A DNA stretch of 64,000 nt from contig CACITE010000001.1 of the NCBI GenBank assembly GCA_902589505.1, positions 62,001-126,000 of the forward strand. The letters run 5' to 3'. Of this stretch, positions 1 to 64,000 are shown in pieces. This DNA is from an uncultured Pelagibacteraceae bacterium (GTDB lineage Bacteria; Pseudomonadota; Alphaproteobacteria; Pelagibacterales; Pelagibacteraceae). The first letter of the stretch is position 1, and every line of letters begins with the position of its first letter. A program made the position numbers and the translations under genes. A model generated the notes under the pieces. That model saw only the letters and a program-made list of their open reading frames with translations, ran no database searches and was not told where the DNA came from.

Positions 1-853
1 CAAGTACGGATCACCCGTTTATGTTAGACACGAAATTGTTCATAATGCACAAGTAGTTGAAAATCTAAAAAAACTTGGTGCTGTATTTGTTGAAGAACTT
101 AATGAGATAGAGGATCGTTCAAGACCGGTGATTTTCTCAGCTCACGGAGTACCTAAATCCGTTCCTAAGGACGCTTCACTAAAAAAAATGTTTTACATAG
201 ATGCAACTTGCCCCTTAGTTACAAAAGTCCATAGAGAGGCGGAATTTCTTTATAAAAATAATTATGAAATTATTCTTATAGGCCATAAAAATCATCCAGA
301 GGTACTAGGAACGATGGGCCAGTTGCCTGCAAATTCCATTAAACTCATAGAAACAGTTAAGGATGCTGAAAATATAAAAATTGATAAAATAAAAAAACCC
401 GTGGCCTATGTTACACAAACAACATTATCTGTTGATGACACAAAAGAAATAATTGAAGTATTAAAAAAAAAATTTACAAACATTAGATCTCCAATTAAAG
501 AAGATATATGTTATGCCACTACAAATAGGCAAGAAGCAGTTAAAAAAATTGCACCTATGTGTGACATGTTTTTTGTAGTTGGAAGCAAAAATTCATCCAA
601 TTCACAAAGACTAGTAGAAGTGGCAAAAAAATCTGGTTGCGCAGAATCCAGATTAATTTCATTTAATGAAAAGCTTCCAATAGATTTAATAACTAAGTGC
701 AATAAGATAGGAATAACATCTGGTGCTTCAGCGCCAGAACAACTAGTTCAAAATCTAATATCGGAATTAAAAAAATTTTTTAATATTTCTACTGAGGAGA
801 TTGTGCTTACAAAAGAAAATGTAACATTTAAATTGCCAAAGTCTTTAAACTAA
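1..853 (+). CDS. ispH: 4-hydroxy-3-methylbut-2-enyl diphosphate reductase, 5' end missing
   Basis: This is the C-terminal part of IspH (LytB), the iron-sulfur enzyme that makes IPP and DMAPP in the last step of the non-mevalonate isoprenoid pathway. The frame is open from base 2, so the true start lies before the window; the GTG at 128 is only an internal codon. Translating from base 2 gives YVRHEIVHN and then VFVEELNEI, both typical of the family. Two of the three cluster cysteines are visible, in IDATCPLVTKVH and in DICYATTNRQ, with the SAHGV motif between. The gene stops four bases before the convergent MazG-like gene. Identity is secure; only the N-terminus is missing. Confidence 0.95.
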   Translation, partial: KYGSPVYVRHEIVHNAQVVENLKKLGAVFVEELNEIEDRSRPVIFSAHGVPKSVPKDASLKKMFYIDATCPLVTKVHREAEFLYKNNYEIILIGHKNHPEVLGTMGQLPANSIKLIETVKDAENIKIDKIKKPVAYVTQTTLSVDDTKEIIEVLKKKFTNIRSPIKEDICYATTNRQEAVKKIAPMCDMFFVVGSKNSSNSQRLVEVAKKSGCAESRLISFNEKLPIDLITKCNKIGITSGASAPEQLVQNLISELKKFFNISTEEIVLTKENVTFKLPKSLN

Positions 854-857
854 ATTT

Positions 858-1229
858 TTATTCTACAAAGGGTTTAAGATTTGGTTCAAGATAGTTTGGT
901 CCCTTCATAACTTTTCCTTTTTCATTATAGATTGGCTTGCCGTCGTTACCCAATTTACTCATATTAGCTCTTTGAACTTCCTTAAAACATTTATCTAAGT
1001 CAATTCCATAAGCGCATCCAGCACCGTAGGTTACATAAAGAATATCAGTTAAAGCATCAGCAACCTCTTTTAAATCTTTATCTTTCATTGCTTGATTTAA
1101 TTCATTTAGCTCTTCTTTGATCAATTCAAATCTTAATTGCATAGTTTTTTCATCAGGAAATTGGGCTTTGGATCTTACTATTTGCCCAAAAGTTTTCATA
1201 AATGTTTTTACATCTTCAAAATTACTCAT
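858..1229 (-). CDS. MazG-like all-alpha NTP pyrophosphohydrolase
   Basis: A 123-residue protein of the all-alpha NTP pyrophosphatase superfamily (MazG / PRA-PH-like). The metal-binding acidic helix reads KEELNEL near residue 38 and the partner helix EVADALTDILYV lies near residue 56, giving the EExxE...ExxD arrangement of the family. Such enzymes hydrolyse nucleoside triphosphates to monophosphate and pyrophosphate, often as house-cleaning; the actual substrate cannot be read from the sequence. The C-terminal part (residues 85-123), with NDGKPIYNEKGKVMKGPNY, is a familiar tail of this subfamily. It lies 15 bases downstream of the SDR gene on the same strand and is probably co-transcribed with it. 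Confidence 0.75.
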   Translation of the reverse strand: MSNFEDVKTFMKTFGQIVRSKAQFPDEKTMQLRFELIKEELNELNQAMKDKDLKEVADALTDILYVTYGAGCAYGIDLDKCFKEVQRANMSKLGNDGKPIYNEKGKVMKGPNYLEPNLKPFVE

Positions 1230-1244
1230 AGGTTCCTTTCTTTT

Positions 1245-2012
1245 TTAAATTGCTGTCCAGCCACCATCTACCAATATTGAAGTTCCCGTGATCATTGATG
1301 AGGAGTCCGAAGCCAAAAAAGCAACCGTAGTTGCTACATCACTGAGCTCAGCAAATTTTCCCATAGGAATTTTTTTCAGCATGTCATTTTTAAATTTTCT
1401 ACTTTTTAAAAATTTTTTTGTCATGGGAGTTACAACAAAAGTTGGACACACAGTATTTACTCGAATATTGCTTTTGGCCAAATCAATAGCCATACCTTTA
1501 GTGAGACCCTCTAGACCTGCTTTTGTCATGTTATACACACTTCTTATTGGTCCACCTACATGCGCCATTTGAGATGACATATTTATAATAGACCCTCCGA
1601 TTTTTTTTCTATTTTTTGCTTCTAACATTTTTAATGTGCATAGCTGCGCTAAATGAAATGTTGATACAGTGTTAAGTTTTACAAGGTATTCCATATTTTT
1701 TTTCTGAACCTTAGTAAAATGTTCTGGAATATTTGTTCCAGCATTATTTACCAAAATATCAATTTTTTTTTGTTTATTTATAAGGTTTTTAATTTGATTA
1801 TAATTAGTAACGTCACAAACGTAAGAAGTACATTTTGTTTTAAACTTTTTTATAATTTTAGAAACTTTATCCAGGTCACTTTGTGTTCTGCTAATAATAA
1901 TAAGTTCAGCCCCGGCTTCGGCCAATGCTATTGCGCAAGCTTTTCCAATGCCTTTTCCTGCTCCTGTAACTAAGGCAACTTTTTTTTTAAGATTTATTTT
2001 TTTCAGATACAT
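1245..2012 (-). CDS. short-chain dehydrogenase/reductase (SDR), classical type
   Basis: A 255-residue classical SDR. It has the Rossmann glycine motif TGAGKGIGKA near residue 17, NNAG near residue 89, the catalytic Ser in INMSS, YNMTK (Tyr-xxx-Lys), and the C-terminal cofactor-loop motif followed by GTSILVDGGW. The general shape resembles gluconate 5-dehydrogenase / KduD-type sugar-acid or polyol dehydrogenases, but the substrate cannot be assigned from sequence. It lies two bases downstream of the TerC-family gene and probably belongs to the minus-strand run GMC oxidoreductase - TerC - SDR - MazG. A role as an oxidoreductase working with the GMC enzyme is inference from position only. Confidence 0.85.
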   Translation of the reverse strand: MYLKKINLKKKVALVTGAGKGIGKACAIALAEAGAELIIISRTQSDLDKVSKIIKKFKTKCTSYVCDVTNYNQIKNLINKQKKIDILVNNAGTNIPEHFTKVQKKNMEYLVKLNTVSTFHLAQLCTLKMLEAKNRKKIGGSIINMSSQMAHVGGPIRSVYNMTKAGLEGLTKGMAIDLAKSNIRVNTVCPTFVVTPMTKKFLKSRKFKNDMLKKIPMGKFAELSDVATTVAFLASDSSSMITGTSILVDGGWTAI

Positions 2013-2014
2013 TT

Positions 2015-2590
2015 CTATATAAACACTTTTAAGTCACTATAAATTAATTCTACGGCGACTACCAGTATTGCAAGTAGACCTAACCATCCTATCCATTTAT
2101 ATTTTTTGATCCATTTAGATATAATAGTAGCGATAGTAGCCATAAGTATTATTGATAAAATTAAGCCGAAAACTAATAAAGCGTAATGATCTCTAGCTGC
2201 TCCAGCTACTCCTAAAACGTTATCGAGACTCATACTTATATCAGCAACTATAACGGTCATTATTGCTTTAAAAAAAGATGAATTATTAGTTTTAATTTTT
2301 TTATTATCTTCAGCTACATTTTTAATTACATCTTTATATAGTTTATACGCAATATAGAGCAGAAGTAATCCACCAATAAATTTAAGTCCGTTAATTTGCA
2401 AAAGATAAGCTGTTATCAAAGTAAATAATATCCTTAAAATTATTGCAGCCCCAATGCCCCAAAATATAATCTTTTTTCTTATTTCGTGCTTGAATTGGGA
2501 TGCTACCATTCCAATAATAATTGCATTATCACCAGCTAAAACTAAATCAATAAATACTATTTGAAAAAAAATGATTATTTGTTCTGTCAT
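2015..2590 (-). CDS. TerC-family integral membrane protein (YjbE-like)
   Basis: A 191-residue membrane protein of the TerC/YjbE family. It begins with a hydrophobic helix carrying the conserved acidic motif DLVLAGDNAIIIG and repeats the theme at ADISMSLDNVLGVAGA near residue 120, the paired Asp motifs that mark this family. About six membrane helices are apparent. Relatives include manganese exporters, so metal efflux is possible; the cargo is not shown here. Its ATG overlaps the stop of the upstream GMC oxidoreductase by four bases (ATGA), so translation is likely coupled. Confidence 0.8.
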   Translation of the reverse strand: MTEQIIIFFQIVFIDLVLAGDNAIIIGMVASQFKHEIRKKIIFWGIGAAIILRILFTLITAYLLQINGLKFIGGLLLLYIAYKLYKDVIKNVAEDNKKIKTNNSSFFKAIMTVIVADISMSLDNVLGVAGAARDHYALLVFGLILSIILMATIATIISKWIKKYKWIGWLGLLAILVVAVELIYSDLKVFI

Positions 2591-4191
2591 GATTTACTAT
2601 CCTCTAATATCATGTCAGATGCTTTTTCAGCAATCATCATGGTTGGTGCATTTGTATTTCCTGAAGTTATATTTGGCATAATAGAAGCATCAACAATCCT
2701 TAAATTTTTTAAACCATGAGCAATTAATCTGTCACTTACTACTGAATTTTCATCATTTCCCATTTTGCATGTTCCCACAGGGTGAAAAATTGTTTGTGCA
2801 TAATCGCTTGCAGCTTTCACAAGTTCTTCATTATCTTTTATATTTATTCCTGGTCTAAATTCTTCAGGTTCATATTTTGAGAAAGTTTTTGTTTCAAGAA
2901 CTATTTTTCTTATAAGTTTTAATCCATCAGCGGTAACTTTCCTATCTTCTGGGGTAGACAAATAGTTCATTTTAATTTTAGGATCATTTCTAGTATCTGC
3001 GCTATTTATATAAATTTCACCTCTACTAGTCGGTCTAATATTTGCTACTGTTGGAGTAAATGCATCAAAATTATGCAAATCTGCTCCACCTAGTTTGTCT
3101 GTACTAATTGGTTGAATATGAAACTGCAAGTTGGGTGTATCTTTTGATATATCGCTTTTTGCAAATCCACAAAGTTGACTGGCACCCATCGTCATTGGAC
3201 CTTTTCTAAAAAAAAGATATTCCATTCCTATTGATATTTTTCCAAACAAGCTATTTATTTTTTTATTTAGCGTCTTGATGTTTTTCACTTTATAAACAGG
3301 TCGCATCATAATGTGATCTTGAAGGTTTTTTCCAACACCAGGTGAGTTATGTATTATCTCAATTCCAAGGTTTTTAATTTTAGAAGCATCTCCAACACCA
3401 GAAGCTTGAAGTATATGAGGAGATCCAATTGAACCTGCGGATAATATAATTTCTTTCTTTGCCTTGACTTCAAATAACTTGTTATCTAACCAATATGAAA
3501 CGCTTTCAGCTTTTTTTTTATTAAAAATTATATTTTTTACATGTGCCTTTGTTAATATCTTCAAATTTTTTCTATTTTTTATTGGATTTAAGTATCCTAC
3601 CGAAGCGCTACATCTTAGTCCTTTTTTTTCTGTTACTTGAAAATAACCACAACCAAAATTATCGCCTTTGTTAAAATCATTTAGTTTAGGTATACCAACT
3701 TCTTCAGCTGCATTCATAAATACATCTAAAATATCTAATTTAATTCTTTGATCTTCGACAGAAATAGGTCCCCCAACACCATGAAATTCATTTTTACCTC
3801 TTTCTTGATTTTCGGACTTTAAAAAATAAGGTAAAACATCTTTCCACGACCAACCGACATTACCTAACTGTCTCCAAGTATCATAATCTTGTTCTTGACC
3901 TCTTATATAAAGCAAACCATTTATTGAAGAGCTTCCCCCTAATGTTTTTCCTCTTGGGTAATTTATTGAACGGTTGTTCATTGTTTCATCAGGTTCAGTT
4001 TTAAAACACCAGTCAGTTATTGGATTATGCATTGTTTTATAGTAGCCAACAGGAATATGTATCCATGGGTAGGAATCTTTACCTCCAGCTTCAAGAAGTA
4101 AAATTTTATTTGAAGAAATAGACGACAGTCGGTTTGCTAGCACACACCCAGCTGACCCAGCTCCAATGATTATGTAGTCAAAATCTTCCAT
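2587..4191 (-). CDS. GMC-family oxidoreductase (choline dehydrogenase-like)
   Basis: A 534-residue FAD-dependent glucose-methanol-choline oxidoreductase. The N-terminal ADP-binding motif is IGAGSAGCVLANRLS, the first GMC signature GGSSSINGLLYIRG sits near residue 85, and the second lies around GSIGSPHILQASGVG near residue 255. The C-terminus has HPVGTCKMG, with the expected active-site His, and VVDASIMPNITSGNTNAPT. These enzymes oxidise alcohols such as choline, methanol or polyethylene glycol. BetA is the closest named relative by overall look, but the family is broad and no betB or betaine genes lie beside it. It diverges from the TRAP transporter across a 122-base gap, so the TRAP substrate might feed it; that is inference. 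Confidence 0.85.
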   Translation of the reverse strand: MEDFDYIIIGAGSAGCVLANRLSSISSNKILLLEAGGKDSYPWIHIPVGYYKTMHNPITDWCFKTEPDETMNNRSINYPRGKTLGGSSSINGLLYIRGQEQDYDTWRQLGNVGWSWKDVLPYFLKSENQERGKNEFHGVGGPISVEDQRIKLDILDVFMNAAEEVGIPKLNDFNKGDNFGCGYFQVTEKKGLRCSASVGYLNPIKNRKNLKILTKAHVKNIIFNKKKAESVSYWLDNKLFEVKAKKEIILSAGSIGSPHILQASGVGDASKIKNLGIEIIHNSPGVGKNLQDHIMMRPVYKVKNIKTLNKKINSLFGKISIGMEYLFFRKGPMTMGASQLCGFAKSDISKDTPNLQFHIQPISTDKLGGADLHNFDAFTPTVANIRPTSRGEIYINSADTRNDPKIKMNYLSTPEDRKVTADGLKLIRKIVLETKTFSKYEPEEFRPGINIKDNEELVKAASDYAQTIFHPVGTCKMGNDENSVVSDRLIAHGLKNLRIVDASIMPNITSGNTNAPTMMIAEKASDMILEDSKS

Positions 4192-4244
4192 TTCAGGTTG
4201 AATATTTTTTTTTAATTTAATTTAATTTAGTCTTTTAACACATT

Positions 4245-4273
4245 TTAACTTGATAAATCTTATTCATTATAGT
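4245..4273 (+). promoter_or_regulatory. possible sigma70-type promoter for the TRAP operon
   Basis: TTAACT at 4245-4250 and TATAGT at 4268-4273 are spaced by 17 bases in the intergenic region upstream of the TRAP binding-protein gene. The -10 box is good and the -35 box weak. In such AT-rich DNA chance matches are common, so this is only a candidate. Confidence 0.3.
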
Positions 4274-4304
4274 CCAATTCTTTTTTTTATTAATTAACAA
4301 TCAA

Positions 4305-4310
4305 AGAGGG
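4305..4310 (+). promoter_or_regulatory. strong ribosome binding site of the TRAP binding-protein gene
   Basis: AGAGGG lies a few bases before the ATG at 4314 and fixes this start. Near-identical sites stand before the NCS1 permease (7536-7541), the taurine-type binding protein (24688-24693, minus) and the amino-acid binding protein (59376-59381), while most other genes here have weak or no visible site. Confidence 0.6.
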
Positions 4311-4313
4311 AAT

Positions 4314-5408
4314 ATGAGAAAAATCATATCTTTGTTTTTGGGTGTAGCTATGTTTATCGGTTTTACGGTATCAGCTAATGCTGCAAAAACATTAAAGTGC
4401 CAAACTGTTATCAGTGCGAAAGCTGATGAAGTTAAAATGCTGAAAGATTGGGGCAATGACATTACCGCTCTTACAGATGGCGAAATTAAATTTGAAATTC
4501 TTCCTGCAGGTACTGTGGTTGGAGTTAAAGAAACATTAGATGCAGTTGATAAAGGACTGATCGATTGTGGATTTGCTTGGACGCACTATTGGTCAGGCGA
4601 ACATCCTGCGGCTATGTTATTTGGATCTCCAGTAGCAGGAGCAGGTGTTGGAATTGATAATATCGCTTTCTTGTCATGGTTCCAGTACGGTGGTGGTAAA
4701 GAACTTTACGATCAACTTTGGAAAGAAATGAAAAGAAACATTAAAGGATTTATGCTTCAACCAGTTGGTCCAGAAGCTTTAGGTTGGTTCAAAGAACCAA
4801 TTAATAGCATGGATGACTTTAGAAAATACAAGTTCAGAACTCCTCCAGGAATTCCAGGACAAACTTATAAAGATATTGGTGTAGCATCTGTTGCAATGGG
4901 TGGTGGAGATATTCTTCCAGCTCTTGAAGCAGGAACTATTGATGCAGCTGAATGGTGTTGTCCAAAACCAGACATGACTTTTGGTTTCCAAAAAGTTCTT
5001 AAACATTATTACTTACAAGGTTTACACCAAGTAGTAGTAAATGCTGACGTTTATATAAACGGAGATGTGTATAAAAGTTTGACCCCACTTCAAAAGAAAG
5101 CTTTTGAAGTTGCGTCTAATGCATCTTTAAGTAAATCAATGAGCTACAGAATATATGAAAACGGAAAAGCTCTTGCAGAACTTACTGGCAAACATGGAGT
5201 AATTTTGCATGATACTCCAGCAGACTACTTTCCAGCATATATGGCTGCGGCGAAGAAAAGTTTAGAGACAAATGCTGCGAAGAATAAATTCTTTGCTAAA
5301 GTATGGCAGTCTCAAAAAGACTTTGCTGATATAGCTGTTCCATTCTGGAGCGGTGCTCAAATGTCAAATGCTAAGCTAGGTATGGCTCACGCAGCGACAT
5401 TAAAATAG
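4314..5408 (+). CDS. dctP: TRAP transporter solute-binding protein (DctP family)
   Basis: A 364-residue periplasmic receptor of a tripartite ATP-independent transporter. Residues 1-23 form a signal peptide ending ANA. The body has the DctP-family pattern, including the central signature region KYKFRTPPGIPGQTYKDIG, then GGDILPALEAGTIDAAEW near residue 200. That second motif resembles the TakP / mannitol-chloroaromatic group of DctP proteins, which bind organic carboxylates such as 2-oxoacids; the ligand here is unproven. The strong AGAGGG site sets the start. A GC-rich hairpin follows the stop and separates it from the permease genes, which would favour higher receptor levels. Confidence 0.9.
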   Translation: MRKIISLFLGVAMFIGFTVSANAAKTLKCQTVISAKADEVKMLKDWGNDITALTDGEIKFEILPAGTVVGVKETLDAVDKGLIDCGFAWTHYWSGEHPAAMLFGSPVAGAGVGIDNIAFLSWFQYGGGKELYDQLWKEMKRNIKGFMLQPVGPEALGWFKEPINSMDDFRKYKFRTPPGIPGQTYKDIGVASVAMGGGDILPALEAGTIDAAEWCCPKPDMTFGFQKVLKHYYLQGLHQVVVNADVYINGDVYKSLTPLQKKAFEVASNASLSKSMSYRIYENGKALAELTGKHGVILHDTPADYFPAYMAAAKKSLETNAAKNKFFAKVWQSQKDFADIAVPFWSGAQMSNAKLGMAHAATLK

Positions 5409-5437
5409 TAGTTTTAAAGACTATAAAAATATTTAGA

Positions 5438-5465
5438 ATAAAGCGGACTTAATAGTCCGCTTTAT
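5438..5465 (+). terminator. intercistronic hairpin after the TRAP binding-protein gene
   Basis: A perfect 12-base-pair stem (5438-5449 with 5454-5465; arms ATAAAGCGGACT and AGTCCGCTTTAT) closes a four-base TAAT loop. It lies 29 bases after the dctP stop and 17 bases before the dctQ start. There is no long pure T run after it (TTTATTTG), so it is more likely a partial attenuator or a 3'-end stabiliser than a full terminator. Equivalent hairpins follow the other two binding-protein genes in the window. Confidence 0.75.
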
Positions 5466-5482
5466 TTGTTTAAGGGGTACAT

Positions 5483-6094
5483 ATGACCGATGAAACTACA
5501 AAATTAGATACGTCCGATGAAATGATAGCAGAAAGAAGATTTGGTTCTGCAAAAATGCCTGACGATATGCCAAAATGGATGGCATTACTTATAACAAAAA
5601 TAGATTTATTTAGTAAATGGACCGGCAATATTGTTTGTTGGATAACAGCACCATTAATACTTGCTATGGTTTATGAAGTTTTAGCCAGAAAAATTTTTAC
5701 AGCTCCAACCATGTGGGCTTATGATATGAGTAGGTTCTTATATGGGGCGCTATTTATGTTAGGCGCTGGATACGCCTTATCTAAAGGAGTTCATATAAGA
5801 GCGGATTTTTTATACAGAAATTTTAAAGTTAAAACCCAAGGTGTAGTTGACACGACATTATATATTTTATTTTATTTTCCAGGTCTATTATTCTTTTTTT
5901 ATATGACGACTGGATTTGTTCAAGAATCAATTATGAGAAATGAAAGAGGAATGGATACAGCTTGGATGCCATATATGTGGCCTATCAAAGCTTGTTTATG
6001 GTTTGGTATATTATTTTTACTTATTCAAGGAGTTTCAGAAGTTTTAAAAAGTTATTATGCTGCAACACGCGGAAGATGGCCAGATAAAAAATGA
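5483..6094 (+). CDS. dctQ: TRAP transporter small permease subunit (DctQ family)
   Basis: A 203-residue membrane protein with four predicted helices starting near residue 50, after a hydrophilic N-terminus of about 45 residues that is longer than usual. The family hallmarks are present: ITAPLILAMVYEVLARKIF in helix 1, then a hydrophobic helix with FMLGAGYALSKGVHIRADF, where the GVHIRAD stretch is the conserved DctQ motif. It pairs with DctM to form the sodium-driven TRAP membrane complex. A GGGG site precedes the ATG and the 3' end overlaps dctM by four bases, so the two are translationally coupled. Confidence 0.9.
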   Translation: MTDETTKLDTSDEMIAERRFGSAKMPDDMPKWMALLITKIDLFSKWTGNIVCWITAPLILAMVYEVLARKIFTAPTMWAYDMSRFLYGALFMLGAGYALSKGVHIRADFLYRNFKVKTQGVVDTTLYILFYFPGLLFFFYMTTGFVQESIMRNERGMDTAWMPYMWPIKACLWFGILFLLIQGVSEVLKSYYAATRGRWPDKK

Positions 6095-7425
6095 TAGCAG
6101 AAATAATTAATCCAGCTACCCTTGGTTTTATATTAGTTGCAGTAATGCTGTTTGCAATTTTTATAGGTTTTCCAATTTCATTTACTTTAATTTTTTTAGG
6201 ATTTGTTTTTGGTTATCTTGGATTTGGAAAGCTCGTATTTTATTTAATGACTCTCCAATTTTCTATGGTCATGACGGAACAAACCCTTGCAGCTGTTCCA
6301 CTCTTTGTTTTTATGGGAATTATGATGGAGCAAGCAGGTTTAATGGAAAGATTGTTTTCATCTGTACAACTCATGTTGGCAAGAGTCAGAGGGTCATTAT
6401 ATTATGCAGTTCTCTTTGTTTCAGTAATATTTGCTGCCGCAACAGGAATTGTAGGAGCCTCCGTAACAATATTAGGCATCATGGCTGCTAAATCAATGAA
6501 TAGATCAAAATACGACGTAAGACTTGCCGCTGGTACTATAACTGCAGGAGGAACTTTAGGAATTTTAATACCTCCAAGCATTATGTTAGTAGTAATGGGT
6601 CCGATTATGGAAATTCCTGTAACGGATTTATTTGCTGCAGCCATTATACCAGGGATCATACTTGCATTATTATATGCTGGATATACTACAATAAGATGTT
6701 GGCAAAATCCTAATCTTGGCCCTCCGTTACCAGAAGAACTAAGGGCGGGTAGTGCAAAAGAAGTTTTGATTGAATTTTTAATAGGATTGGTTCCCCCAGC
6801 AGCATTAGTTTTTGCAGCTCTAGGAAGTATATTGTTTGGTTTTGCTACACCAACAGAGGCTGCTGGCTGTGGTGCAGCAGGTGCACTTTTATTAGCTTTA
6901 GCATATAGAAAACTAACTCTATCAAAATTACAAGATGCATTGGTAAAAACTTTAGAAATTACAGCATTGATTATGGTTTTAGTTGCAGCCTCGAATTTTT
7001 TTGGAGCAGTATTTTCTAGACTTGGAACACCAATGGTGCTTACTGATTTTTTATTATCATTAGAAATGAATAAATATTTTATTCTTGGAATTGTAATGTT
7101 AATGATATTTCTTTTGGGATGGCCTTTAGAATGGGTTCCAATAGTAATGATTATTGTCCCAATTATATTGCCATTAATTGAAGCTTTAGGATTTAATTTA
7201 ACTTGGTTTGCAATTCTTGTGGCGGTAAACCTCCAGACCGCCTGGCTTTCACCTCCAGTCGCCTTATCGGCTTATTTTTTAAAAGGTGTTGTTCCAGAAT
7301 GGGATTTAAAAGATATTTATATTGGAATGATGCAGTTCATGGTTCTGCAAGTTATAGGTTTAATATTAATTATTGCTTTTCCAAAACTTGTTTTGTGGTT
7401 GCCAACTTTAATCTACGGACAATAG
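6091..7425 (+). CDS. dctM: TRAP transporter large permease subunit (DctM family)
   Basis: A 444-residue polytopic protein with about a dozen membrane helices, the usual size for DctM. Family features include an N-terminal FIGFPISFTL helix, VFMGIMMEQAG near residue 75, the GTLGILIPPSIMLVVMG motif near residue 155 and the repeat-related LSPPVALSAYFLKGV near residue 385. It carries the ion-coupled transport path, with DctQ as partner and the periplasmic receptor upstream supplying the ligand. The ATG lies inside the end of dctQ. The operon ends here; no clear terminator hairpin was found in the following 120 bases. Confidence 0.92.
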   Translation: MIAEIINPATLGFILVAVMLFAIFIGFPISFTLIFLGFVFGYLGFGKLVFYLMTLQFSMVMTEQTLAAVPLFVFMGIMMEQAGLMERLFSSVQLMLARVRGSLYYAVLFVSVIFAAATGIVGASVTILGIMAAKSMNRSKYDVRLAAGTITAGGTLGILIPPSIMLVVMGPIMEIPVTDLFAAAIIPGIILALLYAGYTTIRCWQNPNLGPPLPEELRAGSAKEVLIEFLIGLVPPAALVFAALGSILFGFATPTEAAGCGAAGALLLALAYRKLTLSKLQDALVKTLEITALIMVLVAASNFFGAVFSRLGTPMVLTDFLLSLEMNKYFILGIVMLMIFLLGWPLEWVPIVMIIVPIILPLIEALGFNLTWFAILVAVNLQTAWLSPPVALSAYFLKGVVPEWDLKDIYIGMMQFMVLQVIGLILIIAFPKLVLWLPTLIYGQ

Positions 7426-7482
7426 TCTAAAACCTTTTATAATTGGCCCCTGATTCAACATAAAAAAAATAGCAATTTAACT

Positions 7483-7510
7483 TTGATCATAATAGAAAAA
7501 TAGGTACTAT
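7483..7510 (+). promoter_or_regulatory. possible promoter of the NCS1 permease gene
   Basis: TTGATC at 7483-7488 and TACTAT at 7505-7510, spaced by 16 bases, lie 36 bases upstream of the permease ATG. Each box matches four of six consensus positions, so this is a weak candidate. Confidence 0.3.
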
Positions 7511-7546
7511 TCCGACACTTTAAACTAATAATTAAAGAGGGAAATT

Positions 7547-8977
7547 ATGAGTACAATTAGAAGTAGGGATAGACGTCTATATAATAAAGATTTAGCCCCA
7601 ACTGACAAAAAAAAGAAAAATTGGGGTTGGTTTGAAATCTTTAATGTTTGGGCAAATGATGTTCAAAGTTTATTTGGTTATACTTTAGCAGCATCTTTGT
7701 TCTTAACTTATGGTCTAAACGGCTGGGCCGTATTCTTAGCGATTCTTCTCGCAGGATTTTTTATAATGTGGTTGGTAAACCTATCGGGAGCGCCAAGTGT
7801 TAAACATGGAATTCCTTATCCGGTATTTGCTAGAGCAAGTATGGGAGTCATTGGAGCGAACTTTCCTGCAATGGTTAGAGGTATTGTTGCTATGTTCTGG
7901 TATGGTGCACAAACATATTTTGCATCAACAGCAGTAGCACTTTTACTAAAAGGTTTATCAGGATCAGATGGTGGTGACGCGATTCTTTTAGGAATGAATG
8001 GTATCGAATGGATTTCATTTATTTTTGTTGCGGGCTTCCAAATTTATTTATTCTGGCAAGGAATAGATCTAATTAGAAGATTTTTAAACTTTGCTGGACC
8101 AGCGGTGTATGCGGTAATGATAGTATTAATGTTAGTGATCTGGGGAAAAGCAGGAGGAAACCTTCTGTCAGAGGTTGGTAACATTTTTTCAGGAGTTGGT
8201 GATTATAGCGGTGGAGCTTTTGCTGCTTTCTTGGCAATTTTTGGAACTATGGTTGCATACTTTGCTGCCGTTGTTATTAACTTTGGTGACTTTTCAAGAT
8301 TTGTAAAAAATGAAAAGGAAATGAAAAAAGGAAATCTTTGGGGTTTGCCTGGAAACATTTTCTTATTCTCTTTTATAGCTTTGATGGTTACAGCAGGAAC
8401 AGTATCAGTATTTGGAGAAACGATTACAAATCCAACTGAAATGGTTGCGCGTGTTGGCAATTTAGGACTTACAGTGATTGCGGCATTTGCATTCTTTGCG
8501 GCTACAATTGGAATAAACATGGTAGCGAACTTTGTGCCACCAGCTTATGACTTAGCAAATTTAATACCGAGTAAAATTGATTTTAGAACAGGCGGTTTAA
8601 TTACATCTATAGTTGGTTTTATTATTGGTGCATTATGGGTTTCTTTTATAAGCCAAGTTGGAATGTTTCCATTTGTAAATACGCTTGGAGCGATACTAGC
8701 GCCAGTTTATGGAATAATGATTGTTGATTATTATGTAATCAAAAAACAAAGACTTGATGTTAATCAGTTATTCTCAGCCAAAAAAAATAGCAAGTATTAC
8801 TACAACGAAGGCTGGAACCAAAAAGCTTTTGTTGCGTGGGCAATAGCTGGTGTGTTCTCAGTACTAACAGTATGGCACCCTGCATTATCAGGTTTAGGTG
8901 GATATGCATGGATAATTGGTGCGGCTTTAGGAACGGTATTACATCTTATGATGTCAGGCAAAAAGTCTAGAAGGTAA
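7547..8977 (+). CDS. NCS1-family nucleobase/allantoin:cation symporter
   Basis: A 476-residue secondary transporter of the NCS1 (purine-cytosine permease) family, with about twelve membrane helices. The N-terminal cytoplasmic region carries SRDRRLYNKDLAPT, typical of the bacterial allantoin/uracil/hydantoin branch, followed by NVWANDVQSLFGYT in the first helix. SGAPSVKHGIPYPVFARASMG near residue 80 is another conserved stretch. Three allantoin-degrading genes face it across a shared terminator, so allantoin, or a related ureide or purine, is the most likely cargo; this is inferred from context. A strong AGAGGG site at 7536-7541 decides the start. Confidence 0.85.
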   Translation: MSTIRSRDRRLYNKDLAPTDKKKKNWGWFEIFNVWANDVQSLFGYTLAASLFLTYGLNGWAVFLAILLAGFFIMWLVNLSGAPSVKHGIPYPVFARASMGVIGANFPAMVRGIVAMFWYGAQTYFASTAVALLLKGLSGSDGGDAILLGMNGIEWISFIFVAGFQIYLFWQGIDLIRRFLNFAGPAVYAVMIVLMLVIWGKAGGNLLSEVGNIFSGVGDYSGGAFAAFLAIFGTMVAYFAAVVINFGDFSRFVKNEKEMKKGNLWGLPGNIFLFSFIALMVTAGTVSVFGETITNPTEMVARVGNLGLTVIAAFAFFAATIGINMVANFVPPAYDLANLIPSKIDFRTGGLITSIVGFIIGALWVSFISQVGMFPFVNTLGAILAPVYGIMIVDYYVIKKQRLDVNQLFSAKKNSKYYYNEGWNQKAFVAWAIAGVFSVLTVWHPALSGLGGYAWIIGAALGTVLHLMMSGKKSRR

Positions 8978-8996
8978 TATTTAAACTTAAAAAATT

Positions 8997-9028
8997 AAAC
9001 CCGCTGTAGAAATACAGCGGGTTTTTTT
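8997..9028. terminator. bidirectional hairpin terminator between convergent permease and allA
   Basis: A perfect 12-base-pair stem (8997-9008 with 9013-9024; arms AAACCCGCTGTA and TACAGCGGGTTT) with a GAAA loop is followed by more T residues on the plus strand. A-rich DNA on the left gives T residues for the minus strand. The last bases overlap the stop codon of the convergent allA gene. It is the clearest intrinsic terminator in the window and can serve both transcripts. Confidence 0.9.
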
Positions 9029-9527
9029 ATGCACTATAATTAAGAACGATTTTTTCTTTTTCAAATTTATGAATAATTAGGTTTTCACCTTTGCCTTTCC
9101 TATCAATTACAAGAAAATTTGTATCCTCTGTTGAAATTAAAGGAAAATGCCAAATTCCGGGCTTATAATTTATTCCCGTTTTAGGAGGGACAATAAAGGA
9201 TTGAATTTTACTTGTGTCAGGAGATTCGCCTGGCGGTGCCACAAAGCATAAAAATATAGTTTCTTTCATCGGTATAAATGCCTGACTGCCTAGGGGATGT
9301 TTTTCCATCATATCAATTTTCATAGGGAAAGTTCTCTTTAAAGCAGAAAAAATACTAACTATAGTTTTTCCATCATTTTTCGAGGTATTTAGATTAGCCA
9401 AATTATCAAATCGCTTTGCATATCCTGCATTTATATCTACAGGGTTAATGTCGTTAGTTGATATTAAATCACCGTATGTATTAAAATTTGATCTGGTTAT
9501 CTTTATAGGTTTAATGATTTTTTCCAT
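9027..9527 (-). CDS. allA: ureidoglycolate lyase (AllA family)
   Basis: A 166-residue cupin-fold protein of the ureidoglycolate lyase family, which releases urea and glyoxylate from ureidoglycolate, the last step of allantoin breakdown to glyoxylate. Family stretches are MEKHPLGSQAFIP near residue 75, FLCFVAPPGESPD near residue 92, and GINYKPGIWHFPL near residue 118 with the conserved His that binds metal or substrate. Length is normal. The start overlaps the last base of the allantoicase stop (TAATG), so the two are coupled. No urease genes lie in the window, so the fate of the urea is unknown. Confidence 0.88.
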   Translation of the reverse strand: MEKIIKPIKITRSNFNTYGDLISTNDINPVDINAGYAKRFDNLANLNTSKNDGKTIVSIFSALKRTFPMKIDMMEKHPLGSQAFIPMKETIFLCFVAPPGESPDTSKIQSFIVPPKTGINYKPGIWHFPLISTEDTNFLVIDRKGKGENLIIHKFEKEKIVLNYSA

Positions 9528-10519
9528 TATTCGGCTCTACCTAATAATCTGATTCTCGAAATACCCCCATCAGGGTAAATATTTATTCTTATGTAGTTAA
9601 TTTTCTTATTTTTCATCAAATTATTATTAAAATTGTGTTTTTTGTGGGCCTTGAGTTTAACTTTTCCTAATAGCAATTTCCAATTTTTGGATTTATTAAC
9701 AATGCTTTTGGATGAACTCCGGGTATTCAAATAAGCAGCCTGAACTGAACATTTATCAGGATAGTTACCTTTAAAGTGATGAGTATCAATTTGAATTTTA
9801 TTTATTTTGCCAGCTGTTGCGCATTTTAAAATTAACCAATCAAAATTTTTACCTCTACTTCTTCTTGTTTCCCATCCATCGCCCATATTTTTACCAATTC
9901 CAGGAGCAAGAACATTTTCTGCTCTTCCGAAGTGTTCATTGTTACAAGCTATTGGTGTAGCGCCACTTAATACAGATGTAAGATTTGTTATTTTTTTTCC
10001 AAATCTTTTATTAATCTTCATTTCTCCATAAATTCTAATCCTAGCAACACCACCATCTGGATAGATGTTTAATTTTATATGAGTAAAAACAGATTTATTT
10101 TTTATATTAAAAAAATGATGACTGTTAGGTTTAGTAGTGCTTTTTTTTAATATATTTACCCATTTTGAATTTTTCTTAGGTAATTTATTTTTACTGTAAC
10201 AAGCATCAAGAGAAACTTTACTTGGCTGGTTTCCATTAAAATAGGATGTATCAATATCTACTTTATAAATTTTTCCAGGTTTACCTAATTTTAAGATTAA
10301 GTAGTCATGTCCTTTGTTTCTTTTTCTTCTTGTTTCCCATCCGTCCATCCATTTTCCATGCTTGTCAAAAACTCCTTCTTTAAAAACTGGAGGCCAAGGA
10401 TTGATAATTCTTTTCGCTGGAGCAAAAAACTCATCAGTTTTGTATACTATTTTTGAACCCAAACGTGATTGAGCTAAATCGATCAAACCATTTAAAAATA
10501 TATTTTTATTTTTATTCAT
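9527..10519 (-). CDS. alc: allantoicase
   Basis: A 330-residue allantoicase, converting allantoate to ureidoglycolate and urea. It has the two internal allantoicase repeats of the family: GWETRRKRNKGHDYLILKLG near residue 60 and GWETRRSRGKNFDWLILKC near residue 215, each followed by a GNxP segment (GNQPSKVSL; GNYPDKCSV) and ending in IYPDGGxxRIRxxG. The duplicated motif makes the assignment firm. It sits between puuE (eight bases upstream) and allA (one-base overlap). Confidence 0.95.
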   Translation of the reverse strand: MNKNKNIFLNGLIDLAQSRLGSKIVYKTDEFFAPAKRIINPWPPVFKEGVFDKHGKWMDGWETRRKRNKGHDYLILKLGKPGKIYKVDIDTSYFNGNQPSKVSLDACYSKNKLPKKNSKWVNILKKSTTKPNSHHFFNIKNKSVFTHIKLNIYPDGGVARIRIYGEMKINKRFGKKITNLTSVLSGATPIACNNEHFGRAENVLAPGIGKNMGDGWETRRSRGKNFDWLILKCATAGKINKIQIDTHHFKGNYPDKCSVQAAYLNTRSSSKSIVNKSKNWKLLLGKVKLKAHKKHNFNNNLMKNKKINYIRINIYPDGGISRIRLLGRAE

Positions 10520-10527
10520 TAAGAAAA

Positions 10528-11433
10528 TTATATATTTTGATAATTTTTAATCCAATGCTCAGCAATGTCTATCCTTTTACAAATCCAAACATCGTCATGT
10601 TTTAAAACATAATCTATGAATTTTTTTAAAGATTGAATTCTTCCAGGCCTTCCTATTAATCTGCAGTGCAATCCCACTGACATCATTTTGGGATTCTTAT
10701 TTCCTTCTTCATACAAGGTATCAAAACTATCTTTTAGATAAGTATAAAACTGATCCCCACAATTAAAACCTTGATTTGTTGCAAATCTCATATCATTATT
10801 ATCAAGAGTGTACGGAATTATTAGTTGTTTTTTTTTACCTCTGGTTTCCCAATACGGAAGGTCATCACTGTATGAATCACTATCATAAAGGAAACCTCCT
10901 TCTTCCATAACTAAATCTCTTGTATTAGGACTACATCGACCTGTGTACCATCCCAAGGGTCTTTTTCCAAAAATTTTTTTAATCGACTGTATAGCAAGTT
11001 GCATATGCTTTTTTTCAGTAGCTTTAGGCACATTTTGATAATCTATCCATCTCCAACCATGTGAAGCAATTTCATAATTAGCTTCTATCATTGCATTACA
11101 TACATCTTTATTTCTTTCCAAAGCCATTCCCACACCAAAAATTGTTATTGGAATTTTTTTTTCTTGAAAAAGTTCGTGTATTCTCCAAAAACCCCTTCTG
11201 GCTCCAAACTCATAAAATGATTCCATATTTATATGCCTACCTTTTATGGGTTGAGCGCCAATTATTTCTGATAAAAATGTTTCTGAACTTTTGTCTCCGT
11301 GCAAAATGGAGTTTTCCGAACCTTCTTCATAATTCAGAACTATCTGAAGAGCTAATTTTGCGTCATTTGGCCATTTTATGCTAGGTGTTTTTGATCCATA
11401 ACCTATCATATTTCTTGGATAATTCTTTTTCAT
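10528..11433 (-). CDS. puuE: allantoinase, PuuE / polysaccharide-deacetylase type
   Basis: A 301-residue metal-dependent amidohydrolase of the NodB-fold PuuE family, which opens the hydantoin ring of allantoin to give allantoate; it is unrelated to the classical AllB allantoinase. Conserved stretches are VLNYEEGSENSILHGD near residue 33, YEFGARRGFWRIHELF near residue 68, EIASHGWRWIDYQNV near residue 126 with metal-binding His, and GWYTGRCSPNTRDLV near residue 160. It is first in a puuE-alc-allA run. Its start lies 52 bases from the divergent HisD-like gene, so both promoters must share that short AT-rich gap. Confidence 0.92.
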   Translation of the reverse strand: MKKNYPRNMIGYGSKTPSIKWPNDAKLALQIVLNYEEGSENSILHGDKSSETFLSEIIGAQPIKGRHINMESFYEFGARRGFWRIHELFQEKKIPITIFGVGMALERNKDVCNAMIEANYEIASHGWRWIDYQNVPKATEKKHMQLAIQSIKKIFGKRPLGWYTGRCSPNTRDLVMEEGGFLYDSDSYSDDLPYWETRGKKKQLIIPYTLDNNDMRFATNQGFNCGDQFYTYLKDSFDTLYEEGNKNPKMMSVGLHCRLIGRPGRIQSLKKFIDYVLKHDDVWICKRIDIAEHWIKNYQNI

Positions 11434-11485
11434 AGATTAAAATATTTATATATTAAATTAAAAATACATTCATAACAATTCATAT

Positions 11486-12772
11486 ATGCCTATAAAATAT
11501 TTAAAAAAAGCAATTAAAACTCCATCATCTGACGATAACAAGACTAGAGCTGCCGTTCAAAGCATTCTTAACGATATTGAAAAAAGAAGAGAAGAGGCCA
11601 TTAAGGAAATCACTAAAAAATTTGATAAATACGAAGGAGAGATAGTTGTATCAAAAGAAAAGATTGAAGAAGCTGTTAAAAAAGTTGATCAAAAAACAAA
11701 AGATGACGTGCAGTTTGCCTATGAAAGAATAAAAAAATTTGCTGAACATCAACTTAAAAGTATGAATAACGAATTTGAGGTAGAGCTTTCAAAAGGACTG
11801 TTTGCTGGACAAAGACTTATACCAATTAGTACTGCTGGTTGCTATATACCCGGAGGACGTTATGCGCATATTTCCTCGGCAACAATGGCTATTACTCCAG
11901 CTAAGGTAGCTGGTGTTAAAACTATAATCTGTGCAAGTCCACCCAAGGATAAGAATGGAGCTCATCCTGGAATTATTTATGCAGCTAATCTTTGTGGAGC
12001 AGATATCATATTAAATTTAGGTGGAATAGCAGCAATAGGTTCAATGACGTATGGATGTTTTGGTAATCCTCCAGTTGATTTTTTAGTTGGTGCTGGAAAT
12101 CAGTATGTGTCAGAAGCTAAAAGAATAGTTTACGGTCAGGTAGGAATTGATCAATTTGCAGGTCCGACTGAGATAGCAATTATTGCTGACAAATCCGCAG
12201 ACAAAGAAATTGTTGCTGTAGATATAGTTGGTCAAGCTGAGCATGGTTATAATTCTCCTGGTTGGTTATTCACTACAGACAAATCATTAGCTGATTATGT
12301 AATGAAGAGAATACCAGAATTGATTAAAGAGTTACCAGAACTACCAAGAACAAGTGCAGAAGCTGCATGGAGAGATTACGGAGAAGTAATACTTTGCGAT
12401 TCAAATGAAGAAATGGCTATGATAAGCGATAAATATGCAGCTGAACATTTAGAGGTGCATGCTGAAAATTTAGATTGGTGGTTGAAAAGATTAAAAAATT
12501 ATGGATCTTTATTTTTAGGTGAAGAAACAACAGTAGCTTACGGAGACAAATGTTCTGGAACAAATCACATCCTGCCTACAAAAGGTGGAGGCAGATATAC
12601 AGGAGGTTTGTTTGTTGGTAAGTTTATAAAAACATTAACTTTTCAAAGAATGACAAAAGAAGCTAATAAAGTAGTTGGGGCAGCCGCAGCTAGATTGGGT
12701 AGAGCCGAGGGAATGGAAGCGCATGCTAGAACAGGCGATATAAGATTAAAAAAATATGGTCATATTAGTTAG
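11486..12772 (+). CDS. histidinol dehydrogenase-superfamily enzyme, HpsN-like (sulfopropanediol dehydrogenase?)
   Basis: A 428-residue NAD-dependent dehydrogenase of the HisD superfamily. The four expected zinc ligands of HisD are recognisable: Gln and His in VGQAEHGYNSPG, Asp in AYGDKCSGTNHILPT, and His in GMEAHARTGDIRL. The segments TAGCYIPGGRYAHISSA and the tail GRYTGGLFVGKFIKTLTFQR resemble the HpsN group, which oxidises 2,3-dihydroxypropane-1-sulfonate, rather than the biosynthetic HisD group; this subgroup call is from memory of family patterns. No his genes are nearby. It is followed two bases later by a zinc alcohol dehydrogenase, similar to hpsN/hpsO-P pairings. Other polyols remain possible. 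Confidence 0.7.
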   Translation: MPIKYLKKAIKTPSSDDNKTRAAVQSILNDIEKRREEAIKEITKKFDKYEGEIVVSKEKIEEAVKKVDQKTKDDVQFAYERIKKFAEHQLKSMNNEFEVELSKGLFAGQRLIPISTAGCYIPGGRYAHISSATMAITPAKVAGVKTIICASPPKDKNGAHPGIIYAANLCGADIILNLGGIAAIGSMTYGCFGNPPVDFLVGAGNQYVSEAKRIVYGQVGIDQFAGPTEIAIIADKSADKEIVAVDIVGQAEHGYNSPGWLFTTDKSLADYVMKRIPELIKELPELPRTSAEAAWRDYGEVILCDSNEEMAMISDKYAAEHLEVHAENLDWWLKRLKNYGSLFLGEETTVAYGDKCSGTNHILPTKGGGRYTGGLFVGKFIKTLTFQRMTKEANKVVGAAAARLGRAEGMEAHARTGDIRLKKYGHIS

Positions 12773-12774
12773 GT

Positions 12775-13782
12775 ATGCAAGCTTTAGTTTATACAGACAC
12801 ACAAAAATTAATTTACAGAGAAGAAAAAAATCCAAAACTAATAAATGGAGAAAGCATAGTCAAAGTTTCTGCTTCAGGAATTTGTGGATCTGACATGCAT
12901 GCTTATCATGGAAAAGATGAAAGGAGAATTCCTCCATTAATTTTAGGCCATGAAGTAAGTGGTATTATCGACAAAGGAAAAGAAATTGGAAAAAAAGTAG
13001 TTCTTAATCCATTAATTACATGCGGATCATGTGGCTACTGTAAAAACGGAAGAGAGCATTTATGTAGTAAAAGAATTATTTTGGGAATGAACAAGCCAAT
13101 AGAAAGACAAGGAGGATTTGCTGATTATGTGTCTATTCCTGATAAAAATATATATGAATTACCAAAAAATCTTAATATGCATGAAGCACCTATAGCCGAA
13201 CCTTGTGCTGTAGCTCTTCACGCAGTCGAGCTTGGTGAAAAGAATATTTATAAAAAAATGGAAGACTGCAAAACATTGATTATAGGTGCTGGCGCTATTG
13301 GTTTACTGTGCGGATTAATTTTATCAAAAATTAAGTATTGTAAAAATATAATTATTGTAGATCCAAATGATAAAAGACTTAAAGAATCCCTAAAATATTT
13401 AGATGCAAATGGGTTCAAACCAGATAGTAAAAAAATAACCAGCGATCACTTTGACTTGGTTTTTGATACTGTAGGGTTAGAGTCGACAAGACAACAGGCT
13501 ATACGTTGTATTAATCCTGGTGGAATTATTATTCATATTGGACTTACCCAACCAAGTGGGACATTTAATTTTAGAAAAACTACTTTACAGGAGATTACAT
13601 TTATCGGCACTTATTGCTACACAAACAAAGATTTTGAAAAAACGCTTAACATTTTAAACAATAAAAAAATTGGTAGTTTAAAATGGATAGAATATAGAAA
13701 ATTGAAAGAAGGATCGTTAGCATTCAAAGAGATACACAACGGCTCATGCGCCTCCCCAAAAATAATATTATTAAATAGTTAA
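12775..13782 (+). CDS. zinc-dependent medium-chain alcohol dehydrogenase
   Basis: A 335-residue MDR-family dehydrogenase. Catalytic-zinc ligands are in SGICGSDMHAYHG (Cys) and LGHEVSGII (His, Glu). The structural zinc is held by four cysteines in CGSCGYCKNGREHLC near residues 83-97. The nucleotide-binding glycines are IIGAGAIGLLCG near residue 168. Overall it resembles sorbitol, galactitol-1-phosphate or threonine dehydrogenases. It starts two bases after the HisD-like gene, so the two probably act on the same small hydroxylated compound, for instance interconverting isomers as HpsO/HpsP do for dihydroxypropanesulfonate. That substrate is inference. Confidence 0.85.
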   Translation: MQALVYTDTQKLIYREEKNPKLINGESIVKVSASGICGSDMHAYHGKDERRIPPLILGHEVSGIIDKGKEIGKKVVLNPLITCGSCGYCKNGREHLCSKRIILGMNKPIERQGGFADYVSIPDKNIYELPKNLNMHEAPIAEPCAVALHAVELGEKNIYKKMEDCKTLIIGAGAIGLLCGLILSKIKYCKNIIIVDPNDKRLKESLKYLDANGFKPDSKKITSDHFDLVFDTVGLESTRQQAIRCINPGGIIIHIGLTQPSGTFNFRKTTLQEITFIGTYCYTNKDFEKTLNILNNKKIGSLKWIEYRKLKEGSLAFKEIHNGSCASPKIILLNS

Positions 13783-14976
13783 CTACCTTAAAATATTCAA
13801 AAAAGTTTGTTTTACAGGTTTTATGGTATTTACAAACCTTAATGCAAATTGTCTTGTAAGTTTGGCTGGGAATATATTTGATGTATATAAATTAATTATA
13901 CTATTTGTAGCGAAGTATACTGGTGCTGCCTCACGATGTAATTTATATTGGTACTCATTTAAAGCATCTACTGAACCAATATCAATTCCTTTTTTTACAG
14001 CTTTGTTTATAACATCAATTAAAATTTCAAGACCTCTTAAACCTAAATTAAAACCATGCGCAGTGACAGGGTGCATTCCCACTGCAGCATCACCTATTAA
14101 AGCAAAGCGATTTGAAACAAATTTTTTTGCGTAAGTTGTGATCATAGGATAAGTATAGCGTTTTCCTACCAATCTCATTTTTCCAAAAAAATTATTAAAA
14201 TTATTTTCCATTTCTTTATTAAATTCTTTTTTTTTCATTTTCATTAAATTGTTAGTCAGATCTTTGTTTGCGGTCGTAACAATTCCAGATTGATTTTTAA
14301 CATACGGTAAAATGGCTTGCGTTTGGTTGTAACGAAAAAATTCATATGCAATATTTTTATGAGTTTTTTCGTGTCGCATTCGACAAACAATCATATTTTT
14401 ATTAAAGTTACGAGTAAATGTAGAGTGACCCATTTTTGAGCGTATTTTCGAAAATCTACTATCTGCAGCAACAACTAAAGAAGTTTGAATTTTTTTTCTA
14501 TTAGATAAAATTATTTCTGCATATTGGTTTTCTATATTAATTGACAAGCATTCAGTTTTATCAATTAAGCTTATATTAGAAATTTTTTTCATTTTTTTAT
14601 AAAGATTTTTTTTAATTATATAATTAGGTACTAAGTAGCCCAGGTGTTTTTTTTGAATTTCGTTGTGGTCAAAATTTAGGAAATATTTTGAATCTCCGTC
14701 AATAACTCTAGCCTTTTTAATTAAAGATACTATATTTTTAGGTATGGAGCTCCACACACCTAGTTTTTTTAAAACATTTACTGAGTTATGAGTTAAGGCA
14801 ATTTCTCTGCCATCTATTTTTGGATTAGCAATAATTTTTCTTGGTAATTTGTCTATAACAGCTACTTTGAGTCTGGTTTTGGAAAATCCACTGGCAAAAG
14901 CGATACCAGTAGGACCAGCGCCAACCACCACAATATCGAATTTAATATTATTTTTAATTTTACTTTTACGAAGCAT
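13783..14976 (-). CDS. UbiH/UbiF/Coq6-family FAD monooxygenase
   Basis: A 397-residue flavoprotein of the ubiquinone-biosynthesis hydroxylase family. It shows the FAD-binding VVGAGPTGIAFASGF near residue 17, REIALTHNSVNVLKKLG near residue 56, the DG-type region VVAADSRFSKIR near residue 157, and the second FAD motif RFALIGDAAVGMHPVTAHGFNLGLRG near residue 290, which is the UbiH/UbiF signature. It hydroxylates the aromatic ring of a ubiquinone precursor; which carbon cannot be told from sequence. It is convergent with the zinc dehydrogenase and stands alone upstream of the ccm genes. Confidence 0.85.
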   Translation of the reverse strand: MLRKSKIKNNIKFDIVVVGAGPTGIAFASGFSKTRLKVAVIDKLPRKIIANPKIDGREIALTHNSVNVLKKLGVWSSIPKNIVSLIKKARVIDGDSKYFLNFDHNEIQKKHLGYLVPNYIIKKNLYKKMKKISNISLIDKTECLSINIENQYAEIILSNRKKIQTSLVVAADSRFSKIRSKMGHSTFTRNFNKNMIVCRMRHEKTHKNIAYEFFRYNQTQAILPYVKNQSGIVTTANKDLTNNLMKMKKKEFNKEMENNFNNFFGKMRLVGKRYTYPMITTYAKKFVSNRFALIGDAAVGMHPVTAHGFNLGLRGLEILIDVINKAVKKGIDIGSVDALNEYQYKLHREAAPVYFATNSIINLYTSNIFPAKLTRQFALRFVNTIKPVKQTFLNILR

Positions 14977-15087
14977 ATTTTTGATTATATTTTATACATA
15001 TTTATATTTTAATCTATTAGGTTTATGCACAATTGTTGAGACAATTTAACTCTTGTATTTTTCAGCAATCTTTAGGATAGTCAAGCA

Positions 15088-15315
15088 ATGATGGATTTAG
15101 ATTTTTTTATTTTAGGTGGATACGGACAATTCGTATGGCCAGCATTCATATTTTCTTTTGTAAGTTGTGCTTTTCTCTTTTTAAAAGTAAAAAGAGAGCT
15201 ACAAAAACAAGAACAAAAATATTTAATTAAATATGGAGAATTTGAAACTGAAAATATCGAAACTGTCGAAAAAACCCAAATCTCGAAAAAAGTTTTATCT
15301 GGTAGCTCAATTTAA
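15088..15315 (+). CDS. ccmD: heme exporter protein CcmD
   Basis: A 75-residue single-helix membrane protein. The N-terminal FILGGYGQFVWPAFIFSFV is the CcmD pattern, followed by a charged juxtamembrane stretch KVKRELQKQEQ. CcmD links CcmC, CcmE and the CcmAB ATPase during heme loading onto CcmE. It is longer than many CcmD proteins, with an extra 35-residue polar tail. It is first of a ccmD-ccmE-ccmC group. Two adjacent ATG codons (15088 and 15091) could both serve as start. Confidence 0.85.
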   Translation: MMDLDFFILGGYGQFVWPAFIFSFVSCAFLFLKVKRELQKQEQKYLIKYGEFETENIETVEKTQISKKVLSGSSI

Positions 15316-15339
15316 GTTATTCATACAATAAAAAACCTA

Positions 15340-15768
15340 ATGTTAAGTAAAAAAGTTAAAACAAGAATTTTTTTCTTGTCTTTATCAGTGTTGGTTTTAA
15401 TTGCTGTGATTTTTTTTATACTTAAATCATTAGAAGAAAATGTGGTTTATTTTTTTTCTCCTTCAGAAATTTATAATAAAACAAATATCTCTTTTAACAA
15501 AAAAATTAGAGTAGGCGGATTGGTTAAAATTAATTCGATAAACAAGAAAGATTCATCTATAAATTTTATTATCACTGATCTTAAAAAAGAAATTATTGTC
15601 ACATATAAAGGTTTAGTTCCTAATTTATTCTCCGAAGGAAAAGGAGTAGTTGCTGAAGGAAAATTAAAAGATAGGAAATATTTTATTGCTGATAAGATTT
15701 TGGCCAAACACGATGAAAATTACATGCCACCAGAGGTTAGTAAAGCTTTGGAGAAATCTGACAATTAG
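15340..15768 (+). CDS. ccmE: cytochrome c-type biogenesis heme chaperone CcmE
   Basis: A 142-residue heme chaperone anchored by one N-terminal membrane helix (residues 8-28) with a periplasmic OB-fold domain. The covalent heme-attachment His lies in [11 protein letters not shown] near residue 127, the standard HDExYxPPE motif. [11 protein letters not shown] near residue 55 is also typical. It receives heme from CcmC-CcmD and passes it to CcmF-CcmH. The gene is 24 bases after ccmD and 15 bases before ccmC. Confidence 0.93.
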
Positions 15769-15783
15769 GTAAAATACATTTAA

Positions 15784-16494
15784 ATGTTTAAAAATTTTTT
15801 TCCAAATAAAATTCTTTCAATAACTTATACAAAAATAAATGGACTCGTTTCTTTACTCATTGCTGTTTTAGTTGTTGGACTTATTTATTCATTAATAATA
15901 TCTCCTCCAGATTATATACAGGGAGATTCTGTAAGAATTATGTATGTTCATGTGCCTTCGTCCTTTCTTGCCTTGGGCTGTTTTGGATTTATAGGAGTAG
16001 CTTCTATCTTGAATTTAATTTTTAAAATTAAATTCATGCCACTTCTATCAAAAAGTTTAGCTCCCGCTGGATGCATTTTTGCAATAATTTCAATTATAAC
16101 TGGTTCTCTTTGGGGAAAACCTACCTGGGGAATATGGTGGGTTTGGGATGCAAGATTAACTTCAATGTTAATCTTATTAATCTTTTATATTGCATATATT
16201 TTAACTTGGAAACTTGTTAAGAGTTTTGAAAAAGCAAACAAAATATCTTCAATCATAGGAATCGTTGGTTTACTTAATATACCTGTAATAAAATATTCAG
16301 TAGATTGGTGGAATACTCTTCATCAACCATCAAGCATTACATTAACCTCAGCACCTACTATTCATTACACGATGCTAATTCCTTTATTAATAATGTTTTT
16401 AGGAATGTTGATCTATACATTAATCATTTTTTTAATGCAGTATAAAATTGAGGTAATAAAGTTTAAATTAAAAAAGAAAAAATATTTAAAATAA
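15784..16494 (+). CDS. ccmC: heme exporter protein CcmC
   Basis: A 236-residue protein with six membrane helices and the tryptophan-rich WWD heme-handling motif in WGIWWVWDARLTS near residue 120. Flanking His residues are in YVHVPSS near residue 58 and LHQPSS near residue 180. CcmC loads heme onto CcmE. It ends four bases from the convergent ccmH gene. The partner ABC exporter genes ccmA and ccmB are not in this window. Confidence 0.93.
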   Translation: MFKNFFPNKILSITYTKINGLVSLLIAVLVVGLIYSLIISPPDYIQGDSVRIMYVHVPSSFLALGCFGFIGVASILNLIFKIKFMPLLSKSLAPAGCIFAIISIITGSLWGKPTWGIWWVWDARLTSMLILLIFYIAYILTWKLVKSFEKANKISSIIGIVGLLNIPVIKYSVDWWNTLHQPSSITLTSAPTIHYTMLIPLLIMFLGMLIYTLIIFLMQYKIEVIKFKLKKKKYLK

Positions 16495-16498
16495 TAAT

Positions 16499-16909
16499 TT
16501 AAACTTTTTTTGATTTTTTATTGTGAGAAAAAATTAAAAATATACCTATAAAAAGAAAAACAAAAGGTAATAGCCAAAGTAAAAAAGTAATTAATTTAAA
16601 AGGAGGTTTAAGAAGTATAAAATCTCCATATCTTTCTGTTAAGAAATTATAAATTTCCTTATTATTTTTTCCTTCCTTTATTTTTTCTCTAATTAGAAGA
16701 CGTAAATCTTTGGCAAGAGGTGCGCTGGATTCATCGATAGACTGATTTTGACAAATCATACATCTTATATTTTTAGAAATAATTCTAGCTCTTTCTTCTT
16801 GCTTTTGATCTTTAAGAATTTCATCTGGCTCAACACCATAAAGATTAAAAGCAAAAAGATTAACTAAAAAAATTGATGTAATTGTTATAAATTTTTTTTT
16901 AATTTTCAT
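16499..16909 (-). CDS. ccmH: cytochrome c maturation thiol oxidoreductase CcmH
   Basis: A 136-residue protein with an N-terminal signal/anchor, the redox motif RCMICQNQSIDES near residue 48 (CxxC), the three-helix domain FLTERYGDFILLKPPF near residue 90, and a C-terminal membrane helix. It reduces apocytochrome cysteines for heme ligation. It corresponds to the CycL-type short CcmH, with no fused CcmI domain. Its start overlaps the ccmG stop by four bases. Confidence 0.92.
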   Translation of the reverse strand: MKIKKKFITITSIFLVNLFAFNLYGVEPDEILKDQKQEERARIISKNIRCMICQNQSIDESSAPLAKDLRLLIREKIKEGKNNKEIYNFLTERYGDFILLKPPFKLITFLLWLLPFVFLFIGIFLIFSHNKKSKKV

Positions 16910-17433
16910 TTTATTTCTTTAATTAACAAATTTATTTTTTTAAAAACTTTTTTAGACATAGGTCCAACATGTCTAAATTTTATAATTCCTTTAGAATTAA
17001 CTAAAAAAGTTTCGGGAATGCCATAAACACCCCAATCTATTGCTATTCTTCCATGCTTATCTATTGGAATATCAGAATAGGGATTCCCTAATTTTTCGAG
17101 CCACTGAATAGTTTTCTTGGGATCATCTTTATAATTTATTCCTATTACTCTTATTCCGTTATTATTAAATTGTTTAATATAAGAATGTTCATCACGGCAA
17201 GGTTTACACCATGTGGCAAAAAAATTTACTAATATGATTTCATTACCAAATTCATTAGTTGAAATAAATTTCTTATTCTTTATTAAATTTTCTGCTTCAA
17301 ATATTGGTATATCCTTATTTAGCAAATTTGAAGGAAGTTCAGAAGGATTTCTCTCAATAACTAAGAGATAAAAAAATGTTAATAAAACAAACGTAAATAT
17401 TATTGAAGGAATTATGAGCAGATTTTTTTTCAT
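16906..17433 (-). CDS. ccmG: periplasmic thioredoxin-like protein CcmG/DsbE
   Basis: A 175-residue membrane-anchored thioredoxin with an N-terminal helix (residues 5-25), the active site NFFATWCKPCRDEH near residue 70, and the CcmG-specific stretch WGVYGIPETFLVNSKG near residue 133 containing the cis-proline. It supplies reductant in cytochrome c assembly. It overlaps ccmF and ccmH by four bases each, so ccmFGH is one coupled operon. Confidence 0.93.
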   Translation of the reverse strand: MKKNLLIIPSIIFTFVLLTFFYLLVIERNPSELPSNLLNKDIPIFEAENLIKNKKFISTNEFGNEIILVNFFATWCKPCRDEHSYIKQFNNNGIRVIGINYKDDPKKTIQWLEKLGNPYSDIPIDKHGRIAIDWGVYGIPETFLVNSKGIIKFRHVGPMSKKVFKKINLLIKEIK

Positions 17434-19316
17434 TGATCAAAGGTCTTCAATTTTTTTAAATTAATATTTGCAGAGGTAATACCTCCCAAAAAAATAATTA
17501 TTGCACCGATCCATATCCAAATTACTAAGGGATTATAATATATTCTTACTATCCATCCGTCATTTATATTTCCTGCACCCAAGACAATATATAAATCTCT
17601 TAAGAGATTTGTGTGTATTGATGCCTCAGTAGTAAAATTATTTTCTACATGATAAAATCTATTTTCTGGTTTTAATTTAGTAATGATATTTCTTTCTTTA
17701 TCATAAACTAAAAAATTCCCTTTTATTGCAACATAATTAGGTCCAACAGATTCTTCAATTTTATCAAAAACAATATTATATTTTTCTATATTAACTGTAT
17801 CTTTAATTTTCATTTTAGAAACATTTTCTTTTTGCCACACACTTGATCCAGTAATTCCTAATATTAATAAACCAACTCCTAAATGTGCAATTATCATGCC
17901 TTTATGGTATTTTTTATTTTTTTGGATTAACATCATCAGGTTATTAGAAATTATCCAAAAAGATAATAGGATTCCAATTACTCCTATAAAACTTAAAGAT
18001 TGATAGATCATAAAAATAAAAAAAGTCGGTATAATTGTAAGAAAAATGCTAGGTAAAATTTTTTTTAATATTTCATATTTTTTTTCTTTTTTCCACCCGA
18101 GTATTGGTCCTATACCCATAACTAAAATTGCTGGTATGATAATAGGAATTACAGTTGAATTATAATAAGGCTCACCTACTGAAATTTTATTATTAGTAAA
18201 AGCTTCTACTATCAAGGGATATATCGTGCCTAGTAAAACTGTAGAACATACTACTGCCATCAGTATATTATTTACGAGTATTGATCCTTCTTTACTAAAA
18301 AATGCGAAGTAATTATTATCAAAATATCTCTTTGATTTTGAAGCGAACAAAATTAACGAATAAGTACCAATTAAAGCAATAAATAGAAGAATGTATAATC
18401 CTCTTGAGGGATCCAAAGCAAAAGTGTGAACACTAGTTAATATTCCCGATCTAACAAGAAAAGTTCCGACCATACTTAGTAGAAAAGTAAGTATTCCTAA
18501 TAAGAGCGCCCATGTTTGAAGGGATTTTCTTTTTTCAACAATAATGAGAGAATGTAATAAGGCTGTACCTAACAACCAAGGCATGAAAGAAGCATTTTCA
18601 ACCGGATCCCAAAACCACCAACCGCCCCATCCCAATTCATAATAAGCCCACAAAGAACCCAGGGCTATCCCGATTGATAAAAAAGTCCAAGCGATGACAG
18701 CAAAAGGTTTAATATAATTATACCAAGCAATTTTTTGGTTATTTTCTAAAGACAGTGTTGCAATGCTCATGGAAAAGACTGCTGAAAAACCCACATAACC
18801 AAAATATAAAAGAGGAGGATGGATTGCTAAAGCGGGGTCTTGCAAAATTGGATTAAAACCTAATCCATCAGCATGTACTTTAATAGTCTCTTCAAAGGGA
18901 TTTGAAGTTAAAATAGTAAATAATATAAAACCAAATGTAATGAATGCCTGGGTTTCTAAGGTTTTTGAAATAAAAATAAAGTTTTCTTTATTGTAAAATT
19001 TAAATATAAAAAAATTAAATATAGTTAATACAAGTATCCATAATAACATGGAGCCCTCATGATTGCCCCAAACTGCAGAAATTTTATAAATCAATGGTTT
19101 TGTTGAATGTGAATTTTGAAAAACATTAAGAACACTGAAGTCTGACACTATATAAGCGTACATCAGAGTAAAAAAAGAAATTAAAGAAAATATTAATAAA
19201 CCTATTACACAAATTTTAATTATTTTTAAGCTTTGATTTTTTTTTAAAGAAAAAAATTGCGAAATAGAAAAAAATAATGTTAACCACAGTGAAAGGGTTC
19301 CTAGTAAAGTTACCAT
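17430..19316 (-). CDS. ccmF: cytochrome c heme lyase subunit CcmF
   Basis: A 628-residue polytopic protein, normal for CcmF, with about fifteen membrane helices. The WWD heme-binding motif is GWGGWWFWDPVENASFMPW near residue 230. Other family parts are AVWGNHEGSMLLW near residue 85, DPALAIHPPLLYFGYVG near residue 160 and SGILTSVHTFALDPSRG near residue 290. It forms the heme lyase with CcmH. ccmF leads the minus-strand ccmFGH operon, which faces ccmDEC. Confidence 0.95.
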   Translation of the reverse strand: MVTLLGTLSLWLTLFFSISQFFSLKKNQSLKIIKICVIGLLIFSLISFFTLMYAYIVSDFSVLNVFQNSHSTKPLIYKISAVWGNHEGSMLLWILVLTIFNFFIFKFYNKENFIFISKTLETQAFITFGFILFTILTSNPFEETIKVHADGLGFNPILQDPALAIHPPLLYFGYVGFSAVFSMSIATLSLENNQKIAWYNYIKPFAVIAWTFLSIGIALGSLWAYYELGWGGWWFWDPVENASFMPWLLGTALLHSLIIVEKRKSLQTWALLLGILTFLLSMVGTFLVRSGILTSVHTFALDPSRGLYILLFIALIGTYSLILFASKSKRYFDNNYFAFFSKEGSILVNNILMAVVCSTVLLGTIYPLIVEAFTNNKISVGEPYYNSTVIPIIIPAILVMGIGPILGWKKEKKYEILKKILPSIFLTIIPTFFIFMIYQSLSFIGVIGILLSFWIISNNLMMLIQKNKKYHKGMIIAHLGVGLLILGITGSSVWQKENVSKMKIKDTVNIEKYNIVFDKIEESVGPNYVAIKGNFLVYDKERNIITKLKPENRFYHVENNFTTEASIHTNLLRDLYIVLGAGNINDGWIVRIYYNPLVIWIWIGAIIIFLGGITSANINLKKLKTFDQ

Positions 19317-19347
19317 AAATTAAATTTATATTACTACTTTTTATGAA

Positions 19348-20259
19348 CTAACCAAGAGCGACTATTGAAGCAGCAATAGATGCTAATCTAGCCTCTGCTT
19401 CATCAGATCTACTTGTAATAACAACTGGAGCTTTGCCGCCTAGAACTACACCAGCTGCACATGCTCCCATAAAATAAACCATCATTTTAACAAGTGCATT
19501 TCCTGTTTCGACATTAGGAACAAGCAATATATCTGTATTACCTGAGACATCATTTTTAATTTTTTTTATTACGGCTGATTTTTTTGAAACTGAGTTATCA
19601 AATGCTAAAGGTCCAAATACATCAGCATCTATATTTTCCTCTTTGGCCTTTTTTGTAATTAAACTGGCTTCAACAGAACTTGGAACGCTTTCTATTACTT
19701 CTTCCGTTGCAGATAGTACTGCGACCTTGGGTCGACTGATTCCTATTTTTTTTGCAAAATCCACTGAATTTCTTAGGATATGCATTTTAACTTCAAGCTT
19801 AGGTAATACGTTTACAACTCCATCGGTAATAATAAATGGTTTGTCATCTCTACTCAAAGTCATATGCCAAACATGGCTTAGTCTTTTTTTTCCAATTAAA
19901 TTAAAATTTCTTTTTAAAACAGCTTTCATTAAAATATCAGTGTGTATATGCCCCTTCACAATAATTTTAACTTTGTTTTCACTAGCTAACTTTGCTGCTA
20001 TAGGAGCTGTTTTGTTTTCATCGTTTTCGTTGATTATTTCGAATTTTGATATGTCCCAATTTAATTTATCCGCATATTTTTTAATTTCATTTTCATTACC
20101 AATAAAGATAGGTTTAATTAAATTATGTTGAACAGCTTTGTGCACTGATTCCATCGGAAAAATTTCTCCGGCATTTACAATAGCCGCATCAACTAAACCA
20201 ATTTTTTTGGCTACATTAATTAGATTATTAGGACAAACAATTTTTTTATTTGATAACAT
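19348..20259 (-). CDS. phosphate acetyl/butyryl transferase family protein
   Basis: A 303-residue acyltransferase of the Ptb/Pta family, exchanging an acyl group between CoA and phosphate. Recognisable parts are VDAAIVNAGEIFPMES near residue 25, VVKGHIHTD-like KIIVKGHIHTDILMK near residue 100, DGVVNVLPKLEVK near residue 146 and the C-terminal VYFMGACAAGVVLGGKAPVVITSRSDEAEARL. It lacks the long N-terminal DRTGG domain of some Pta enzymes, so it matches the short Ptb-like form. Acetyl-CoA formation from acetyl phosphate, as in taurine catabolism, would fit the neighbourhood, but no xsc gene is present to confirm that. Confidence 0.8.
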   Translation of the reverse strand: MLSNKKIVCPNNLINVAKKIGLVDAAIVNAGEIFPMESVHKAVQHNLIKPIFIGNENEIKKYADKLNWDISKFEIINENDENKTAPIAAKLASENKVKIIVKGHIHTDILMKAVLKRNFNLIGKKRLSHVWHMTLSRDDKPFIITDGVVNVLPKLEVKMHILRNSVDFAKKIGISRPKVAVLSATEEVIESVPSSVEASLITKKAKEENIDADVFGPLAFDNSVSKKSAVIKKIKNDVSGNTDILLVPNVETGNALVKMMVYFMGACAAGVVLGGKAPVVITSRSDEAEARLASIAASIVALG

Positions 20260-20319
20260 ACTTATTTATTTATGCTATTAGGGGTTACTTATGCAAGAAA
20301 AGAGTTTAACTAAATAGTA

Positions 20320-20931
20320 ATGAGTTATTTAATTCTTGGTTTTATTACAGGATTAAGTTTAATTTTGGCTATTGGAGCTCAAAATATATTTGTAATTGAA
20401 CAAGGACTCAAAAAACAACATGTTTTTTTAGTTTGTTTAATTTGCTCAATATCAGATTTATTATTAATTTTTGTTGGAATCTTTTTATTTGAATATTTTA
20501 AATTTTTTTTTGATGATCTTGTTGAATTGATATTTAACATATTATTATTAATTTTTCTTGTTTATTTTATATTCAGCAAATTAAAAATTAAATATGATGA
20601 AGTACAAATTGATTTTGATAAAAATAAAATTTCTTTAAAAAATATAATATTTAAAACTTTAGGATTTACATATTTAAATCCTCACGTATACTCAGACACT
20701 GTTTTTTTCCTTGGTAATTTTTCTAAGAATTTTTTAACCGTGCAAAAATATTATTTTGGCTTTGGTGCGGCTATAGCGTCATTTTTATTTTTCTTTACCC
20801 TTGGATATTTGTCTAAATTATTATCGAAATATTTACAAAATACAGCTATTTGGAAAATTATAAATTTCTTTATTATAATTTTTATGAGTATTTTAGTTTT
20901 TTATGTTTTAATGGATATATATTATTTCTAA
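20320..20931 (+). CDS. LysE/ArgO-family amino acid exporter
   Basis: A 203-residue membrane protein with about six helices. The N-terminal GFITGLSLILAIGAQNIFVIEQGLKKQHVFLV matches the LysE/ArgO signature (GAQN), and the central FTYLNPHVYSDTVFFLG matches the family's LNPHvYlDt motif. These proteins export basic amino acids such as lysine or arginine, relieving overload from peptides or uptake. Its 3' end overlaps the convergent permease gene by four bases. Confidence 0.88.
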   Translation: MSYLILGFITGLSLILAIGAQNIFVIEQGLKKQHVFLVCLICSISDLLLIFVGIFLFEYFKFFFDDLVELIFNILLLIFLVYFIFSKLKIKYDEVQIDFDKNKISLKNIIFKTLGFTYLNPHVYSDTVFFLGNFSKNFLTVQKYYFGFGAAIASFLFFFTLGYLSKLLSKYLQNTAIWKIINFFIIIFMSILVFYVLMDIYYF

Positions 20932-22814
20932 CCTTTTCCTCGCCAAGGAATAGTTTTGTCTATTATTTTCCTAATTGTTACATCAAATAGAAGTCCTAAC
21001 ATTCCCATTACAAATATCGTTATCCAAATAACTTCATACTGCATATATTTTCTGGCAACGTTTTCAACAAATCCAATACCAGTAGTTCCTGCGAGGAACT
21101 CGGCCGCAACTAATGTTCCCCAACACATACCTACAGCGACTCTTATTCCTGTTAGTATTTCTGGCAAAGAGTTAGGAAATATAACTTCTCTAATTATTTG
21201 CCATTTGTTAGCTCCTAAGGAGTGGGCAGCATGAATTTTTGATAATTGAGTTCCTGACGCCCCAGCTCTAGCTGAAATAATCATAATTGAAAAAGAAACC
21301 ATAAATAATAAAAATACTTTTCCAAGATTATCAATTCCAAAAACTGTAATTACTAATGGTGCCCAAGCAAGTGGAGGAACTGGCCTATATAATTCAACCA
21401 TAGGATCAAAAAACCCTTTGGCAAATCTATTTAGACCCATAAACAAACCTAAAGGAACTCCAAGTATTATTCCAAGTGTTAATCCCAAAAACACTCTTAA
21501 GAAAGAATCCCAAATGTGTCCTGTAGGAACTGGAATTTTGAAAGCTTCAAATTCACCAGTGACTATATCTAAAACTTTGCTTTTAAAATTTGGATCAACT
21601 GTTCCATCTTGATTATGAACAGGATATTTACCTGGCATAATGTCAGCTATCCAATCAGGAAGAATAAAACCAATTATTTTGTTCACCCCCATCATTTCAT
21701 ACCAAAGCATTGGAATCATTTTATACCCAACACTTGGTTTCAACATTTCACCAAAAATTCTAAAAGTATCTGACGGTTTAGGTAACCATCTGCCGGGTCC
21801 GGCTTCTGAACATTGTGGGCCACTTGCAACAATTGTTCCAGCTGGAAATAAAAAAATATCTATAATTCTTAAATTTCCTTGCTCATTATTTTGAACTTTG
21901 TCAAAATCTCTAATTGCATTTTCTAATTCATTCAAAGTGTTGGGAGGGAAAATACTTGCGTACTCTATTCTTCGCACAAGTTTTTTAATATCTTTTATAT
22001 AGTCTAGTTCTAAACCATCTTCCAATCCATCCATATATTCTTTAATTTCAATAAAAATTGCCTCTGATTGTCTTAAGTACTCAGGGTTATGATTTCTCAT
22101 TTCAAAAAATTCGTCACTGATAGAATTTAATTCGGCTGCCGCTGCATGAAATTTTAATCCTATTTTGCTTTCAGGTAGGGGAGGAACCTCCATACCAGTT
22201 GCGCCCCATCCTAGCTGCTTATTTAAGCCCTCATTTATTTCGTTTTCTTCTTCCTCACTTAAATCAGGATAACTATCTTTTGGAAAATTTTTGGTTAGTT
22301 GGTTTAATCTAATGGTTAATTCATTTATTATATTTTTTGTATCATCTTCTATATATCTTTCATCAGTTAAAGAAGGAATCATTTGCTTGGTATTACGAAG
22401 TATATTTATAAATATTTCTTTATCTTCGCTTTTTAAATTAGAATCTTTTTTTATTAAAATTATTTTATCTTCTATATTGATATTTTCACGCTTGATGATA
22501 GCAGTGCTCTTATGTTGCCTTTCTACAATTGGAAAAAGATACTTTAAAGAAAGTAGAGACTCATTAACTTTTGCAACTTGACAAAGTTCATTAGCTGATT
22601 TTGGATAAAACGATTTTGCTATATCCCACGAATAATAAAGCCAAGATAATAAAAGAAAACTTGATCCAACAACTACCCAATGGATTCCTCCTTTAGCTCT
22701 TTCGGGGTTTCCAAAAACAGCATCACTTTTTTCAGTTTTAATTAATCTTCTACCGTAAAGAATTGCACCAACAACAGCGAAAATAGTAAAAAAAGTGACA
22801 AATCCTGTAATCAT
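20928..22814 (-). CDS. tauC: taurine/nitrate-type ABC transporter permease with large extra domain
   Basis: A 628-residue protein whose last 200 residues (about 425-628) are a normal TauC/SsuC permease domain with the EAA-loop motif HAAHSLGANKWQIIREVIFP near residue 540. Ordinary TauC proteins are about 270 residues. The N-terminus here has two membrane helices (about 5-20 and 48-65), then a hydrophilic, glutamate- and lysine-rich region (about 70-325) and a connecting part with GPQCSEAGPGRWLPKPSDTF. The reading frame is intact, so this is not a frameshift. It is downstream of the ATPase and binding-protein genes in a tauA-hairpin-tauB-tauC order. The function of the extra part is unknown. 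Confidence 0.85.
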   Translation of the reverse strand: MITGFVTFFTIFAVVGAILYGRRLIKTEKSDAVFGNPERAKGGIHWVVVGSSFLLLSWLYYSWDIAKSFYPKSANELCQVAKVNESLLSLKYLFPIVERQHKSTAIIKRENINIEDKIILIKKDSNLKSEDKEIFINILRNTKQMIPSLTDERYIEDDTKNIINELTIRLNQLTKNFPKDSYPDLSEEEENEINEGLNKQLGWGATGMEVPPLPESKIGLKFHAAAAELNSISDEFFEMRNHNPEYLRQSEAIFIEIKEYMDGLEDGLELDYIKDIKKLVRRIEYASIFPPNTLNELENAIRDFDKVQNNEQGNLRIIDIFLFPAGTIVASGPQCSEAGPGRWLPKPSDTFRIFGEMLKPSVGYKMIPMLWYEMMGVNKIIGFILPDWIADIMPGKYPVHNQDGTVDPNFKSKVLDIVTGEFEAFKIPVPTGHIWDSFLRVFLGLTLGIILGVPLGLFMGLNRFAKGFFDPMVELYRPVPPLAWAPLVITVFGIDNLGKVFLLFMVSFSIMIISARAGASGTQLSKIHAAHSLGANKWQIIREVIFPNSLPEILTGIRVAVGMCWGTLVAAEFLAGTTGIGFVENVARKYMQYEVIWITIFVMGMLGLLFDVTIRKIIDKTIPWRGKG

Positions 22815-22815
22815 T

Positions 22816-23613
22816 TTATGCTTCCTTACCCATTATTTCTTCTTCCATGTTCCAAATCATTGATAGTATTTCTTCTCTTTTTAATACGAAATCTTCGTTA
22901 TTTTTTATTTCCCTCAAGTCACCCTTCAAGCCCATTGATGCAAAAGGAAGTTTGTATTCTTTATGTATTCTTCCAGGTCTAGGAGCCATCACATAAACTC
23001 GTTCACCTAACAACAAAGCCTCCTCAACAGAATGTGTAATTAAAATAATTGTTTTTCCTGTTTCTTTCCAAATTTTTAAAACTAACGACTGCATTTTTTC
23101 TCTAGTTAAAGCATCTAATGCGCCCAAAGGCTCGTCCATTAAGATTAGATCTGGATCATTTATTAAACATCTTGCAAGCGCTACTCTTTGTTGCATACCA
23201 CCAGATAGTTGGTAAGTAGGAGTATTTCCAAAACCTTTTAAACCAACTATATCTAACCATTCTTCAACTTTTTTTGCTGTTTTAATAGGGTCTTCTTTTT
23301 TCATTCGTAAACCAAAATTTACATTTTCATTCACCGTTAACCATTCAAACAGCGCCCCTTGTTGAAAAACCATTCCTCTTTCAACTCCTGGGCCATTGAT
23401 TTCATTATTTCCTAAAGTAATATTTCCAGATGTTGGACGAAGAAAACCAGCAGCTATGTTTAATAGAGTTGTTTTTCCGCAACCCGAAGGACCAAGAACT
23501 GTTAATAGTTCACCTTTTTTCAAAGTAAAAGTTATATCTTTAAGGGCATGAACTGTTTCACCCTTAGGAGATTTGAATATCATGTTTACTTTTTGAGAAA
23601 CTAAGTCGCTCAT
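22816..23613 (-). CDS. tauB: taurine/nitrate-type ABC transporter ATP-binding protein
   Basis: A 265-residue ABC ATPase of the NitT/TauT family. Walker A is GPSGCGKTT near residue 42, the Q-loop is VFQQGALFEWLTV, the signature is LSGGMQQRVALAR near residue 135, Walker B is LILMDEPLGALD, and the H-loop is ITHSVEEALLL. It energises import with the permease encoded one base downstream. The binding-protein gene is 87 bases upstream, across a hairpin. Confidence 0.93.
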   Translation of the reverse strand: MSDLVSQKVNMIFKSPKGETVHALKDITFTLKKGELLTVLGPSGCGKTTLLNIAAGFLRPTSGNITLGNNEINGPGVERGMVFQQGALFEWLTVNENVNFGLRMKKEDPIKTAKKVEEWLDIVGLKGFGNTPTYQLSGGMQQRVALARCLINDPDLILMDEPLGALDALTREKMQSLVLKIWKETGKTIILITHSVEEALLLGERVYVMAPRPGRIHKEYKLPFASMGLKGDLREIKNNEDFVLKREEILSMIWNMEEEIMGKEA

Positions 23614-23645
23614 AAAAATAATATATTAAAATTTTTGTTAAAAAA

Positions 23646-23677
23646 ATAGGCACCAATTTATTAAAATTGGCGCCTAT
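23646..23677 (-). terminator. intercistronic hairpin after the taurine-type binding-protein gene
   Basis: The arms 23646-23659 and 23664-23677 form a 14-position stem around a four-base loop. On the plus strand one position is an A-C mismatch, but on the minus-strand RNA the same position becomes a U-G wobble, so the stem is fully paired only in the tauA-tauB transcript. This supports a real minus-strand RNA element. It lies between the binding-protein stop (23701) and the ATPase start (23613). Confidence 0.75.
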
Positions 23678-23700
23678 TAATATTTTATATAACTCTTAAA

Positions 23701-24681
23701 TTACGGTAGGTACTTAGTAGTAACTACTTTAGAGTAATTTTTAAGAGCTGGGTTTTCCGCTGTTGCAAACATGTTACCCATAACATCTAGATATTTCATA
23801 AGTATTCCACCTTTATTCATATACTTAGATTTTATCTCAGCTGCATCTGGGAAACCAAAACCACCCATTTGCTTTTTAGTTCCAGCAAGATCCATAGCAG
23901 CATCTTTAGCTATAATGTTCATATTAGATTTGCCAGCTCTAAATTTAGCATTGTATTCATGAGTTATTTCAACGAACGTTCTAACCATTCCAGGATTTTC
24001 TTTTAAGAATTTGTTAGTTACAGAAGTTATATCAATACCAGATATTCCAGCATCAGTAGCTTCTTTAACAGACAACATTCTTGTACCTGCTTTAAGAGCG
24101 TTTTCGATAGACTTACCACCGAATAAACATGCCATAGCAACATCTCCATTTTGAAGTGCAGCAGAACCGTCTTCAGGGTTCATGTCTACAACTGTTACTT
24201 TACCGGCATCAGCTCCAACAACTTTCATTGTTTCTTTGAAAACGTAATCCGCCATTGTTCCAACTGGAACGGCAACTTTTTTACCTTCTAGTTGAGCTGC
24301 GTTTGCTTTTGTAATGCCTGATGCATTAGAAACTATACAAGTTGTGTTACCCATTCCGTATGTAACGGCGATATCCACAAGTTTGATAGGCGCTTTTGCA
24401 TTAACAGCATTTACAAATGGTGTTAAACCTTGCGAGTAAGAGATATCAATATCTCCAGACAACATAGCTTCAGTCATCTCACCACCAGTTGCAAAGTTTG
24501 TCCACTTAACAGGTACTCCCAACGCATCATCAAAAACTTTTTTGACTTTAGCTTCTTGGTTTGGAGTAGCCCATTCTAAGAAGAATGCCACTCTTACTTG
24601 AGTAGCGGCTGAATAAGCCATAGAAGCACTAATTACTAATGCAACTACACTCCCTAAAAATAAACTTATTATTTTTTTCAT
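23701..24681 (-). CDS. tauA: taurine/nitrate-type ABC transporter solute-binding protein
   Basis: A 326-residue periplasmic receptor with a signal peptide (residues 1-25, ending SMAYSA). The mature start VRVAFFLEWATPNQEA and the stretch GEMTEAMLSGDIDISYSQGLTPF near residue 67 are NitT/TauT-family features; LEGKKVAVPVGTMADYVFK near residue 130 is another. Taurine is the usual ligand of relatives in this genome type, but the family also binds sulfonates, nitrate and thiamine precursors, so the ligand is inferred. The strong AAGGGG site (24688-24693) fixes the start. The gene diverges from a small membrane-protein gene. Confidence 0.85.
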   Translation of the reverse strand: MKKIISLFLGSVVALVISASMAYSAATQVRVAFFLEWATPNQEAKVKKVFDDALGVPVKWTNFATGGEMTEAMLSGDIDISYSQGLTPFVNAVNAKAPIKLVDIAVTYGMGNTTCIVSNASGITKANAAQLEGKKVAVPVGTMADYVFKETMKVVGADAGKVTVVDMNPEDGSAALQNGDVAMACLFGGKSIENALKAGTRMLSVKEATDAGISGIDITSVTNKFLKENPGMVRTFVEITHEYNAKFRAGKSNMNIIAKDAAMDLAGTKKQMGGFGFPDAAEIKSKYMNKGGILMKYLDVMGNMFATAENPALKNYSKVVTTKYLP

Positions 24682-24687
24682 AGTTTT

Positions 24688-24743
24688 CCCCTTAATAATT
24701 ATTAAGTTAATGGTGATATTAAAGATTAATTCTCATTATTATA
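24688..24743 (-). promoter_or_regulatory. ribosome binding site and possible -10 box of tauA
   Basis: AAGGGG (24688-24693, minus strand) precedes the tauA ATG. Further upstream a perfect TATAAT (24738-24743, minus strand) could be the -10 element; no convincing -35 box sits 16-18 bases before it. The same gap must also hold the promoter of the divergent small gene. Confidence 0.4.
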
Positions 24744-24798
24744 CAAGGTTTAATTGCATATTTACTTGAGGTTGTATTTTTGATCTAATGCATAATAT

Positions 24799-24993
24799 AT
24801 GAGATTTAATAAACCAAATAATGCAGGTTATTCAGAGGCTCTAAAATACTCAGGTTATGCTAGATCAGCAAATATACTGGATTTAATAAAAAGGAACAAA
24901 CAAGAAGAAAAGAAAGAAAAAGTCCAGAAAATTTATACTATAATTGGTTTAGTAGGGTCTCTATTGATTTTAGCAGCAATTATTTACTTATAA
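24799..24993 (+). CDS. small membrane protein of unknown function
   Basis: A 64-residue protein: a polar N-terminal half with two similar segments (GYSEALKYSGYARSANI), a lysine- and glutamate-rich helix around residues 30-43, and a C-terminal membrane helix (residues 45-64) that ends the protein. This looks like a tail-anchored topology. I do not recognise a family. It diverges from tauA and ends 12 bases before the convergent glycosyltransferase gene. Its frame is open and has sensible composition, but coding is not proven. Confidence 0.55.
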   Translation: MRFNKPNNAGYSEALKYSGYARSANILDLIKRNKQEEKKEKVQKIYTIIGLVGSLLILAAIIYL

Positions 24994-25005
24994 AAATTCG
25001 ATTTA

Positions 25006-25899
25006 TCAAATTTCATCTAACCACTCTTTATATATTTGATAATTTTCTTTGATATATTTTGGCATCATTTCTAATTTTAATGTTTCTAATTTTTCTCCTT
25101 TAAGCCATTTATTTTCTTTCTTATCAACACCATGATTGTACATAACTCTTTTTGTATTAATTAGCTTTTCTAAATCAGAAATTTTTAAACCTCCGCTTTC
25201 AAAATCTTTATAATGAACAAAACTTTTTAATTTTTTTTCTATATCTTTTGCTGATTTTATATTTGTAAAATGCCATCCTCCATCTAAAATAAATTTAATA
25301 TCATTATACTTTTTTTTAGAAAAAATAATATCAATTCTCCACAGTGGATATTTTTTATTTTTTATCCATTGTAACCATTCTGCAGATTTTAAATATTTTT
25401 TTTTACAAGCTTTAGATCCATACCACGGCATTTTATAATAAAGATTAAATTTATAATAAAACATTTTTTGTTTAAAAAAAATTAATTTTTCTTTGATTGC
25501 TTTAAAATTTATATTTTCAAGATTTGGAATTTCATCAAGATCGCCAACTATAATTATATCTTCCGGATTGGCTTCTGAAATTCCTTTTCGTGTCTCTTCT
25601 AATTGGAAGATATGTCTCTTATAAGCGTTAGATTGTGTTTTTGAGCTTATAATGTCATGCGAATCATTTTCATTTATATCTTCGACGTTTGGAGGAGGTT
25701 TATCTACAATGATATAAATTATTTTATCTTTAAATTTCTTATATTTATTTATGTCAAAAAGTAATTTTTTAGGTTTGCCATTATGAGTATATGTAGCCTC
25801 TGATATAACAAATTTATGAACAAATTTGTCTAAAATATTCAGTCGTACATTTAACAACATTTCTTCATCAAAAAATTGAAAACAATCGTATATCTTCAT
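25006..25899 (-). CDS. glycosyltransferase family 17-like protein
   Basis: A 297-residue protein of the GT17 type (relatives of beta-1,4-N-acetylglucosaminyltransferase III). The N-terminal YDCFQFFDEEMLLNVRLNIL and FVISEATYTHNGKPK near residue 33 are typical, as is the acidic metal-binding stretch IIVGDLDEIPN near residue 117 (DxDE) and the segment DGGWHFTNI near residue 205. Bacterial members sit in surface-polysaccharide or glycan clusters. It overlaps the upstream RmlD-like gene by four bases, in a small three-gene sugar patch. Confidence 0.8.
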   Translation of the reverse strand: MKIYDCFQFFDEEMLLNVRLNILDKFVHKFVISEATYTHNGKPKKLLFDINKYKKFKDKIIYIIVDKPPPNVEDINENDSHDIISSKTQSNAYKRHIFQLEETRKGISEANPEDIIIVGDLDEIPNLENINFKAIKEKLIFFKQKMFYYKFNLYYKMPWYGSKACKKKYLKSAEWLQWIKNKKYPLWRIDIIFSKKKYNDIKFILDGGWHFTNIKSAKDIEKKLKSFVHYKDFESGGLKISDLEKLINTKRVMYNHGVDKKENKWLKGEKLETLKLEMMPKYIKENYQIYKEWLDEI

Positions 25900-26615
25900 T
25901 TAATTATTTTTTTGAATTTATTAATGTTCATTGAAGGTTTTAAAGGATATTTTTTTCCAAAAATTGTTTTTGCTGAAATTTTTTTTATTTTTGGATTATA
26001 TTTTTTTGCGAAATTATAAACACTTTGTGTTTTTCCCCCAAAATTAATTATCCCTTTTTTATCAATTAATTTGAACATATATTTAGCCAAATTTTCATGA
26101 AAAATAAAATTTGTAATGAAATCTGTAAAAGCTTTTTTATGCACAAAAGGTTTTTCAGTCATACACGCTCTAAGAATAAGTGAATTTTTATACATATGAA
26201 CAGAACTTTCGCCTCCAAGCTTTGACCAGGCATAATTATTATTAGGTAAGAGAGAATTGTTTTCCTTATAATTTCCTTTAGTCCCTGGATATACGTAACT
26301 AGTAGAAAAATAAATTAATTTTATATTTAATTTAGAACAAATTTTAGTGATGTTTGCTGTACCAATAATATTTAAATCAATACTTTTTTGTATAAATTTT
26401 TCATGCATTTCCATCGGTCTAGACAAACCCGCAAGATGTATCAAGTATTTGGGTCTTCTAAATTTTAGATATTTTAGTATAGATTTTGTTTTTAAAATAT
26501 TAAGTTCTTTTTTTTTTGGAAAAAACAATTGATATCTGCTTTTCACCTTTTTTAGCTCATGAGCAAAACGTCCAGTTCCGCCCGTAACAACAATTTTATT
26601 TTTATGAAGAAACAT
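25896..26615 (-). CDS. NAD-dependent sugar reductase/epimerase (RmlD-like)
   Basis: A 239-residue extended SDR. GGTGRFAHELKK near residue 12 is the nucleotide-binding glycine motif, LIHLAGLSRPMEMHEK near residue 59 and the catalytic YAWSKLGGESS (Tyr-xxx-Lys) near residue 128 follow. It is short for the family, with a trimmed C-terminal substrate domain. It resembles RmlD (dTDP-4-dehydrorhamnose reductase) and related NDP-sugar 4-reductases. It lies nine bases downstream of an rmlC-like gene, which supports the dTDP-sugar link, but rmlA is absent from the window. Confidence 0.75.
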   Translation of the reverse strand: MFLHKNKIVVTGGTGRFAHELKKVKSRYQLFFPKKKELNILKTKSILKYLKFRRPKYLIHLAGLSRPMEMHEKFIQKSIDLNIIGTANITKICSKLNIKLIYFSTSYVYPGTKGNYKENNSLLPNNNYAWSKLGGESSVHMYKNSLILRACMTEKPFVHKKAFTDFITNFIFHENLAKYMFKLIDKKGIINFGGKTQSVYNFAKKYNPKIKKISAKTIFGKKYPLKPSMNINKFKKIIK

Positions 26616-26624
26616 AAAAAATAA

Positions 26625-27191
26625 CTAATTTTTTTTAATATATAGTTTTTTAAATTCTTTGAATTTTAGATTTTTCCTATCCTTTGGGGAAACAATAGGG
26701 TGTTTAGTTGGCCATTTTATGTCCAAATCCCTATCATTCCAACTTATGCCTACTTCATCTTTTTTAGATCTATAATTTGTACATGTGTAGTAAACTATAT
26801 TCTCTTTTTTGAGACCGATAAAACCATGAGCAAAACCTGCTGGCACAAATACAGATTTAGCATTTTTGGCAGAAAGAATTATTTTGAAATTTTTACCAAA
26901 AGTTTTTGATCCTTTTCTAAGATCAACCACCACATCCATAACAGCTCCTTGTAATACCGAAACATATTTATCCTGCGGAAATTTTGTTTGCAAGTGAAGG
27001 CCTCTGATAACGTTTTTTTTTGATTTTGAAACACATCCAAATACGAAGTTTTTGTTTTTAAAAAATTTTTTTTTATAATTTTCTCTAAAAAACCCCCTGC
27101 TATCATTGTTGTTTTTGGATTGAATAACTTTTAATCCAGGTATTTTGGTTGATATGATTCTCATATAAGTAATTCTATATACGCTAAACAT
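26625..27191 (-). CDS. rfbC: dTDP-4-dehydrorhamnose 3,5-epimerase
   Basis: A 188-residue RmlC-family cupin enzyme. It shows DSRGFFRENYKK near residue 31, RGLHLQTKFPQDKYVSVLQG near residue 64 with the catalytic His, VVDLRKGSKTFGK near residue 88 and VPAGFAHGFIGL near residue 116. It epimerises C3 and C5 of the 4-keto-6-deoxy sugar on the way to dTDP-rhamnose-type sugars. The first nine residues do not look like the family; the ATG at 27164 (MRIISTKIPG) may be the real start, though neither site has a clear ribosome binding site. RmlB is encoded far away at 50039. Confidence 0.88.
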   Translation of the reverse strand: MFSVYRITYMRIISTKIPGLKVIQSKNNNDSRGFFRENYKKKFFKNKNFVFGCVSKSKKNVIRGLHLQTKFPQDKYVSVLQGAVMDVVVDLRKGSKTFGKNFKIILSAKNAKSVFVPAGFAHGFIGLKKENIVYYTCTNYRSKKDEVGISWNDRDLDIKWPTKHPIVSPKDRKNLKFKEFKKLYIKKN

Positions 27192-27303
27192 AATGAAAAA
27201 AAAACAAAATACTACTCAAAGTTGTATCATTGTAATTTTTTATTGGTAGTTTTAGTAAAAATGATAGTCTAAAAGAACTAGATTAAAGGACGATAGGAAA
27301 ATT

Positions 27304-28641
27304 ATGGCCACAGAAAACACAAACAAGATACCCAATTCATTACAAGAGCATTGGATGCCTTTTACATCAAATAAAGATTTTAAAGAAAATCCAAGATTAA
27401 TAACCGAAGCTAAAGGTGTTTATCTAAAAGACCATCACGGCAGAACACAAATTGATGCAAGTTCTGGATTATTTTGCAATCCTTTAGGACACGGAAGAAA
27501 AGAAATTACAAACGCAGTTACAAAACAATTAGATCAGCTTGATTATGTTCAGCCCTTTCAACAAGGCTTTGGTGGCTCTTTTGAACTTGCTAGAAGAATA
27601 TCCAAGCATACACCTGGAGATTTAAATAGAATTTTTTATACTATTTGTGGATCTACTGCAGTTGAGACCGCAATTAAAATTGTGATTGCATATCACAAAG
27701 CAAGAGGACAAGGACAAAGATTTCGTTTTGTAGGACGTGAACGTGCTTATCATGGAATGAATATAGGAGCAACTTCTGTAGGAGGTATGATAAATAATGT
27801 AAAAACTTTTGCGAGTGTACTTATGCCGGGCGTTGTTCACATGAGACATACTCACTTAGCAGAACATAAGTTTATTAAAGGCCAGCCAAAAACTGGCGCA
27901 GAAATGGCTGAAGACCTAGAGCGTATATGTACAAATTTTGGATCAGAAAATATTGCAGCTTGTATCGTAGAACCGATAGCAGGTTCGACCGGAACATTAG
28001 TTCCACCAAAAGGATATTTGGAACGTTTAAGAGAAATTTGCGATAAACATGGAATAGTTTTAATTTTTGATGAAGTAATTACAGGCTGGGGTAGAACAGG
28101 CTCAGCTTTTGCCTCTTTGGAATTTGGTGTAACACCTGATGTAATGACTATGGCCAAAGCTACAACTAATGGAGTAGTTCCCATGGGAGTTGTTGCTGTA
28201 AAGGAAAAAATTTATGATGCAGTTATGGATGCATCTCCAAAAGGTGCTGTTGAACTATTTCACGGTTACACTTATTCAGGCATTCCAGTTGCTGTTGCTG
28301 CAGCGTTGGCAGTACAAGATATTTTTGAAAAAGAGGATATTTTTAAGAGATCAAAAGAGATGTCTCCATATTTTTTAAATGGAATTTTTTCTTTAAAAGA
28401 TCTTGCTGGAATAGATAATATTAGAGGCTATGGAATGATGGCGGGTATAGATATGAAATTAAAAGAAAAACCAGGTAGAGCAGGCTTTGAATGCTTTAAG
28501 GCATGTTATGAAGCGGGTGTTAATTTTAAAGCTACTGGTGACTGCTTAATTATAGCGCCTCAATTTATTTGTGAAAAAAAGCACATAGATGAGATTATTG
28601 AAAAGCTAAGAACTGGTATTTCAAACTATATGAAAAAATAG
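27304..28641 (+). CDS. class III omega-aminotransferase (beta-alanine/taurine:pyruvate type)
   Basis: A 445-residue PLP enzyme of aminotransferase class III. The N-terminal LQEHWMPFTSNKDFKENPRL and the stretch SSGLFCNPLGHG are those of beta-alanine:pyruvate and taurine:pyruvate aminotransferases. DEVITGWGRTGS near residue 255 holds the PLP-contacting Asp, and the Schiff-base Lys is in MAKATTNGVVPMG near residue 285. It moves an omega-amino group to pyruvate, giving alanine. Alanine dehydrogenase starts two bases downstream, regenerating pyruvate and releasing ammonium. With a taurine-type transporter 3 kb away, taurine is a likely substrate, but beta-alanine or GABA cannot be excluded. Confidence 0.85.
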   Translation: MATENTNKIPNSLQEHWMPFTSNKDFKENPRLITEAKGVYLKDHHGRTQIDASSGLFCNPLGHGRKEITNAVTKQLDQLDYVQPFQQGFGGSFELARRISKHTPGDLNRIFYTICGSTAVETAIKIVIAYHKARGQGQRFRFVGRERAYHGMNIGATSVGGMINNVKTFASVLMPGVVHMRHTHLAEHKFIKGQPKTGAEMAEDLERICTNFGSENIAACIVEPIAGSTGTLVPPKGYLERLREICDKHGIVLIFDEVITGWGRTGSAFASLEFGVTPDVMTMAKATTNGVVPMGVVAVKEKIYDAVMDASPKGAVELFHGYTYSGIPVAVAAALAVQDIFEKEDIFKRSKEMSPYFLNGIFSLKDLAGIDNIRGYGMMAGIDMKLKEKPGRAGFECFKACYEAGVNFKATGDCLIIAPQFICEKKHIDEIIEKLRTGISNYMKK

Positions 28642-28643
28642 TT

Positions 28644-29759
28644 ATGCGTATCGGCGTTCCTAAAGAAATTAAACCCCAGGAAAACAGAATAGGCCTAACC
28701 CCAGATAGCGTAAAAGCTTTAACTGCCAATGGACATGAAGTGTTAGTTGAAAATAATGGTGGCTATGAAGCAGGATTTGATAACGAACAATATAAAAAAT
28801 CTGGTGCTAAAATCATTGATAAAGCAGGAGACATTTTTAACGATTCAGACATAATTGTAAAAGTTAAAGAACCTTTATCAAGTGAAATAAAAATGATCAG
28901 AGAAGACCAAATTGTTTTTACTTATCTTCATTTAGCTGCAGCCAAAGAATTAACAGAAGGCTTAGTAAAATCGAAATCGATTTGTATAGCTTATGAGACC
29001 ATAACAGATAATAATGGGAGACTACCATTATTAGCACCAATGAGTGCGGTAGCTGGGAGGATGTCAGTGCAAGCTGGAGCACATTGTTTGGAGAAAAACC
29101 AAAAAGGAAAAGGTATATTACTAGGTGGAGCGCCAGGCGGCGAACCAGGAAATGTTGTGATACTTGGCGGTGGAGTTGTTGGAGAAAATGCAGCTGTAAT
29201 AGCAACAGGTATGAGAGCAAAAGTTCATATAGTTGATAAATCTAAAGAAAGATTAAACCAGCTAAAAGAAATGTTTGGTAATAAAATTATTCCACAATTA
29301 AGTAGCGAAACTGATTTAGAAAAATTAGTTTGTGAATGTGATTTGCTTGTTGGAGGTGTTTTAATTCCAGGAGCAGAAGCTCCCAAATTAGTAACAAAAA
29401 AAATGATTAAAAAAATGAAAAGAGGTTCAGTAATTGTTGATGTGGCTATAGATCAAGGTGGTTGCGTTGAAACAAGCAAACCAACTACTCATGCAAACCC
29501 TACTTACATAGTTGATGATATAGTTCATTATTGTGTAGCTAATATGCCCGGCGGTGTTCCTCGAACGTCAACTCTTGCATTAAACAAAGCTACCTTGCCT
29601 TTTTTGTCTAAGCTCGCAAAAGAGGGTTGCAAAAAAGCATTAATGAACGATTCGAATTTTATGGCTGGATTAAATGTTTATAAGGGTAATGTAACTTATA
29701 AAGCTGTAGCAGAAGTATTTGGTCATGAATATATTTCCCCAAATGATTTGATAAGTTAA
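28644..29759 (+). CDS. ald: alanine dehydrogenase
   Basis: A 371-residue NAD-dependent alanine dehydrogenase. MRIGVPKEIKPQENRIGLTP at the start is the family signature; Lys in KVKEPLSSE near residue 74, His in YLHLAAAKELTE near residue 95, and the glycine motif VVILGGGVVGENAAVIA near residue 170 follow. It interconverts alanine and pyruvate plus ammonium. Directly behind the aminotransferase, it most likely works in the deaminating direction, recycling pyruvate. The last base of its stop is shared with the start of the SET-domain gene. Confidence 0.95.
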   Translation: MRIGVPKEIKPQENRIGLTPDSVKALTANGHEVLVENNGGYEAGFDNEQYKKSGAKIIDKAGDIFNDSDIIVKVKEPLSSEIKMIREDQIVFTYLHLAAAKELTEGLVKSKSICIAYETITDNNGRLPLLAPMSAVAGRMSVQAGAHCLEKNQKGKGILLGGAPGGEPGNVVILGGGVVGENAAVIATGMRAKVHIVDKSKERLNQLKEMFGNKIIPQLSSETDLEKLVCECDLLVGGVLIPGAEAPKLVTKKMIKKMKRGSVIVDVAIDQGGCVETSKPTTHANPTYIVDDIVHYCVANMPGGVPRTSTLALNKATLPFLSKLAKEGCKKALMNDSNFMAGLNVYKGNVTYKAVAEVFGHEYISPNDLIS

Positions 29760-30199
29760 TGTACAAACCTTTACCAAAACAATTAACAATTAAAAAATCA
29801 CCCATAGAAGGTTTAGGATTATATGCTACAGAAGATATTAAAAAAAATTCGTACATTGGAGTAACACATATTAGAGATGAACAATTTGAGAATAAGTATA
29901 TAAGAACACCAGTCGGCGGTTTTTATAACCATTCAAACAAACCTAATGTAATTAGAATGGTTTCAGACTTATTACCCAAGTTACAATTCGGTGATATCGT
30001 GGATACAAAAAAAAATATTAAAGAAGAGAAAGATCACAATACATCATTAGAAAATGCGTTTTATCACCTACAAGAAAAAAGTGATGCAAAATATATGTTT
30101 TTAATAACCATTAAAGATATCAAGGCTGGTGATGAGTTGACAGCTAATTACAATCTTTACACATACCCTAAGACGGGTATAGGCATTCAGGCTTTTTAA
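29759..30199 (+). CDS. SET-domain protein
   Basis: A 146-residue protein that is essentially one SET domain, the fold of protein lysine methyltransferases. GLGLYATEDIKKNSYIGV near residue 18 is the N-terminal SET motif, FYNHSNKPNVIRM near residue 58 is the NHxxxPN core, and the C-terminal ITIKDIKAGDELTANYNLYTY carries the GDELTxxY motif with the catalytic-type Tyr. There is no pre-SET or post-SET zinc cluster. The ATG overlaps the ald stop by one base and the next gene starts 16 bases later, so it lies inside a catabolic operon. Its target is unknown. Confidence 0.8.
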   Translation: MYKPLPKQLTIKKSPIEGLGLYATEDIKKNSYIGVTHIRDEQFENKYIRTPVGGFYNHSNKPNVIRMVSDLLPKLQFGDIVDTKKNIKEEKDHNTSLENAFYHLQEKSDAKYMFLITIKDIKAGDELTANYNLYTYPKTGIGIQAF

Positions 30200-30214
30200 A
30201 ACTAATATAATTAT

Positions 30215-32647
30215 ATGTTACCAAAAAACACCAAAGTAGTAGTTGTTGGTGGTGGAATTGCTGGATGTTCTACTGCTTACCACTTAGCAAAATTTGGTTG
30301 GAAGGATGTAATTTTGTTTGAAAGAGATCAACTTACATCTGGTACGACATGGCATGCAGCTGGATTAGTTAGCCAACTAGGTCCAACAGCTGCTATTACT
30401 AAAATAAGAAAATATACGACAGATCTATACAAAGAATTGGAAAAAAAAATAGACTTTTCAGCAGGATTAAAATTAAACGGAGCTTTATCAATAGCAACAA
30501 CCAAAGGTAGATGGCAGGAGCTTCAAAGACAGGCAACCACAGCTCAATTGTTTGATGTTCATGTAGAAGTATTGAACTTAAATCAAATAAAAAAAATTTA
30601 TCCAATAATAAATGAAAAAGATATTTTAGGAGGTATTTACATGCCTGGAGATGGTCAAGCAGATCCAATCGGAGTAACCAATTTGTTAGCCAAAGCAGCG
30701 AAACAATTAGGAGTCAAAATATTTGAAAAGAGCCCTGTTGAAAAAATTTTGGTAAAAAATGGAAGAATTTCTGGAGTTAAAGTTAACAATCAAATAATTG
30801 AATGTGAGTATCTAGTTTTATCAACTGGAATGTGGTCAAGGCAAATAGGCGAAGAACTGGGTATTAGTATACCGTTATATCCTGCAGAACACTTTTATAT
30901 TATTACAGAACCAATCAAGGATTTGCCTAAAGATTTAGCTGTATTAAGAGATTTTGACGACAGGTTATATTTGAAAGAGGATGCTGGCAAATTATTAGTA
31001 GGAATTTTTGAAGGAAAATCAATCCCAGCATTTGAAAAGACTAATAAAGTTCCGAACGATTTTTCATTTGCAGAATTTCCTGAAAATTTTGACCATTTTG
31101 AACCTTATTTAGAAGCATCATTTAGACGAGTGCCTCTTTTAAAAAAAGCAGGAATTAGAAAATTTTTTGCAGGTCCTGAATCTTTTACACCTGACACAAA
31201 TACATTATTAGGAGAAGTTCCTGAAGTTAAAAACTTTTTTGTTTGCTGTGGATTTAATAGCATTGGAATTGGTAGTGGTGGAGGAGCTGGTAAAGTAACA
31301 GCAGAATGGATGATAAATGGTCACGTTAACGAAGATTTATTTATTTACGATATAAAAAGATTTCAAAAATTTCACTCAAAAATTAACTTTATTAAGAAAA
31401 GAATAACCGAAACATTAGGAGATTTGTATGGAATGCATTGGCCTTACAAACAACACAAAACGTCTAGGAACGAAAAACTATTTCCATATCACGAAGAATT
31501 AAAAAAAGCAGGCGCTTGTTTTGGAGTTTCGTCAGGTTATGAAAGACCACTTTGGTTTGCTCTAAACAATGAAAAGGCAGAACTTAAATACAGCTATAAT
31601 TATCAAAACTGGTATCCAGCAGTAGAGTACGAAACTAAGAATGCTAGAAAGAATGTTGGTTTATTCGATCTGACCGCTTTTTCTAAATACGATTTAAAAG
31701 GAGAAAAATCACATAGTGAATTACAAAGAATATGTACAGCTAACATAAAAAATGAAATCGGGAAAACTACCTATACTCAAATGTTGAATGAAGATGGAGG
31801 AATAGAAACAGATTTAACTATTGTTTGCATGGATAAGAATTACTTTCGAGTTATAACTTCTGCGGCAAACAAAGAACATGACAAGTTTCATATATTAAAA
31901 TATTTATCAAAAGAAGTAGAATTTAAAGATGTTTCCGATGAAATTGCTTGCCTTGGTATCTTTGGTCCCAAAAGTAGAAGTTTAATGTCAAAGTTGTCGA
32001 ATGATAATTTCTCTAATGAAAATTTTAAATTTGGTACAAGCAAATTAATAAAAATAAATAATAAAGAAATATACGCACAAAGGTTATCTTATGTAGGTGA
32101 GCTAGGTTTTGAACTTTATATAAAAATGAATGAATCAAAAGAAATATACAATTTAATAATTAGCAAAGGTAAAGAATTTAATCTTTCCCATTGCGGAATG
32201 TTTGCAATGGATACTATGAGAATGGAAAAAGGATACTTACATTGGGGGCATGATATGTCACCTGAGGAAAATCAATATGAGGCGGGCTTGAGTTTTGCAA
32301 TTAGTTATAAAAAAAATGTAGATTTTATTGGTAAAGAAGCGCTTCTTACAATAAAGAAACAAAAACCTAAAAAGAAACTTGTAATCTTAACTTTAAAAGA
32401 AAATAAACCTGGATTTCCTTTATTATTGCATGACGAGCCCATCTTAAGTGGAGGTAAGATTATTGGGAGAACAACATCAGGCAATTATTCGTTTAATTAT
32501 AAAAAAAATATGGCTTTTGGTTACATTAACACAGAACAAAATTTAAATGGCAAAGATATAGAAATTGAAGTGGAAAAAACAAAATATAAAGCCGTCATAG
32601 AAACTAAACCACTTCACGATCCTGATAACAGAATTACAAAGAGTTAA
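30215..32647 (+). CDS. dimethylglycine/sarcosine dehydrogenase-like flavoprotein with GcvT domain
   Basis: An 810-residue two-part enzyme. The N-terminal FAD-dependent amine oxidase (about 1-370) begins [20 protein letters not shown] and has the [10 protein letters not shown] motif near residue 46, with the His used for covalent FAD in dimethylglycine and sarcosine dehydrogenases. A middle linker leads to a GcvT-like folate-binding domain (about 430-690) and its C-terminal barrel (about 715-800). Such enzymes demethylate dimethylglycine or sarcosine and pass the one-carbon unit to tetrahydrofolate. Osmolyte degradation fits the organism type. The 3' end overlaps the convergent MocA-like gene by 14 bases. 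Confidence 0.88.
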
Positions 32648-33206
32648 AATCACCTTGAGTATTAAAGCCCTTAATTATGTTTTGATCATTAATATCTAAG
32701 TTTAATATTTTATTTTTATTTAATTCTAATACCTTTTTGGCACCAGCATCACCTGTAATATTCATGATTTTTTCTTTCATTGATTTATCAAATAGAACAG
32801 GATTTCCTTGTTGTCCCTTGTAAGTTGGAATAATTATTTCCTTTTTATCTTTAGATTTAATTAGTTGATTATAAATATCTGGACTTACCATTGGCATATC
32901 AGCCAAGCATATGAAGAAAGCTTGTGTTTTTTCAGATAAATTATTTAGTCCAGTTTTAATAGAAGAGGCCATTCCACTTTCAAAATTTTTATTAAAAACA
33001 CATTTTATCTTCTCATTTTTTTCAATTAGTTTTTCAATAATTTCTTTTTGGTGACCAAGTACAATAATCAATTCGTCAATGGAGCTGGTTAAAATGTTTT
33101 TTACTGAGAGTTTTATTAGAGGAATGTCTTGTATTTCTTTGGTTAATTTGTTTTCACCATTCATTCTCTTAGATTGACCGGCGGCTAATAAAATAGCTGA
33201 AATCAT
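32634..33206 (-). CDS. molybdenum cofactor nucleotidyltransferase (MocA/MobA-like)
   Basis: A 190-residue NTP transferase. [17 protein letters not shown] near residue 5 is the nucleotide-binding loop of the MobA/MocA family, and [13 protein letters not shown] near residue 93 is the metal-binding Asp region, followed by GNPVLFD. MocA adds CMP to the pterin for the cytosine-dinucleotide cofactor of xanthine dehydrogenase-family enzymes. That fits well, since it is the last gene of a cox/xdh-type cluster. It overlaps the XdhC-like gene by one base. Confidence 0.83.
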
Positions 33207-33886
33207 TATTTTTTGTAAACTTCTGAAACTAGTTGAGCAATAATTGACAAGGCTATTTCTGGAGCTGATTTTCCTCCTAACTTAATACCAATAGGACCAA
33301 AAATTTTATTGATTTGTGCATCATTAAATCCAGCCTCTTTAAGTCGCGCGCATCTATTGGCGTGAGTTTTTTTACTCCCAAGAGCTCCGATATAAAAAAA
33401 TTTGTTTTTTAATGCATGTTGAAGAGCAGGGTCATCAATTTTAGGATCGTGAGTTAAGGCAATCAAAGCAGTATTTTGATCCGTTTTTATTTCTTCAAAA
33501 GCTTCTTTGGGCCATTTATTTATTATCTTAATATTTGGAAATCTCTGTTCTGATGCAAAGTATCCCCTAGGATCAATAATTGAAATTTCAAAATTTAAAC
33601 TTTTTGCAAAATTTACTAAATACTGAGCAATATGAACAGCTCCAACAATTATAACATTTATTGGACGAATATAGGTTTCAACAAAGATATTTGTTCCATC
33701 TATAATACCATTCTTTTTTTTATCAAATTGAGAAATTATTTTTTCTTTGTATTTTTCAAAATTTTTATCTATGGGTTTTTCTTTTTCAAAAACACAGCTC
33801 TCTCCATTTTCAAGATCAGTAATGATTGCAAATTCTATCTTCTTTTCTTTTTTTTCAATAATTTCTTTAAGCAATTGTTTTTTCAT
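33206..33886 (-). CDS. XdhC/CoxI-family protein, Rossmann-domain form
   Basis: A 226-residue XdhC-family accessory protein. Residues 1-80 are a short degenerate region and residues 85-226 are the XdhC C-terminal Rossmann domain, with NVIIVGAVHIAQYLVNFAKS near residue 75, DPRGYFASEQRF near residue 105, ALTHDPKIDDPAL near residue 143 and the YIGALGSKKTHANR motif near residue 165. XdhC proteins bring sulfurated cofactor to the molybdenum hydroxylase. The N-terminal XdhC domain is encoded separately at 34423; a nuclease gene lies between the two. Confidence 0.85.
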   Translation of the reverse strand: MKKQLLKEIIEKKEKKIEFAIITDLENGESCVFEKEKPIDKNFEKYKEKIISQFDKKKNGIIDGTNIFVETYIRPINVIIVGAVHIAQYLVNFAKSLNFEISIIDPRGYFASEQRFPNIKIINKWPKEAFEEIKTDQNTALIALTHDPKIDDPALQHALKNKFFYIGALGSKKTHANRCARLKEAGFNDAQINKIFGPIGIKLGGKSAPEIALSIIAQLVSEVYKK

Positions 33887-34338
33887 GATGTCTTCCTAAA
33901 GTCCCATGGATATTGAAATGTCATCGCCCACATCCCTAGTTTGTTTGCTTTTGCAAACTCTTCATCTTTAATAAATTTTTTTGAATACTTTCGGTATGCA
34001 AAGGCATAACCGCTTCGCACTAGAAACTTTGATAAACTTTCACCGTTCACGAAGCATTCAGCTAACGTTCGTTTATATACATCTTTTCCCTCGCCGATGC
34101 ATTCGATTGTTGCGTTACCGATCTTTTCTGCTAACAACCTCTTTGCAGTCATGCCGCATGGTACTTCCTGATCGTCTTTGAGACAAGTCTGTTTTAATTC
34201 AGGTGTATCGATGCCTGAAAAGCGTATCTTCTCACCATTTAAAATAATGGTATCACCATCAATAATTTTTAAATTATCGGCAAAACTAATGTTGCAAGTT
34301 AAAAGTCCTAGTATCAATATTCCTAGAAGTTTTTTCAT
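33883..34338 (-). CDS. secreted staphylococcal nuclease-like (thermonuclease) protein
   Basis: A nuclease of the SNase fold with a signal peptide (MKKLLGILILGLLTCNISFA). I start it at the ATG at 34338; the longer frame begins with TTG at 34368 and would put ten polar residues before the signal peptide. Catalytic-type residues are seen in IDGDTIILNGEKIRFSGIDTPE (Asp, Arg) and in YKRTLAECFVNGESL (Arg). KLGMWAMTFQYPWDFR closes the domain. Such enzymes cut DNA or RNA outside the cytoplasm. About 240 bases in its middle (33961-34200) are near 39 percent G+C by hand count, against 17 percent in one nearby line. That suggests recent acquisition inside the cox cluster. Confidence 0.85.
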   Translation of the reverse strand: MKKLLGILILGLLTCNISFADNLKIIDGDTIILNGEKIRFSGIDTPELKQTCLKDDQEVPCGMTAKRLLAEKIGNATIECIGEGKDVYKRTLAECFVNGESLSKFLVRSGYAFAYRKYSKKFIKDEEFAKANKLGMWAMTFQYPWDFRKTS

Positions 34339-34422
34339 GAACACAATTTTCGCAGTTTTTATTTGCAAAGTCTACGAACACATCCTGAACACATTACTTG
34401 GGTTTAGGATAATTTTCCTTCA

Positions 34423-34752
34423 TTAATTAATTTGTTCTAAAAAAATAGCAATTTCCCCGCCGCAAGCTAAACCTACTTCCCATGCGCTTTCATTTGACAC
34501 TCTAAATTCTATTTTTTTGAAAGGTTTGTTTTCTTTTATTAATCCTAAACATTCTCTAACTACTGCTGTTTCTACGCAACCTCCCGACACAGAACCTGAA
34601 AAATCTCCTTTATCGTTGACAATCATTCTGCTCCCAACTTGTCTTGGAGATGAACCCCAAGTTTGAATTACGGTAGCTAAAACAACATTTCGTTTTGCAA
34701 AAATCCAATCTTTAGCTTCTTCTAGAATCTTTTCATCAAATGAATTTTTCAT
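34423..34752 (-). CDS. XdhC/CoxI-family protein, N-terminal domain only
   Basis: A 109-residue single-domain protein matching the N-terminal XdhC_CoxI domain: VVLATVIQTWGSSPRQVGSRMIV near residue 20, FSGSVSGGCVETAVVREC near residue 50 with the conserved Cys, and GLACGGEIAIFLE at the end. The Rossmann half is supplied by the separate gene at 33206. Two-gene XdhC arrangements are common in CO dehydrogenase-type clusters. It follows coxM by 22 bases and probably helps mature the molybdenum enzyme. Confidence 0.87.
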   Translation of the reverse strand: MKNSFDEKILEEAKDWIFAKRNVVLATVIQTWGSSPRQVGSRMIVNDKGDFSGSVSGGCVETAVVRECLGLIKENKPFKKIEFRVSNESAWEVGLACGGEIAIFLEQIN

Positions 34753-34774
34753 TTGAGACAGTGTAAATCAAAAA

Positions 34775-35560
34775 TTAGCAGCTAGATACTGCTTTTCTGG
34801 CCATAGATTTAATAATGTGCGCTCTATATTCAGCAGATGCATGTATATCAGAGTTAAGTCCTTTGTCTGAAACGGTTGCTTTGTCTACGGCAGAAGGCGA
34901 AAAATTATTTAATAGTACACTTTCAAGTTCTTTAGATCTAAAAACAGAGCTAGCAGCTCCAGTAACAGCAACCCTAACCCCATCTTTTTGCTTAGCAACA
35001 AAAACACCCACCAGAGCATATCTTGATGCTGGGTTTGGAAATTTTGCATAAGCTGATTTTTCTGGAACCTCAAACTCAACTGATTCTATCAATTCCCCTT
35101 TTTTTAAATCAGTTTCAAACATACCTTTAAAAAATTTATCTGCTGCAATTTTTCTTTTATTCGTGTGTATTGTTGCTTTTAAAGCTAAACATGCAGAAGG
35201 ATAATCCGCAGCCGGATCATTATTAGCTATTGAACCACCGATAGTTCCTCTATTTCTTACTTGAGGATCACCAATGCCATCAGCAAGAATAGCAAGAGAT
35301 GGAATAGATTTGCCGACTTCTTTTGAAGCAGCCACAGCAGCATGTGTAGTAGCAGCACCAATTCTTATTGATTTACTAGAAACTTTAATGCCTGAAAGGC
35401 TTTTAATTTTTTTTATATTTATAAGATGTGTATATGCGGCTAAACGAAGTTTCATTGCAGGTAAAATAGACATTCCTCCTGCTAAAAATGTTGCTCTTCC
35501 AGAAGCTAATTTAGATGCTTCTTTTGTATTTGATGCTGATTTAAAATTAAAATTTTTCAT
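34775..35560 (-). CDS. coxM: molybdenum hydroxylase FAD-binding medium subunit (CoxM-like)
   Basis: A 261-residue flavin subunit of a xanthine dehydrogenase-family enzyme. LASGRATFLAGGMSILPAMKLR near residue 19 is the first FAD-binding (AGGxS) motif and NRGTIGGSIANNDPAADYPS near residue 103 is the second, TxGGxxAxxDPxxD. It passes electrons from the 2Fe-2S subunit to an acceptor via FAD. Its length is a little short of the usual 280-290 residues. It lies three bases downstream of coxL. Confidence 0.9.
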   Translation of the reverse strand: MKNFNFKSASNTKEASKLASGRATFLAGGMSILPAMKLRLAAYTHLINIKKIKSLSGIKVSSKSIRIGAATTHAAVAASKEVGKSIPSLAILADGIGDPQVRNRGTIGGSIANNDPAADYPSACLALKATIHTNKRKIAADKFFKGMFETDLKKGELIESVEFEVPEKSAYAKFPNPASRYALVGVFVAKQKDGVRVAVTGAASSVFRSKELESVLLNNFSPSAVDKATVSDKGLNSDIHASAEYRAHIIKSMARKAVSSC

Positions 35561-35563
35561 ATT

Positions 35564-37936
35564 TTAGGCCGCTGCTTTCTTAGAGCCGTTTTTTTTTAAA
35601 GCTTTCCAAACTTTTTCAGCCGTTGCAGGCATTGAGACATCTGTTCCAACAGCATCAATTACTGCATTCATTACAGCCGCGGGTGCAGCAATTGTTCCTG
35701 CCTCACCGCATCCTTTGACACCCAACGGGTTAGAAGTTGCGGGTGTACAAGTGTAATCAAGTTTAATTTGAGGAAAATTATCAGCTCTTGGCATCGTATA
35801 ATCCATGTATGATGCAGATGTTAACTGACCTGATTCATCATAATTCGCATTCTCATATAAAGCTTGTCCAACTCCTTGAGCTATGCCTCCATATACTTGG
35901 CCTTCAACAATCAGAGGATTTATAATTGTTCCAAAATCATCTACCACGGTGTATTTAACTAATTTCGTTTCTCCTGTTTCTTCATCAACTTCTACTTCGC
36001 AAATATGAGTACCTGAAGGAAATGAAAAGTTAGAAGGGTCAAAAAAAGAAGTTTCGACCAAACCTGGCTCTACTCCTTCTGGAAGAGGAGATTTAATATC
36101 TCCGAATGATCCTGGTAAGTAACAAGCAAAAGCTATTTCTCCAATTGTTTTCTTTTTATTTGAATTTTTTAATATAAATTCACCAGCTTTAAAATCTATA
36201 TCTTCTGGTTTTCCTTCAAGCATTTTTGCTGCTACTTTTTTGCCTTTTGCAATAATTTTATCACATGCTTTAACAATAGCTGTTCCTCCAACCGCAAGCG
36301 ATCTTGAGCCGTAAGTTCCCATTCCAAAAGGACCTTTATCTGTATCTCCGTGAACAATATCTATATTTTCAATAGCAACACCTAACTTGTCACTAACAAT
36401 TTGAGCAAATGTTGTATCATGGCCTTGTCCATGAGCATGTGCTCCAGTGAAAACTGAAATATTCCCTGTAGCGTTAAATCTTATTTCAGCCGATTCCCAT
36501 AAACCTACTCCAGAGCCAATTGACATTACTACAGCAGATGGCGCAACCCCGCATGCTTCAAAATAGGAAGAGAATCCTATACCTCTTAACTTCCCTTTTT
36601 TTGCGGATTGTGATCTTCTATTTTCAAAATTTTTATAATCAGCTAATTCTATTGCTTTATCTAAATGGGCATTGTAGTCACCTGAATCAATATTATGTAC
36701 TAAACATTGTTGGTGTGGAAATTTTTTAATAAAGTTTTTCTTTCTAAACTCTGCCTGATCCATCCCAATTTCTTTTGCAGCCTTTGTCACAATTCTTTCA
36801 ATTACATATGTCGCTTCTGGTCTGCCAGCTCCCCTGTAAGCATCAGTTGGTGCTGTATTTGTATAGACACCTTTTACAGTACAACATGCTACAGGAATAT
36901 CGTAAATTCCTAAAACCAAAGGTGCATATAAATATGTTGGTGTGACAGCAGCTAAAACTAAAGAATAAGCTCCTAAATTTGCAATAGTATCAACTTTTAA
37001 ACCTGTTATCTTTCCATCATTGCTAAGTGCTAGCTCTGCGTGGGTAATATGATCCCTACCATGGTTATCAGACATAAATGATTCACTTCTTTCAGCAACC
37101 CATTTAACTGGTCTTCCAATTTTTTTTGAAGCATAAGCTACTACGACATCTTCTGCATAAACATTAATTTTTGACCCAAAACCTCCACCTACATCAGGAG
37201 ACACAATTCTAAATTTGTGTTCTGGGTGTACAGCGTTAAAAGCTGACATAATTAATCTATCCAAATGTGGATTTTGGCTTGCTGTATATAATGTTAATTC
37301 ATCTGAAGAAGTATTGTAGTCACCGATGGCAGCTCTTGGTTCCATAGCATTTGGTATCAATCTGTTATTTACTAGATCAATTTTAACAATTTTATCAGCT
37401 TTAGAAAAAGCTTCATCAGTTTTTCCTTTATCACCTAACAAGAAATCAAAAGATAAATTATTATCAATCCCCTCATGTATATTTTCAGATCCTGTTGCTT
37501 CACTTGTTTTTATAACTGCTTTTTGTAATTTGTAATTTACATTTACAAGTTCAGCAGCATTTTTTGCTTGTTCAAGTGTTTCTGCAATAACAACAGCAAT
37601 ATGGTCACCAACAAAATTTACAGAGTCTTTTGCTAAAACAGGGTGAGGAGGACATTTCATATCTTTCCCATCTTGACTTACAATTTTCCAGCCACAGATT
37701 AACCCACCAATTTTATCCTTAACAACACAGTCTCCTGTGAAGATGTCTATTACTCCAGGAGCTTTCATAGCTTTTGAATGATCAACTTTAGTAATTTTAG
37801 CTCTAGCATGTGGTGATCTTACAAAATAGGCGTAAGTTTGATTTGGAAGATTAATATCTGCTGTGTATCTACCTTTGCCAGTTAGGAATTTTTTATCTTC
37901 TTTTCTTTCTAATTTCGCTCCAATTAAGTTTGCCAT
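35564..37936 (-). CDS. coxL: molybdenum hydroxylase large subunit, form II CoxL-like
   Basis: A 790-residue molybdopterin-binding catalytic subunit. The active-site loop reads AYRGAGR at residues 366-372, the form II motif; true form I CO dehydrogenases have AYxCSFR with the copper-binding Cys, which is absent here. QNPHLDRLIMSAF, VGGGFGSKINVY near residue 250 and KGCGEAGTIAAPAAVMNA near residue 745 with the base-type Glu are also present. It hydroxylates a carbon substrate with water; for form II enzymes the substrate is generally unknown, so CO oxidation should not be assumed. It is the third gene in coxG-coxS-coxL-coxM. Confidence 0.92.
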   Translation of the reverse strand: MANLIGAKLERKEDKKFLTGKGRYTADINLPNQTYAYFVRSPHARAKITKVDHSKAMKAPGVIDIFTGDCVVKDKIGGLICGWKIVSQDGKDMKCPPHPVLAKDSVNFVGDHIAVVIAETLEQAKNAAELVNVNYKLQKAVIKTSEATGSENIHEGIDNNLSFDFLLGDKGKTDEAFSKADKIVKIDLVNNRLIPNAMEPRAAIGDYNTSSDELTLYTASQNPHLDRLIMSAFNAVHPEHKFRIVSPDVGGGFGSKINVYAEDVVVAYASKKIGRPVKWVAERSESFMSDNHGRDHITHAELALSNDGKITGLKVDTIANLGAYSLVLAAVTPTYLYAPLVLGIYDIPVACCTVKGVYTNTAPTDAYRGAGRPEATYVIERIVTKAAKEIGMDQAEFRKKNFIKKFPHQQCLVHNIDSGDYNAHLDKAIELADYKNFENRRSQSAKKGKLRGIGFSSYFEACGVAPSAVVMSIGSGVGLWESAEIRFNATGNISVFTGAHAHGQGHDTTFAQIVSDKLGVAIENIDIVHGDTDKGPFGMGTYGSRSLAVGGTAIVKACDKIIAKGKKVAAKMLEGKPEDIDFKAGEFILKNSNKKKTIGEIAFACYLPGSFGDIKSPLPEGVEPGLVETSFFDPSNFSFPSGTHICEVEVDEETGETKLVKYTVVDDFGTIINPLIVEGQVYGGIAQGVGQALYENANYDESGQLTSASYMDYTMPRADNFPQIKLDYTCTPATSNPLGVKGCGEAGTIAAPAAVMNAVIDAVGTDVSMPATAEKVWKALKKNGSKKAAA

Positions 37937-37944
37937 AATTTTCC

Positions 37945-38406
37945 TTACATTTTTGAGGCTGCATCTTTAACAGCAGCTACGATACCCTGATAGCCTGTGC
38001 AGCGACATATATTACCCTCTAACCAGTCTCTTATTTCTTGTTCACTTGGATTTTTGTTTTTTTGCAAAAGATCAATAGCACTCATAACCATACCTGGTGT
38101 ACAAAAACCACACTGCAAACCGTGATGCTTTTTGAAAGCTTCTTGCATAGAATGCATTTTTCCATTTTTTGCAATTCCTTCAATAGTTGTTATTTCGCTG
38201 CCGTTACAGTCTGCTACTAAAGTTGTACAACTTTTTATCGAATTACCATCCATATGGACCACACAAGCTCCGCATTGAGAAGTGTCACATCCCACATGTG
38301 TTCCAGTTAAAGATAATTTGTCTCTTAAAAAATCCGACAAAAGCGTATTGTCAGAAACCTCTTTTGAAATTTTTTTTCCGTTAACACTAAGCTCTATTAC
38401 TGCCAT
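37945..38406 (-). CDS. coxS: molybdenum hydroxylase iron-sulfur small subunit (CoxS-like)
   Basis: A 2x[2Fe-2S] subunit. The plant-type cluster cysteines are in [16 protein letters not shown] near residue 42 and the second cluster in [13 protein letters not shown] and [12 protein letters not shown] near residues 100 and 135. I start it at the ATG at 38406 ([11 protein letters not shown]), which has a GGGGGGG ribosome binding site just upstream; the longer frame to 38451 adds 15 residues that do not resemble the family. It carries electrons from the molybdenum centre to the flavin subunit. Confidence 0.93.
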
Positions 38407-38475
38407 TATTACCCCCCCAAATAATACAATAATTAATTTATTAGAACTCAATCAAAGGAATTGTTCAATGAGAAT

Positions 38476-39057
38476 TTAACGTGAAACAAAATAAAATATT
38501 ACAACTATTAGTAGAATTAAAACAAAAATTGAGGAGTATAAGTACTTATTTAAAAAATTGGATTTAACTTCATTTACTCTTTTGTCATTAATAGTTTTGC
38601 CAGTTTCAAGAGATTTTTCCATTGGGGCAGCGATATCAGCAAAACGTCCAAAAAAATAATCAGACATCTTTTTTGCAACACCGCTTATAAGTCTTGATCC
38701 TAATTGTGCAATTTTTCCACCAACATCTAGATTGACTTCATAATTAAGTGTTGTCACTCCATCTTTTTCTAACAGTTCTACATTTGCACTTCCGTTAGCA
38801 AATCCAACAGAAGATTGACCTTCTCCAGAAAGTGTATAGCTTCGATTTTCTTGTATATTTGAAAGTTTAACTTTTCCTGAAAAGGTAGCGTTCATAGGCC
38901 CAATTTGATTAGTTGCAGTTACGACAAAAGTAGTATCGTCTTCCTTATCAAAAGAATCGCACCCAGGAATACATTTTTTTAATACATCTGGATCATTGAG
39001 AGCTTTCCATGCTGCCTCTTTTCTAACATTCAGTTTATATGACCCACTAAGTTTCAT
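38476..39057 (-). CDS. coxG: CoxG-family carbon monoxide dehydrogenase accessory protein
   Basis: A 193-residue SRPBCC-fold protein. MKLSGSYKLNVRKEAAWKAL at the start, CIPGCDSFDKED near residue 33, GPMNATFSGKVKL near residue 54 and TTLNYEVNLDVGGKIAQLGSRL near residue 100 define the CoxG family. A C-terminal membrane helix (about 172-191) anchors it. CoxG proteins bind the CO dehydrogenase-type enzyme to the membrane or help recruit it to the respiratory chain. It is first in the minus-strand cluster. Confidence 0.9.
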   Translation of the reverse strand: MKLSGSYKLNVRKEAAWKALNDPDVLKKCIPGCDSFDKEDDTTFVVTATNQIGPMNATFSGKVKLSNIQENRSYTLSGEGQSSVGFANGSANVELLEKDGVTTLNYEVNLDVGGKIAQLGSRLISGVAKKMSDYFFGRFADIAAPMEKSLETGKTINDKRVNEVKSNFLNKYLYSSIFVLILLIVVIFYFVSR

Positions 39058-39089
39058 AATAAAAAAAATAGTATATAATAAATTCTACT

Positions 39090-39335
39090 ATGGACGACAC
39101 TACAAAAGCAAAATTACAATCAGCCACTTTTGAAAGGCTGATTCACCATTTACGAGAGAGAAAAGATGTCCAAAATATTGATCTAATGGACCTCGCAGGC
39201 TTTTGCAGAAATTGTCTTTCTAAATGGTATCGTGAAGAAGCTGAAAAAGAGGGAATAAAGATTTCAGATCCAGAGGCTAGAGAACATGTATACGGGATGT
39301 CCTATGAAGACTGGAAATCTAAATATCAAAAGTAA
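39090..39335 (+). CDS. DUF1244 family protein
   Basis: An 81-residue all-alpha protein matching the DUF1244 family: FERLIHHLRERKDVQNIDLMD near residue 14, LAGFCRNCLSKWYREEA near residue 36 with a CxxC pair, and HVYGMSYEDWKSKYQ at the end. The function is unknown, although the family is conserved in proteobacteria and the CxxC suggests metal binding. It diverges from coxG across 32 bases and ends 13 bases before the convergent small membrane-protein gene. Confidence 0.85.
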   Translation: MDDTTKAKLQSATFERLIHHLRERKDVQNIDLMDLAGFCRNCLSKWYREEAEKEGIKISDPEAREHVYGMSYEDWKSKYQK

Positions 39336-39348
39336 TTAATCTTATATA

Positions 39349-39495
39349 TTAATTCAGTATAAGAAACATAGCTAATAAAACCAAAAACATTAACACAATT
39401 GATCCAGCAGTGTAATATTTTTGGTGATTTAAAACTCTTATTTTTTCCTCTAATGATTTTTCCATTTCATCAGTATAATATTCTTTTCTTTTCAT
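39349..39495 (-). CDS. 48-residue membrane protein of unknown function
   Basis: A short open frame translating to a polar N-terminus (MKRKEYYTDEMEKSLEEKIR) followed by one membrane helix of about 20 hydrophobic residues at the C-terminus. Its ATG overlaps the TGA of the upstream 49-residue gene (ATGA), the same coupling seen between many real genes here. I recognise no family. The amphipathic helix plus single membrane span is typical of small regulatory or assembly proteins, but nothing more can be said. Confidence 0.5.
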   Translation of the reverse strand: MKRKEYYTDEMEKSLEEKIRVLNHQKYYTAGSIVLMFLVLLAMFLILN

Positions 39496-39641
39496 ATTTT
39501 ATTAATAATCCTGGTTTTTATTGAATTGTCAATTTTAGATTCTTTAGTATTTTTTATGATTGGTAAAAATAATCCTAAAACATATAAAATTATTATGCCT
39601 AGTGAAACAATAATCATGGCCCTAACTGGATTTATTTTCAT
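39492..39641 (-). CDS. 49-residue membrane protein of unknown function
   Basis: A short open frame starting seven bases after the moaB stop: MKINPVRAMIIVSLGIIILY begins it, with a membrane helix at about residues 8-28 followed by a basic tail (KNTKESKIDNS). Its stop overlaps the start of the 48-residue gene by four bases. With that gene it fills the 312-base gap between DUF1244 and moaB that would otherwise look empty. Unrecognised; coding is supported by hydrophobicity, spacing and the ATGA overlap. Confidence 0.5.
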   Translation of the reverse strand: MKINPVRAMIIVSLGIIILYVLGLFLPIIKNTKESKIDNSIKTRIINKI

Positions 39642-39647
39642 ATAAAT

Positions 39648-40148
39648 TTATTTTTCTTTTAGACGGGGAAGTAGTTCAACAAAATTGCATGGTTTATGGT
39701 TTATATCAAGTTGATATTTTAGAATTCCTTCCCAAGCGTCAGTTACTCCACCAGAAGATCCGGGTAAAGCAAAAATATATTTTCCATTAGATAACGCTGC
39801 GCAGGCACGTGATTGCATTGCTGAAGTTCCAATACTTTTGTAACTTAGCTCTCTAAATAATTCTCCAAAACCAGGGATTTGTTTATCAGCTATTTCATTT
39901 ATAGCTTCGGGTGTAATATCTCTTCCAGTTAATCCAGTGCCGCCGGTAGTAATAATTACATCAATATCATTGTTTTTTGTCCAATCTAAAATAATTTTTT
40001 TAATTTTATCTTTTTCATCTTTAACTATTTTTCTATCAATCAATTTATGGTTTTGTTCCTTAATTTTTTTAACTAGTATTGCTCCAGATTTATCGGTATC
40101 AATTGTTCTGGTATCAGTGACAGTTAGTAGGGCTATATTTACTTGCAT
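39648..40148 (-). CDS. moaB: molybdenum cofactor biosynthesis protein MoaB/MogA
   Basis: A 166-residue molybdopterin adenylyltransferase-type protein. TVTDTRTIDTDKSGAIL near residue 8, the phosphate-binding TTGGTGLTGRDITPEA near residue 70, and ALPGSSGGVTDAW near residue 135 are the MoaB/MogA signature. It activates molybdopterin with AMP before metal insertion, so it serves the molybdenum hydroxylase encoded just beyond DUF1244. Two very small membrane-protein genes follow on the same strand. Confidence 0.9.
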   Translation of the reverse strand: MQVNIALLTVTDTRTIDTDKSGAILVKKIKEQNHKLIDRKIVKDEKDKIKKIILDWTKNNDIDVIITTGGTGLTGRDITPEAINEIADKQIPGFGELFRELSYKSIGTSAMQSRACAALSNGKYIFALPGSSGGVTDAWEGILKYQLDINHKPCNFVELLPRLKEK

Positions 40149-40172
40149 TAATACTTAATAAAATAAATAATT

Positions 40173-40919
40173 ATGATTTTTTTAGCAATATTATTTTTAG
40201 TTACTTCAATACTTTATGCTAGTGTTGGTTTTGGAGGAGGGTCTACTTACTTAGCATTACTCTTGATTTGGGGCGTGCCTTATTTTATTTTTCCAATTAT
40301 TGCGCTTTCTTGTAATATCATTGTAGTTTCTGGCAACTGCTATAATTATATAAGGGCCGGAAATTTAAATTTTAAACTTTTAATTCCTTATTTGATTGGA
40401 TCTATACCTTTTGCATATATAGGTGGAACTATATCTATAGAAAAAAGCCTATTTGAAATATTGCTTTTTTTTGTTTTGTCATCAGCAGGAATATTATTGT
40501 TATTAAATTTTGAATCTTATAATGACAAGGCAGAAAGCTATAAAAAAATCCCACTATTTTTTTCGATTAGCATCGGTGGGTTAATAGGTTTTATTTCAGG
40601 AGTTATTGGTATAGGAGGCGGTATTTTCTTAAGTCCAATCCTTTTTTTAATTAGAGCTGGAAAACCAAAACATATAGTCACTGCAGTTTCTTTGTTTATT
40701 CTAATAAATTCTATTTCTGGAATTGTTGGTCAGTTAACGAAACATTCGGTTTTAAGTGAAGTAATGCATTATTGGTATCTTTTATTTGCAGTATTAATAG
40801 GAGGTCAAATAGGAAATTTCTTAAATTTAAAAATATTTTCTACACGAATCTTAGCGCTAGTAACAGCAATATTAGTTATTTTTGTAGCAACAAGAATGGG
40901 ACTAAAAATTTTTTTTTGA
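40173..40919 (+). CDS. TSUP-family (TauE/SafE) membrane transporter
   Basis: A 248-residue membrane protein with about eight helices. The two TSUP repeats begin YASVGFGGGSTYLALLL near residue 15 and ISGVIGIGGGIFLSPIL near residue 140, the glycine-rich motif typical of TauE/SafE. Members export sulfite, sulfoacetate or related organosulfur anions. With taurine-type uptake and an HpsN-like enzyme elsewhere in the window, sulfite export is plausible but unproven. It diverges from moaB and is followed 10 bases later by the convergent gmd. Confidence 0.82.
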   Translation: MIFLAILFLVTSILYASVGFGGGSTYLALLLIWGVPYFIFPIIALSCNIIVVSGNCYNYIRAGNLNFKLLIPYLIGSIPFAYIGGTISIEKSLFEILLFFVLSSAGILLLLNFESYNDKAESYKKIPLFFSISIGGLIGFISGVIGIGGGIFLSPILFLIRAGKPKHIVTAVSLFILINSISGIVGQLTKHSVLSEVMHYWYLLFAVLIGGQIGNFLNLKIFSTRILALVTAILVIFVATRMGLKIFF

Positions 40920-40929
40920 TTATATGAAA

Positions 40930-41904
40930 TTAGCTTAAACTTTTTAAATCTTCTTCAACCATATTAGCCACAAGATCATCAAAGGTTATTTTTGGTTCCC
41001 ATTTTAAAAGTTTTTTTGCTTTAGAGTAGTCGGCTAATAAGGTGTCAACTTCGGCAGGCCTTATAAGGTTTTTGTCTATAATAATGTGATCTTTGTAATT
41101 TAGACCTACGTGATCAAAGGCTTTTTTTGCAAAATCTTCTACAGAATTTTGTTTTCCTGTTCCTATTACAAAATCATCAGCCTTGTCTTGTTGTAGCATT
41201 AACCACATTGCGTTCACATAATCTTTCGCGTGGCCCCAGTCTCTTCTAGATTTCATGTTTCCTAATTTTATTTTTTTTTGCAAGCCTTTTTTAATTCTTG
41301 CTACTCCATGTGAAATTTTTCTGGTTACAAATTCAAATCCTCTTCGTGGAGATTCGTGGTTAAATAATATTCCATTAGATGCGTGTAAATTATAGGCTTC
41401 TCTGTAATTTTTTACTAAATGATAACCTGTTACTTTCGATATGCCATAGGCTGATCGTGGATGAAAAGGAGTGTTTTCATTTTGATGAGGTTGTTTGACT
41501 TTACCAAACATTTCTGATGAAGCTGCAAAATAAAATTTTACTTTCTTATCTGCAAATTCTTTTACAGCAGATAACATGTAATGTGTTCCATTTATATTCA
41601 TGCTAAAAGTTGAAAATTCATCTTCAAAAGAGTAGCCCACATAACTTTGTGCTCCTAAATGATATATTTCATCAGGTTTTATTTTTAAAACAATATTAAA
41701 TATACGAGCATAACTTTCTAGAGAGCCTGAATGTAAGGTAATATCGTTTAATATTTTTCTAATTCTCCAAAGTCTATGGGTTTCATCTTCCAAAGCTACT
41801 CTTCTCACTATTCCATGAACTTCGTAACCTTTGGATAAGAGTAATTCTGCAAGATACGATCCATCTTGGCCTGTTATACCAGTTATGAGAGCAACTTTTG
41901 ACAT
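40930..41904 (-). CDS. gmd: GDP-mannose 4,6-dehydratase
   Basis: A 324-residue extended SDR. ALITGITGQDGSYLAELLLSK at the start is the Gmd signature, with HGIVRR near residue 31, YHLGAQSYVGYSFE near residue 80, and the catalytic triad region FAASSEMFGK and HPRSAYGISKVTGY. NHESPRRGFEFVTRKI near residue 183 and RDWGHAKDYVNAMWLMLQ near residue 220 are conserved. It makes GDP-4-keto-6-deoxymannose, the branch point for fucose, rhamnose, perosamine and colitose. No fcl or per gene is beside it, but a 3-dehydratase-type gene is 1 kb away at 42993. Confidence 0.94.
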   Translation of the reverse strand: MSKVALITGITGQDGSYLAELLLSKGYEVHGIVRRVALEDETHRLWRIRKILNDITLHSGSLESYARIFNIVLKIKPDEIYHLGAQSYVGYSFEDEFSTFSMNINGTHYMLSAVKEFADKKVKFYFAASSEMFGKVKQPHQNENTPFHPRSAYGISKVTGYHLVKNYREAYNLHASNGILFNHESPRRGFEFVTRKISHGVARIKKGLQKKIKLGNMKSRRDWGHAKDYVNAMWLMLQQDKADDFVIGTGKQNSVEDFAKKAFDHVGLNYKDHIIIDKNLIRPAEVDTLLADYSKAKKLLKWEPKITFDDLVANMVEEDLKSLS

Positions 41905-41956
41905 TATTTAATGTTCTTATAAAAAAAGGACATATATTACAATTTGTTTTTAACTA

Positions 41957-42871
41957 TTAATTTTTATCATTAAGTAATTTACACCATTTTTCAAAATGAG
42001 GTTGGTAATAAAAATCATAAGCATTTTTACCAATCGGTTGAACAACTGGAAAGCTAGGCTCAGCTTCTAGTATTCTAGGGACTTTTAATGCTTCTGCCAT
42101 TGGATAGGCAACTGATTGATTACCGATGAAAAATTTACAACTTTTTATTACTCTAGCCATATCTAAATAATCTTTGCAATCATAAATTTCTAAATTTTTA
42201 ACATCTTTTTTTAAATCTTCATACTCGTCTTTTGTTCCAATAAAAATTAAATTATTATAATTTTGAAGAAATTTATAATTAATAAATTGGTTTCTATGTC
42301 TAAATGTTCTGTGTATAACAATTTTATTTTTAATTATATCGTGTGGTTCAACATCTAAATACGGTTCAGCCAAATCAACTTGTATGCCAGCAATATGGAA
42401 GTACCACCTTGGTGAATTGAAATGTATATTAACTGGTAGTTCTCTAAAAATATCAAAATTAATGTCAATTTTTTGATTATTATATTTTTCTACTTTATGA
42501 ATAAATTTCTGTTTTTTCATTAAAGGCAAAAAAAGATTTAACATTCTGTCGTCAATGAAAACATATCCCGCAGGATGTTTATAATACTCCAAGAGCATTT
42601 TTTTATTTGCTTGTATATAAAAATGACATTCATGATTCTTTGCTAGTTCTTTTATAACTGGCAAAGCATATATAAGATCGCCAAGGTGGCCAGAATGAAG
42701 AAAAGTTATTTCTTTTTTATTTTTGATTTTGTTTTCAATTTCATACAAATAAGATTTATATTTATACTCAAACTCTTCGACAGTTTTTTGAATTGCATTT
42801 AGCTGTTTTAATCTTAAATATTTTTTATTATCAAATATTTTATAATAGTATTTTAAGATATTAAATTTCAT
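41957..42871 (-). CDS. putative GT9-like glycosyltransferase
   Basis: A 304-residue protein with weak resemblance to the GT9 (heptosyltransferase) fold. TFLHSGHLGDLIYALPVIKELA near residue 54 is like the GT9 N-terminal motif, and FFIGNQSVAYPMAEALKVPRI near residue 250 occupies the place of the donor-binding GNDTGxxHxAAA motif. Key residues of true heptosyltransferases are only partly kept. It lies among surface-sugar genes, downstream of a gap shared with the divergent aminotransferase-fold gene. The acceptor and donor are unknown. Confidence 0.6.
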   Translation of the reverse strand: MKFNILKYYYKIFDNKKYLRLKQLNAIQKTVEEFEYKYKSYLYEIENKIKNKKEITFLHSGHLGDLIYALPVIKELAKNHECHFYIQANKKMLLEYYKHPAGYVFIDDRMLNLFLPLMKKQKFIHKVEKYNNQKIDINFDIFRELPVNIHFNSPRWYFHIAGIQVDLAEPYLDVEPHDIIKNKIVIHRTFRHRNQFINYKFLQNYNNLIFIGTKDEYEDLKKDVKNLEIYDCKDYLDMARVIKSCKFFIGNQSVAYPMAEALKVPRILEAEPSFPVVQPIGKNAYDFYYQPHFEKWCKLLNDKN

Positions 42872-42992
42872 TCATACATACCTAGCATAGAAATTAATTT
42901 TTTTCAGCTTTTACCTTGAAAGTTAAATATAAATTAAATTAATTTAGCTTATCAATTTTGAATTATTAATATATAAATCAAATAAGTTTAAA

Positions 42993-44249
42993 ATGAGTTT
43001 ATCATCTGAATTAAATAAGGCTTTAAAAATTAAAGAAACAAAGAGATCAAAGCATCTTTTTCCTCTAAAAGATTCTACTTTTAGAAGCAAAGATTTGATT
43101 CAAGGCATCAAAGTAATTTTAAGCAAAGACGTAACCATGTCAAAAATAACAAAAAAATTTGAAAAAACTTTTACCAAAAAAATAAAAAGTAAATATTCAT
43201 TGATGGTAAACTCAGGCTCTTCTGCAAATCTTTTAGCAATTCAATGTCTAACTAATCCGTACAGAAAAAATAGATTAAAAAAGGGAGATAAAGTTTTAAT
43301 TCCTTCGATATGTTGGTCAACATCTTTATGGCCAATAATTCAAAGTGGATTAAAACCAGTTTTTGTAGATGTTGATAAAAAAAATTTAAATATAAATTTA
43401 GATGACTTAAAAAAGAAAATTTCAAAAAAAACAAAAGCTTTAATGCTCGTTCATGTATTAGGTGTTTCAACAGACATGGAAAAATTAACAAAAATATTAA
43501 GCAAAAATAAAATTTTTCTTATTGAAGACACATGTGAAAGTATTGGAGCTAAATTTAAAAATAAATTTTTAGGAACTTATGGAGATTTTTCTACTTTCTC
43601 TTTTTACTTTTCGCATCAAATATCATCTGTTGAGGGTGGCATGATATGCTGCAAAAATAGAGAAGATGAAAACATAATTAAATCTTTAAGATCCCACGGA
43701 TGGGCCAAAGGTTTATCCAATCAAAAAAAAATCGAAAATAAATTCAAAAAAATAAACAAAAAATTTTTATTTATAAACTCTGGATTTAATTTCAGACCGA
43801 CAGATATTCAAGCTGCAATTGGTTTAAGCCAATTTAATTCATTAGACTATTTTATTAAAATAAAAAAAATAAATAGAAAAAAAATAATTAATAGACTGGT
43901 ATTAGATCAGAGGTGGAATAATCAAGTAAATTTTATTGAAAATGATAGCAAAGTCAAACCTTCTTGGTTTGGCTTAACTATGCTGCTGAACAAAAAATAT
44001 AAAAACAAGAAAAATAAAATATTTGATAAAATGGATAAATTGGGTTTAGAAAATAGACCCATTATAAGCGGCAATTTTCTGAAGCAACCTGCTGTAAAAA
44101 AATATAATCTCCTTCAGAGAAGCAAAGATTTTCCTAATGCAAATTATATCCATGAACATGGTTTATTTGTTGGGTTAAAAAATCAAGTATTAAAAAAGAC
44201 GGAAGTTGATAAATTTGCAAATATTTTTTTCAATTCTTTCAATATTTAA
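42993..44249 (+). CDS. DegT/DnrJ-fold sugar 3-dehydratase (ColD/RfbH-like)
   Basis: A 418-residue PLP enzyme of the sugar aminotransferase fold. VNSGSSANLLAIQCL near residue 72, CWSTSLWPIIQSGLKPVFVDVD near residue 107 and FLIEDTCESIGAKF near residue 174 are typical. At the PLP Lys position the motif reads YFSHQISSVEGG, with His at residue 208 instead of Lys. That swap marks the 3-dehydratases ColD and RfbH (E1), which remove the 3-hydroxyl of a sugar rather than transaminate it. The gmd gene nearby makes the ColD substrate, so a GDP-3,6-dideoxy sugar is a reasonable inference. No RfbI-like reductase is visible. Confidence 0.82.
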   Translation: MSLSSELNKALKIKETKRSKHLFPLKDSTFRSKDLIQGIKVILSKDVTMSKITKKFEKTFTKKIKSKYSLMVNSGSSANLLAIQCLTNPYRKNRLKKGDKVLIPSICWSTSLWPIIQSGLKPVFVDVDKKNLNINLDDLKKKISKKTKALMLVHVLGVSTDMEKLTKILSKNKIFLIEDTCESIGAKFKNKFLGTYGDFSTFSFYFSHQISSVEGGMICCKNREDENIIKSLRSHGWAKGLSNQKKIENKFKKINKKFLFINSGFNFRPTDIQAAIGLSQFNSLDYFIKIKKINRKKIINRLVLDQRWNNQVNFIENDSKVKPSWFGLTMLLNKKYKNKKNKIFDKMDKLGLENRPIISGNFLKQPAVKKYNLLQRSKDFPNANYIHEHGLFVGLKNQVLKKTEVDKFANIFFNSFNI

Positions 44250-44271
44250 TTATCTTAAAAATTTATTTTTT

Positions 44272-44865
44272 TTATTTAAAAATAATCTTTTCCACTGCGT
44301 TGCAATATTTAGAAAATCTATTTCTTTGAAAAGGAAAATCTGCTGTAAGTTTATCTAAATTTTTTTTGATAGAAGTTTTTATTTCTACAACTGAGATATG
44401 ATCTCTCTCACTAATATTATTAGAGAATAGTTTGTAATTGATATTATTATCTATAGATACTCGCACATCGTCTATTATAAAGTATTCTCTTTCATAGGTA
44501 ACATAAAGACACGGTTTGCATAAACCATACTGTGAGTCTAAAATTCCTTTTGTATTAAAATAATCAAATTTGTTTTTATTAATTATTTTTCGAGTTTTAA
44601 ATCGTCCTTCAACACTTGAAATCTTAACCTCCAGGTAAATTTTAGTATCTTTCGTGTTAGGGTAATTTCTGATACGAATTTTTTTTCTTGGAGTTAACCC
44701 CTCAATAGAGTCGTTATACATTTCATAATTTTGATTATCAAAATAAAGGCTTTGAATTTTTCTTGGTTGATAAATTGGTTTTATTGTTTTATTTGCAAGA
44801 AAGCTTTTAAAATCAATTATTTTATTACTATCTATTGATAGTTTTTCTTCTATTCTATAGCTCAT
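44272..44865 (-). CDS. VTC-domain polyphosphate polymerase-like protein
   Basis: A 197-residue protein that is one VTC domain, the tunnel-fold domain that makes polyphosphate in the yeast VTC complex. SLYFDNQNYEMYND near residue 43, RKKIRIRNYP near residue 62 (basic tunnel residues), YLEVKISSVEGRFKTRK near residue 76 and VVEIKTS near residue 164 with a conserved acidic-Lys pair are present. Its start overlaps the end of the CotH-like gene by 11 bases, and the DUF4956 gene leads the run. This combination is a recurrent bacterial cassette. Polyphosphate synthesis here is inferred from the family. Confidence 0.82.
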   Translation of the reverse strand: MSYRIEEKLSIDSNKIIDFKSFLANKTIKPIYQPRKIQSLYFDNQNYEMYNDSIEGLTPRKKIRIRNYPNTKDTKIYLEVKISSVEGRFKTRKIINKNKFDYFNTKGILDSQYGLCKPCLYVTYEREYFIIDDVRVSIDNNINYKLFSNNISERDHISVVEIKTSIKKNLDKLTADFPFQRNRFSKYCNAVEKIIFK

Positions 44866-47218
44866 TTTCTATAACTATTTTAGATACAGTGTCGGAAATT
44901 TTTTTATTTTTATAATTTTTACAATCTATATTTTTTATTTCTAAAAACCCACCATAAAATTCTTGTTTTTTCTTGTAGGCTGAAACACATGTTTTTAAAT
45001 TTTTTAAATAAGCATTATTTATTTTTGTTACCGAGCTATCTTTTGAAGCAATACCAAAATTTGAGTTTTCAGCAAAAATCTCGTTTAATACTAAAAATGA
45101 TTTTTCACCTACAGATAAAGCCTTATCACCACAGTTAATTAAATTTAATTTATTAAGTTTATAGTTACCCGAAGAAAAGTCGACACAGTCATTTCCTGAA
45201 GAAGAAATATTTATTTTTTCGATTTGTACATCAGAAAAATCGATATCCAACCCGTCACTTAGTGAATTTTTAATATTAATTTCAGCTAAAGATCCCTCAA
45301 CGTTTATAAGATTAATTGTATCTTCGCAGCTTGATTCGGTAGCTTTAATAGAGATATTTTTTACTTTTAAGTTTATTAATGATAAGCACCCAGTAAGACC
45401 ATTGATATCAATCGGATAGTTATTTGGAAAAACTTGTTCACTTGAATCATTTTCATTTTTAGCTATTTCGTGACCAAAAAAATTGATAGTCAGATTTTCA
45501 AGTGTGCCATTTATAATATATACCCTTGAACCTGATTTTTTCTGATAAATATTTAATAAATTTTCATCATTATTGTCGATCTCAATTCCATCATCATAAT
45601 ATATTGTACTTTTTTTAAAATTTAATTTGTTATGATTTTCATGTTCAATTATATTTTTAAAATCTAGATTATCACCTAGGTATTGATATACTTTTTTATC
45701 TAAAATAAACTCTCCTTCTAAGAGCTCCAAAAGATTTTCTTTAGAAAAAGAATAATCTTCGCATTTTTCAAGGTAAATTTTGCATCTTTGGAGTTTTCCG
45801 TTTCTTTGATTATGTTTAACTAAAAAAACAGTGGGATCAATTTGATTCAAGGTATCATTAAATGTATTCAATATATTATTTATTGGCTCAAAGTTGTTAT
45901 GTTTCACTATATCTTTATCTAAATTTAAATAATTTTCTTTAATAATATTAAGGTTAAATAAAATTTTATTAATTTTTGAATTTAGATCATCTCTGGATAA
46001 ATTAATTCCAGATAACAAAATATTATTATGGATTTTGTTTAAATTTAAGTTGACAAGTTTTTTTTCAAGCAAATCAAAAGATTGATAAAAGTACTTAGAA
46101 ATTGGCATTCGTTGAGTGGAAGTTGTGGTTGTTGGAGACTGTCTATCAATCTCTATGTTTGAGTCATAATTAATAGGCTCAAAATATTTTTCTATAGAAT
46201 TCCAATAAAATTTTCTATTACTGACACTAAGAGCATGCTGGCTATTTGTTGCCTGCATTAGCAGATTGTAAACATCTAATTTTAATATATTTTCTGGATT
46301 GAAGAATCCTAATAAAGAATTATCTAAGTCATAATCAAAGAAATTAAAATTGTTTTTTTGATCTTGAAATTTATTTGAATAATATAAGTATATTAAATTT
46401 AAATTACTTAAAGCCTTATAAGACATCGTTTTATGATTTTCACTTTTGAAAATTATTGTAGAATTTGATTGTTTCGTTAACATTGTTTTAATACTTTTAC
46501 TTCTCAATTCTGGAGTTCCTATACTAGCATTGCTTATTTGATTATCAGGTATGTTATCTACAAGTCTAAAAAAAAATCGTTGATCCCCTTCTAATATAGG
46601 TCCTTCTCTTCTATTATTGTATTCCAGCAATTCCTTTGCTGCTTTTTCTTGCATCATCATTATAGTTTCACTTTGGTTTATTCGTGCATTCACATTAAAG
46701 GTTCTTGGTGATATATAATTTAAACTTCTCAATATTTCTGACTGTAAAATTTCATCTACAACTACCCCCCTTGTGCCTGGCAGATATAATTTAAATTTTG
46801 TTATACCCTTTATATGACCCTCATCTAAGTGGACATCTAAACTTTGTATAAGAGAGTTGCCTTGCAATTTAATATGATCTTTAGCATCTCCGCTATGTCT
46901 AACTTGTCCTTTAAAAGAACATTGAATATTATTTTCATAAGTTACTAATATGTTTGCATCAAATCTTCTTTTATATTTTTCTGGTGTAAATCTGAAATTA
47001 TTAGTTAAGATTCTGATACTGTTTACAGTCCATCTTCTATAATTGTTCATATCAATCTCAATTTTCTTAATTTTAAGTTTGTAAATTTCCTCAATATATT
47101 TTTGGTCGCTTTTACTATCGCAAAGATGATTGCTATGTTCAGATGATATATTTTCTTTAGAAAAAGAACTATTATTTATAATTAAAAAAATTATTAAGAA
47201 AAATAAATTTTTTCTCAT
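44855..47218 (-). CDS. secreted CotH-like protein with C-terminal beta-helix
   Basis: A 787-residue exported protein with a signal peptide (residues 1-20). Residues 90-480 resemble the CotH kinase-like fold: QVRHSGDAKDHIKL near residue 105, the acidic FFDYDLDNSLLG near residue 300, LMQATNSQHALSVSNRKFYW near residue 320 and EPINYDSNIEID near residue 345, matching CotH Asp positions loosely. The catalytic set is divergent, so kinase activity is uncertain. Residues 570-770 are built of short repeats (INISSSGNDCVDFSSG, LNLINCGDKALSVGE) typical of a right-handed parallel beta-helix, suggesting binding to a surface glycan. It lies between DUF4956 and VTC genes. Confidence 0.7.
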   Translation of the reverse strand: MRKNLFFLIIFLIINNSSFSKENISSEHSNHLCDSKSDQKYIEEIYKLKIKKIEIDMNNYRRWTVNSIRILTNNFRFTPEKYKRRFDANILVTYENNIQCSFKGQVRHSGDAKDHIKLQGNSLIQSLDVHLDEGHIKGITKFKLYLPGTRGVVVDEILQSEILRSLNYISPRTFNVNARINQSETIMMMQEKAAKELLEYNNRREGPILEGDQRFFFRLVDNIPDNQISNASIGTPELRSKSIKTMLTKQSNSTIIFKSENHKTMSYKALSNLNLIYLYYSNKFQDQKNNFNFFDYDLDNSLLGFFNPENILKLDVYNLLMQATNSQHALSVSNRKFYWNSIEKYFEPINYDSNIEIDRQSPTTTTSTQRMPISKYFYQSFDLLEKKLVNLNLNKIHNNILLSGINLSRDDLNSKINKILFNLNIIKENYLNLDKDIVKHNNFEPINNILNTFNDTLNQIDPTVFLVKHNQRNGKLQRCKIYLEKCEDYSFSKENLLELLEGEFILDKKVYQYLGDNLDFKNIIEHENHNKLNFKKSTIYYDDGIEIDNNDENLLNIYQKKSGSRVYIINGTLENLTINFFGHEIAKNENDSSEQVFPNNYPIDINGLTGCLSLINLKVKNISIKATESSCEDTINLINVEGSLAEINIKNSLSDGLDIDFSDVQIEKINISSSGNDCVDFSSGNYKLNKLNLINCGDKALSVGEKSFLVLNEIFAENSNFGIASKDSSVTKINNAYLKNLKTCVSAYKKKQEFYGGFLEIKNIDCKNYKNKKISDTVSKIVIENEL

Positions 47219-47224
47219 TAAAAA

Positions 47225-47842
47225 CTAAACTAAATTAATATTTATCTTATTAACATTTTTCATTCCTTCGATTTTCTTCTTGAAAGAGTTAAGTTGATTT
47301 TTGTTATCAAATGTTAATCTGTAGATAAATTCACCTTGAGCTGTATCGCTATAAAGACTTATTAAGTTATTATCATTCTCTATTACATCGATTTTTTCTT
47401 TAGCAAAAACTTCTATGGAGTTAACTGAGGTACCTTCGTTAAAGGAGACGTTATAAAAAGATTTACCAAATTTTTGATAAATTTTTTGGACTATCTTTAC
47501 TGCTACTATAATTATAATAGTACATAAAATAAGTTGTATCGCCCATTTTGTTCGAACACTTGTTGCAATTCCGATTGTTATTAAATCGAAATACATAATT
47601 AATTCTAATGCGCTTTTAACAGGGTGTCTAAATCTAACAATTGATAATGCTCCGATCATACCTAGAGATAAAGCAATGTTACCCGCAATTGTTTTTGTTA
47701 TTACATAAGTTATTACTGGTAGTATCATGAAGGCGACAGTTTGGGCGTGTGATTTAGCCCAGGCCTGACCAGTAATAGTCAAAGCAAACCTAAGCAATAA
47801 TCCACCAAATATTAGAATTCCTAATGAAGTAAGTTCATCCAT
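47225..47842 (-). CDS. DUF4956 membrane protein
   Basis: A 205-residue protein with four to five membrane helices in its first 115 residues and a soluble C-terminal domain. ISLGMIGALSIVRFRHPVKSALELIMYFDLITIGIA-type sequence (the SIVRFRHPVK segment near residue 72) is the DUF4956 hallmark. The C-terminal 80 residues look like an alpha/beta sensory or ferredoxin-like domain. The family recurs next to VTC and CotH genes in many bacteria, suggesting one system. It leads the cassette, with a six-base gap to the CotH-like gene. Function unknown. Confidence 0.82.
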   Translation of the reverse strand: MDELTSLGILIFGGLLLRFALTITGQAWAKSHAQTVAFMILPVITYVITKTIAGNIALSLGMIGALSIVRFRHPVKSALELIMYFDLITIGIATSVRTKWAIQLILCTIIIIVAVKIVQKIYQKFGKSFYNVSFNEGTSVNSIEVFAKEKIDVIENDNNLISLYSDTAQGEFIYRLTFDNKNQLNSFKKKIEGMKNVNKININLV

Positions 47843-47919
47843 AATAATATTTCTATAATCTTTTTAATCCAATTTCAAAGAAATTTGACTCATTTCTTAA
47901 TTTCATAACCTAATTCAAA

Positions 47920-47947
47920 TTGATTTGAGCAAACTCTAGGTTATACT
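47920..47947 (+). promoter_or_regulatory. promoter of the tRNA-Met gene
   Basis: TTGATT (47920-47925) and TATACT (47942-47947) are spaced by 16 bases and lie about 50 bases upstream of the tRNA. Both boxes match well for this AT-rich DNA, and the position suits a stable RNA gene. Confidence 0.5.
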
Positions 47948-47995
47948 GAGCATTGAACTAAAAATAAAATATATTATAAATCAACAAAGACTGAT

Positions 47996-48072
47996 GGCGG
48001 GATAGCTCAGTTGGTTAGAGCGTTGGACTCATAAGCCAAAGGTCGCTGGTTCGACTCCAGCTCCCGCTACCA
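47996..48072 (+). tRNA. tRNA-Met (CAT), elongator
   Basis: A 77-base tRNA with encoded CCA. The acceptor stem pairs GGCGGGA with TCCCGCT (one G-U at the end), the D arm is GCTC...GAGC, the T arm is GCTGG TTCGACT CCAGC, and the anticodon CAT is at 48030-48032 in the loop CTCATAA. The anticodon stem has one A-G mismatch at 31-39. G2-C71 and C3-G70 fit elongator Met; there is no C1-A72 mismatch or GC-rich anticodon stem of an initiator. A lysidine-type Ile2 tRNA cannot be fully excluded. Confidence 0.93.
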
Positions 48073-48083
48073 TTTGTGCAACA

Positions 48084-49208
48084 GTGATTAAAAAATTTTT
48101 ACAAAAAATATTTAAAATAGCTTCCTACGGAATTTTTTCTTTATTTTACGGTAAAATTCAAAAAACTATAGATGCGGATTCAGATAATAGAATAAAAGTT
48201 AAAATTGTTAATATCGATAAAGATTTTGCTTATAAAATTTATAATATTATTGATGGAAGATTATATACTGACCGTATACAGGACACAGCAGTATTGCTTG
48301 ACAATAAAGTTGTAAAAGGGCCTTCCTTTCAACTAAGACGTAAACACAACTTAAAAATATATAATTCTAGAACGGAAGAAAATATCGTTTTTTCAAAAGG
48401 AACTCCAAGAGTATTAAAAAATTTAAATGGCACAGTATTATCTTTGTTAACAGGAGGAGGTGGAAATAACAATTATTGGCACTGGCTGTTTGATGTTTTG
48501 CCGCGAATAGGTTTGTTTAATAAAACAGGAAACCTAGATTCAGTAGATTATTTTTTACTTCCAGATCACGTAAAAAAATTCCAATTCGAGACTTTAGATC
48601 TTTTGGATATTCCTAATCATAAAAGATTATCTAGTGAAAAATTTAGACATATAAAAGCAAAAAAATTAATAATTACAGATCATCCTGTCGTTACTAGCGG
48701 TGACGCAACAAAAGATATTATGAATATTCCAAAATGGATTTCTGATTGGTTAAAAGATAATTTTATTAAGAGCAAAATATCATCAAATAATAATATTAAA
48801 AAAATTTATATAGACAGAAGTCTTAAAAACTCAGAAAAGTCAGTACAAAGATTTATAGAAAATGAAGATGAAGTAAAAAATTATTTATTAAAAAAAAATT
48901 TTACTGCAATAAAACTTCACGAAATAAAATTTATTGATCAAGTTAATTTATTCAATAATGCTGAATTTATTGTAGGATTACACGGCGGAGGTTTTGCTAA
49001 TCTAGCATTTTGTAAACCTGGAACAAGAGTTGTAGAATTGAAGAGCTTGGATGCAGGAACCCCAATTGAAAATTTAGCAATAAAAAATAAATTGATATAC
49101 AATTCCATAGCTGTTGAAGCTCGACAGGAAAAAAAAATTGATTATCCAAACCAACAAGGTAGTATTAAAATACCAATAACAAATTTAATCAAACTATTAG
49201 AGATTTAA
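48084..49208 (+). CDS. glycosyltransferase family 61 (DUF563) protein
   Basis: A 374-residue protein of the GT61/DUF563 family. GGGGNNNYWHWLFDVLPRIGLF near residue 130 and IVGLHGGGFANLAFCKPGTRVVE near residue 297 are the two defining regions; the second lies in the GT-B nucleotide-sugar site. It begins with GTG at 48084, only 12 bases after the tRNA, so tRNA and gene may share a transcript. In bacteria these genes sit in capsule or LPS clusters. Substrate unknown. Confidence 0.8.
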   Translation: MIKKFLQKIFKIASYGIFSLFYGKIQKTIDADSDNRIKVKIVNIDKDFAYKIYNIIDGRLYTDRIQDTAVLLDNKVVKGPSFQLRRKHNLKIYNSRTEENIVFSKGTPRVLKNLNGTVLSLLTGGGGNNNYWHWLFDVLPRIGLFNKTGNLDSVDYFLLPDHVKKFQFETLDLLDIPNHKRLSSEKFRHIKAKKLIITDHPVVTSGDATKDIMNIPKWISDWLKDNFIKSKISSNNNIKKIYIDRSLKNSEKSVQRFIENEDEVKNYLLKKNFTAIKLHEIKFIDQVNLFNNAEFIVGLHGGGFANLAFCKPGTRVVELKSLDAGTPIENLAIKNKLIYNSIAVEARQEKKIDYPNQQGSIKIPITNLIKLLEI

Positions 49209-49213
49209 AAATA

Positions 49214-50038
49214 ATGAAAAATTTAAATATGTTTTGTATTAGTTTGGAACCCAAACATTACAAGTTAATTAGATCATTAGAATATGCGGCGGTCGGTTTA
49301 GGTGAAAAAAAATTTGATAATAGTTGGTTTGCCGACAAAACAGGTAATAATATTTCACATAAAAATAAAAATTATGGTGAATATACATTTCACTATTGGA
49401 TTTGGAAAAATTACTTAGACAAACTTGATGATAATAAGTGGATTGGATTTTGTCAGTATAGAAAGTTTTGGAGCTTAAAAAACTACGATAAAAATGATAT
49501 TAATATTAATAATTTAAACAATTTAGTTTTAAAAGAAATACCATCAGAATTTGAAAAATACGACTCAATACTTGGGAAACCTATGTACGTAAATCAATGG
49601 AGAACTATGAAATTTTTAAAAACCGCAAAAAAAATTTTTTTAAAAAATCCTTTTTTGCTTTTTAACAAAGAAAAAAGAAATCTCAATTTTCATTTTGACT
49701 GGATGCATGGTTTTAATAATTTAAGTAATGCTATTGATTTACTTGACGAAGAAAACAGAAATGATTTTAGCCAGTTTGTTAACAAGGAAGTTTCATTTAA
49801 TCCCCACAATATGATAATATGTAAATCAAAATTTAAATTAAAAAAATATTACGAAGTTTTATTTCCTTGGTTAGAAAAATGTGAGAAATTGTTTGGTTTT
49901 GACAATCTCAAAGGGTACGGAAAGATAAGAATTTACGGCTTTTTAGCCGAAAGATTTATGTCCTATTGGTTTAAAAAAAATACAAAATACACAACTTTGC
50001 CAATAATTTTTTACGACATAAGAAAAGATATAAATTAA
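49214..50038 (+). CDS. DUF4422 glycosyltransferase-like protein
   Basis: A 274-residue protein with the DUF4422 core, found in exopolysaccharide and LPS gene clusters. YGEYTFHYWIWKNYLDKLDDN near residue 55 and WIGFCQYRKFWSL near residue 78 match the family's core, and HNMIICKSKFKLKKYYEVLFPWL near residue 197 and RIYGFLAERFMSYWF near residue 240 match its second half. It starts five bases after the GT61 gene and probably acts in the same polymer. Donor and acceptor are unknown. Confidence 0.75.
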   Translation: MKNLNMFCISLEPKHYKLIRSLEYAAVGLGEKKFDNSWFADKTGNNISHKNKNYGEYTFHYWIWKNYLDKLDDNKWIGFCQYRKFWSLKNYDKNDININNLNNLVLKEIPSEFEKYDSILGKPMYVNQWRTMKFLKTAKKIFLKNPFLLFNKEKRNLNFHFDWMHGFNNLSNAIDLLDEENRNDFSQFVNKEVSFNPHNMIICKSKFKLKKYYEVLFPWLEKCEKLFGFDNLKGYGKIRIYGFLAERFMSYWFKKNTKYTTLPIIFYDIRKDIN

Positions 50039-51067
50039 TTATTTTTTTAAGCCAAGTCTGTTGATGTATAGTTTTTTTGAAATACTAGAATAAAAGTTTT
50101 GATTTCTAATATACCAATCAAAAGTTTCTGACAACCCAGCGCTCAAAGATATTTTAGATTTCCATCCCAATTTCTTAAATATTTTTTTATTATCAAGAGC
50201 ATATCTAAAGTCGTGTCCAGGTCTATCTTTAACGAATTTAATTTTAACTTTTTTTCCAACAGCAATAGATTTTCTTTTTGCAATATTCAATAATTTTTTT
50301 GCAATATATTTATTTTCAAAAATCTGGTTTGAGCCTACATTGTAACTTTCACCTATTTTACCTTTATTAAATATTTTTAATAATGCTTCACAGTGATCTA
50401 AAACATGAATCCACTCTCTATTATTTTTTCCTATTCCATAAATTGGTAAAGGTTTATTATTTAAAATGTTGTAAATAAGTTTTGGAATTAACTTTTCTGG
50501 AAATTGGTTAGGACCATAATTATTGCAACAATTAGATATTATAACTGGAAGTTTGTAAGTTCTTACGAAAGATTTAACTAAATGATCGGCGCCTGCCTTT
50601 GTAGCTGAATATGGCGAACTAGGATTGTATGAAGAATTTTCATCAGATTTTTTTCCTTTTTTAATGTCACCGTAAACCTCATCTGTAGATACATGAACTA
50701 ATTTTATTTTTTTGTTTTTTTTTGAATATTTTTTTAAAGCTTCAAGTAAATTAAAAACTCCTAATATATTACTTTTTATAAAATCATTAGGATTGTCAAT
50801 AGATCGATCAACATGAGTTTCTGCCGCAAGATTAAAAACACCTATAGGTTTATATTTTTTTATAATATTGTAAATTTGAAGTTGATTATTTATGTCTTGT
50901 TTAAAAAATTTATATTTTTTATTTTTGGCTACCATTTTAAGATTATATGGATTTGCAGAATAGCTCTGATTATCGATATTTATTATAAAATAATTTTTTT
51001 TAAGCAAAAATTTGATTAGGTTGCTTCCTATGAATCCAGAACCACCAGTAACTATAAATTTTTTCAT
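50039..51067 (-). CDS. rfbB: dTDP-glucose 4,6-dehydratase
   Basis: A 342-residue extended SDR. IVTGGSGFIGSNLIKFLLKK near residue 4, GVFNLAAETHVDRSIDNP near residue 76, HVSTDEVYGDI near residue 125, and the catalytic YSATKAGADHLV near residue 155 define RmlB, with NNYGPNQFPEKLIP near residue 185. It makes dTDP-4-keto-6-deoxyglucose, the substrate of the RfbC homologue at 26625. Start and stop abut neighbouring genes. rmlA is missing from the window, so the dTDP-glucose synthase must be elsewhere. Confidence 0.93.
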   Translation of the reverse strand: MKKFIVTGGSGFIGSNLIKFLLKKNYFIINIDNQSYSANPYNLKMVAKNKKYKFFKQDINNQLQIYNIIKKYKPIGVFNLAAETHVDRSIDNPNDFIKSNILGVFNLLEALKKYSKKNKKIKLVHVSTDEVYGDIKKGKKSDENSSYNPSSPYSATKAGADHLVKSFVRTYKLPVIISNCCNNYGPNQFPEKLIPKLIYNILNNKPLPIYGIGKNNREWIHVLDHCEALLKIFNKGKIGESYNVGSNQIFENKYIAKKLLNIAKRKSIAVGKKVKIKFVKDRPGHDFRYALDNKKIFKKLGWKSKISLSAGLSETFDWYIRNQNFYSSISKKLYINRLGLKK

Positions 51068-51147
51068 AATTATTTACAAAAAAAATCTGATTTAATAAAT
51101 TAAAAATGTTAAAAGAATTAGAGTATAAAATCAATTATGTTTAAATA

Positions 51148-51981
51148 ATGTCAGTTAAAGATATCACCATAGTAATAGCCTCATTTAAAAGTGAAAAAAA
51201 AATTAGAAATTGTTTAAATTCAATTGATAAGAAGTACACAGTTATAAATGTCGAAAACTCCGCAAACCAGGATTATAAAAGAAAAATAGAAGAAGAGTTT
51301 AAAAATGTTTATTGTATATTAACAGGTGAAAACTTTGGATACGGTAAGGCAAATAATATCGGGCTTAATAAAGTTAAAACCAAATACGCCTTAATACTAA
51401 ATCCGGATACAGAACTTTTTCCAGATACTTTAGATAGATTTATTAAACTAGCAAATGAAAAAAATGATTTTTCAATAATAGGACCTGGAATAGTTGAAAC
51501 TAAGAAAAATTTAATATCAGACGAAAAAGTTAGAGCAGTGAATGCCGTTAAAGGATACGCTATGTTTTTAAATTTATCAGAATTCAAAGATATAGGTTTC
51601 TTTGACGAAAACTTTTTTTTCTTTTTGGAAGAAATTGATTTATGTAAAAGACTAACAAAAAAAAATAAAAAAATTTATCTTTCGCCTAATATTAAAGTGT
51701 ACCATGAAGGCGGAAAATCACATGACGATTCTTTTAATTATCAGATGGAGTTATCTAGAAATTGGCATTGGATGTGGTCTACTTTTTATTATAACAAAAA
51801 ATACAGAGGCTTTATAAATTCTTTTTTTGTTGTTTTGCCAAAGTTATTTTCAGCCATCATTAAAGTTATTATTTATTTTTTAATACTTAATAAAGTAAAA
51901 AGAAAAATTTATTTTCAAAGATTATCTGGTTTAATTAATGCTATACTTGGAAAAAATTCATGGTATCGTCCAAAAGTCTGA
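51148..51981 (+). CDS. family 2 glycosyltransferase, rhamnosyltransferase-like
   Basis: A 277-residue GT-A enzyme. TIVIASFKSEKKIRNCLNSI at the start, GYGKANNIGLNKVKTKYALILNPDTEL near residue 66 with the donor-binding NPD, and FFDENFFFFLEEIDLCKRL near residue 152 (EEIDLxxR) are the WbbL-type rhamnosyltransferase pattern. A hydrophobic segment near residues 230-250 may attach it to the membrane. With RmlB- and RmlC-type genes in the window a deoxyhexose donor is likely, but not shown. Confidence 0.82.
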   Translation: MSVKDITIVIASFKSEKKIRNCLNSIDKKYTVINVENSANQDYKRKIEEEFKNVYCILTGENFGYGKANNIGLNKVKTKYALILNPDTELFPDTLDRFIKLANEKNDFSIIGPGIVETKKNLISDEKVRAVNAVKGYAMFLNLSEFKDIGFFDENFFFFLEEIDLCKRLTKKNKKIYLSPNIKVYHEGGKSHDDSFNYQMELSRNWHWMWSTFYYNKKYRGFINSFFVVLPKLFSAIIKVIIYFLILNKVKRKIYFQRLSGLINAILGKNSWYRPKV

Positions 51982-52026
51982 GATTAATTATTGATTTATA
52001 GAAATTAAAAATATACAAAACCTCAA

Positions 52027-53043
52027 ATGAATAAACCCTCGCAAAAAATTTTAGTTACAGGTGTAGCTGGCTTTTTAGGTTCTCATTTAGCTGAAAAATT
52101 ATCCACTTTAAATCACAAAGTTATTGGCGTTGATAATATGTCAGGAGGTTATGAAGACAATGTTCCTAAAAATGTTGAATTTTATAATATGGATTGCTGC
52201 GATCTCAAAAAAATGACCGATATTATGAAAAATGTAGAAGTTGTTTATCACTGTGCAGCAACTGCACACGAAGGTTTGTCAGTTTTTTCTCCTTACGAAA
52301 TAACAAAAAATAATTATTTAGCATCCGTTTCAGTTTTTACAGCCGCTATTCAAAATAAAGTTAAAAGAATTATATTTTGTTCATCCATGGCAAGATATGG
52401 AGATCAAAAAACACCCTTTACAGAAGATATGAAACCTAAACCAGTAGATCCATACGCAATATCAAAAGTTGCTGCAGAAAATGTTTTAATGAACCTTTGT
52501 GAATTAAATAATATTGAGTGGGTCATAGCGGTACCTCATAATATTATTGGACCCAGACAAAAATATAACGATCCTTTTAGAAACGTTGTATCAATAATGA
52601 TAAATAGAATGTTACAAAATAAAGCACCAATTATTTATGGTGATGGTGAACAAAAAAGGTGTTTTTCTTATATAGATGATTGTCTTAGTTGTTTAATACC
52701 AATGTTAGATCAGAAAAATTTAAATAAACAAATTATAAATATAGGACCTGATGAAGAGTTTGTTACTATTAACAAAGTTTCCGAGATCTGTTCAAATATT
52801 ACGAGAAGCAATTTAAAACCAATATACAAAAAAGACCGCCCAAGAGAAGTTAAGCATGCTACCTGTTCTGCCAACAAAGCGAGAAAACTATTAAATTATT
52901 CGACAACAACTGACTTAAAAAGTGGAATTATGAAAACTTTTGAATATATTAAACAAAGAGGAGTGAGACCGTTTGATTATAATATAAATTTAGAAATCGA
53001 AAATGAACTCACGCCTGAAACTTGGGTTAAAAAAGAATTTTAG
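52027..53043 (+). CDS. NAD-dependent nucleotide-sugar epimerase/dehydratase
   Basis: A 338-residue extended SDR. VTGVAGFLGSHLAEKLSTL near residue 11, VVYHCAATAHEGLS near residue 72, FCSSMARYGDQKTPF near residue 118, and YAISKVAAENVL near residue 147 (Tyr-xxx-Lys) are clear. It resembles UDP-glucose or UDP-galacturonate 4-epimerases and the WcaG group. The reaction is not decidable from sequence. It closes the plus-strand surface-sugar run and overlaps the convergent apt gene by four bases. Confidence 0.82.
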   Translation: MNKPSQKILVTGVAGFLGSHLAEKLSTLNHKVIGVDNMSGGYEDNVPKNVEFYNMDCCDLKKMTDIMKNVEVVYHCAATAHEGLSVFSPYEITKNNYLASVSVFTAAIQNKVKRIIFCSSMARYGDQKTPFTEDMKPKPVDPYAISKVAAENVLMNLCELNNIEWVIAVPHNIIGPRQKYNDPFRNVVSIMINRMLQNKAPIIYGDGEQKRCFSYIDDCLSCLIPMLDQKNLNKQIINIGPDEEFVTINKVSEICSNITRSNLKPIYKKDRPREVKHATCSANKARKLLNYSTTTDLKSGIMKTFEYIKQRGVRPFDYNINLEIENELTPETWVKKEF

Positions 53044-53567
53044 TGTCCTGGAAATTTAATTAAACTATTAACTTTATAACCTTTGCTTTCAAGTTTTTTT
53101 ACACCACCTAAGTCAAATAAATCTATAACAAAAATAAAACCAGCAACTTTTCCTCCGGATTTTTCAACTAGTTTGGCAGCAGCTTCTGCAGTTCCACCGG
53201 TTGCAATTAAGTCATCTATTATTATTGTGGAGTCATCTTTATCTATCGAGTCTTTGTGAATTTCAATTGTAGCTTCACCATACTCAAGTTCAAAATCTTC
53301 CGAATATCTTTCTGCTGGTAATTTTCCTTTTTTTCTCATTAAAACTAATGATTTAGATAATGAGTAAGAAAGAGCAGAGGCAAAAATAAAACCACGCGAT
53401 TCAATAGCGGCAATTTTATCAAATTTGATTTTTGAAGCTATTTTAGCAATTTGATTTATAGTTTCTTTAAAAGCATCCTTGTTTTTAATTAAGGTAGTGA
53501 TATCTCTAAACAAAATCCCTTTTTTGGGATAATCTTGAATAGAACGAATATATTTTTTTAGGTCCAT
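53040..53567 (-). CDS. apt: adenine phosphoribosyltransferase
   Basis: A 175-residue PRTase converting adenine and PRPP to AMP. The PRPP-binding motif IIDDLIATGGTAEAAAKLVE lies near residue 116, IESRGFIFASALSYSL near residue 56, and the flexible-loop region RKKGKLPAERYSEDFELEYG near residue 77. It diverges from mtnP across 48 bases. MtnP releases adenine from methylthioadenosine, so the pair works together in purine salvage. Confidence 0.94.
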   Translation of the reverse strand: MDLKKYIRSIQDYPKKGILFRDITTLIKNKDAFKETINQIAKIASKIKFDKIAAIESRGFIFASALSYSLSKSLVLMRKKGKLPAERYSEDFELEYGEATIEIHKDSIDKDDSTIIIDDLIATGGTAEAAAKLVEKSGGKVAGFIFVIDLFDLGGVKKLESKGYKVNSLIKFPGH

Positions 53568-53615
53568 TTTTTACTTCAAAGTTAATAAAAAAGATCATAT
53601 TAATTATATTACTTT

Positions 53616-54488
53616 ATGACAAAACACAAACTAGCAATTATAGGGGGAAGTGGTCTTTATGATGTTGAAGAATTTAAAGAACGTGAATTTTTAAAGATTA
53701 ACACTCCATGGGGACAACCATCAGATGAAATTTTAAAAATAAAATACAAAAACAAAGAAGTTTGTTTTCTTCCTAGGCATGGACGAGGACATTTTATATC
53801 ACCTTCAAAAATTAATTTTAGAGCAAATATAGACGCTCTTAAACAACTTGGAGTTACAGATATTGTTTCTGTTTCAGCGGTTGGTTCATTAAAAGAAAAT
53901 TTACCACCAGGAAAGTTTGTAATTGTAGATCAATTTATTGATAGGACTTTTGCGAGAAATAAAACTTTTTTTGATGATGAAATAGTTGCTCATGTATCGA
54001 TGGCACATCCAACATCAAATGGTCTAATGAATGCTTGCGAAGAATCAATAAAAAAAGAAAGTATCGAATATCAAAGAGGAGGAACCTATGTAGTTATGGA
54101 AGGACCTCAATTTTCAACACTAGCAGAGTCAAATTTATATAGATCATGGAAAGCCGATGTGATTGGGATGACTAATATGCCAGAAGCAAAATTAGCAAGA
54201 GAAGCAGAAATTAGATATGCATCCGTTTCAATGGTAACTGACTATGACTGTTGGCACCCTGATCATGAAAATGTAGACGTTCAGCAAGTAATTAAAGTTC
54301 TTTTAGGAAATGCTGCTAAAGCAAAAAATATGATTAAAAACCTTATAGATAATTTTGAAAAACATATAGATCCTAAAGATCCAACAAATAATTGCTTGGA
54401 TGTAGCAATTATAACAGCTCCAGAAAAAAGAACTCAAAAAACAAAAGATAAATTAAAAACAGTAGCTGGAAGAGTTTTAAGTAAATGA
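53616..54488 (+). CDS. mtnP: S-methyl-5'-thioadenosine phosphorylase
   Basis: A 290-residue purine nucleoside phosphorylase-family enzyme. LAIIGGSGLYDVEEF near residue 5, LPRHGRGHFISPSKINFRANI near residue 52, YVVMEGPQFSTLAESNLYR near residue 151 and VIGMTNMPEAKLAREAEIRY near residue 176 with DYDCWH give MTAP type. It splits methylthioadenosine into adenine and methylthioribose-1-phosphate. mtnA overlaps its end by four bases, so the two are translationally coupled. Confidence 0.95.
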   Translation: MTKHKLAIIGGSGLYDVEEFKEREFLKINTPWGQPSDEILKIKYKNKEVCFLPRHGRGHFISPSKINFRANIDALKQLGVTDIVSVSAVGSLKENLPPGKFVIVDQFIDRTFARNKTFFDDEIVAHVSMAHPTSNGLMNACEESIKKESIEYQRGGTYVVMEGPQFSTLAESNLYRSWKADVIGMTNMPEAKLAREAEIRYASVSMVTDYDCWHPDHENVDVQQVIKVLLGNAAKAKNMIKNLIDNFEKHIDPKDPTNNCLDVAIITAPEKRTQKTKDKLKTVAGRVLSK

Positions 54489-55561
54489 AAATAGAAGGAA
54501 AAGAATATCGTACAATTTGGTTTGATGAAAAAAACCAAGCTGTAAAAATTATTGATCAAACAAAACTACCCCATCAATTTATAATTAAAGATCTTAAAAC
54601 AGTTAAAGATGCAATTAATGCCATCAAAGTTATGGAGGTTAGGGGAGCTCCATTAATAGGTGGAACTGCTGCTTACGGTGTTGTTTTAGCTATTATGGAA
54701 AAAAATGATCTTAATTTTATTAAGAAAAGTGCAGAGGAATTAATTCAATCAAGACCAACAGCTATTAATCTAAAATGGGCAGTAGATCGAATGATGAAAA
54801 AATTATCAGGGGTTAATAATAATGAATTATTAAAAGTAGCCTTGGATGAAGCAAAATCAATATGCGAAGAAGATGTTAAGTTTTGTGAAAATATTGGGTT
54901 AAATGGATTAAAAATTATTGAAGAAATTTATAAAAAGAAGAAAGGTAAAGTAAATATTTTAACCCATTGTAACGCTGGTTGGCTTGCAACAATTAACTGG
55001 GGAACTGCTACATCTCCAATTTATCATGCACATAAAAAAGGAATTCCAGTTCATGTTTGGGTAGATGAAACAAGACCAAGAAATCAAGGAGCTAATCTAA
55101 CTTCATACGAATTAAATGAGGAAAAAATTTCTAATACAATCATTGCAGATAATACAGGTGGAATATTAATGCAAAGAGGTGAAGTGGACATGTGTATTGT
55201 TGGGACTGATAGAACCTTATCTACAGGTGATGTAGCAAATAAAATTGGAACTTATTTAAAAGCTTTAGCAGCAAAAGATAATAATGTTCCTTTTTATGTT
55301 GCCTTACCTAGTTCTACAATTGATTGGAAAATAGAAGATTTTAAAGATATTCCTATAGAAGAAAGAGGTGCAGAAGAATTATCTCACGTAGAAGGTTTGG
55401 ACGAGAATAATAAAGTAAAAAAAGTAAGAATTTATCCTAAAAAAAGTAAAGCAATGAATTTGGCTTTTGACGTTACCCCCGCCAAATATGTTACAGGATT
55501 AATAACAGAAAAAGGTATTTGCGAAGCATCTAAGGAAGGATTAAAAAAATTATTTAAATGA
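54485..55561 (+). CDS. mtnA: S-methyl-5-thioribose-1-phosphate isomerase
   Basis: A 358-residue enzyme of the eIF2B-like MtnA family. VMEVRGAPLIGGTAAYGVVLA near residue 48, SRPTAINLKWAVDR near residue 89, LTHCNAGWLATINWGTA near residue 160 with the catalytic Cys, and IVGTDRTLSTGDVANKIGTY near residue 238 with the catalytic Asp are present. It makes methylthioribulose-1-phosphate. None of mtnB, mtnC or mtnD of the classical methionine salvage route is in the window, which hints that the product goes elsewhere. It overlaps the SMR-like gene by four bases. Confidence 0.95.
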   Translation: MKIEGKEYRTIWFDEKNQAVKIIDQTKLPHQFIIKDLKTVKDAINAIKVMEVRGAPLIGGTAAYGVVLAIMEKNDLNFIKKSAEELIQSRPTAINLKWAVDRMMKKLSGVNNNELLKVALDEAKSICEEDVKFCENIGLNGLKIIEEIYKKKKGKVNILTHCNAGWLATINWGTATSPIYHAHKKGIPVHVWVDETRPRNQGANLTSYELNEEKISNTIIADNTGGILMQRGEVDMCIVGTDRTLSTGDVANKIGTYLKALAAKDNNVPFYVALPSSTIDWKIEDFKDIPIEERGAEELSHVEGLDENNKVKKVRIYPKKSKAMNLAFDVTPAKYVTGLITEKGICEASKEGLKKLFK

Positions 55562-55896
55562 GCAATATTTCGGCTTACATAATTTTAATTATAGCAGTTG
55601 CTTTAGGCACAGCAGCAAATGGTTTTGCAAAAAGCGCTCAGGGATTTACTGTATTGATACCGAGCGTTATCACTGCAATTACAATTGTTTTATGTATGTT
55701 TACTTTATCACTTGTAATGAAAATTATTCCTGTTGGTATAACCTATGCTTCATTTGCTGGTTTGTGTATTGTAGCCACTGTATTAGTTGGAGTTTTTAAA
55801 TTTAATCAAGTACCAAATCTTTATACAATTATTGGACTAGGATTAATTATAGCCGGAGTTTTGATGGTTAATTTAATTGGTAAAACTAATAACTAA
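55558..55896 (+). CDS. SMR-family small membrane transporter, atypical
   Basis: A 112-residue four-helix protein of the small multidrug resistance (EmrE-like) family: KSAQGFTVLIPSVITAIT near residue 25, IPVGITYASFAGLCIVATVLVG near residue 61 and LIIAGVLMVNL near residue 98 follow EmrE. The membrane-embedded Glu of EmrE helix 1 appears replaced by Gly in my alignment, and there is no acidic residue in helix 1 at all. That argues against classical proton-coupled drug or polyamine export. It is coupled to mtnA by a four-base overlap, so its cargo may be a methylthio product; that is speculative. Confidence 0.75.
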   Translation: MSNISAYIILIIAVALGTAANGFAKSAQGFTVLIPSVITAITIVLCMFTLSLVMKIIPVGITYASFAGLCIVATVLVGVFKFNQVPNLYTIIGLGLIIAGVLMVNLIGKTNN

Positions 55897-55897
55897 A

Positions 55898-56107
55898 ATG
55901 AAAAAATTTTTAAAATTTATTATCATTTTACTCGGAATAATTGCTGTCTATTTCTATTTTTTTAAAGATAAATTTAGCGAGTATAATTTAAAAAAATCTA
56001 TCTCAGCATGTATAGTTGCTCAACAAAGAACATCGGAAACATTTGATCTAGAAAAATCAAAAAAACATTGTGAAGAGACAGTTAGAAAACAAAAAGAAGC
56101 CTATTAA
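55898..56107 (+). CDS. small membrane-anchored protein of unknown function
   Basis: A 69-residue protein starting at the ATG at 55898, one base after the SMR-like stop; the longer frame from 55877 overlaps the SMR gene and is less likely. One N-terminal membrane helix (about residues 5-22) is followed by a charged periplasmic region with two cysteines (ISACIVAQQ and KKHCEETV) that could form a disulfide. No family is recognised. It ends in front of the convergent aldolase-SDR gene and probably belongs to the mtnP-mtnA transcript. Confidence 0.55.
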   Translation: MKKFLKFIIILLGIIAVYFYFFKDKFSEYNLKKSISACIVAQQRTSETFDLEKSKKHCEETVRKQKEAY

Positions 56108-56108
56108 A

Positions 56109-58142
56109 TTATCTTAATGATGCTGCTATATTTCCACCATCAACAGTAAGAACCGCACCTGTTGTTTTTTTTGAAGTAGCTAAATGAAAAAAAGCTTTAG
56201 CAACGTCTTCTGCCTTTACTTCGTTTAATAATAAGTTTCCTTTCATATAATCATCAGTAGTGACAGATCTTGCTTTAGCTCTAGTCTTAATCATTTTATC
56301 TGTCATTAAACCACTACGTATTCTATCAGCATTAACTCCGTTTGATCTAATACCATAAGAACCATAATCTACCGCATACTGTTTACATAAACTAAGCAAG
56401 GCAGATTTAGGTAGACCATACGGTCCAAAATTTTTTCCAGGATTTACTGATTGTTTTGAAATATTAAAAAGCAAACAGCCATTAATATTTTGTTTTTTCA
56501 TTATTTTAATTGCTTCCGAAGCACAATTTTGATGACCAAAGAAATTTATTTCAAAACTTTTTCTTAAAACATCATCGCTTACTTCACCTATAGCGCCACC
56601 AGGTGCTGTTCCAGCGTTTGAAATTAAAATATCAATTCCTCCAAATTTTTCACAGATTTGTTTAAAAGCTTTCATCACACTTTTTTTGTTAGTCACATCA
56701 CAATGGATACAAAGATCTTTAATTTTTGATTGAACCTCTTTCAAGCGTTCAGAATTATTATCTAGCAATATAACTTCGGCTCCATAATTTTTAAATATTT
56801 TATAAGTTTCAAATCCAATTGTCCCTGTGCTTCCGGTAATAACAACCACGTTACCTTCAAGAAGTTTTTTCTTCTTTTTGATTTTTGCTTGTTCTAAAGA
56901 CCAGTATTCAACATCAAAAAGATCTCTTTCGGGAATGAATTTATAGGTAGAAGTTTCTTCGACCGAAGAGATTACTTTTGCATTTGTTTCAGTTAAATCT
57001 CCAGCTATTTTTGCGGCATTTAAATCTTTGCCTACACTAAACATACCAACGTTTTGAACCAAGACTACTCTAGGGGAAGTGTCTAGCATTACCTTTTTTT
57101 CTTTAACTTTTTTATGGTTTATTTTGAAGTATTGGATGTATTTTTTTCTATAATTTTCAAAAGATTTTCTTGCCGTTTTCTTGAATTCCTCAATAGTTGA
57201 ATTTTTTTTGGGCGTGATTATTAACGGAAATGGTTTTACTCTAATTACATGATCTGGAGTTGCGGTTCCTTTTGATGAATAAGCTCTAACATTTTTACCA
57301 TTTATAAAATATTTTAGATGACGATTTAATCTATAATTAATTATAAACTTTTGATCTTTGTTTTCAGATAAAAGCCCTCTTATTATTGGTGCAATTTCGT
57401 GATGACCGAATTTTGTTGAAAATTTTTTTATCTGTTTGATTTTTTTGCTTCTTAACTTTTTAACTGCTTTTTCAGCTTTTGTTACATATTTTATCATTAA
57501 ATCATAAGCTTCCTTACAGTCATTGGCAAAAGTAAAGATTCCATGATTCATTAATATTAAACAATTTATATTTGGATTTTTTGAATAAATTTCATGTATT
57601 TTTTTAGATAGCATGAAACCAGGCATTACATAGGGAACAATACTAACTTTATTTCCAAATATTTTTTTGCAAAAATCCAATCCTCCTGGCCTGTTAGTTA
57701 CATTTAGAACGGCATCAGCATGTGTGTGATCCACATATTTAAAAGGTAAAAAGGCATGCAAAAAAGTTTCAACCGATGGGTTAGGTGATTTTATATCTAT
57801 CAAATTTCTTTTTTGATAGGCGACCATATCTTCGTCGGATAAGTGTTTTTTATTTTTTAAGGCTAACAACGGTTCTAATTTCACAGCTGGAAGTCCTTCA
57901 GGCTCAATGTCAGCCATATCCCAGCCACTTCCTTTGACACACAAGACTTTGTAGTTTTTTCCATCTATATCTTTAATAGTAGTTTTAACAGAAGTATTTC
58001 CTCCTCCATGTAAAACCAATTCTTTATTTCTTCCCAGCAGGCGAGTCGTATAGACACGAAGTGCTAAATCGGCAGAAAAACCAAGTTTTCTGTACTTTTT
58101 TATATATATTTTTGCAATTTTTTTTGACCAATTATTTTTCAA
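56109..58142 (-). CDS. class II aldolase / short-chain dehydrogenase fusion
   Basis: A two-domain enzyme of about 677 residues. The N-terminal class II aldolase/adducin domain has LVLHGGGNTSVKT near residue 50, the zinc-binding YVDHTHADAVLNVTN near residue 140 (HxHAD) and LILMNHGIFTFAN near residue 200. The C-terminal SDR begins VVITGSTGTIGFE near residue 435 and has YGLPKSALL and VLTVDGGN. I start at the TTG at 58142, which has GGAG seven bases upstream; a TTG at 58169 would add nine residues. Relatives are annotated as rhamnulose-1-phosphate aldolase/dehydrogenase, but no rhamnose genes are nearby. Beside mtnPA, cleavage of methylthioribulose-1-phosphate is a tempting alternative. Confidence 0.85.
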   Translation of the reverse strand: MKNNWSKKIAKIYIKKYRKLGFSADLALRVYTTRLLGRNKELVLHGGGNTSVKTTIKDIDGKNYKVLCVKGSGWDMADIEPEGLPAVKLEPLLALKNKKHLSDEDMVAYQKRNLIDIKSPNPSVETFLHAFLPFKYVDHTHADAVLNVTNRPGGLDFCKKIFGNKVSIVPYVMPGFMLSKKIHEIYSKNPNINCLILMNHGIFTFANDCKEAYDLMIKYVTKAEKAVKKLRSKKIKQIKKFSTKFGHHEIAPIIRGLLSENKDQKFIINYRLNRHLKYFINGKNVRAYSSKGTATPDHVIRVKPFPLIITPKKNSTIEEFKKTARKSFENYRKKYIQYFKINHKKVKEKKVMLDTSPRVVLVQNVGMFSVGKDLNAAKIAGDLTETNAKVISSVEETSTYKFIPERDLFDVEYWSLEQAKIKKKKKLLEGNVVVITGSTGTIGFETYKIFKNYGAEVILLDNNSERLKEVQSKIKDLCIHCDVTNKKSVMKAFKQICEKFGGIDILISNAGTAPGGAIGEVSDDVLRKSFEINFFGHQNCASEAIKIMKKQNINGCLLFNISKQSVNPGKNFGPYGLPKSALLSLCKQYAVDYGSYGIRSNGVNADRIRSGLMTDKMIKTRAKARSVTTDDYMKGNLLLNEVKAEDVAKAFFHLATSKKTTGAVLTVDGGNIAASLR

Positions 58143-58253
58143 AACAAAACTCCATATACTTATTAACAACTAATTTTTAATTATTTCACACTAATTTTTA
58201 GTTGTAAAAAACAAAATAACAAGTATAAAAAAATAAAGAGAGTCGTAAAAAAA

Positions 58254-59297
58254 ATGAAAAAAGTTGGAGAACACGTAACAATAGATTTTTTAGGAGTAAA
58301 AAGAGAATACTCTCCTGAATTTTACAATAAAGTTATATACAAAATAGCAAAAAAGGCCAAAATCGAGGTTCTTAATATTTCTGAAAAGGTATTTAAGCCC
58401 CAAGGATATACATGTGTGGCTCTTTTAGCAGAAAGCCACATGAGCTTCCACACTTTCCCAGAAAGAGGCGTAATTAGCTTCGACTTCTTTACTTGTGGAA
58501 AAATTTCTCCAACAGCAGCTTTAGAAATTTTAAAAAATGAAATTAAACACGAAAGAGCAGTGGTAAGAAATTTTGATAGAAGCAATAAAGGTCTTTACGA
58601 AGATATATATAGTACCCCGGGCCATCAAAAATATTATATTGTGAATGATGTCCTAGAAAATTTTGTATCAAAAGTTGGACAACATATTGAAATAATGAAA
58701 CTTGAGGAATTTGGTAACGCTTTATTTATAGATAGTGAATTACAAGTTGCTGAAAAAGATGAAAAAAAATATAGCGGGCAGTTTGTTAATTCAGCACTTA
58801 GTTTATCTAAGAACAATTCTAGTGCAGCAATAATTGGAGGCGGAGACGGGGGTGTTGCTAGAGAATGTCTATCCAAAGGTTTCGATTTGATTGATTGGTA
58901 TGAGTTGGACCCAGAGGTTGTAAAAGTTTGTCAAAAATATCTTCCAAAAATATGTGGAGATGTAAAAGCGAATAATAATGTAAAAACATATTGGGGAGAT
59001 GCATTCGAAAGTATTAAAAAAGTTAAAGATTCTAAATATGATAAAATTTTTGTAGATCTTAATGATGACCAGTTCTGTATAGATTTAGCTGCCAAAAATA
59101 TGAAAAGTTTAAAAAGAATTCTTAAACCAGGTGGGGTAATTACTGCTCAGGTAGGAACTTTATCTAAAAAACCCAAACAGGTTAATAATTGGCTAAAAGT
59201 CCTTTCTGATAATTTTGGCAACTCCAAATTAGATGAAGTAATGATACCTAGCTTCGATTGTCGTTGGAATTTTGCATCTTCAATCATGAATTCCTAA
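58254..59297 (+). CDS. S-adenosylmethionine decarboxylase / aminopropyltransferase fusion (SpeD-SpeE)
   Basis: A 347-residue fusion. Residues 1-125 are a bacterial class 1b AdoMet decarboxylase: AESHMSFHTFPE holds the self-cleavage pair Glu60-Ser61 that yields the pyruvoyl group, with His66 and Cys81 in FFTCG. Residues 126-347 are a spermidine synthase domain with IIGGGDGGVARE near residue 193 and the acidic YELDPEVVKVCQKYLP. The acceptor site differs from ordinary SpeE: the usual DEFxYHEM is DEKKYSGQ, and the usual DSSDP is DLNDDQF. Decarboxylated AdoMet made by the first half can feed the second. The by-product methylthioadenosine suits MtnP nearby. Confidence 0.88.
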   Translation: MKKVGEHVTIDFLGVKREYSPEFYNKVIYKIAKKAKIEVLNISEKVFKPQGYTCVALLAESHMSFHTFPERGVISFDFFTCGKISPTAALEILKNEIKHERAVVRNFDRSNKGLYEDIYSTPGHQKYYIVNDVLENFVSKVGQHIEIMKLEEFGNALFIDSELQVAEKDEKKYSGQFVNSALSLSKNNSSAAIIGGGDGGVARECLSKGFDLIDWYELDPEVVKVCQKYLPKICGDVKANNNVKTYWGDAFESIKKVKDSKYDKIFVDLNDDQFCIDLAAKNMKSLKRILKPGGVITAQVGTLSKKPKQVNNWLKVLSDNFGNSKLDEVMIPSFDCRWNFASSIMNS

Positions 59298-59375
59298 TAA
59301 TTCAACTATTTCACGTATTAATTTTTCTGGAATAATCTTTTTTTTAATCTTACTATTATTATTATTTATTAATAA

Positions 59376-59381
59376 AGGGGG
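59376..59381 (+). promoter_or_regulatory. strong ribosome binding site of the amino-acid binding-protein gene
   Basis: AGGGGG stands a few bases before the ATG at 59385 and fixes the start. It is almost the same as the sites before the other binding-protein genes and the NCS1 permease. Confidence 0.6.
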
Positions 59382-59384
59382 AAT

Positions 59385-60215
59385 ATGAAAAACATATTTA
59401 AATTTTTTCTATCTTCTTTCGCTGCGTTAATGATATTTTTTTCAAGCGCACAAGCAGATAGTATAAGAATAGGAACAGAAGGTGCTTACCCGCCATGGAA
59501 TGCAAAAGATGAATCAGGAAAGTTAATTGGTTTTGAAGTTGAGCTTGCTAATTTTCTTTGCATTTACATGCAAGCTGATTGCACAATAGTTGAACAAGAT
59601 TGGGATGGTATGATTCCAGGACTTATCATGAGAAAGTATGATGCGATTATGGCTGGAATGTCTATTACAGACGAAAGAATGAAAACTATTAACTTCTCGC
59701 AAGGCTATGCAGATGAAGTTGCTTCTTTAGCAGTCATGAAAGGATCATCTCTTGAAGGAATGGATACTCCTAAAGCTATAAATTTATCTATTGGTGGTGG
59801 TGATGTTAAGAAGGCATTAAAAACTTTAACAGCTGCACTTGCTGGAAAAACTATTGGTGTTCAAACAGCAACTATTCACCAAAACTTTTTAGAGTCTGGG
59901 GATGTAGGCGATGTAAAAATCAGAACTTACAAAACTCAAGATGAAGTAAACTTAGATTTGGCAGCGGGAAGAATAGATGCAGCACTAGCTGCGGCAGTAG
60001 CTTTTACTGATTATGCAGAAAAATCTGGAAAACCAGTTGTTCTTGTAGGACCAACTTTTTCTGGAGGAGCATTTGGTAATGGTGTTGGTGTAGGTATTAG
60101 AAAAGACGATACCGATCTATTAAAAAGATTTAACAAAGCTATTAATACTGCTAGAAAAAATGGAAAAATTAGCGAACTAGCCATTAAGTGGTTTGGCTTT
60201 GACGCTTCAATGTAA
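59385..60215 (+). CDS. basic amino acid / opine-type ABC solute-binding protein
   Basis: A 276-residue periplasmic receptor of SBP family 3 with a signal peptide (residues 1-24, ending AQA). RIGTEGAYPPWNAKDESGKLIGFEVELANFLC-type sequence near residue 28 (TEGAYPPWN; GFEVELANFL) is the family start; two cysteines near 57 and 64 fit the disulfide of HisJ/ArgT proteins. DWDGMIPGLIMRKYDAIMAGMSIT near residue 74 and DLAAGRIDAALA near residue 192 are conserved. Arginine, ornithine or octopine-type ligands are likely. A hairpin follows before the permease genes. Confidence 0.87.
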   Translation: MKNIFKFFLSSFAALMIFFSSAQADSIRIGTEGAYPPWNAKDESGKLIGFEVELANFLCIYMQADCTIVEQDWDGMIPGLIMRKYDAIMAGMSITDERMKTINFSQGYADEVASLAVMKGSSLEGMDTPKAINLSIGGGDVKKALKTLTAALAGKTIGVQTATIHQNFLESGDVGDVKIRTYKTQDEVNLDLAAGRIDAALAAAVAFTDYAEKSGKPVVLVGPTFSGGAFGNGVGVGIRKDDTDLLKRFNKAINTARKNGKISELAIKWFGFDASM

Positions 60216-60225
60216 TAATTTAATT

Positions 60226-60258
60226 TTTAAGGCGATAGTTTAATTCTATCGCCTTAAA
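60226..60258 (+). terminator. intercistronic hairpin after the amino-acid binding-protein gene
   Basis: A 13-base-pair stem (60226-60238 with 60246-60258; core GGCGATAG and CTATCGCC) closes a seven-base loop. It lies 10 bases after the binding-protein stop and ends five bases before the first permease ATG. No T run follows, so partial attenuation or 3'-end protection is more likely than full termination. Confidence 0.75.
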
Positions 60259-60262
60259 GTCT

Positions 60263-60955
60263 ATGGGACTTTTAGCTTACGGAGATACAGGTTGGGGAGA
60301 CGAACTTTTTTTTGCGACTCTCATGACCATAGCAGTTGCATTAGCTGCTATATTTATTGGTTTTTTTTTAGCTGCAATTTTTGCGTCATTTAAATTATCA
60401 AAAAATAAAATATTAAATTTAATTGGAAGTTTTTACACAACTGTTTTCAGAGGTGTTCCTGAACTTTTGGTAATATATTTGTTTTTTTTTGGCGGGAGTG
60501 GAGCAGTGATGTATGTAGCTAAAATATTTGGATACGATGGATATATTGAAGTTAATGCCTTTTTAACAGGAGCTTTTTCAATAGGAATAATATCAGGAGC
60601 ATATTCGACTGAGGTATTTAGAGGGGCAGTACAATCTATTGATAAAGGGCAATTTGAAGCTTCCGAAGTTTTAGGATTTAAAAAGAAAATTTACTATTAC
60701 AAAATAATAATTCCTCAAATGCTGAGATTGGCATTACCAAACATAAGCAATGTTTGGCAAATAACACTAAAAGATACTTCATTGATTTCAGTTACAGGGT
60801 TAGTAGAAATTATGAGACAATCCTACATAGCGGCAGGATATACAAGAGATCCTTTATTTTTTTATTCTTTTGCTGCTGTTTTATATTTATTTCTAACTTT
60901 TCTCAGTATGAAAATGTTTAACAGATTAGAAAAAAATTATAGCAAGGGGTATTAA
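60263..60955 (+). CDS. amino-acid ABC transporter permease (HisQ-like)
   Basis: A 230-residue permease with five membrane helices. VFRGVPELLVIYLFFFGG near residue 62 is the HisQ/OccQ pattern, STEVFRGAVQSIDKGQFEASEVLG near residue 115 is the EAA-loop region, and WQITLKDTSLISVTGLVEIMRQ near residue 170 follows. It forms the heterodimeric channel with the next gene, which starts at the base after its stop. The hairpin directly upstream may lower its level relative to the receptor. Confidence 0.9.
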   Translation: MGLLAYGDTGWGDELFFATLMTIAVALAAIFIGFFLAAIFASFKLSKNKILNLIGSFYTTVFRGVPELLVIYLFFFGGSGAVMYVAKIFGYDGYIEVNAFLTGAFSIGIISGAYSTEVFRGAVQSIDKGQFEASEVLGFKKKIYYYKIIIPQMLRLALPNISNVWQITLKDTSLISVTGLVEIMRQSYIAAGYTRDPLFFYSFAAVLYLFLTFLSMKMFNRLEKNYSKGY

Positions 60956-61630
60956 ATGGATTTAGATTTTATGTTAGAGCATTTGCCTAGATTATTAAAG
61001 GCAACAAAACTAACTATTCAATTAACTCTATCATCACTTTTTTTTGGTATTTTCGTCGGTGTTTTTTTTGCAATACTAAGAACAAGTGGTAATAAAATTC
61101 TTTATTATATATCGTACTATTACTCTTACATTTTAAGAGGAACTCCATTATTAGTTCAAATTTTTATAATTTACTTTGGCTTGGGACAGGTTGAGTGGAT
61201 AAGAGAATCTTTTCTTTGGGTAGTGCTAAAAGAACCTTATTCATGTGCGATCATAGCGTTTACCTTAAATACGGGAGCTTACTCATCAGAAATATTTAGA
61301 TCAGCTTTTGAAACAGTTAATAAAGGAATTGTAGAAGCTGCTGAAGGATTAGGTTTAAATAAATTAAATACATTCTTTAAAATTAAGCTACCCATAGCAA
61401 TAAGACAGTCTTTACCAGCTTATGGAAATGAAATGATATTAATGCTAAAGGGAACATCTTTAGCAAGTACCGTTACATTGTTGGACTTAACTGGTGTAGC
61501 TAAACACATAATCTCAACCACTTTTAGACCTGTAGAAGTATTTATAGTAGCTGGAAGTATTTATTTGTTAATGACTTTTATAATTCACAATTTTATAAAA
61601 TTTTTAGAGAAAAGATATAACTATAACTAA
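60956..61630 (+). CDS. amino-acid ABC transporter permease (HisM-like)
   Basis: A 224-residue permease. YILRGTPLLVQIFIIYFGLGQ near residue 57 is the HisM/OccM pattern, the EAA-loop is SSEIFRSAFETVNKGIVEAAEGLG near residue 113, and MILMLKGTSLASTVTLLDLTG near residue 160 follows. It pairs with the preceding HisQ-like protein. No ATPase gene (hisP type) follows; the next gene is on the other strand, so an ATPase must be encoded elsewhere or shared. Confidence 0.9.
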   Translation: MDLDFMLEHLPRLLKATKLTIQLTLSSLFFGIFVGVFFAILRTSGNKILYYISYYYSYILRGTPLLVQIFIIYFGLGQVEWIRESFLWVVLKEPYSCAIIAFTLNTGAYSSEIFRSAFETVNKGIVEAAEGLGLNKLNTFFKIKLPIAIRQSLPAYGNEMILMLKGTSLASTVTLLDLTGVAKHIISTTFRPVEVFIVAGSIYLLMTFIIHNFIKFLEKRYNYN

Positions 61631-62019
61631 TAACTTTTTACTTCTTTTATATTAGATCCTAACAATTTATTTATATCAGATTTAATTTTAGCTCTTTTGT
61701 CATTGTTTATATAAACATTGCGTGAAAGTTGAATAAAGTTATTGCCAAAATCTTCATTTTTTTCGCATATTCTTTTTTTTTCCTCAATATTCCATAGTTT
61801 TAAATTAATTTCGCTAAGTTGATCAATTAGCTTTTGTAAATTTTCGGTAATCTTAATATTTGCTTTTCTTGTTTCTTCTAAGGATTTGTATTCTTTGTTA
61901 ATTTCTATAAGCTTTTTTTCGTCTTTTATATTATCTAATTTTATTTTTAATATGCTAATTTTGTCAAATAATTCACCAACAGATATTTCGGTAAGTATTT
62001 TTTTGGATTTGTCTGTCAT
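61627..62019 (-). CDS. DUF6165 family protein
   Basis: A 130-residue helical protein matching DUF6165: EISVGELFDKISILKIKLDNI near residue 10, ISEINLKLWNIEEKKRICE-type sequence near residue 70 (LWNIEEKKR), and RNVYINNDKRAKIKSDINKLLGS near residue 101. Much of it looks coiled-coil. The family has unknown function and is often found near LPS or glycosyltransferase genes, which fits the GT9 gene starting 37 bases away. It overlaps the permease end by four bases. Confidence 0.8.
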   Translation of the reverse strand: MTDKSKKILTEISVGELFDKISILKIKLDNIKDEKKLIEINKEYKSLEETRKANIKITENLQKLIDQLSEINLKLWNIEEKKRICEKNEDFGNNFIQLSRNVYINNDKRAKIKSDINKLLGSNIKEVKSY

Positions 62020-62056
62020 ATTTATGCTAAATTGATTTACTAAATTTAATTACATA

Positions 62057-62995
62057 ATGTCAAATATTTTGATTATAAAACATGGTTCTCTTGGAGATAT
62101 TGTTCAAATAAGTGGTGTTCTGAGAGATATAAGGGAAAGTTTTAGTAATAAAAAAATCTTTATTTTAACTACATCGCCTTACGTTGAGCTCTTGAGCAAG
62201 TGTCCGTATGTTGATGGTGTTTTAATAGATAAGAGATTACCCAGATGGAATATTCTGTATCTTATTAAATTAAGAAAATTATTAACTAAGTTTAACTTTT
62301 CTCACGTATATGATCTACAAAATTCTTTAAGAACAATATTTTATAAGAAATATTTAATAAACATAACTAACTGGAGCAATAAGTTTACTGGATTAAAAGA
62401 AAATGAAAATATAGAGAACTTTGAAAATTTTTCAGTATTAAAAAGATTTAAAATACAATTAGATAACTCAAATATTAAAACTCAATATACTCTAAAGCCC
62501 GACTTTTCATGGGCGTGTGTTAATATTGATAAGATTACAAATCAATATTTTGGTAGAAAGTTTATTTTATTATTTCCTTTTTGTTCACCTCAACTTTCTC
62601 ACAAAAAATGGCCATACTATCAAGATTTAATAAAAATAATTAAATCAAAACATCCCAATATAGAAATTGCGATTGCTCCAGCAGATTCAGAAATTAAAGA
62701 GGCTGAGCAATTAGGAGCAATAGTTATTACGAGGCAAAATAAATCTTTAAATATTATGGAGCTTGCTGGGTTAATAAAAAAATCAAGCTATGTAATTGCG
62801 AACGATACGGGACCAGCTCATATAGCAGCGCATTTGGGTAAAAAAGGAGTTGTACTCTTTGGGCATCACACTACACCAGAAAAAGTTTCAATAGAAACTG
62901 AACAATTTAAAGCAATTAGCGAAAAAAATCTTAACATGCTTAATGCTGAAAAAGTTTATTTAGAAATAAAAGATAAAATTAAATTAATTAATTAA
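62057..62995 (+). CDS. GT9 heptosyltransferase-like glycosyltransferase
   Basis: A 312-residue GT-B enzyme of family 9. ILIIKHGSLGDIVQISGVLRDI near residue 4 is the N-terminal motif, SHVYDLQNSLRTIFYKKYL near residue 85 follows, and VIANDTGPAHIAAHLGKKGVVLFG near residue 247 is the GT9 donor-binding signature. It probably adds a heptose or similar sugar to the LPS core. It ends 12 bases inside the convergent glycosyltransferase gene. Confidence 0.87.
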   Translation: MSNILIIKHGSLGDIVQISGVLRDIRESFSNKKIFILTTSPYVELLSKCPYVDGVLIDKRLPRWNILYLIKLRKLLTKFNFSHVYDLQNSLRTIFYKKYLINITNWSNKFTGLKENENIENFENFSVLKRFKIQLDNSNIKTQYTLKPDFSWACVNIDKITNQYFGRKFILLFPFCSPQLSHKKWPYYQDLIKIIKSKHPNIEIAIAPADSEIKEAEQLGAIVITRQNKSLNIMELAGLIKKSSYVIANDTGPAHIAAHLGKKGVVLFGHHTTPEKVSIETEQFKAISEKNLNMLNAEKVYLEIKDKIKLIN

Positions 62996-64000
62996 TTTTA
63001 AATAGTTTTTTACAATTTTGTCCCAATGAAATTTTTCAGAATGTTGTAATGCATTTTTTCCATATTTTACAAAATTTTCATTTTCAAAAAAGTTAATCAC
63101 AGAGTCATAAATTGAGTTTAAATCATTACCGTCGCAAATTAATCCAGTTTTGTTATGGTTAATAGCGTCGGAAGCCCCACCATCTTTACCTCCTATGGAG
63201 CCAACCCCGTAAGACGCAGATTCAATAAAAGAAATTCCAAAACCTTCCACCGATTTTTTTTCAATTCTCGAAGGCATCAAAAATAAATTAGCTTCTGAAA
63301 CTAAAGCAATTTTATAGTCATAATCAATATTTTTTAAAAAAACTACATCATTTTGTATTTTTAAATTTTTAACTAGCTTTAATAAATTATTTTCTTCTTT
63401 TCCATGACCTATAGAAATATATTTAATTTTTGGAAACTTTGGTTTTAAGTTTTTTATTAACATTAAAATTTTATCATGTCCTTTTCTTTTATCTAATCTG
63501 GAAACAGTAATTATTTTTGGAAAGGAATCACCAAAAATCTTTTCAGCATTAATTTTTGATATGTTATTTATTTTCTTTGGCTTTGGTATTCCGGGATAAA
63601 TAATATTTATTTTTTTCGAGTCGATACCAACTTTTATTGCAAGATTTTTTGTGAAGTTTGAATTTGCAATAATAAAGTTTGCTTTATTTGTGCTTTTTAT
63701 CACCCTCCTGTTTAATGATGAATTTACTTCGTGGTTTATTTCTTTTGAATGTAACAAACAAAATATTTTAATTTTTTTAGAATTTTCACTTTTAATTAAT
63801 TCTAAACTTTTCCAGTGATCAGTAATTATAGCTCGTATATTTGGATTGGAATCTATAAAATTATTTACTAAATTAGCTTTTCTATATTTTCTAAAAATTT
63901 TAATTCCTTTAACTCTCTCAATATTAATTGTCGAATTTTTATCATAGGAATTTGAATTTTCATGTTCATAGGTGAAAACCTTTACAGGCCCATGATTTAC
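62984..64000 (-). CDS. GT4-family glycosyltransferase, 5' end beyond the window
   Basis: A GT-B glycosyltransferase whose frame stays open from the TTG at 63757 to the window end, so the gene starts outside. The part upstream of 63757 encodes a plausible N-terminal domain (VFTYEHEN, IERVKGIKIFRKYRKAN, IITDHWKSLELIK), confirming that the TTG is not the start. The C-terminal domain has IANSNFTKNLAIKVGI, IITVSRLDKRKGHDKIL and the GT4 donor motif LFLMPSRIEKKSVEGFGISFIESASYG (EGFGIsxxE). Sugar and acceptor are unknown. It is convergent with the GT9 gene. Confidence 0.88.
   Translation of the reverse strand, partial: VNHGPVKVFTYEHENSNSYDKNSTINIERVKGIKIFRKYRKANLVNNFIDSNPNIRAIITDHWKSLELIKSENSKKIKIFCLLHSKEINHEVNSSLNRRVIKSTNKANFIIANSNFTKNLAIKVGIDSKKINIIYPGIPKPKKINNISKINAEKIFGDSFPKIITVSRLDKRKGHDKILMLIKNLKPKFPKIKYISIGHGKEENNLLKLVKNLKIQNDVVFLKNIDYDYKIALVSEANLFLMPSRIEKKSVEGFGISFIESASYGVGSIGGKDGGASDAINHNKTGLICDGNDLNSIYDSVINFFENENFVKYGKNALQHSEKFHWDKIVKNYLKLIN

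Follow-up and report, generated by a model that had tools for sequence, protein, structure and literature searches.

Secreted kinases such as CotH act where we know of no supply of ATP. From what source, then, might such an enzyme draw phosphate? This question is raised by a three-gene cassette in the window, a 64,000-nucleotide stretch of DNA that belongs to a Pelagibacteraceae (SAR11) genome assembly of 925 kb in 25 contigs (76% complete). As an initial annotation had described, the three genes overlap or abut, and their open reading frames all lie on the minus strand. The first encodes a DUF4956 membrane protein of 205 amino acids (47225..47842; Pfam DUF4956, E 1.5e-10). The second encodes a secreted protein of 787 amino acids (44855..47218) whose reading frame, model and Foldseek matches indicate a CotH-like kinase fold joined to a right-handed parallel beta-helix. 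The third is a stand-alone VTC (triphosphate tunnel) domain of 197 amino acids (44272..44865; Pfam VTC, E 9.3e-27). According to the list of reading frames, a gap of 6 bases separates the DUF4956 and CotH-like genes, and the CotH-like and VTC genes overlap by 11 bases.

The cassette is enclosed by a surface-glycan island (40930..53043, no strand assigned) with GDP-mannose-dehydratase folds and genes for a DegT aminotransferase, GT61, DUF4422, GT2 and an NDP-sugar epimerase. Thus, the LPS-gene setting first proposed is right in kind, because sugar-nucleotide genes, both glycosyltransferases, DUF4422 and the aminotransferase flank the trio. A tRNA-Met gene (47996..48072, plus strand) adjoins the divergently transcribed cassette, as it also does in genomes G010, G006 and G106. 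A fixed insertion site at tRNA-Met was rejected on finding that cassettes adjoin various tRNAs or none.

The three genes are inherited together. Among 198 related genomes the CotH-beta-helix gene occurs in 20, VTC in 19 and DUF4956 in 20; these are essentially the same genomes, with the genes contiguous. A genome has either the whole trio or none of it, well beyond what chance would produce (Fisher p ~1e-25 over the 198 genomes, with phylogeny ignored), and the exceptions (G005, G017 and G068) lie at contig ends. A lack of co-conservation, which would have refuted the first interpretation, is thus not seen in the roughly 20 carriers. Gene order and strand do not vary within SAR11. In some genomes there are two or three cassettes, of two types, short and long, which a tree of DUF4956 and VTC separates, with long branches that leave the deep placement unsure.

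The family extends well beyond SAR11. A scan with DUF4956 sampled at least 80 loci from many phyla (one of them, L123, repeats G115). Among the matches listed, VTC lies within 4 kb on the same strand in 61 of 80 loci, and a CotH-beta-helix fusion is found somewhere in the locus in 49 of 80; many of the listed loci that lack a fusion are cut by contig ends. Assigned by record title, the fusions come from at least 10 phyla: Bacteroidota, Chloroflexota, Planctomycetota, Omnitrophota, Margulisbacteria, Calditrichota, Myxococcota, Nitrospinota, Acidobacteriota and Pseudomonadota. In L161 two adjacent genes encode the CotH and beta-helix parts separately, and among the matches listed L140, L182 and L183 have no CotH within the stretch seen. 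The beta-helix arm, singled out initially as the feature that stands out, thus proves to be a common architecture, and the notion of an unusual fusion was discarded.

What kind of protein is the CotH-like one? A probable signal peptide occupies residues ~1-20 (47159..47218, minus strand; read by eye from MRKNLFFLIIFLIINNSSFS/KE, with a helix at residues 2-27 of the model), and the kinase-like domain, with conserved G110, N181 and E191, spans residues ~45-470 (45809..47086, minus strand). Its assignment to the CotH fold is borne out by predicted structure rather than by Pfam: a Foldseek search with the AlphaFold2 model (pLDDT 84) returns the CotH kinase entries 5jda/5jd9 at the top (E 9e-8, probability 1.0; 5jda is from Bacillus cereus), whereas Pfam CotH has no match in the window protein at E ≤ 1 and matches 13 of 20 proteins of a cross-phylum set at that threshold. 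Because CotH is missed in this way, a view based on Pfam alone is misleading. A sequence profile built from the N-terminal portions of long-type homologues likewise matches 5jd9 (E 6.5e-14). Scans of genome contigs with the CotH-like protein alone and a plasmid search with a CotH-beta-helix homologue gave no match.

Despite this fold, the protein lacks the catalytic Asp by which a CotH kinase would be recognised and carries His328 there (46235-46237, minus strand). When the homologues are aligned to 5jd9 with HMMER, their conserved His lies opposite the Asp of NFDGFVHNY. The Asp that follows it, retained in the window as D352 (46163-46165, minus strand), lies opposite the Asp of PWD; the spacing between the two, counted by hand, is 24 in the window and 23 in 5jd9. 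Among scorable CotH-beta-helix fusions this position is His in 65 of 72 and Asp in 1 of 72, whereas in unfused CotH-like proteins it is Asp in eight and His in eight, several of the latter being cut off at a contig end. The D228Q form of Bacillus subtilis CotH is catalytically inactive (PMC7821199), and equating His328 with D228 rests on the alignment to the B. cereus structure 5jd9. An ordinary CotH kinase is therefore not to be assumed, and to judge from the sequence the domain could be a pseudokinase. His328, E191, N181 and D352 are strongly conserved across homologues.

The C-terminal beta-helix (residues ~565-787; 44858..45526, minus strand) is modelled by AlphaFold2 with pLDDT above 90 over most blocks and is more conserved than the CotH-like half. 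It bears a ladder of charged residues, about one group per turn (44966..45322, minus strand): D633, D655/D658/D660, D677/D680, D698-K699/S702/G704/E705, K726-D727 and K750-K751. The ladder columns are conserved in 62-66 of 64-66 aligned proteins, with D633, D655, D658, D677 and D680 in 66 of 66 and K726, D727, K750 and K751 in nearly 66 of 66. The D698-K699-S702-G704-E705 block formed part of the selection motif, and 9 of 74 rows without it, some of them truncated, were excluded; its columns are nonetheless invariant in sets A1 and A7, which were not selected by that motif and in which the whole ladder is invariant or nearly so. The best Foldseek matches to the beta-helix are PL3 pectate lyases (E ~0.08 and above, at the level of fold only). 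Pfam Pect-lyase_RHGA_epim is matched weakly by 8 of 20 homologues and Pfam PL3 by 1 of 20 (E 0.0025 or 0.047). Membership in the PL3 lyases was accordingly rejected in favour of a likeness of fold only.

A polyphosphate product is suggested by the VTC protein. Its Pfam match spans profile positions 2-233 of 235, and its profile matches yeast Vtc4 (3g3q) at E 4e-12. The initial annotation would have been refuted by a VTC without tunnel residues on modelling; in an alignment to Vtc4 the residues tested, K8, R64, R66, K81, K90, R126, R135, E161, S185 and K186, are present in the window, and each is missing from at most one of the 82-84 homologues scored. We take the Vtc4 equivalents to be K200, R264, R266, K281, K294, R361, R373, E426 and S457. 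A Lys equivalent to Lys458, which is catalytic in Vtc4 (PMC4641920), is retained in every VTC sequence scored. In 84 of 84 sequences an R-x-E-x-K motif has Arg at its first position, which probably matches the first Glu of the E-x-E-x-K motif of hydrolases, an equivalence of motif register in a stretch where Vtc4 lies outside the alignment. Vtc4 lacks the second metal site that the hydrolases have (PMC4641920). In the literature searched, no stand-alone bacterial VTC protein is reported to make polyphosphate.

The DUF4956 protein is predicted to be MgtC/ACT-like. Its model (pLDDT 82) has a helical membrane part, and its C-terminal part matches ACT/Lrp-type domains and is ACT/ferredoxin-like; Pfam MgtC is also matched by 9 of 21 DUF4956 homologues (best E 5e-5), the window protein not being among them. 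Proteins of the MgtC type are known more as regulators than as channels. Among the accessory genes SIR_1592-1594 of Streptococcus intermedius, which encode CotH, poly-P polymerase and DUF4956 proteins, SIR_1592 combines an MgtC membrane domain with an ACT domain (PMC12345266) and is taken to be the DUF4956 gene. Deletion of the MgtC/ACT or the CotH gene lowered aggregation in sputum medium, whereas deletion of the poly-P polymerase gene left it unreduced (PMC12345266), so that this output may not require VTC.

Do the carriers have another way to make polyphosphate? PPK2 is absent from every Pelagibacterales genome searched. PPK1 is found in 35 of ~119 genomes of the window's family (a family size deduced from the order of genome handles) and in 1 of 20 carriers (G103), against 5.9 expected. 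The p-value of this depletion is 0.005, and 0.017 when the window's genus is left out; both values ignore phylogeny and incompleteness. One further genome, G068, whose DUF4956 is a fragment that lies at a contig end, has PPK1 and was excluded from the carrier count. The absence of PPK1 partly follows genus, and the failure to detect a PPK in 19 of 20 SAR11 carriers is soft because the assemblies are incomplete.

A further clue is provided by secreted phosphatases linked to the cassette. Only 3 of ~171 Pelagibacterales genomes have a family-I pyrophosphatase (PF00719), and each time it lies inside the cassette: fused to the C terminus of the CotH-like protein (G014, locus L082), between CotH and VTC (G090, L097), or after VTC (G115, L098). 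That all three are carriers has p ~0.001-0.004 before adjacency is counted. Among the matches listed, PF00719 recurs with the cassette in L149 (SAR11) and in the Bacteroidota loci L154, L163 and L167, the last from the cultivated carrier Dokdonia pacifica and at a distance of 2.5 kb. Where the pyrophosphatase is a separate gene, its product has by eye a hydrophobic signal- or lipoprotein-like leader, lipoprotein-like in Bacteroidota. A calcineurin-like metallophosphoesterase with a similar leader is found by profile in 22 of 80 loci from several phyla, and within 70 bases of the cassette in 11 of those 22, both among the matches listed; Pfam Metallophos was confirmed in 5 of 5 tested. The L144 cluster combines a phosphoesterase and a His-type CotH-beta-helix protein with a canonical CotH (1e-48) and an O-antigen-ligase domain. 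The window genome encodes a membrane H+-PPase, so cytosolic pyrophosphate already has a route. The window cassette has neither phosphatase, and these partners are thus optional.

How might these parts work together? The coupled polyphosphate and surface-modification system suggested at the outset is still the best reading, given the retained tunnel and the co-conserved trio; as a system it is unproven, and the beta-helix arm is not its unusual part. That first reading missed the His substitution, the charge ladder, the secreted pyrophosphatases and metallophosphoesterases linked to the cassette, and the near-absence of detected PPKs in SAR11 carriers. Our tentative view, which falls somewhat short of probable, is that the cassette serves to transfer phosphate in the cell envelope. 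Three features together suggest polyphosphate beyond the inner membrane: VTC has a tunnel of the polymerase type, a protein with a kinase fold is secreted into a compartment poor in ATP, and secreted enzymes that handle pyrophosphate or phosphate esters are linked to the same genes. None of the three is proof by itself.

From the genes, their predicted folds, linkage and conservation we infer the polymer, the direction of transport, the donor and the acceptor as follows. Cytoplasmic VTC, to judge from its conserved tunnel, would polymerise polyphosphate from ATP. The DUF4956 protein would act as its partner in the membrane and would either couple polymerisation to export or gate it, and the secreted CotH-beta-helix protein would take the chain outside the inner membrane, where the acidic and basic ladder may bind the polyanion with divalent metal. 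The His-type kinase-fold domain might then move phosphate onto a surface glycan or protein, and the secreted pyrophosphatase or metallophosphoesterase, where present, would by its location and linkage clear the end product or reverse the mark. In its fullest form, with VTC threading the chain through DUF4956 to a secreted His-type enzyme that has a polyanion-binding beta-helix and phosphorylates the surface without ATP, while a secreted pyrophosphatase clears the residue, this scheme is doubtful.

A different role for the same proteins would be a regulatory or structural module for surface polysaccharide. DUF4956 and VTC would then respond to phosphate or energy state, and a catalytically inactive CotH-beta-helix protein would serve as a scaffold to bind or anchor the glycan. 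The glycan islands, the replaced catalytic Asp and the O-antigen-ligase domain and canonical CotH of L144 all fit, as does the finding that deletions of the MgtC/ACT and CotH genes change Pel levels in S. intermedius while Pel is not abolished (PMC12345266). We nevertheless consider this unlikely, since the four strongly conserved kinase-fold residues are unlike those of a decaying pseudokinase, and neither the conserved VTC tunnel nor the repeated linkage of secreted phosphatases favours it. Storage is less likely still. Phosphate is accumulated in the SAR11 periplasm (PMC7250820), and if VTC and DUF4956 exported polyphosphate that the beta-helix protein held, the secreted pyrophosphatase and phosphoesterase could free phosphate for uptake in cells that mostly show no PPK. 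However, the phosphate buffer is reported for oceanic SAR11 generally, whereas ~20 of 198 relatives carry the cassette; bacteria are said not to make polyphosphate in the periplasm (PMC7250820); and storage needs neither a kinase fold nor a glycan island.

The remaining alternatives each reassign one domain. The beta-helix could itself be the enzyme, lyase- or epimerase-like and active on an acidic glycan of the surface, with a binding or regulatory role left to the CotH-like part. This would explain why the beta-helix is the better conserved half, and is in keeping with the PL3 fold matches and the weak Pect-lyase_RHGA_epim matches. Yet those fold matches have E above 0.05, and both VTC and the secreted pyrophosphatase would be left unexplained, which makes this proposal decidedly improbable. 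We give least credence, as very improbable, to VTC being a triphosphate hydrolase or acting on another nucleotide in a system unrelated to polyphosphate: the tunnel fold is compatible with many activities (PMC4641920), but the invariant Arg of the R-x-E-x-K motif and the equivalent of Lys458, kept in every sequence scored, argue otherwise.

If the envelope phosphate-transfer reading is correct, some members of SAR11, among the most abundant bacteria of the ocean, would have a way to make polyphosphate even though nearly all carriers lack a detected PPK. A polymerase co-inherited with a membrane partner and a secreted kinase-like enzyme offers a testable answer to how phosphate is sourced without ATP, and secreted phosphatases are linked to the cassette in both SAR11 and Bacteroidota. 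The features new here are the common CotH-beta-helix fusion, the His substitution, the charge ladder, the conserved tunnel, the non-detection of PPK and the linked phosphatases.

Each part of the cassette has a known counterpart from which it departs. The window VTC shares the tunnel residues of the yeast polyphosphate polymerase Vtc4 but lacks its SPX and Vtc membrane domains, having instead a separate DUF4956 membrane partner. Bacillus CotH (5JD9/5JDA; PMC7821199) has the same kinase-like fold, metal-site Asp and other conserved positions, yet has neither the Asp-to-His exchange nor the fused beta-helix. PL3 pectate lyases share the beta-helix fold, with sequence and fold E-values that are not significant, and the likeness extends to the fold only, not to an equivalent active site. 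In NELoc-2 of Clostridium perfringens (PMC2879425), VTC and CotH cluster with small membrane proteins and a chitin-synthase-like glycosyltransferase, but its VTC, 'tubulin' and CotH genes differ in architecture and host.

The closest relatives are the accessory genes of Gram-positive Pel clusters (PMC7112168, PMC12345266), in which the same three families stand side by side and SIR_1592 has the make-up of DUF4956 here. That study reports no such arrangement outside Pel loci (PMC12345266). The SAR11 cassette does not adjoin pelDEADAFG, and PelG is found in 0 of 20 carrier genomes; a Pel association in SAR11 was therefore rejected, and the carriers contradict, and so correct, the published view of the trio as confined to Pel loci. 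Relative to the Pel accessory genes, the SAR11 system does without PelG, bears a beta-helix instead of FN3 on its CotH protein and a His at the catalytic position, and has pyrophosphatase or phosphoesterase partners.

Single SAR11 genomes of approximately 1 Mb carry two or three distinct cassettes each, as observed for G111 (loci L089, L090 and L091), G014 (L082 and L083) and G091 (L084 and L085). At L082, a family-I inorganic pyrophosphatase is joined to the C terminus of the CotH-beta-helix protein, giving a polypeptide of 995 amino acids (6122-9109). A single cluster at locus L144 (9343-16001) brings together a canonical CotH, a protein with an O-antigen-ligase domain, a CotH-beta-helix protein of the type in which His replaces the catalytic Asp, and a secreted phosphoesterase. 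In the SAR11 cassette at locus L151, the CotH protein (8703-10352) retains this His, and no beta-helix is detectable in it.

The window's own genome, G000, contains a second CotH-like gene on the minus strand of contig C2 (~67735-69511; locus L105, 7736-9512), with neither VTC nor DUF4956 adjoining. This gene is broken, split between two overlapping frames, and is probably a relic. The window cassette itself adjoins a tRNA-Met gene (47996-48072), and tRNA genes of differing kinds adjoin several SAR11 cassettes.
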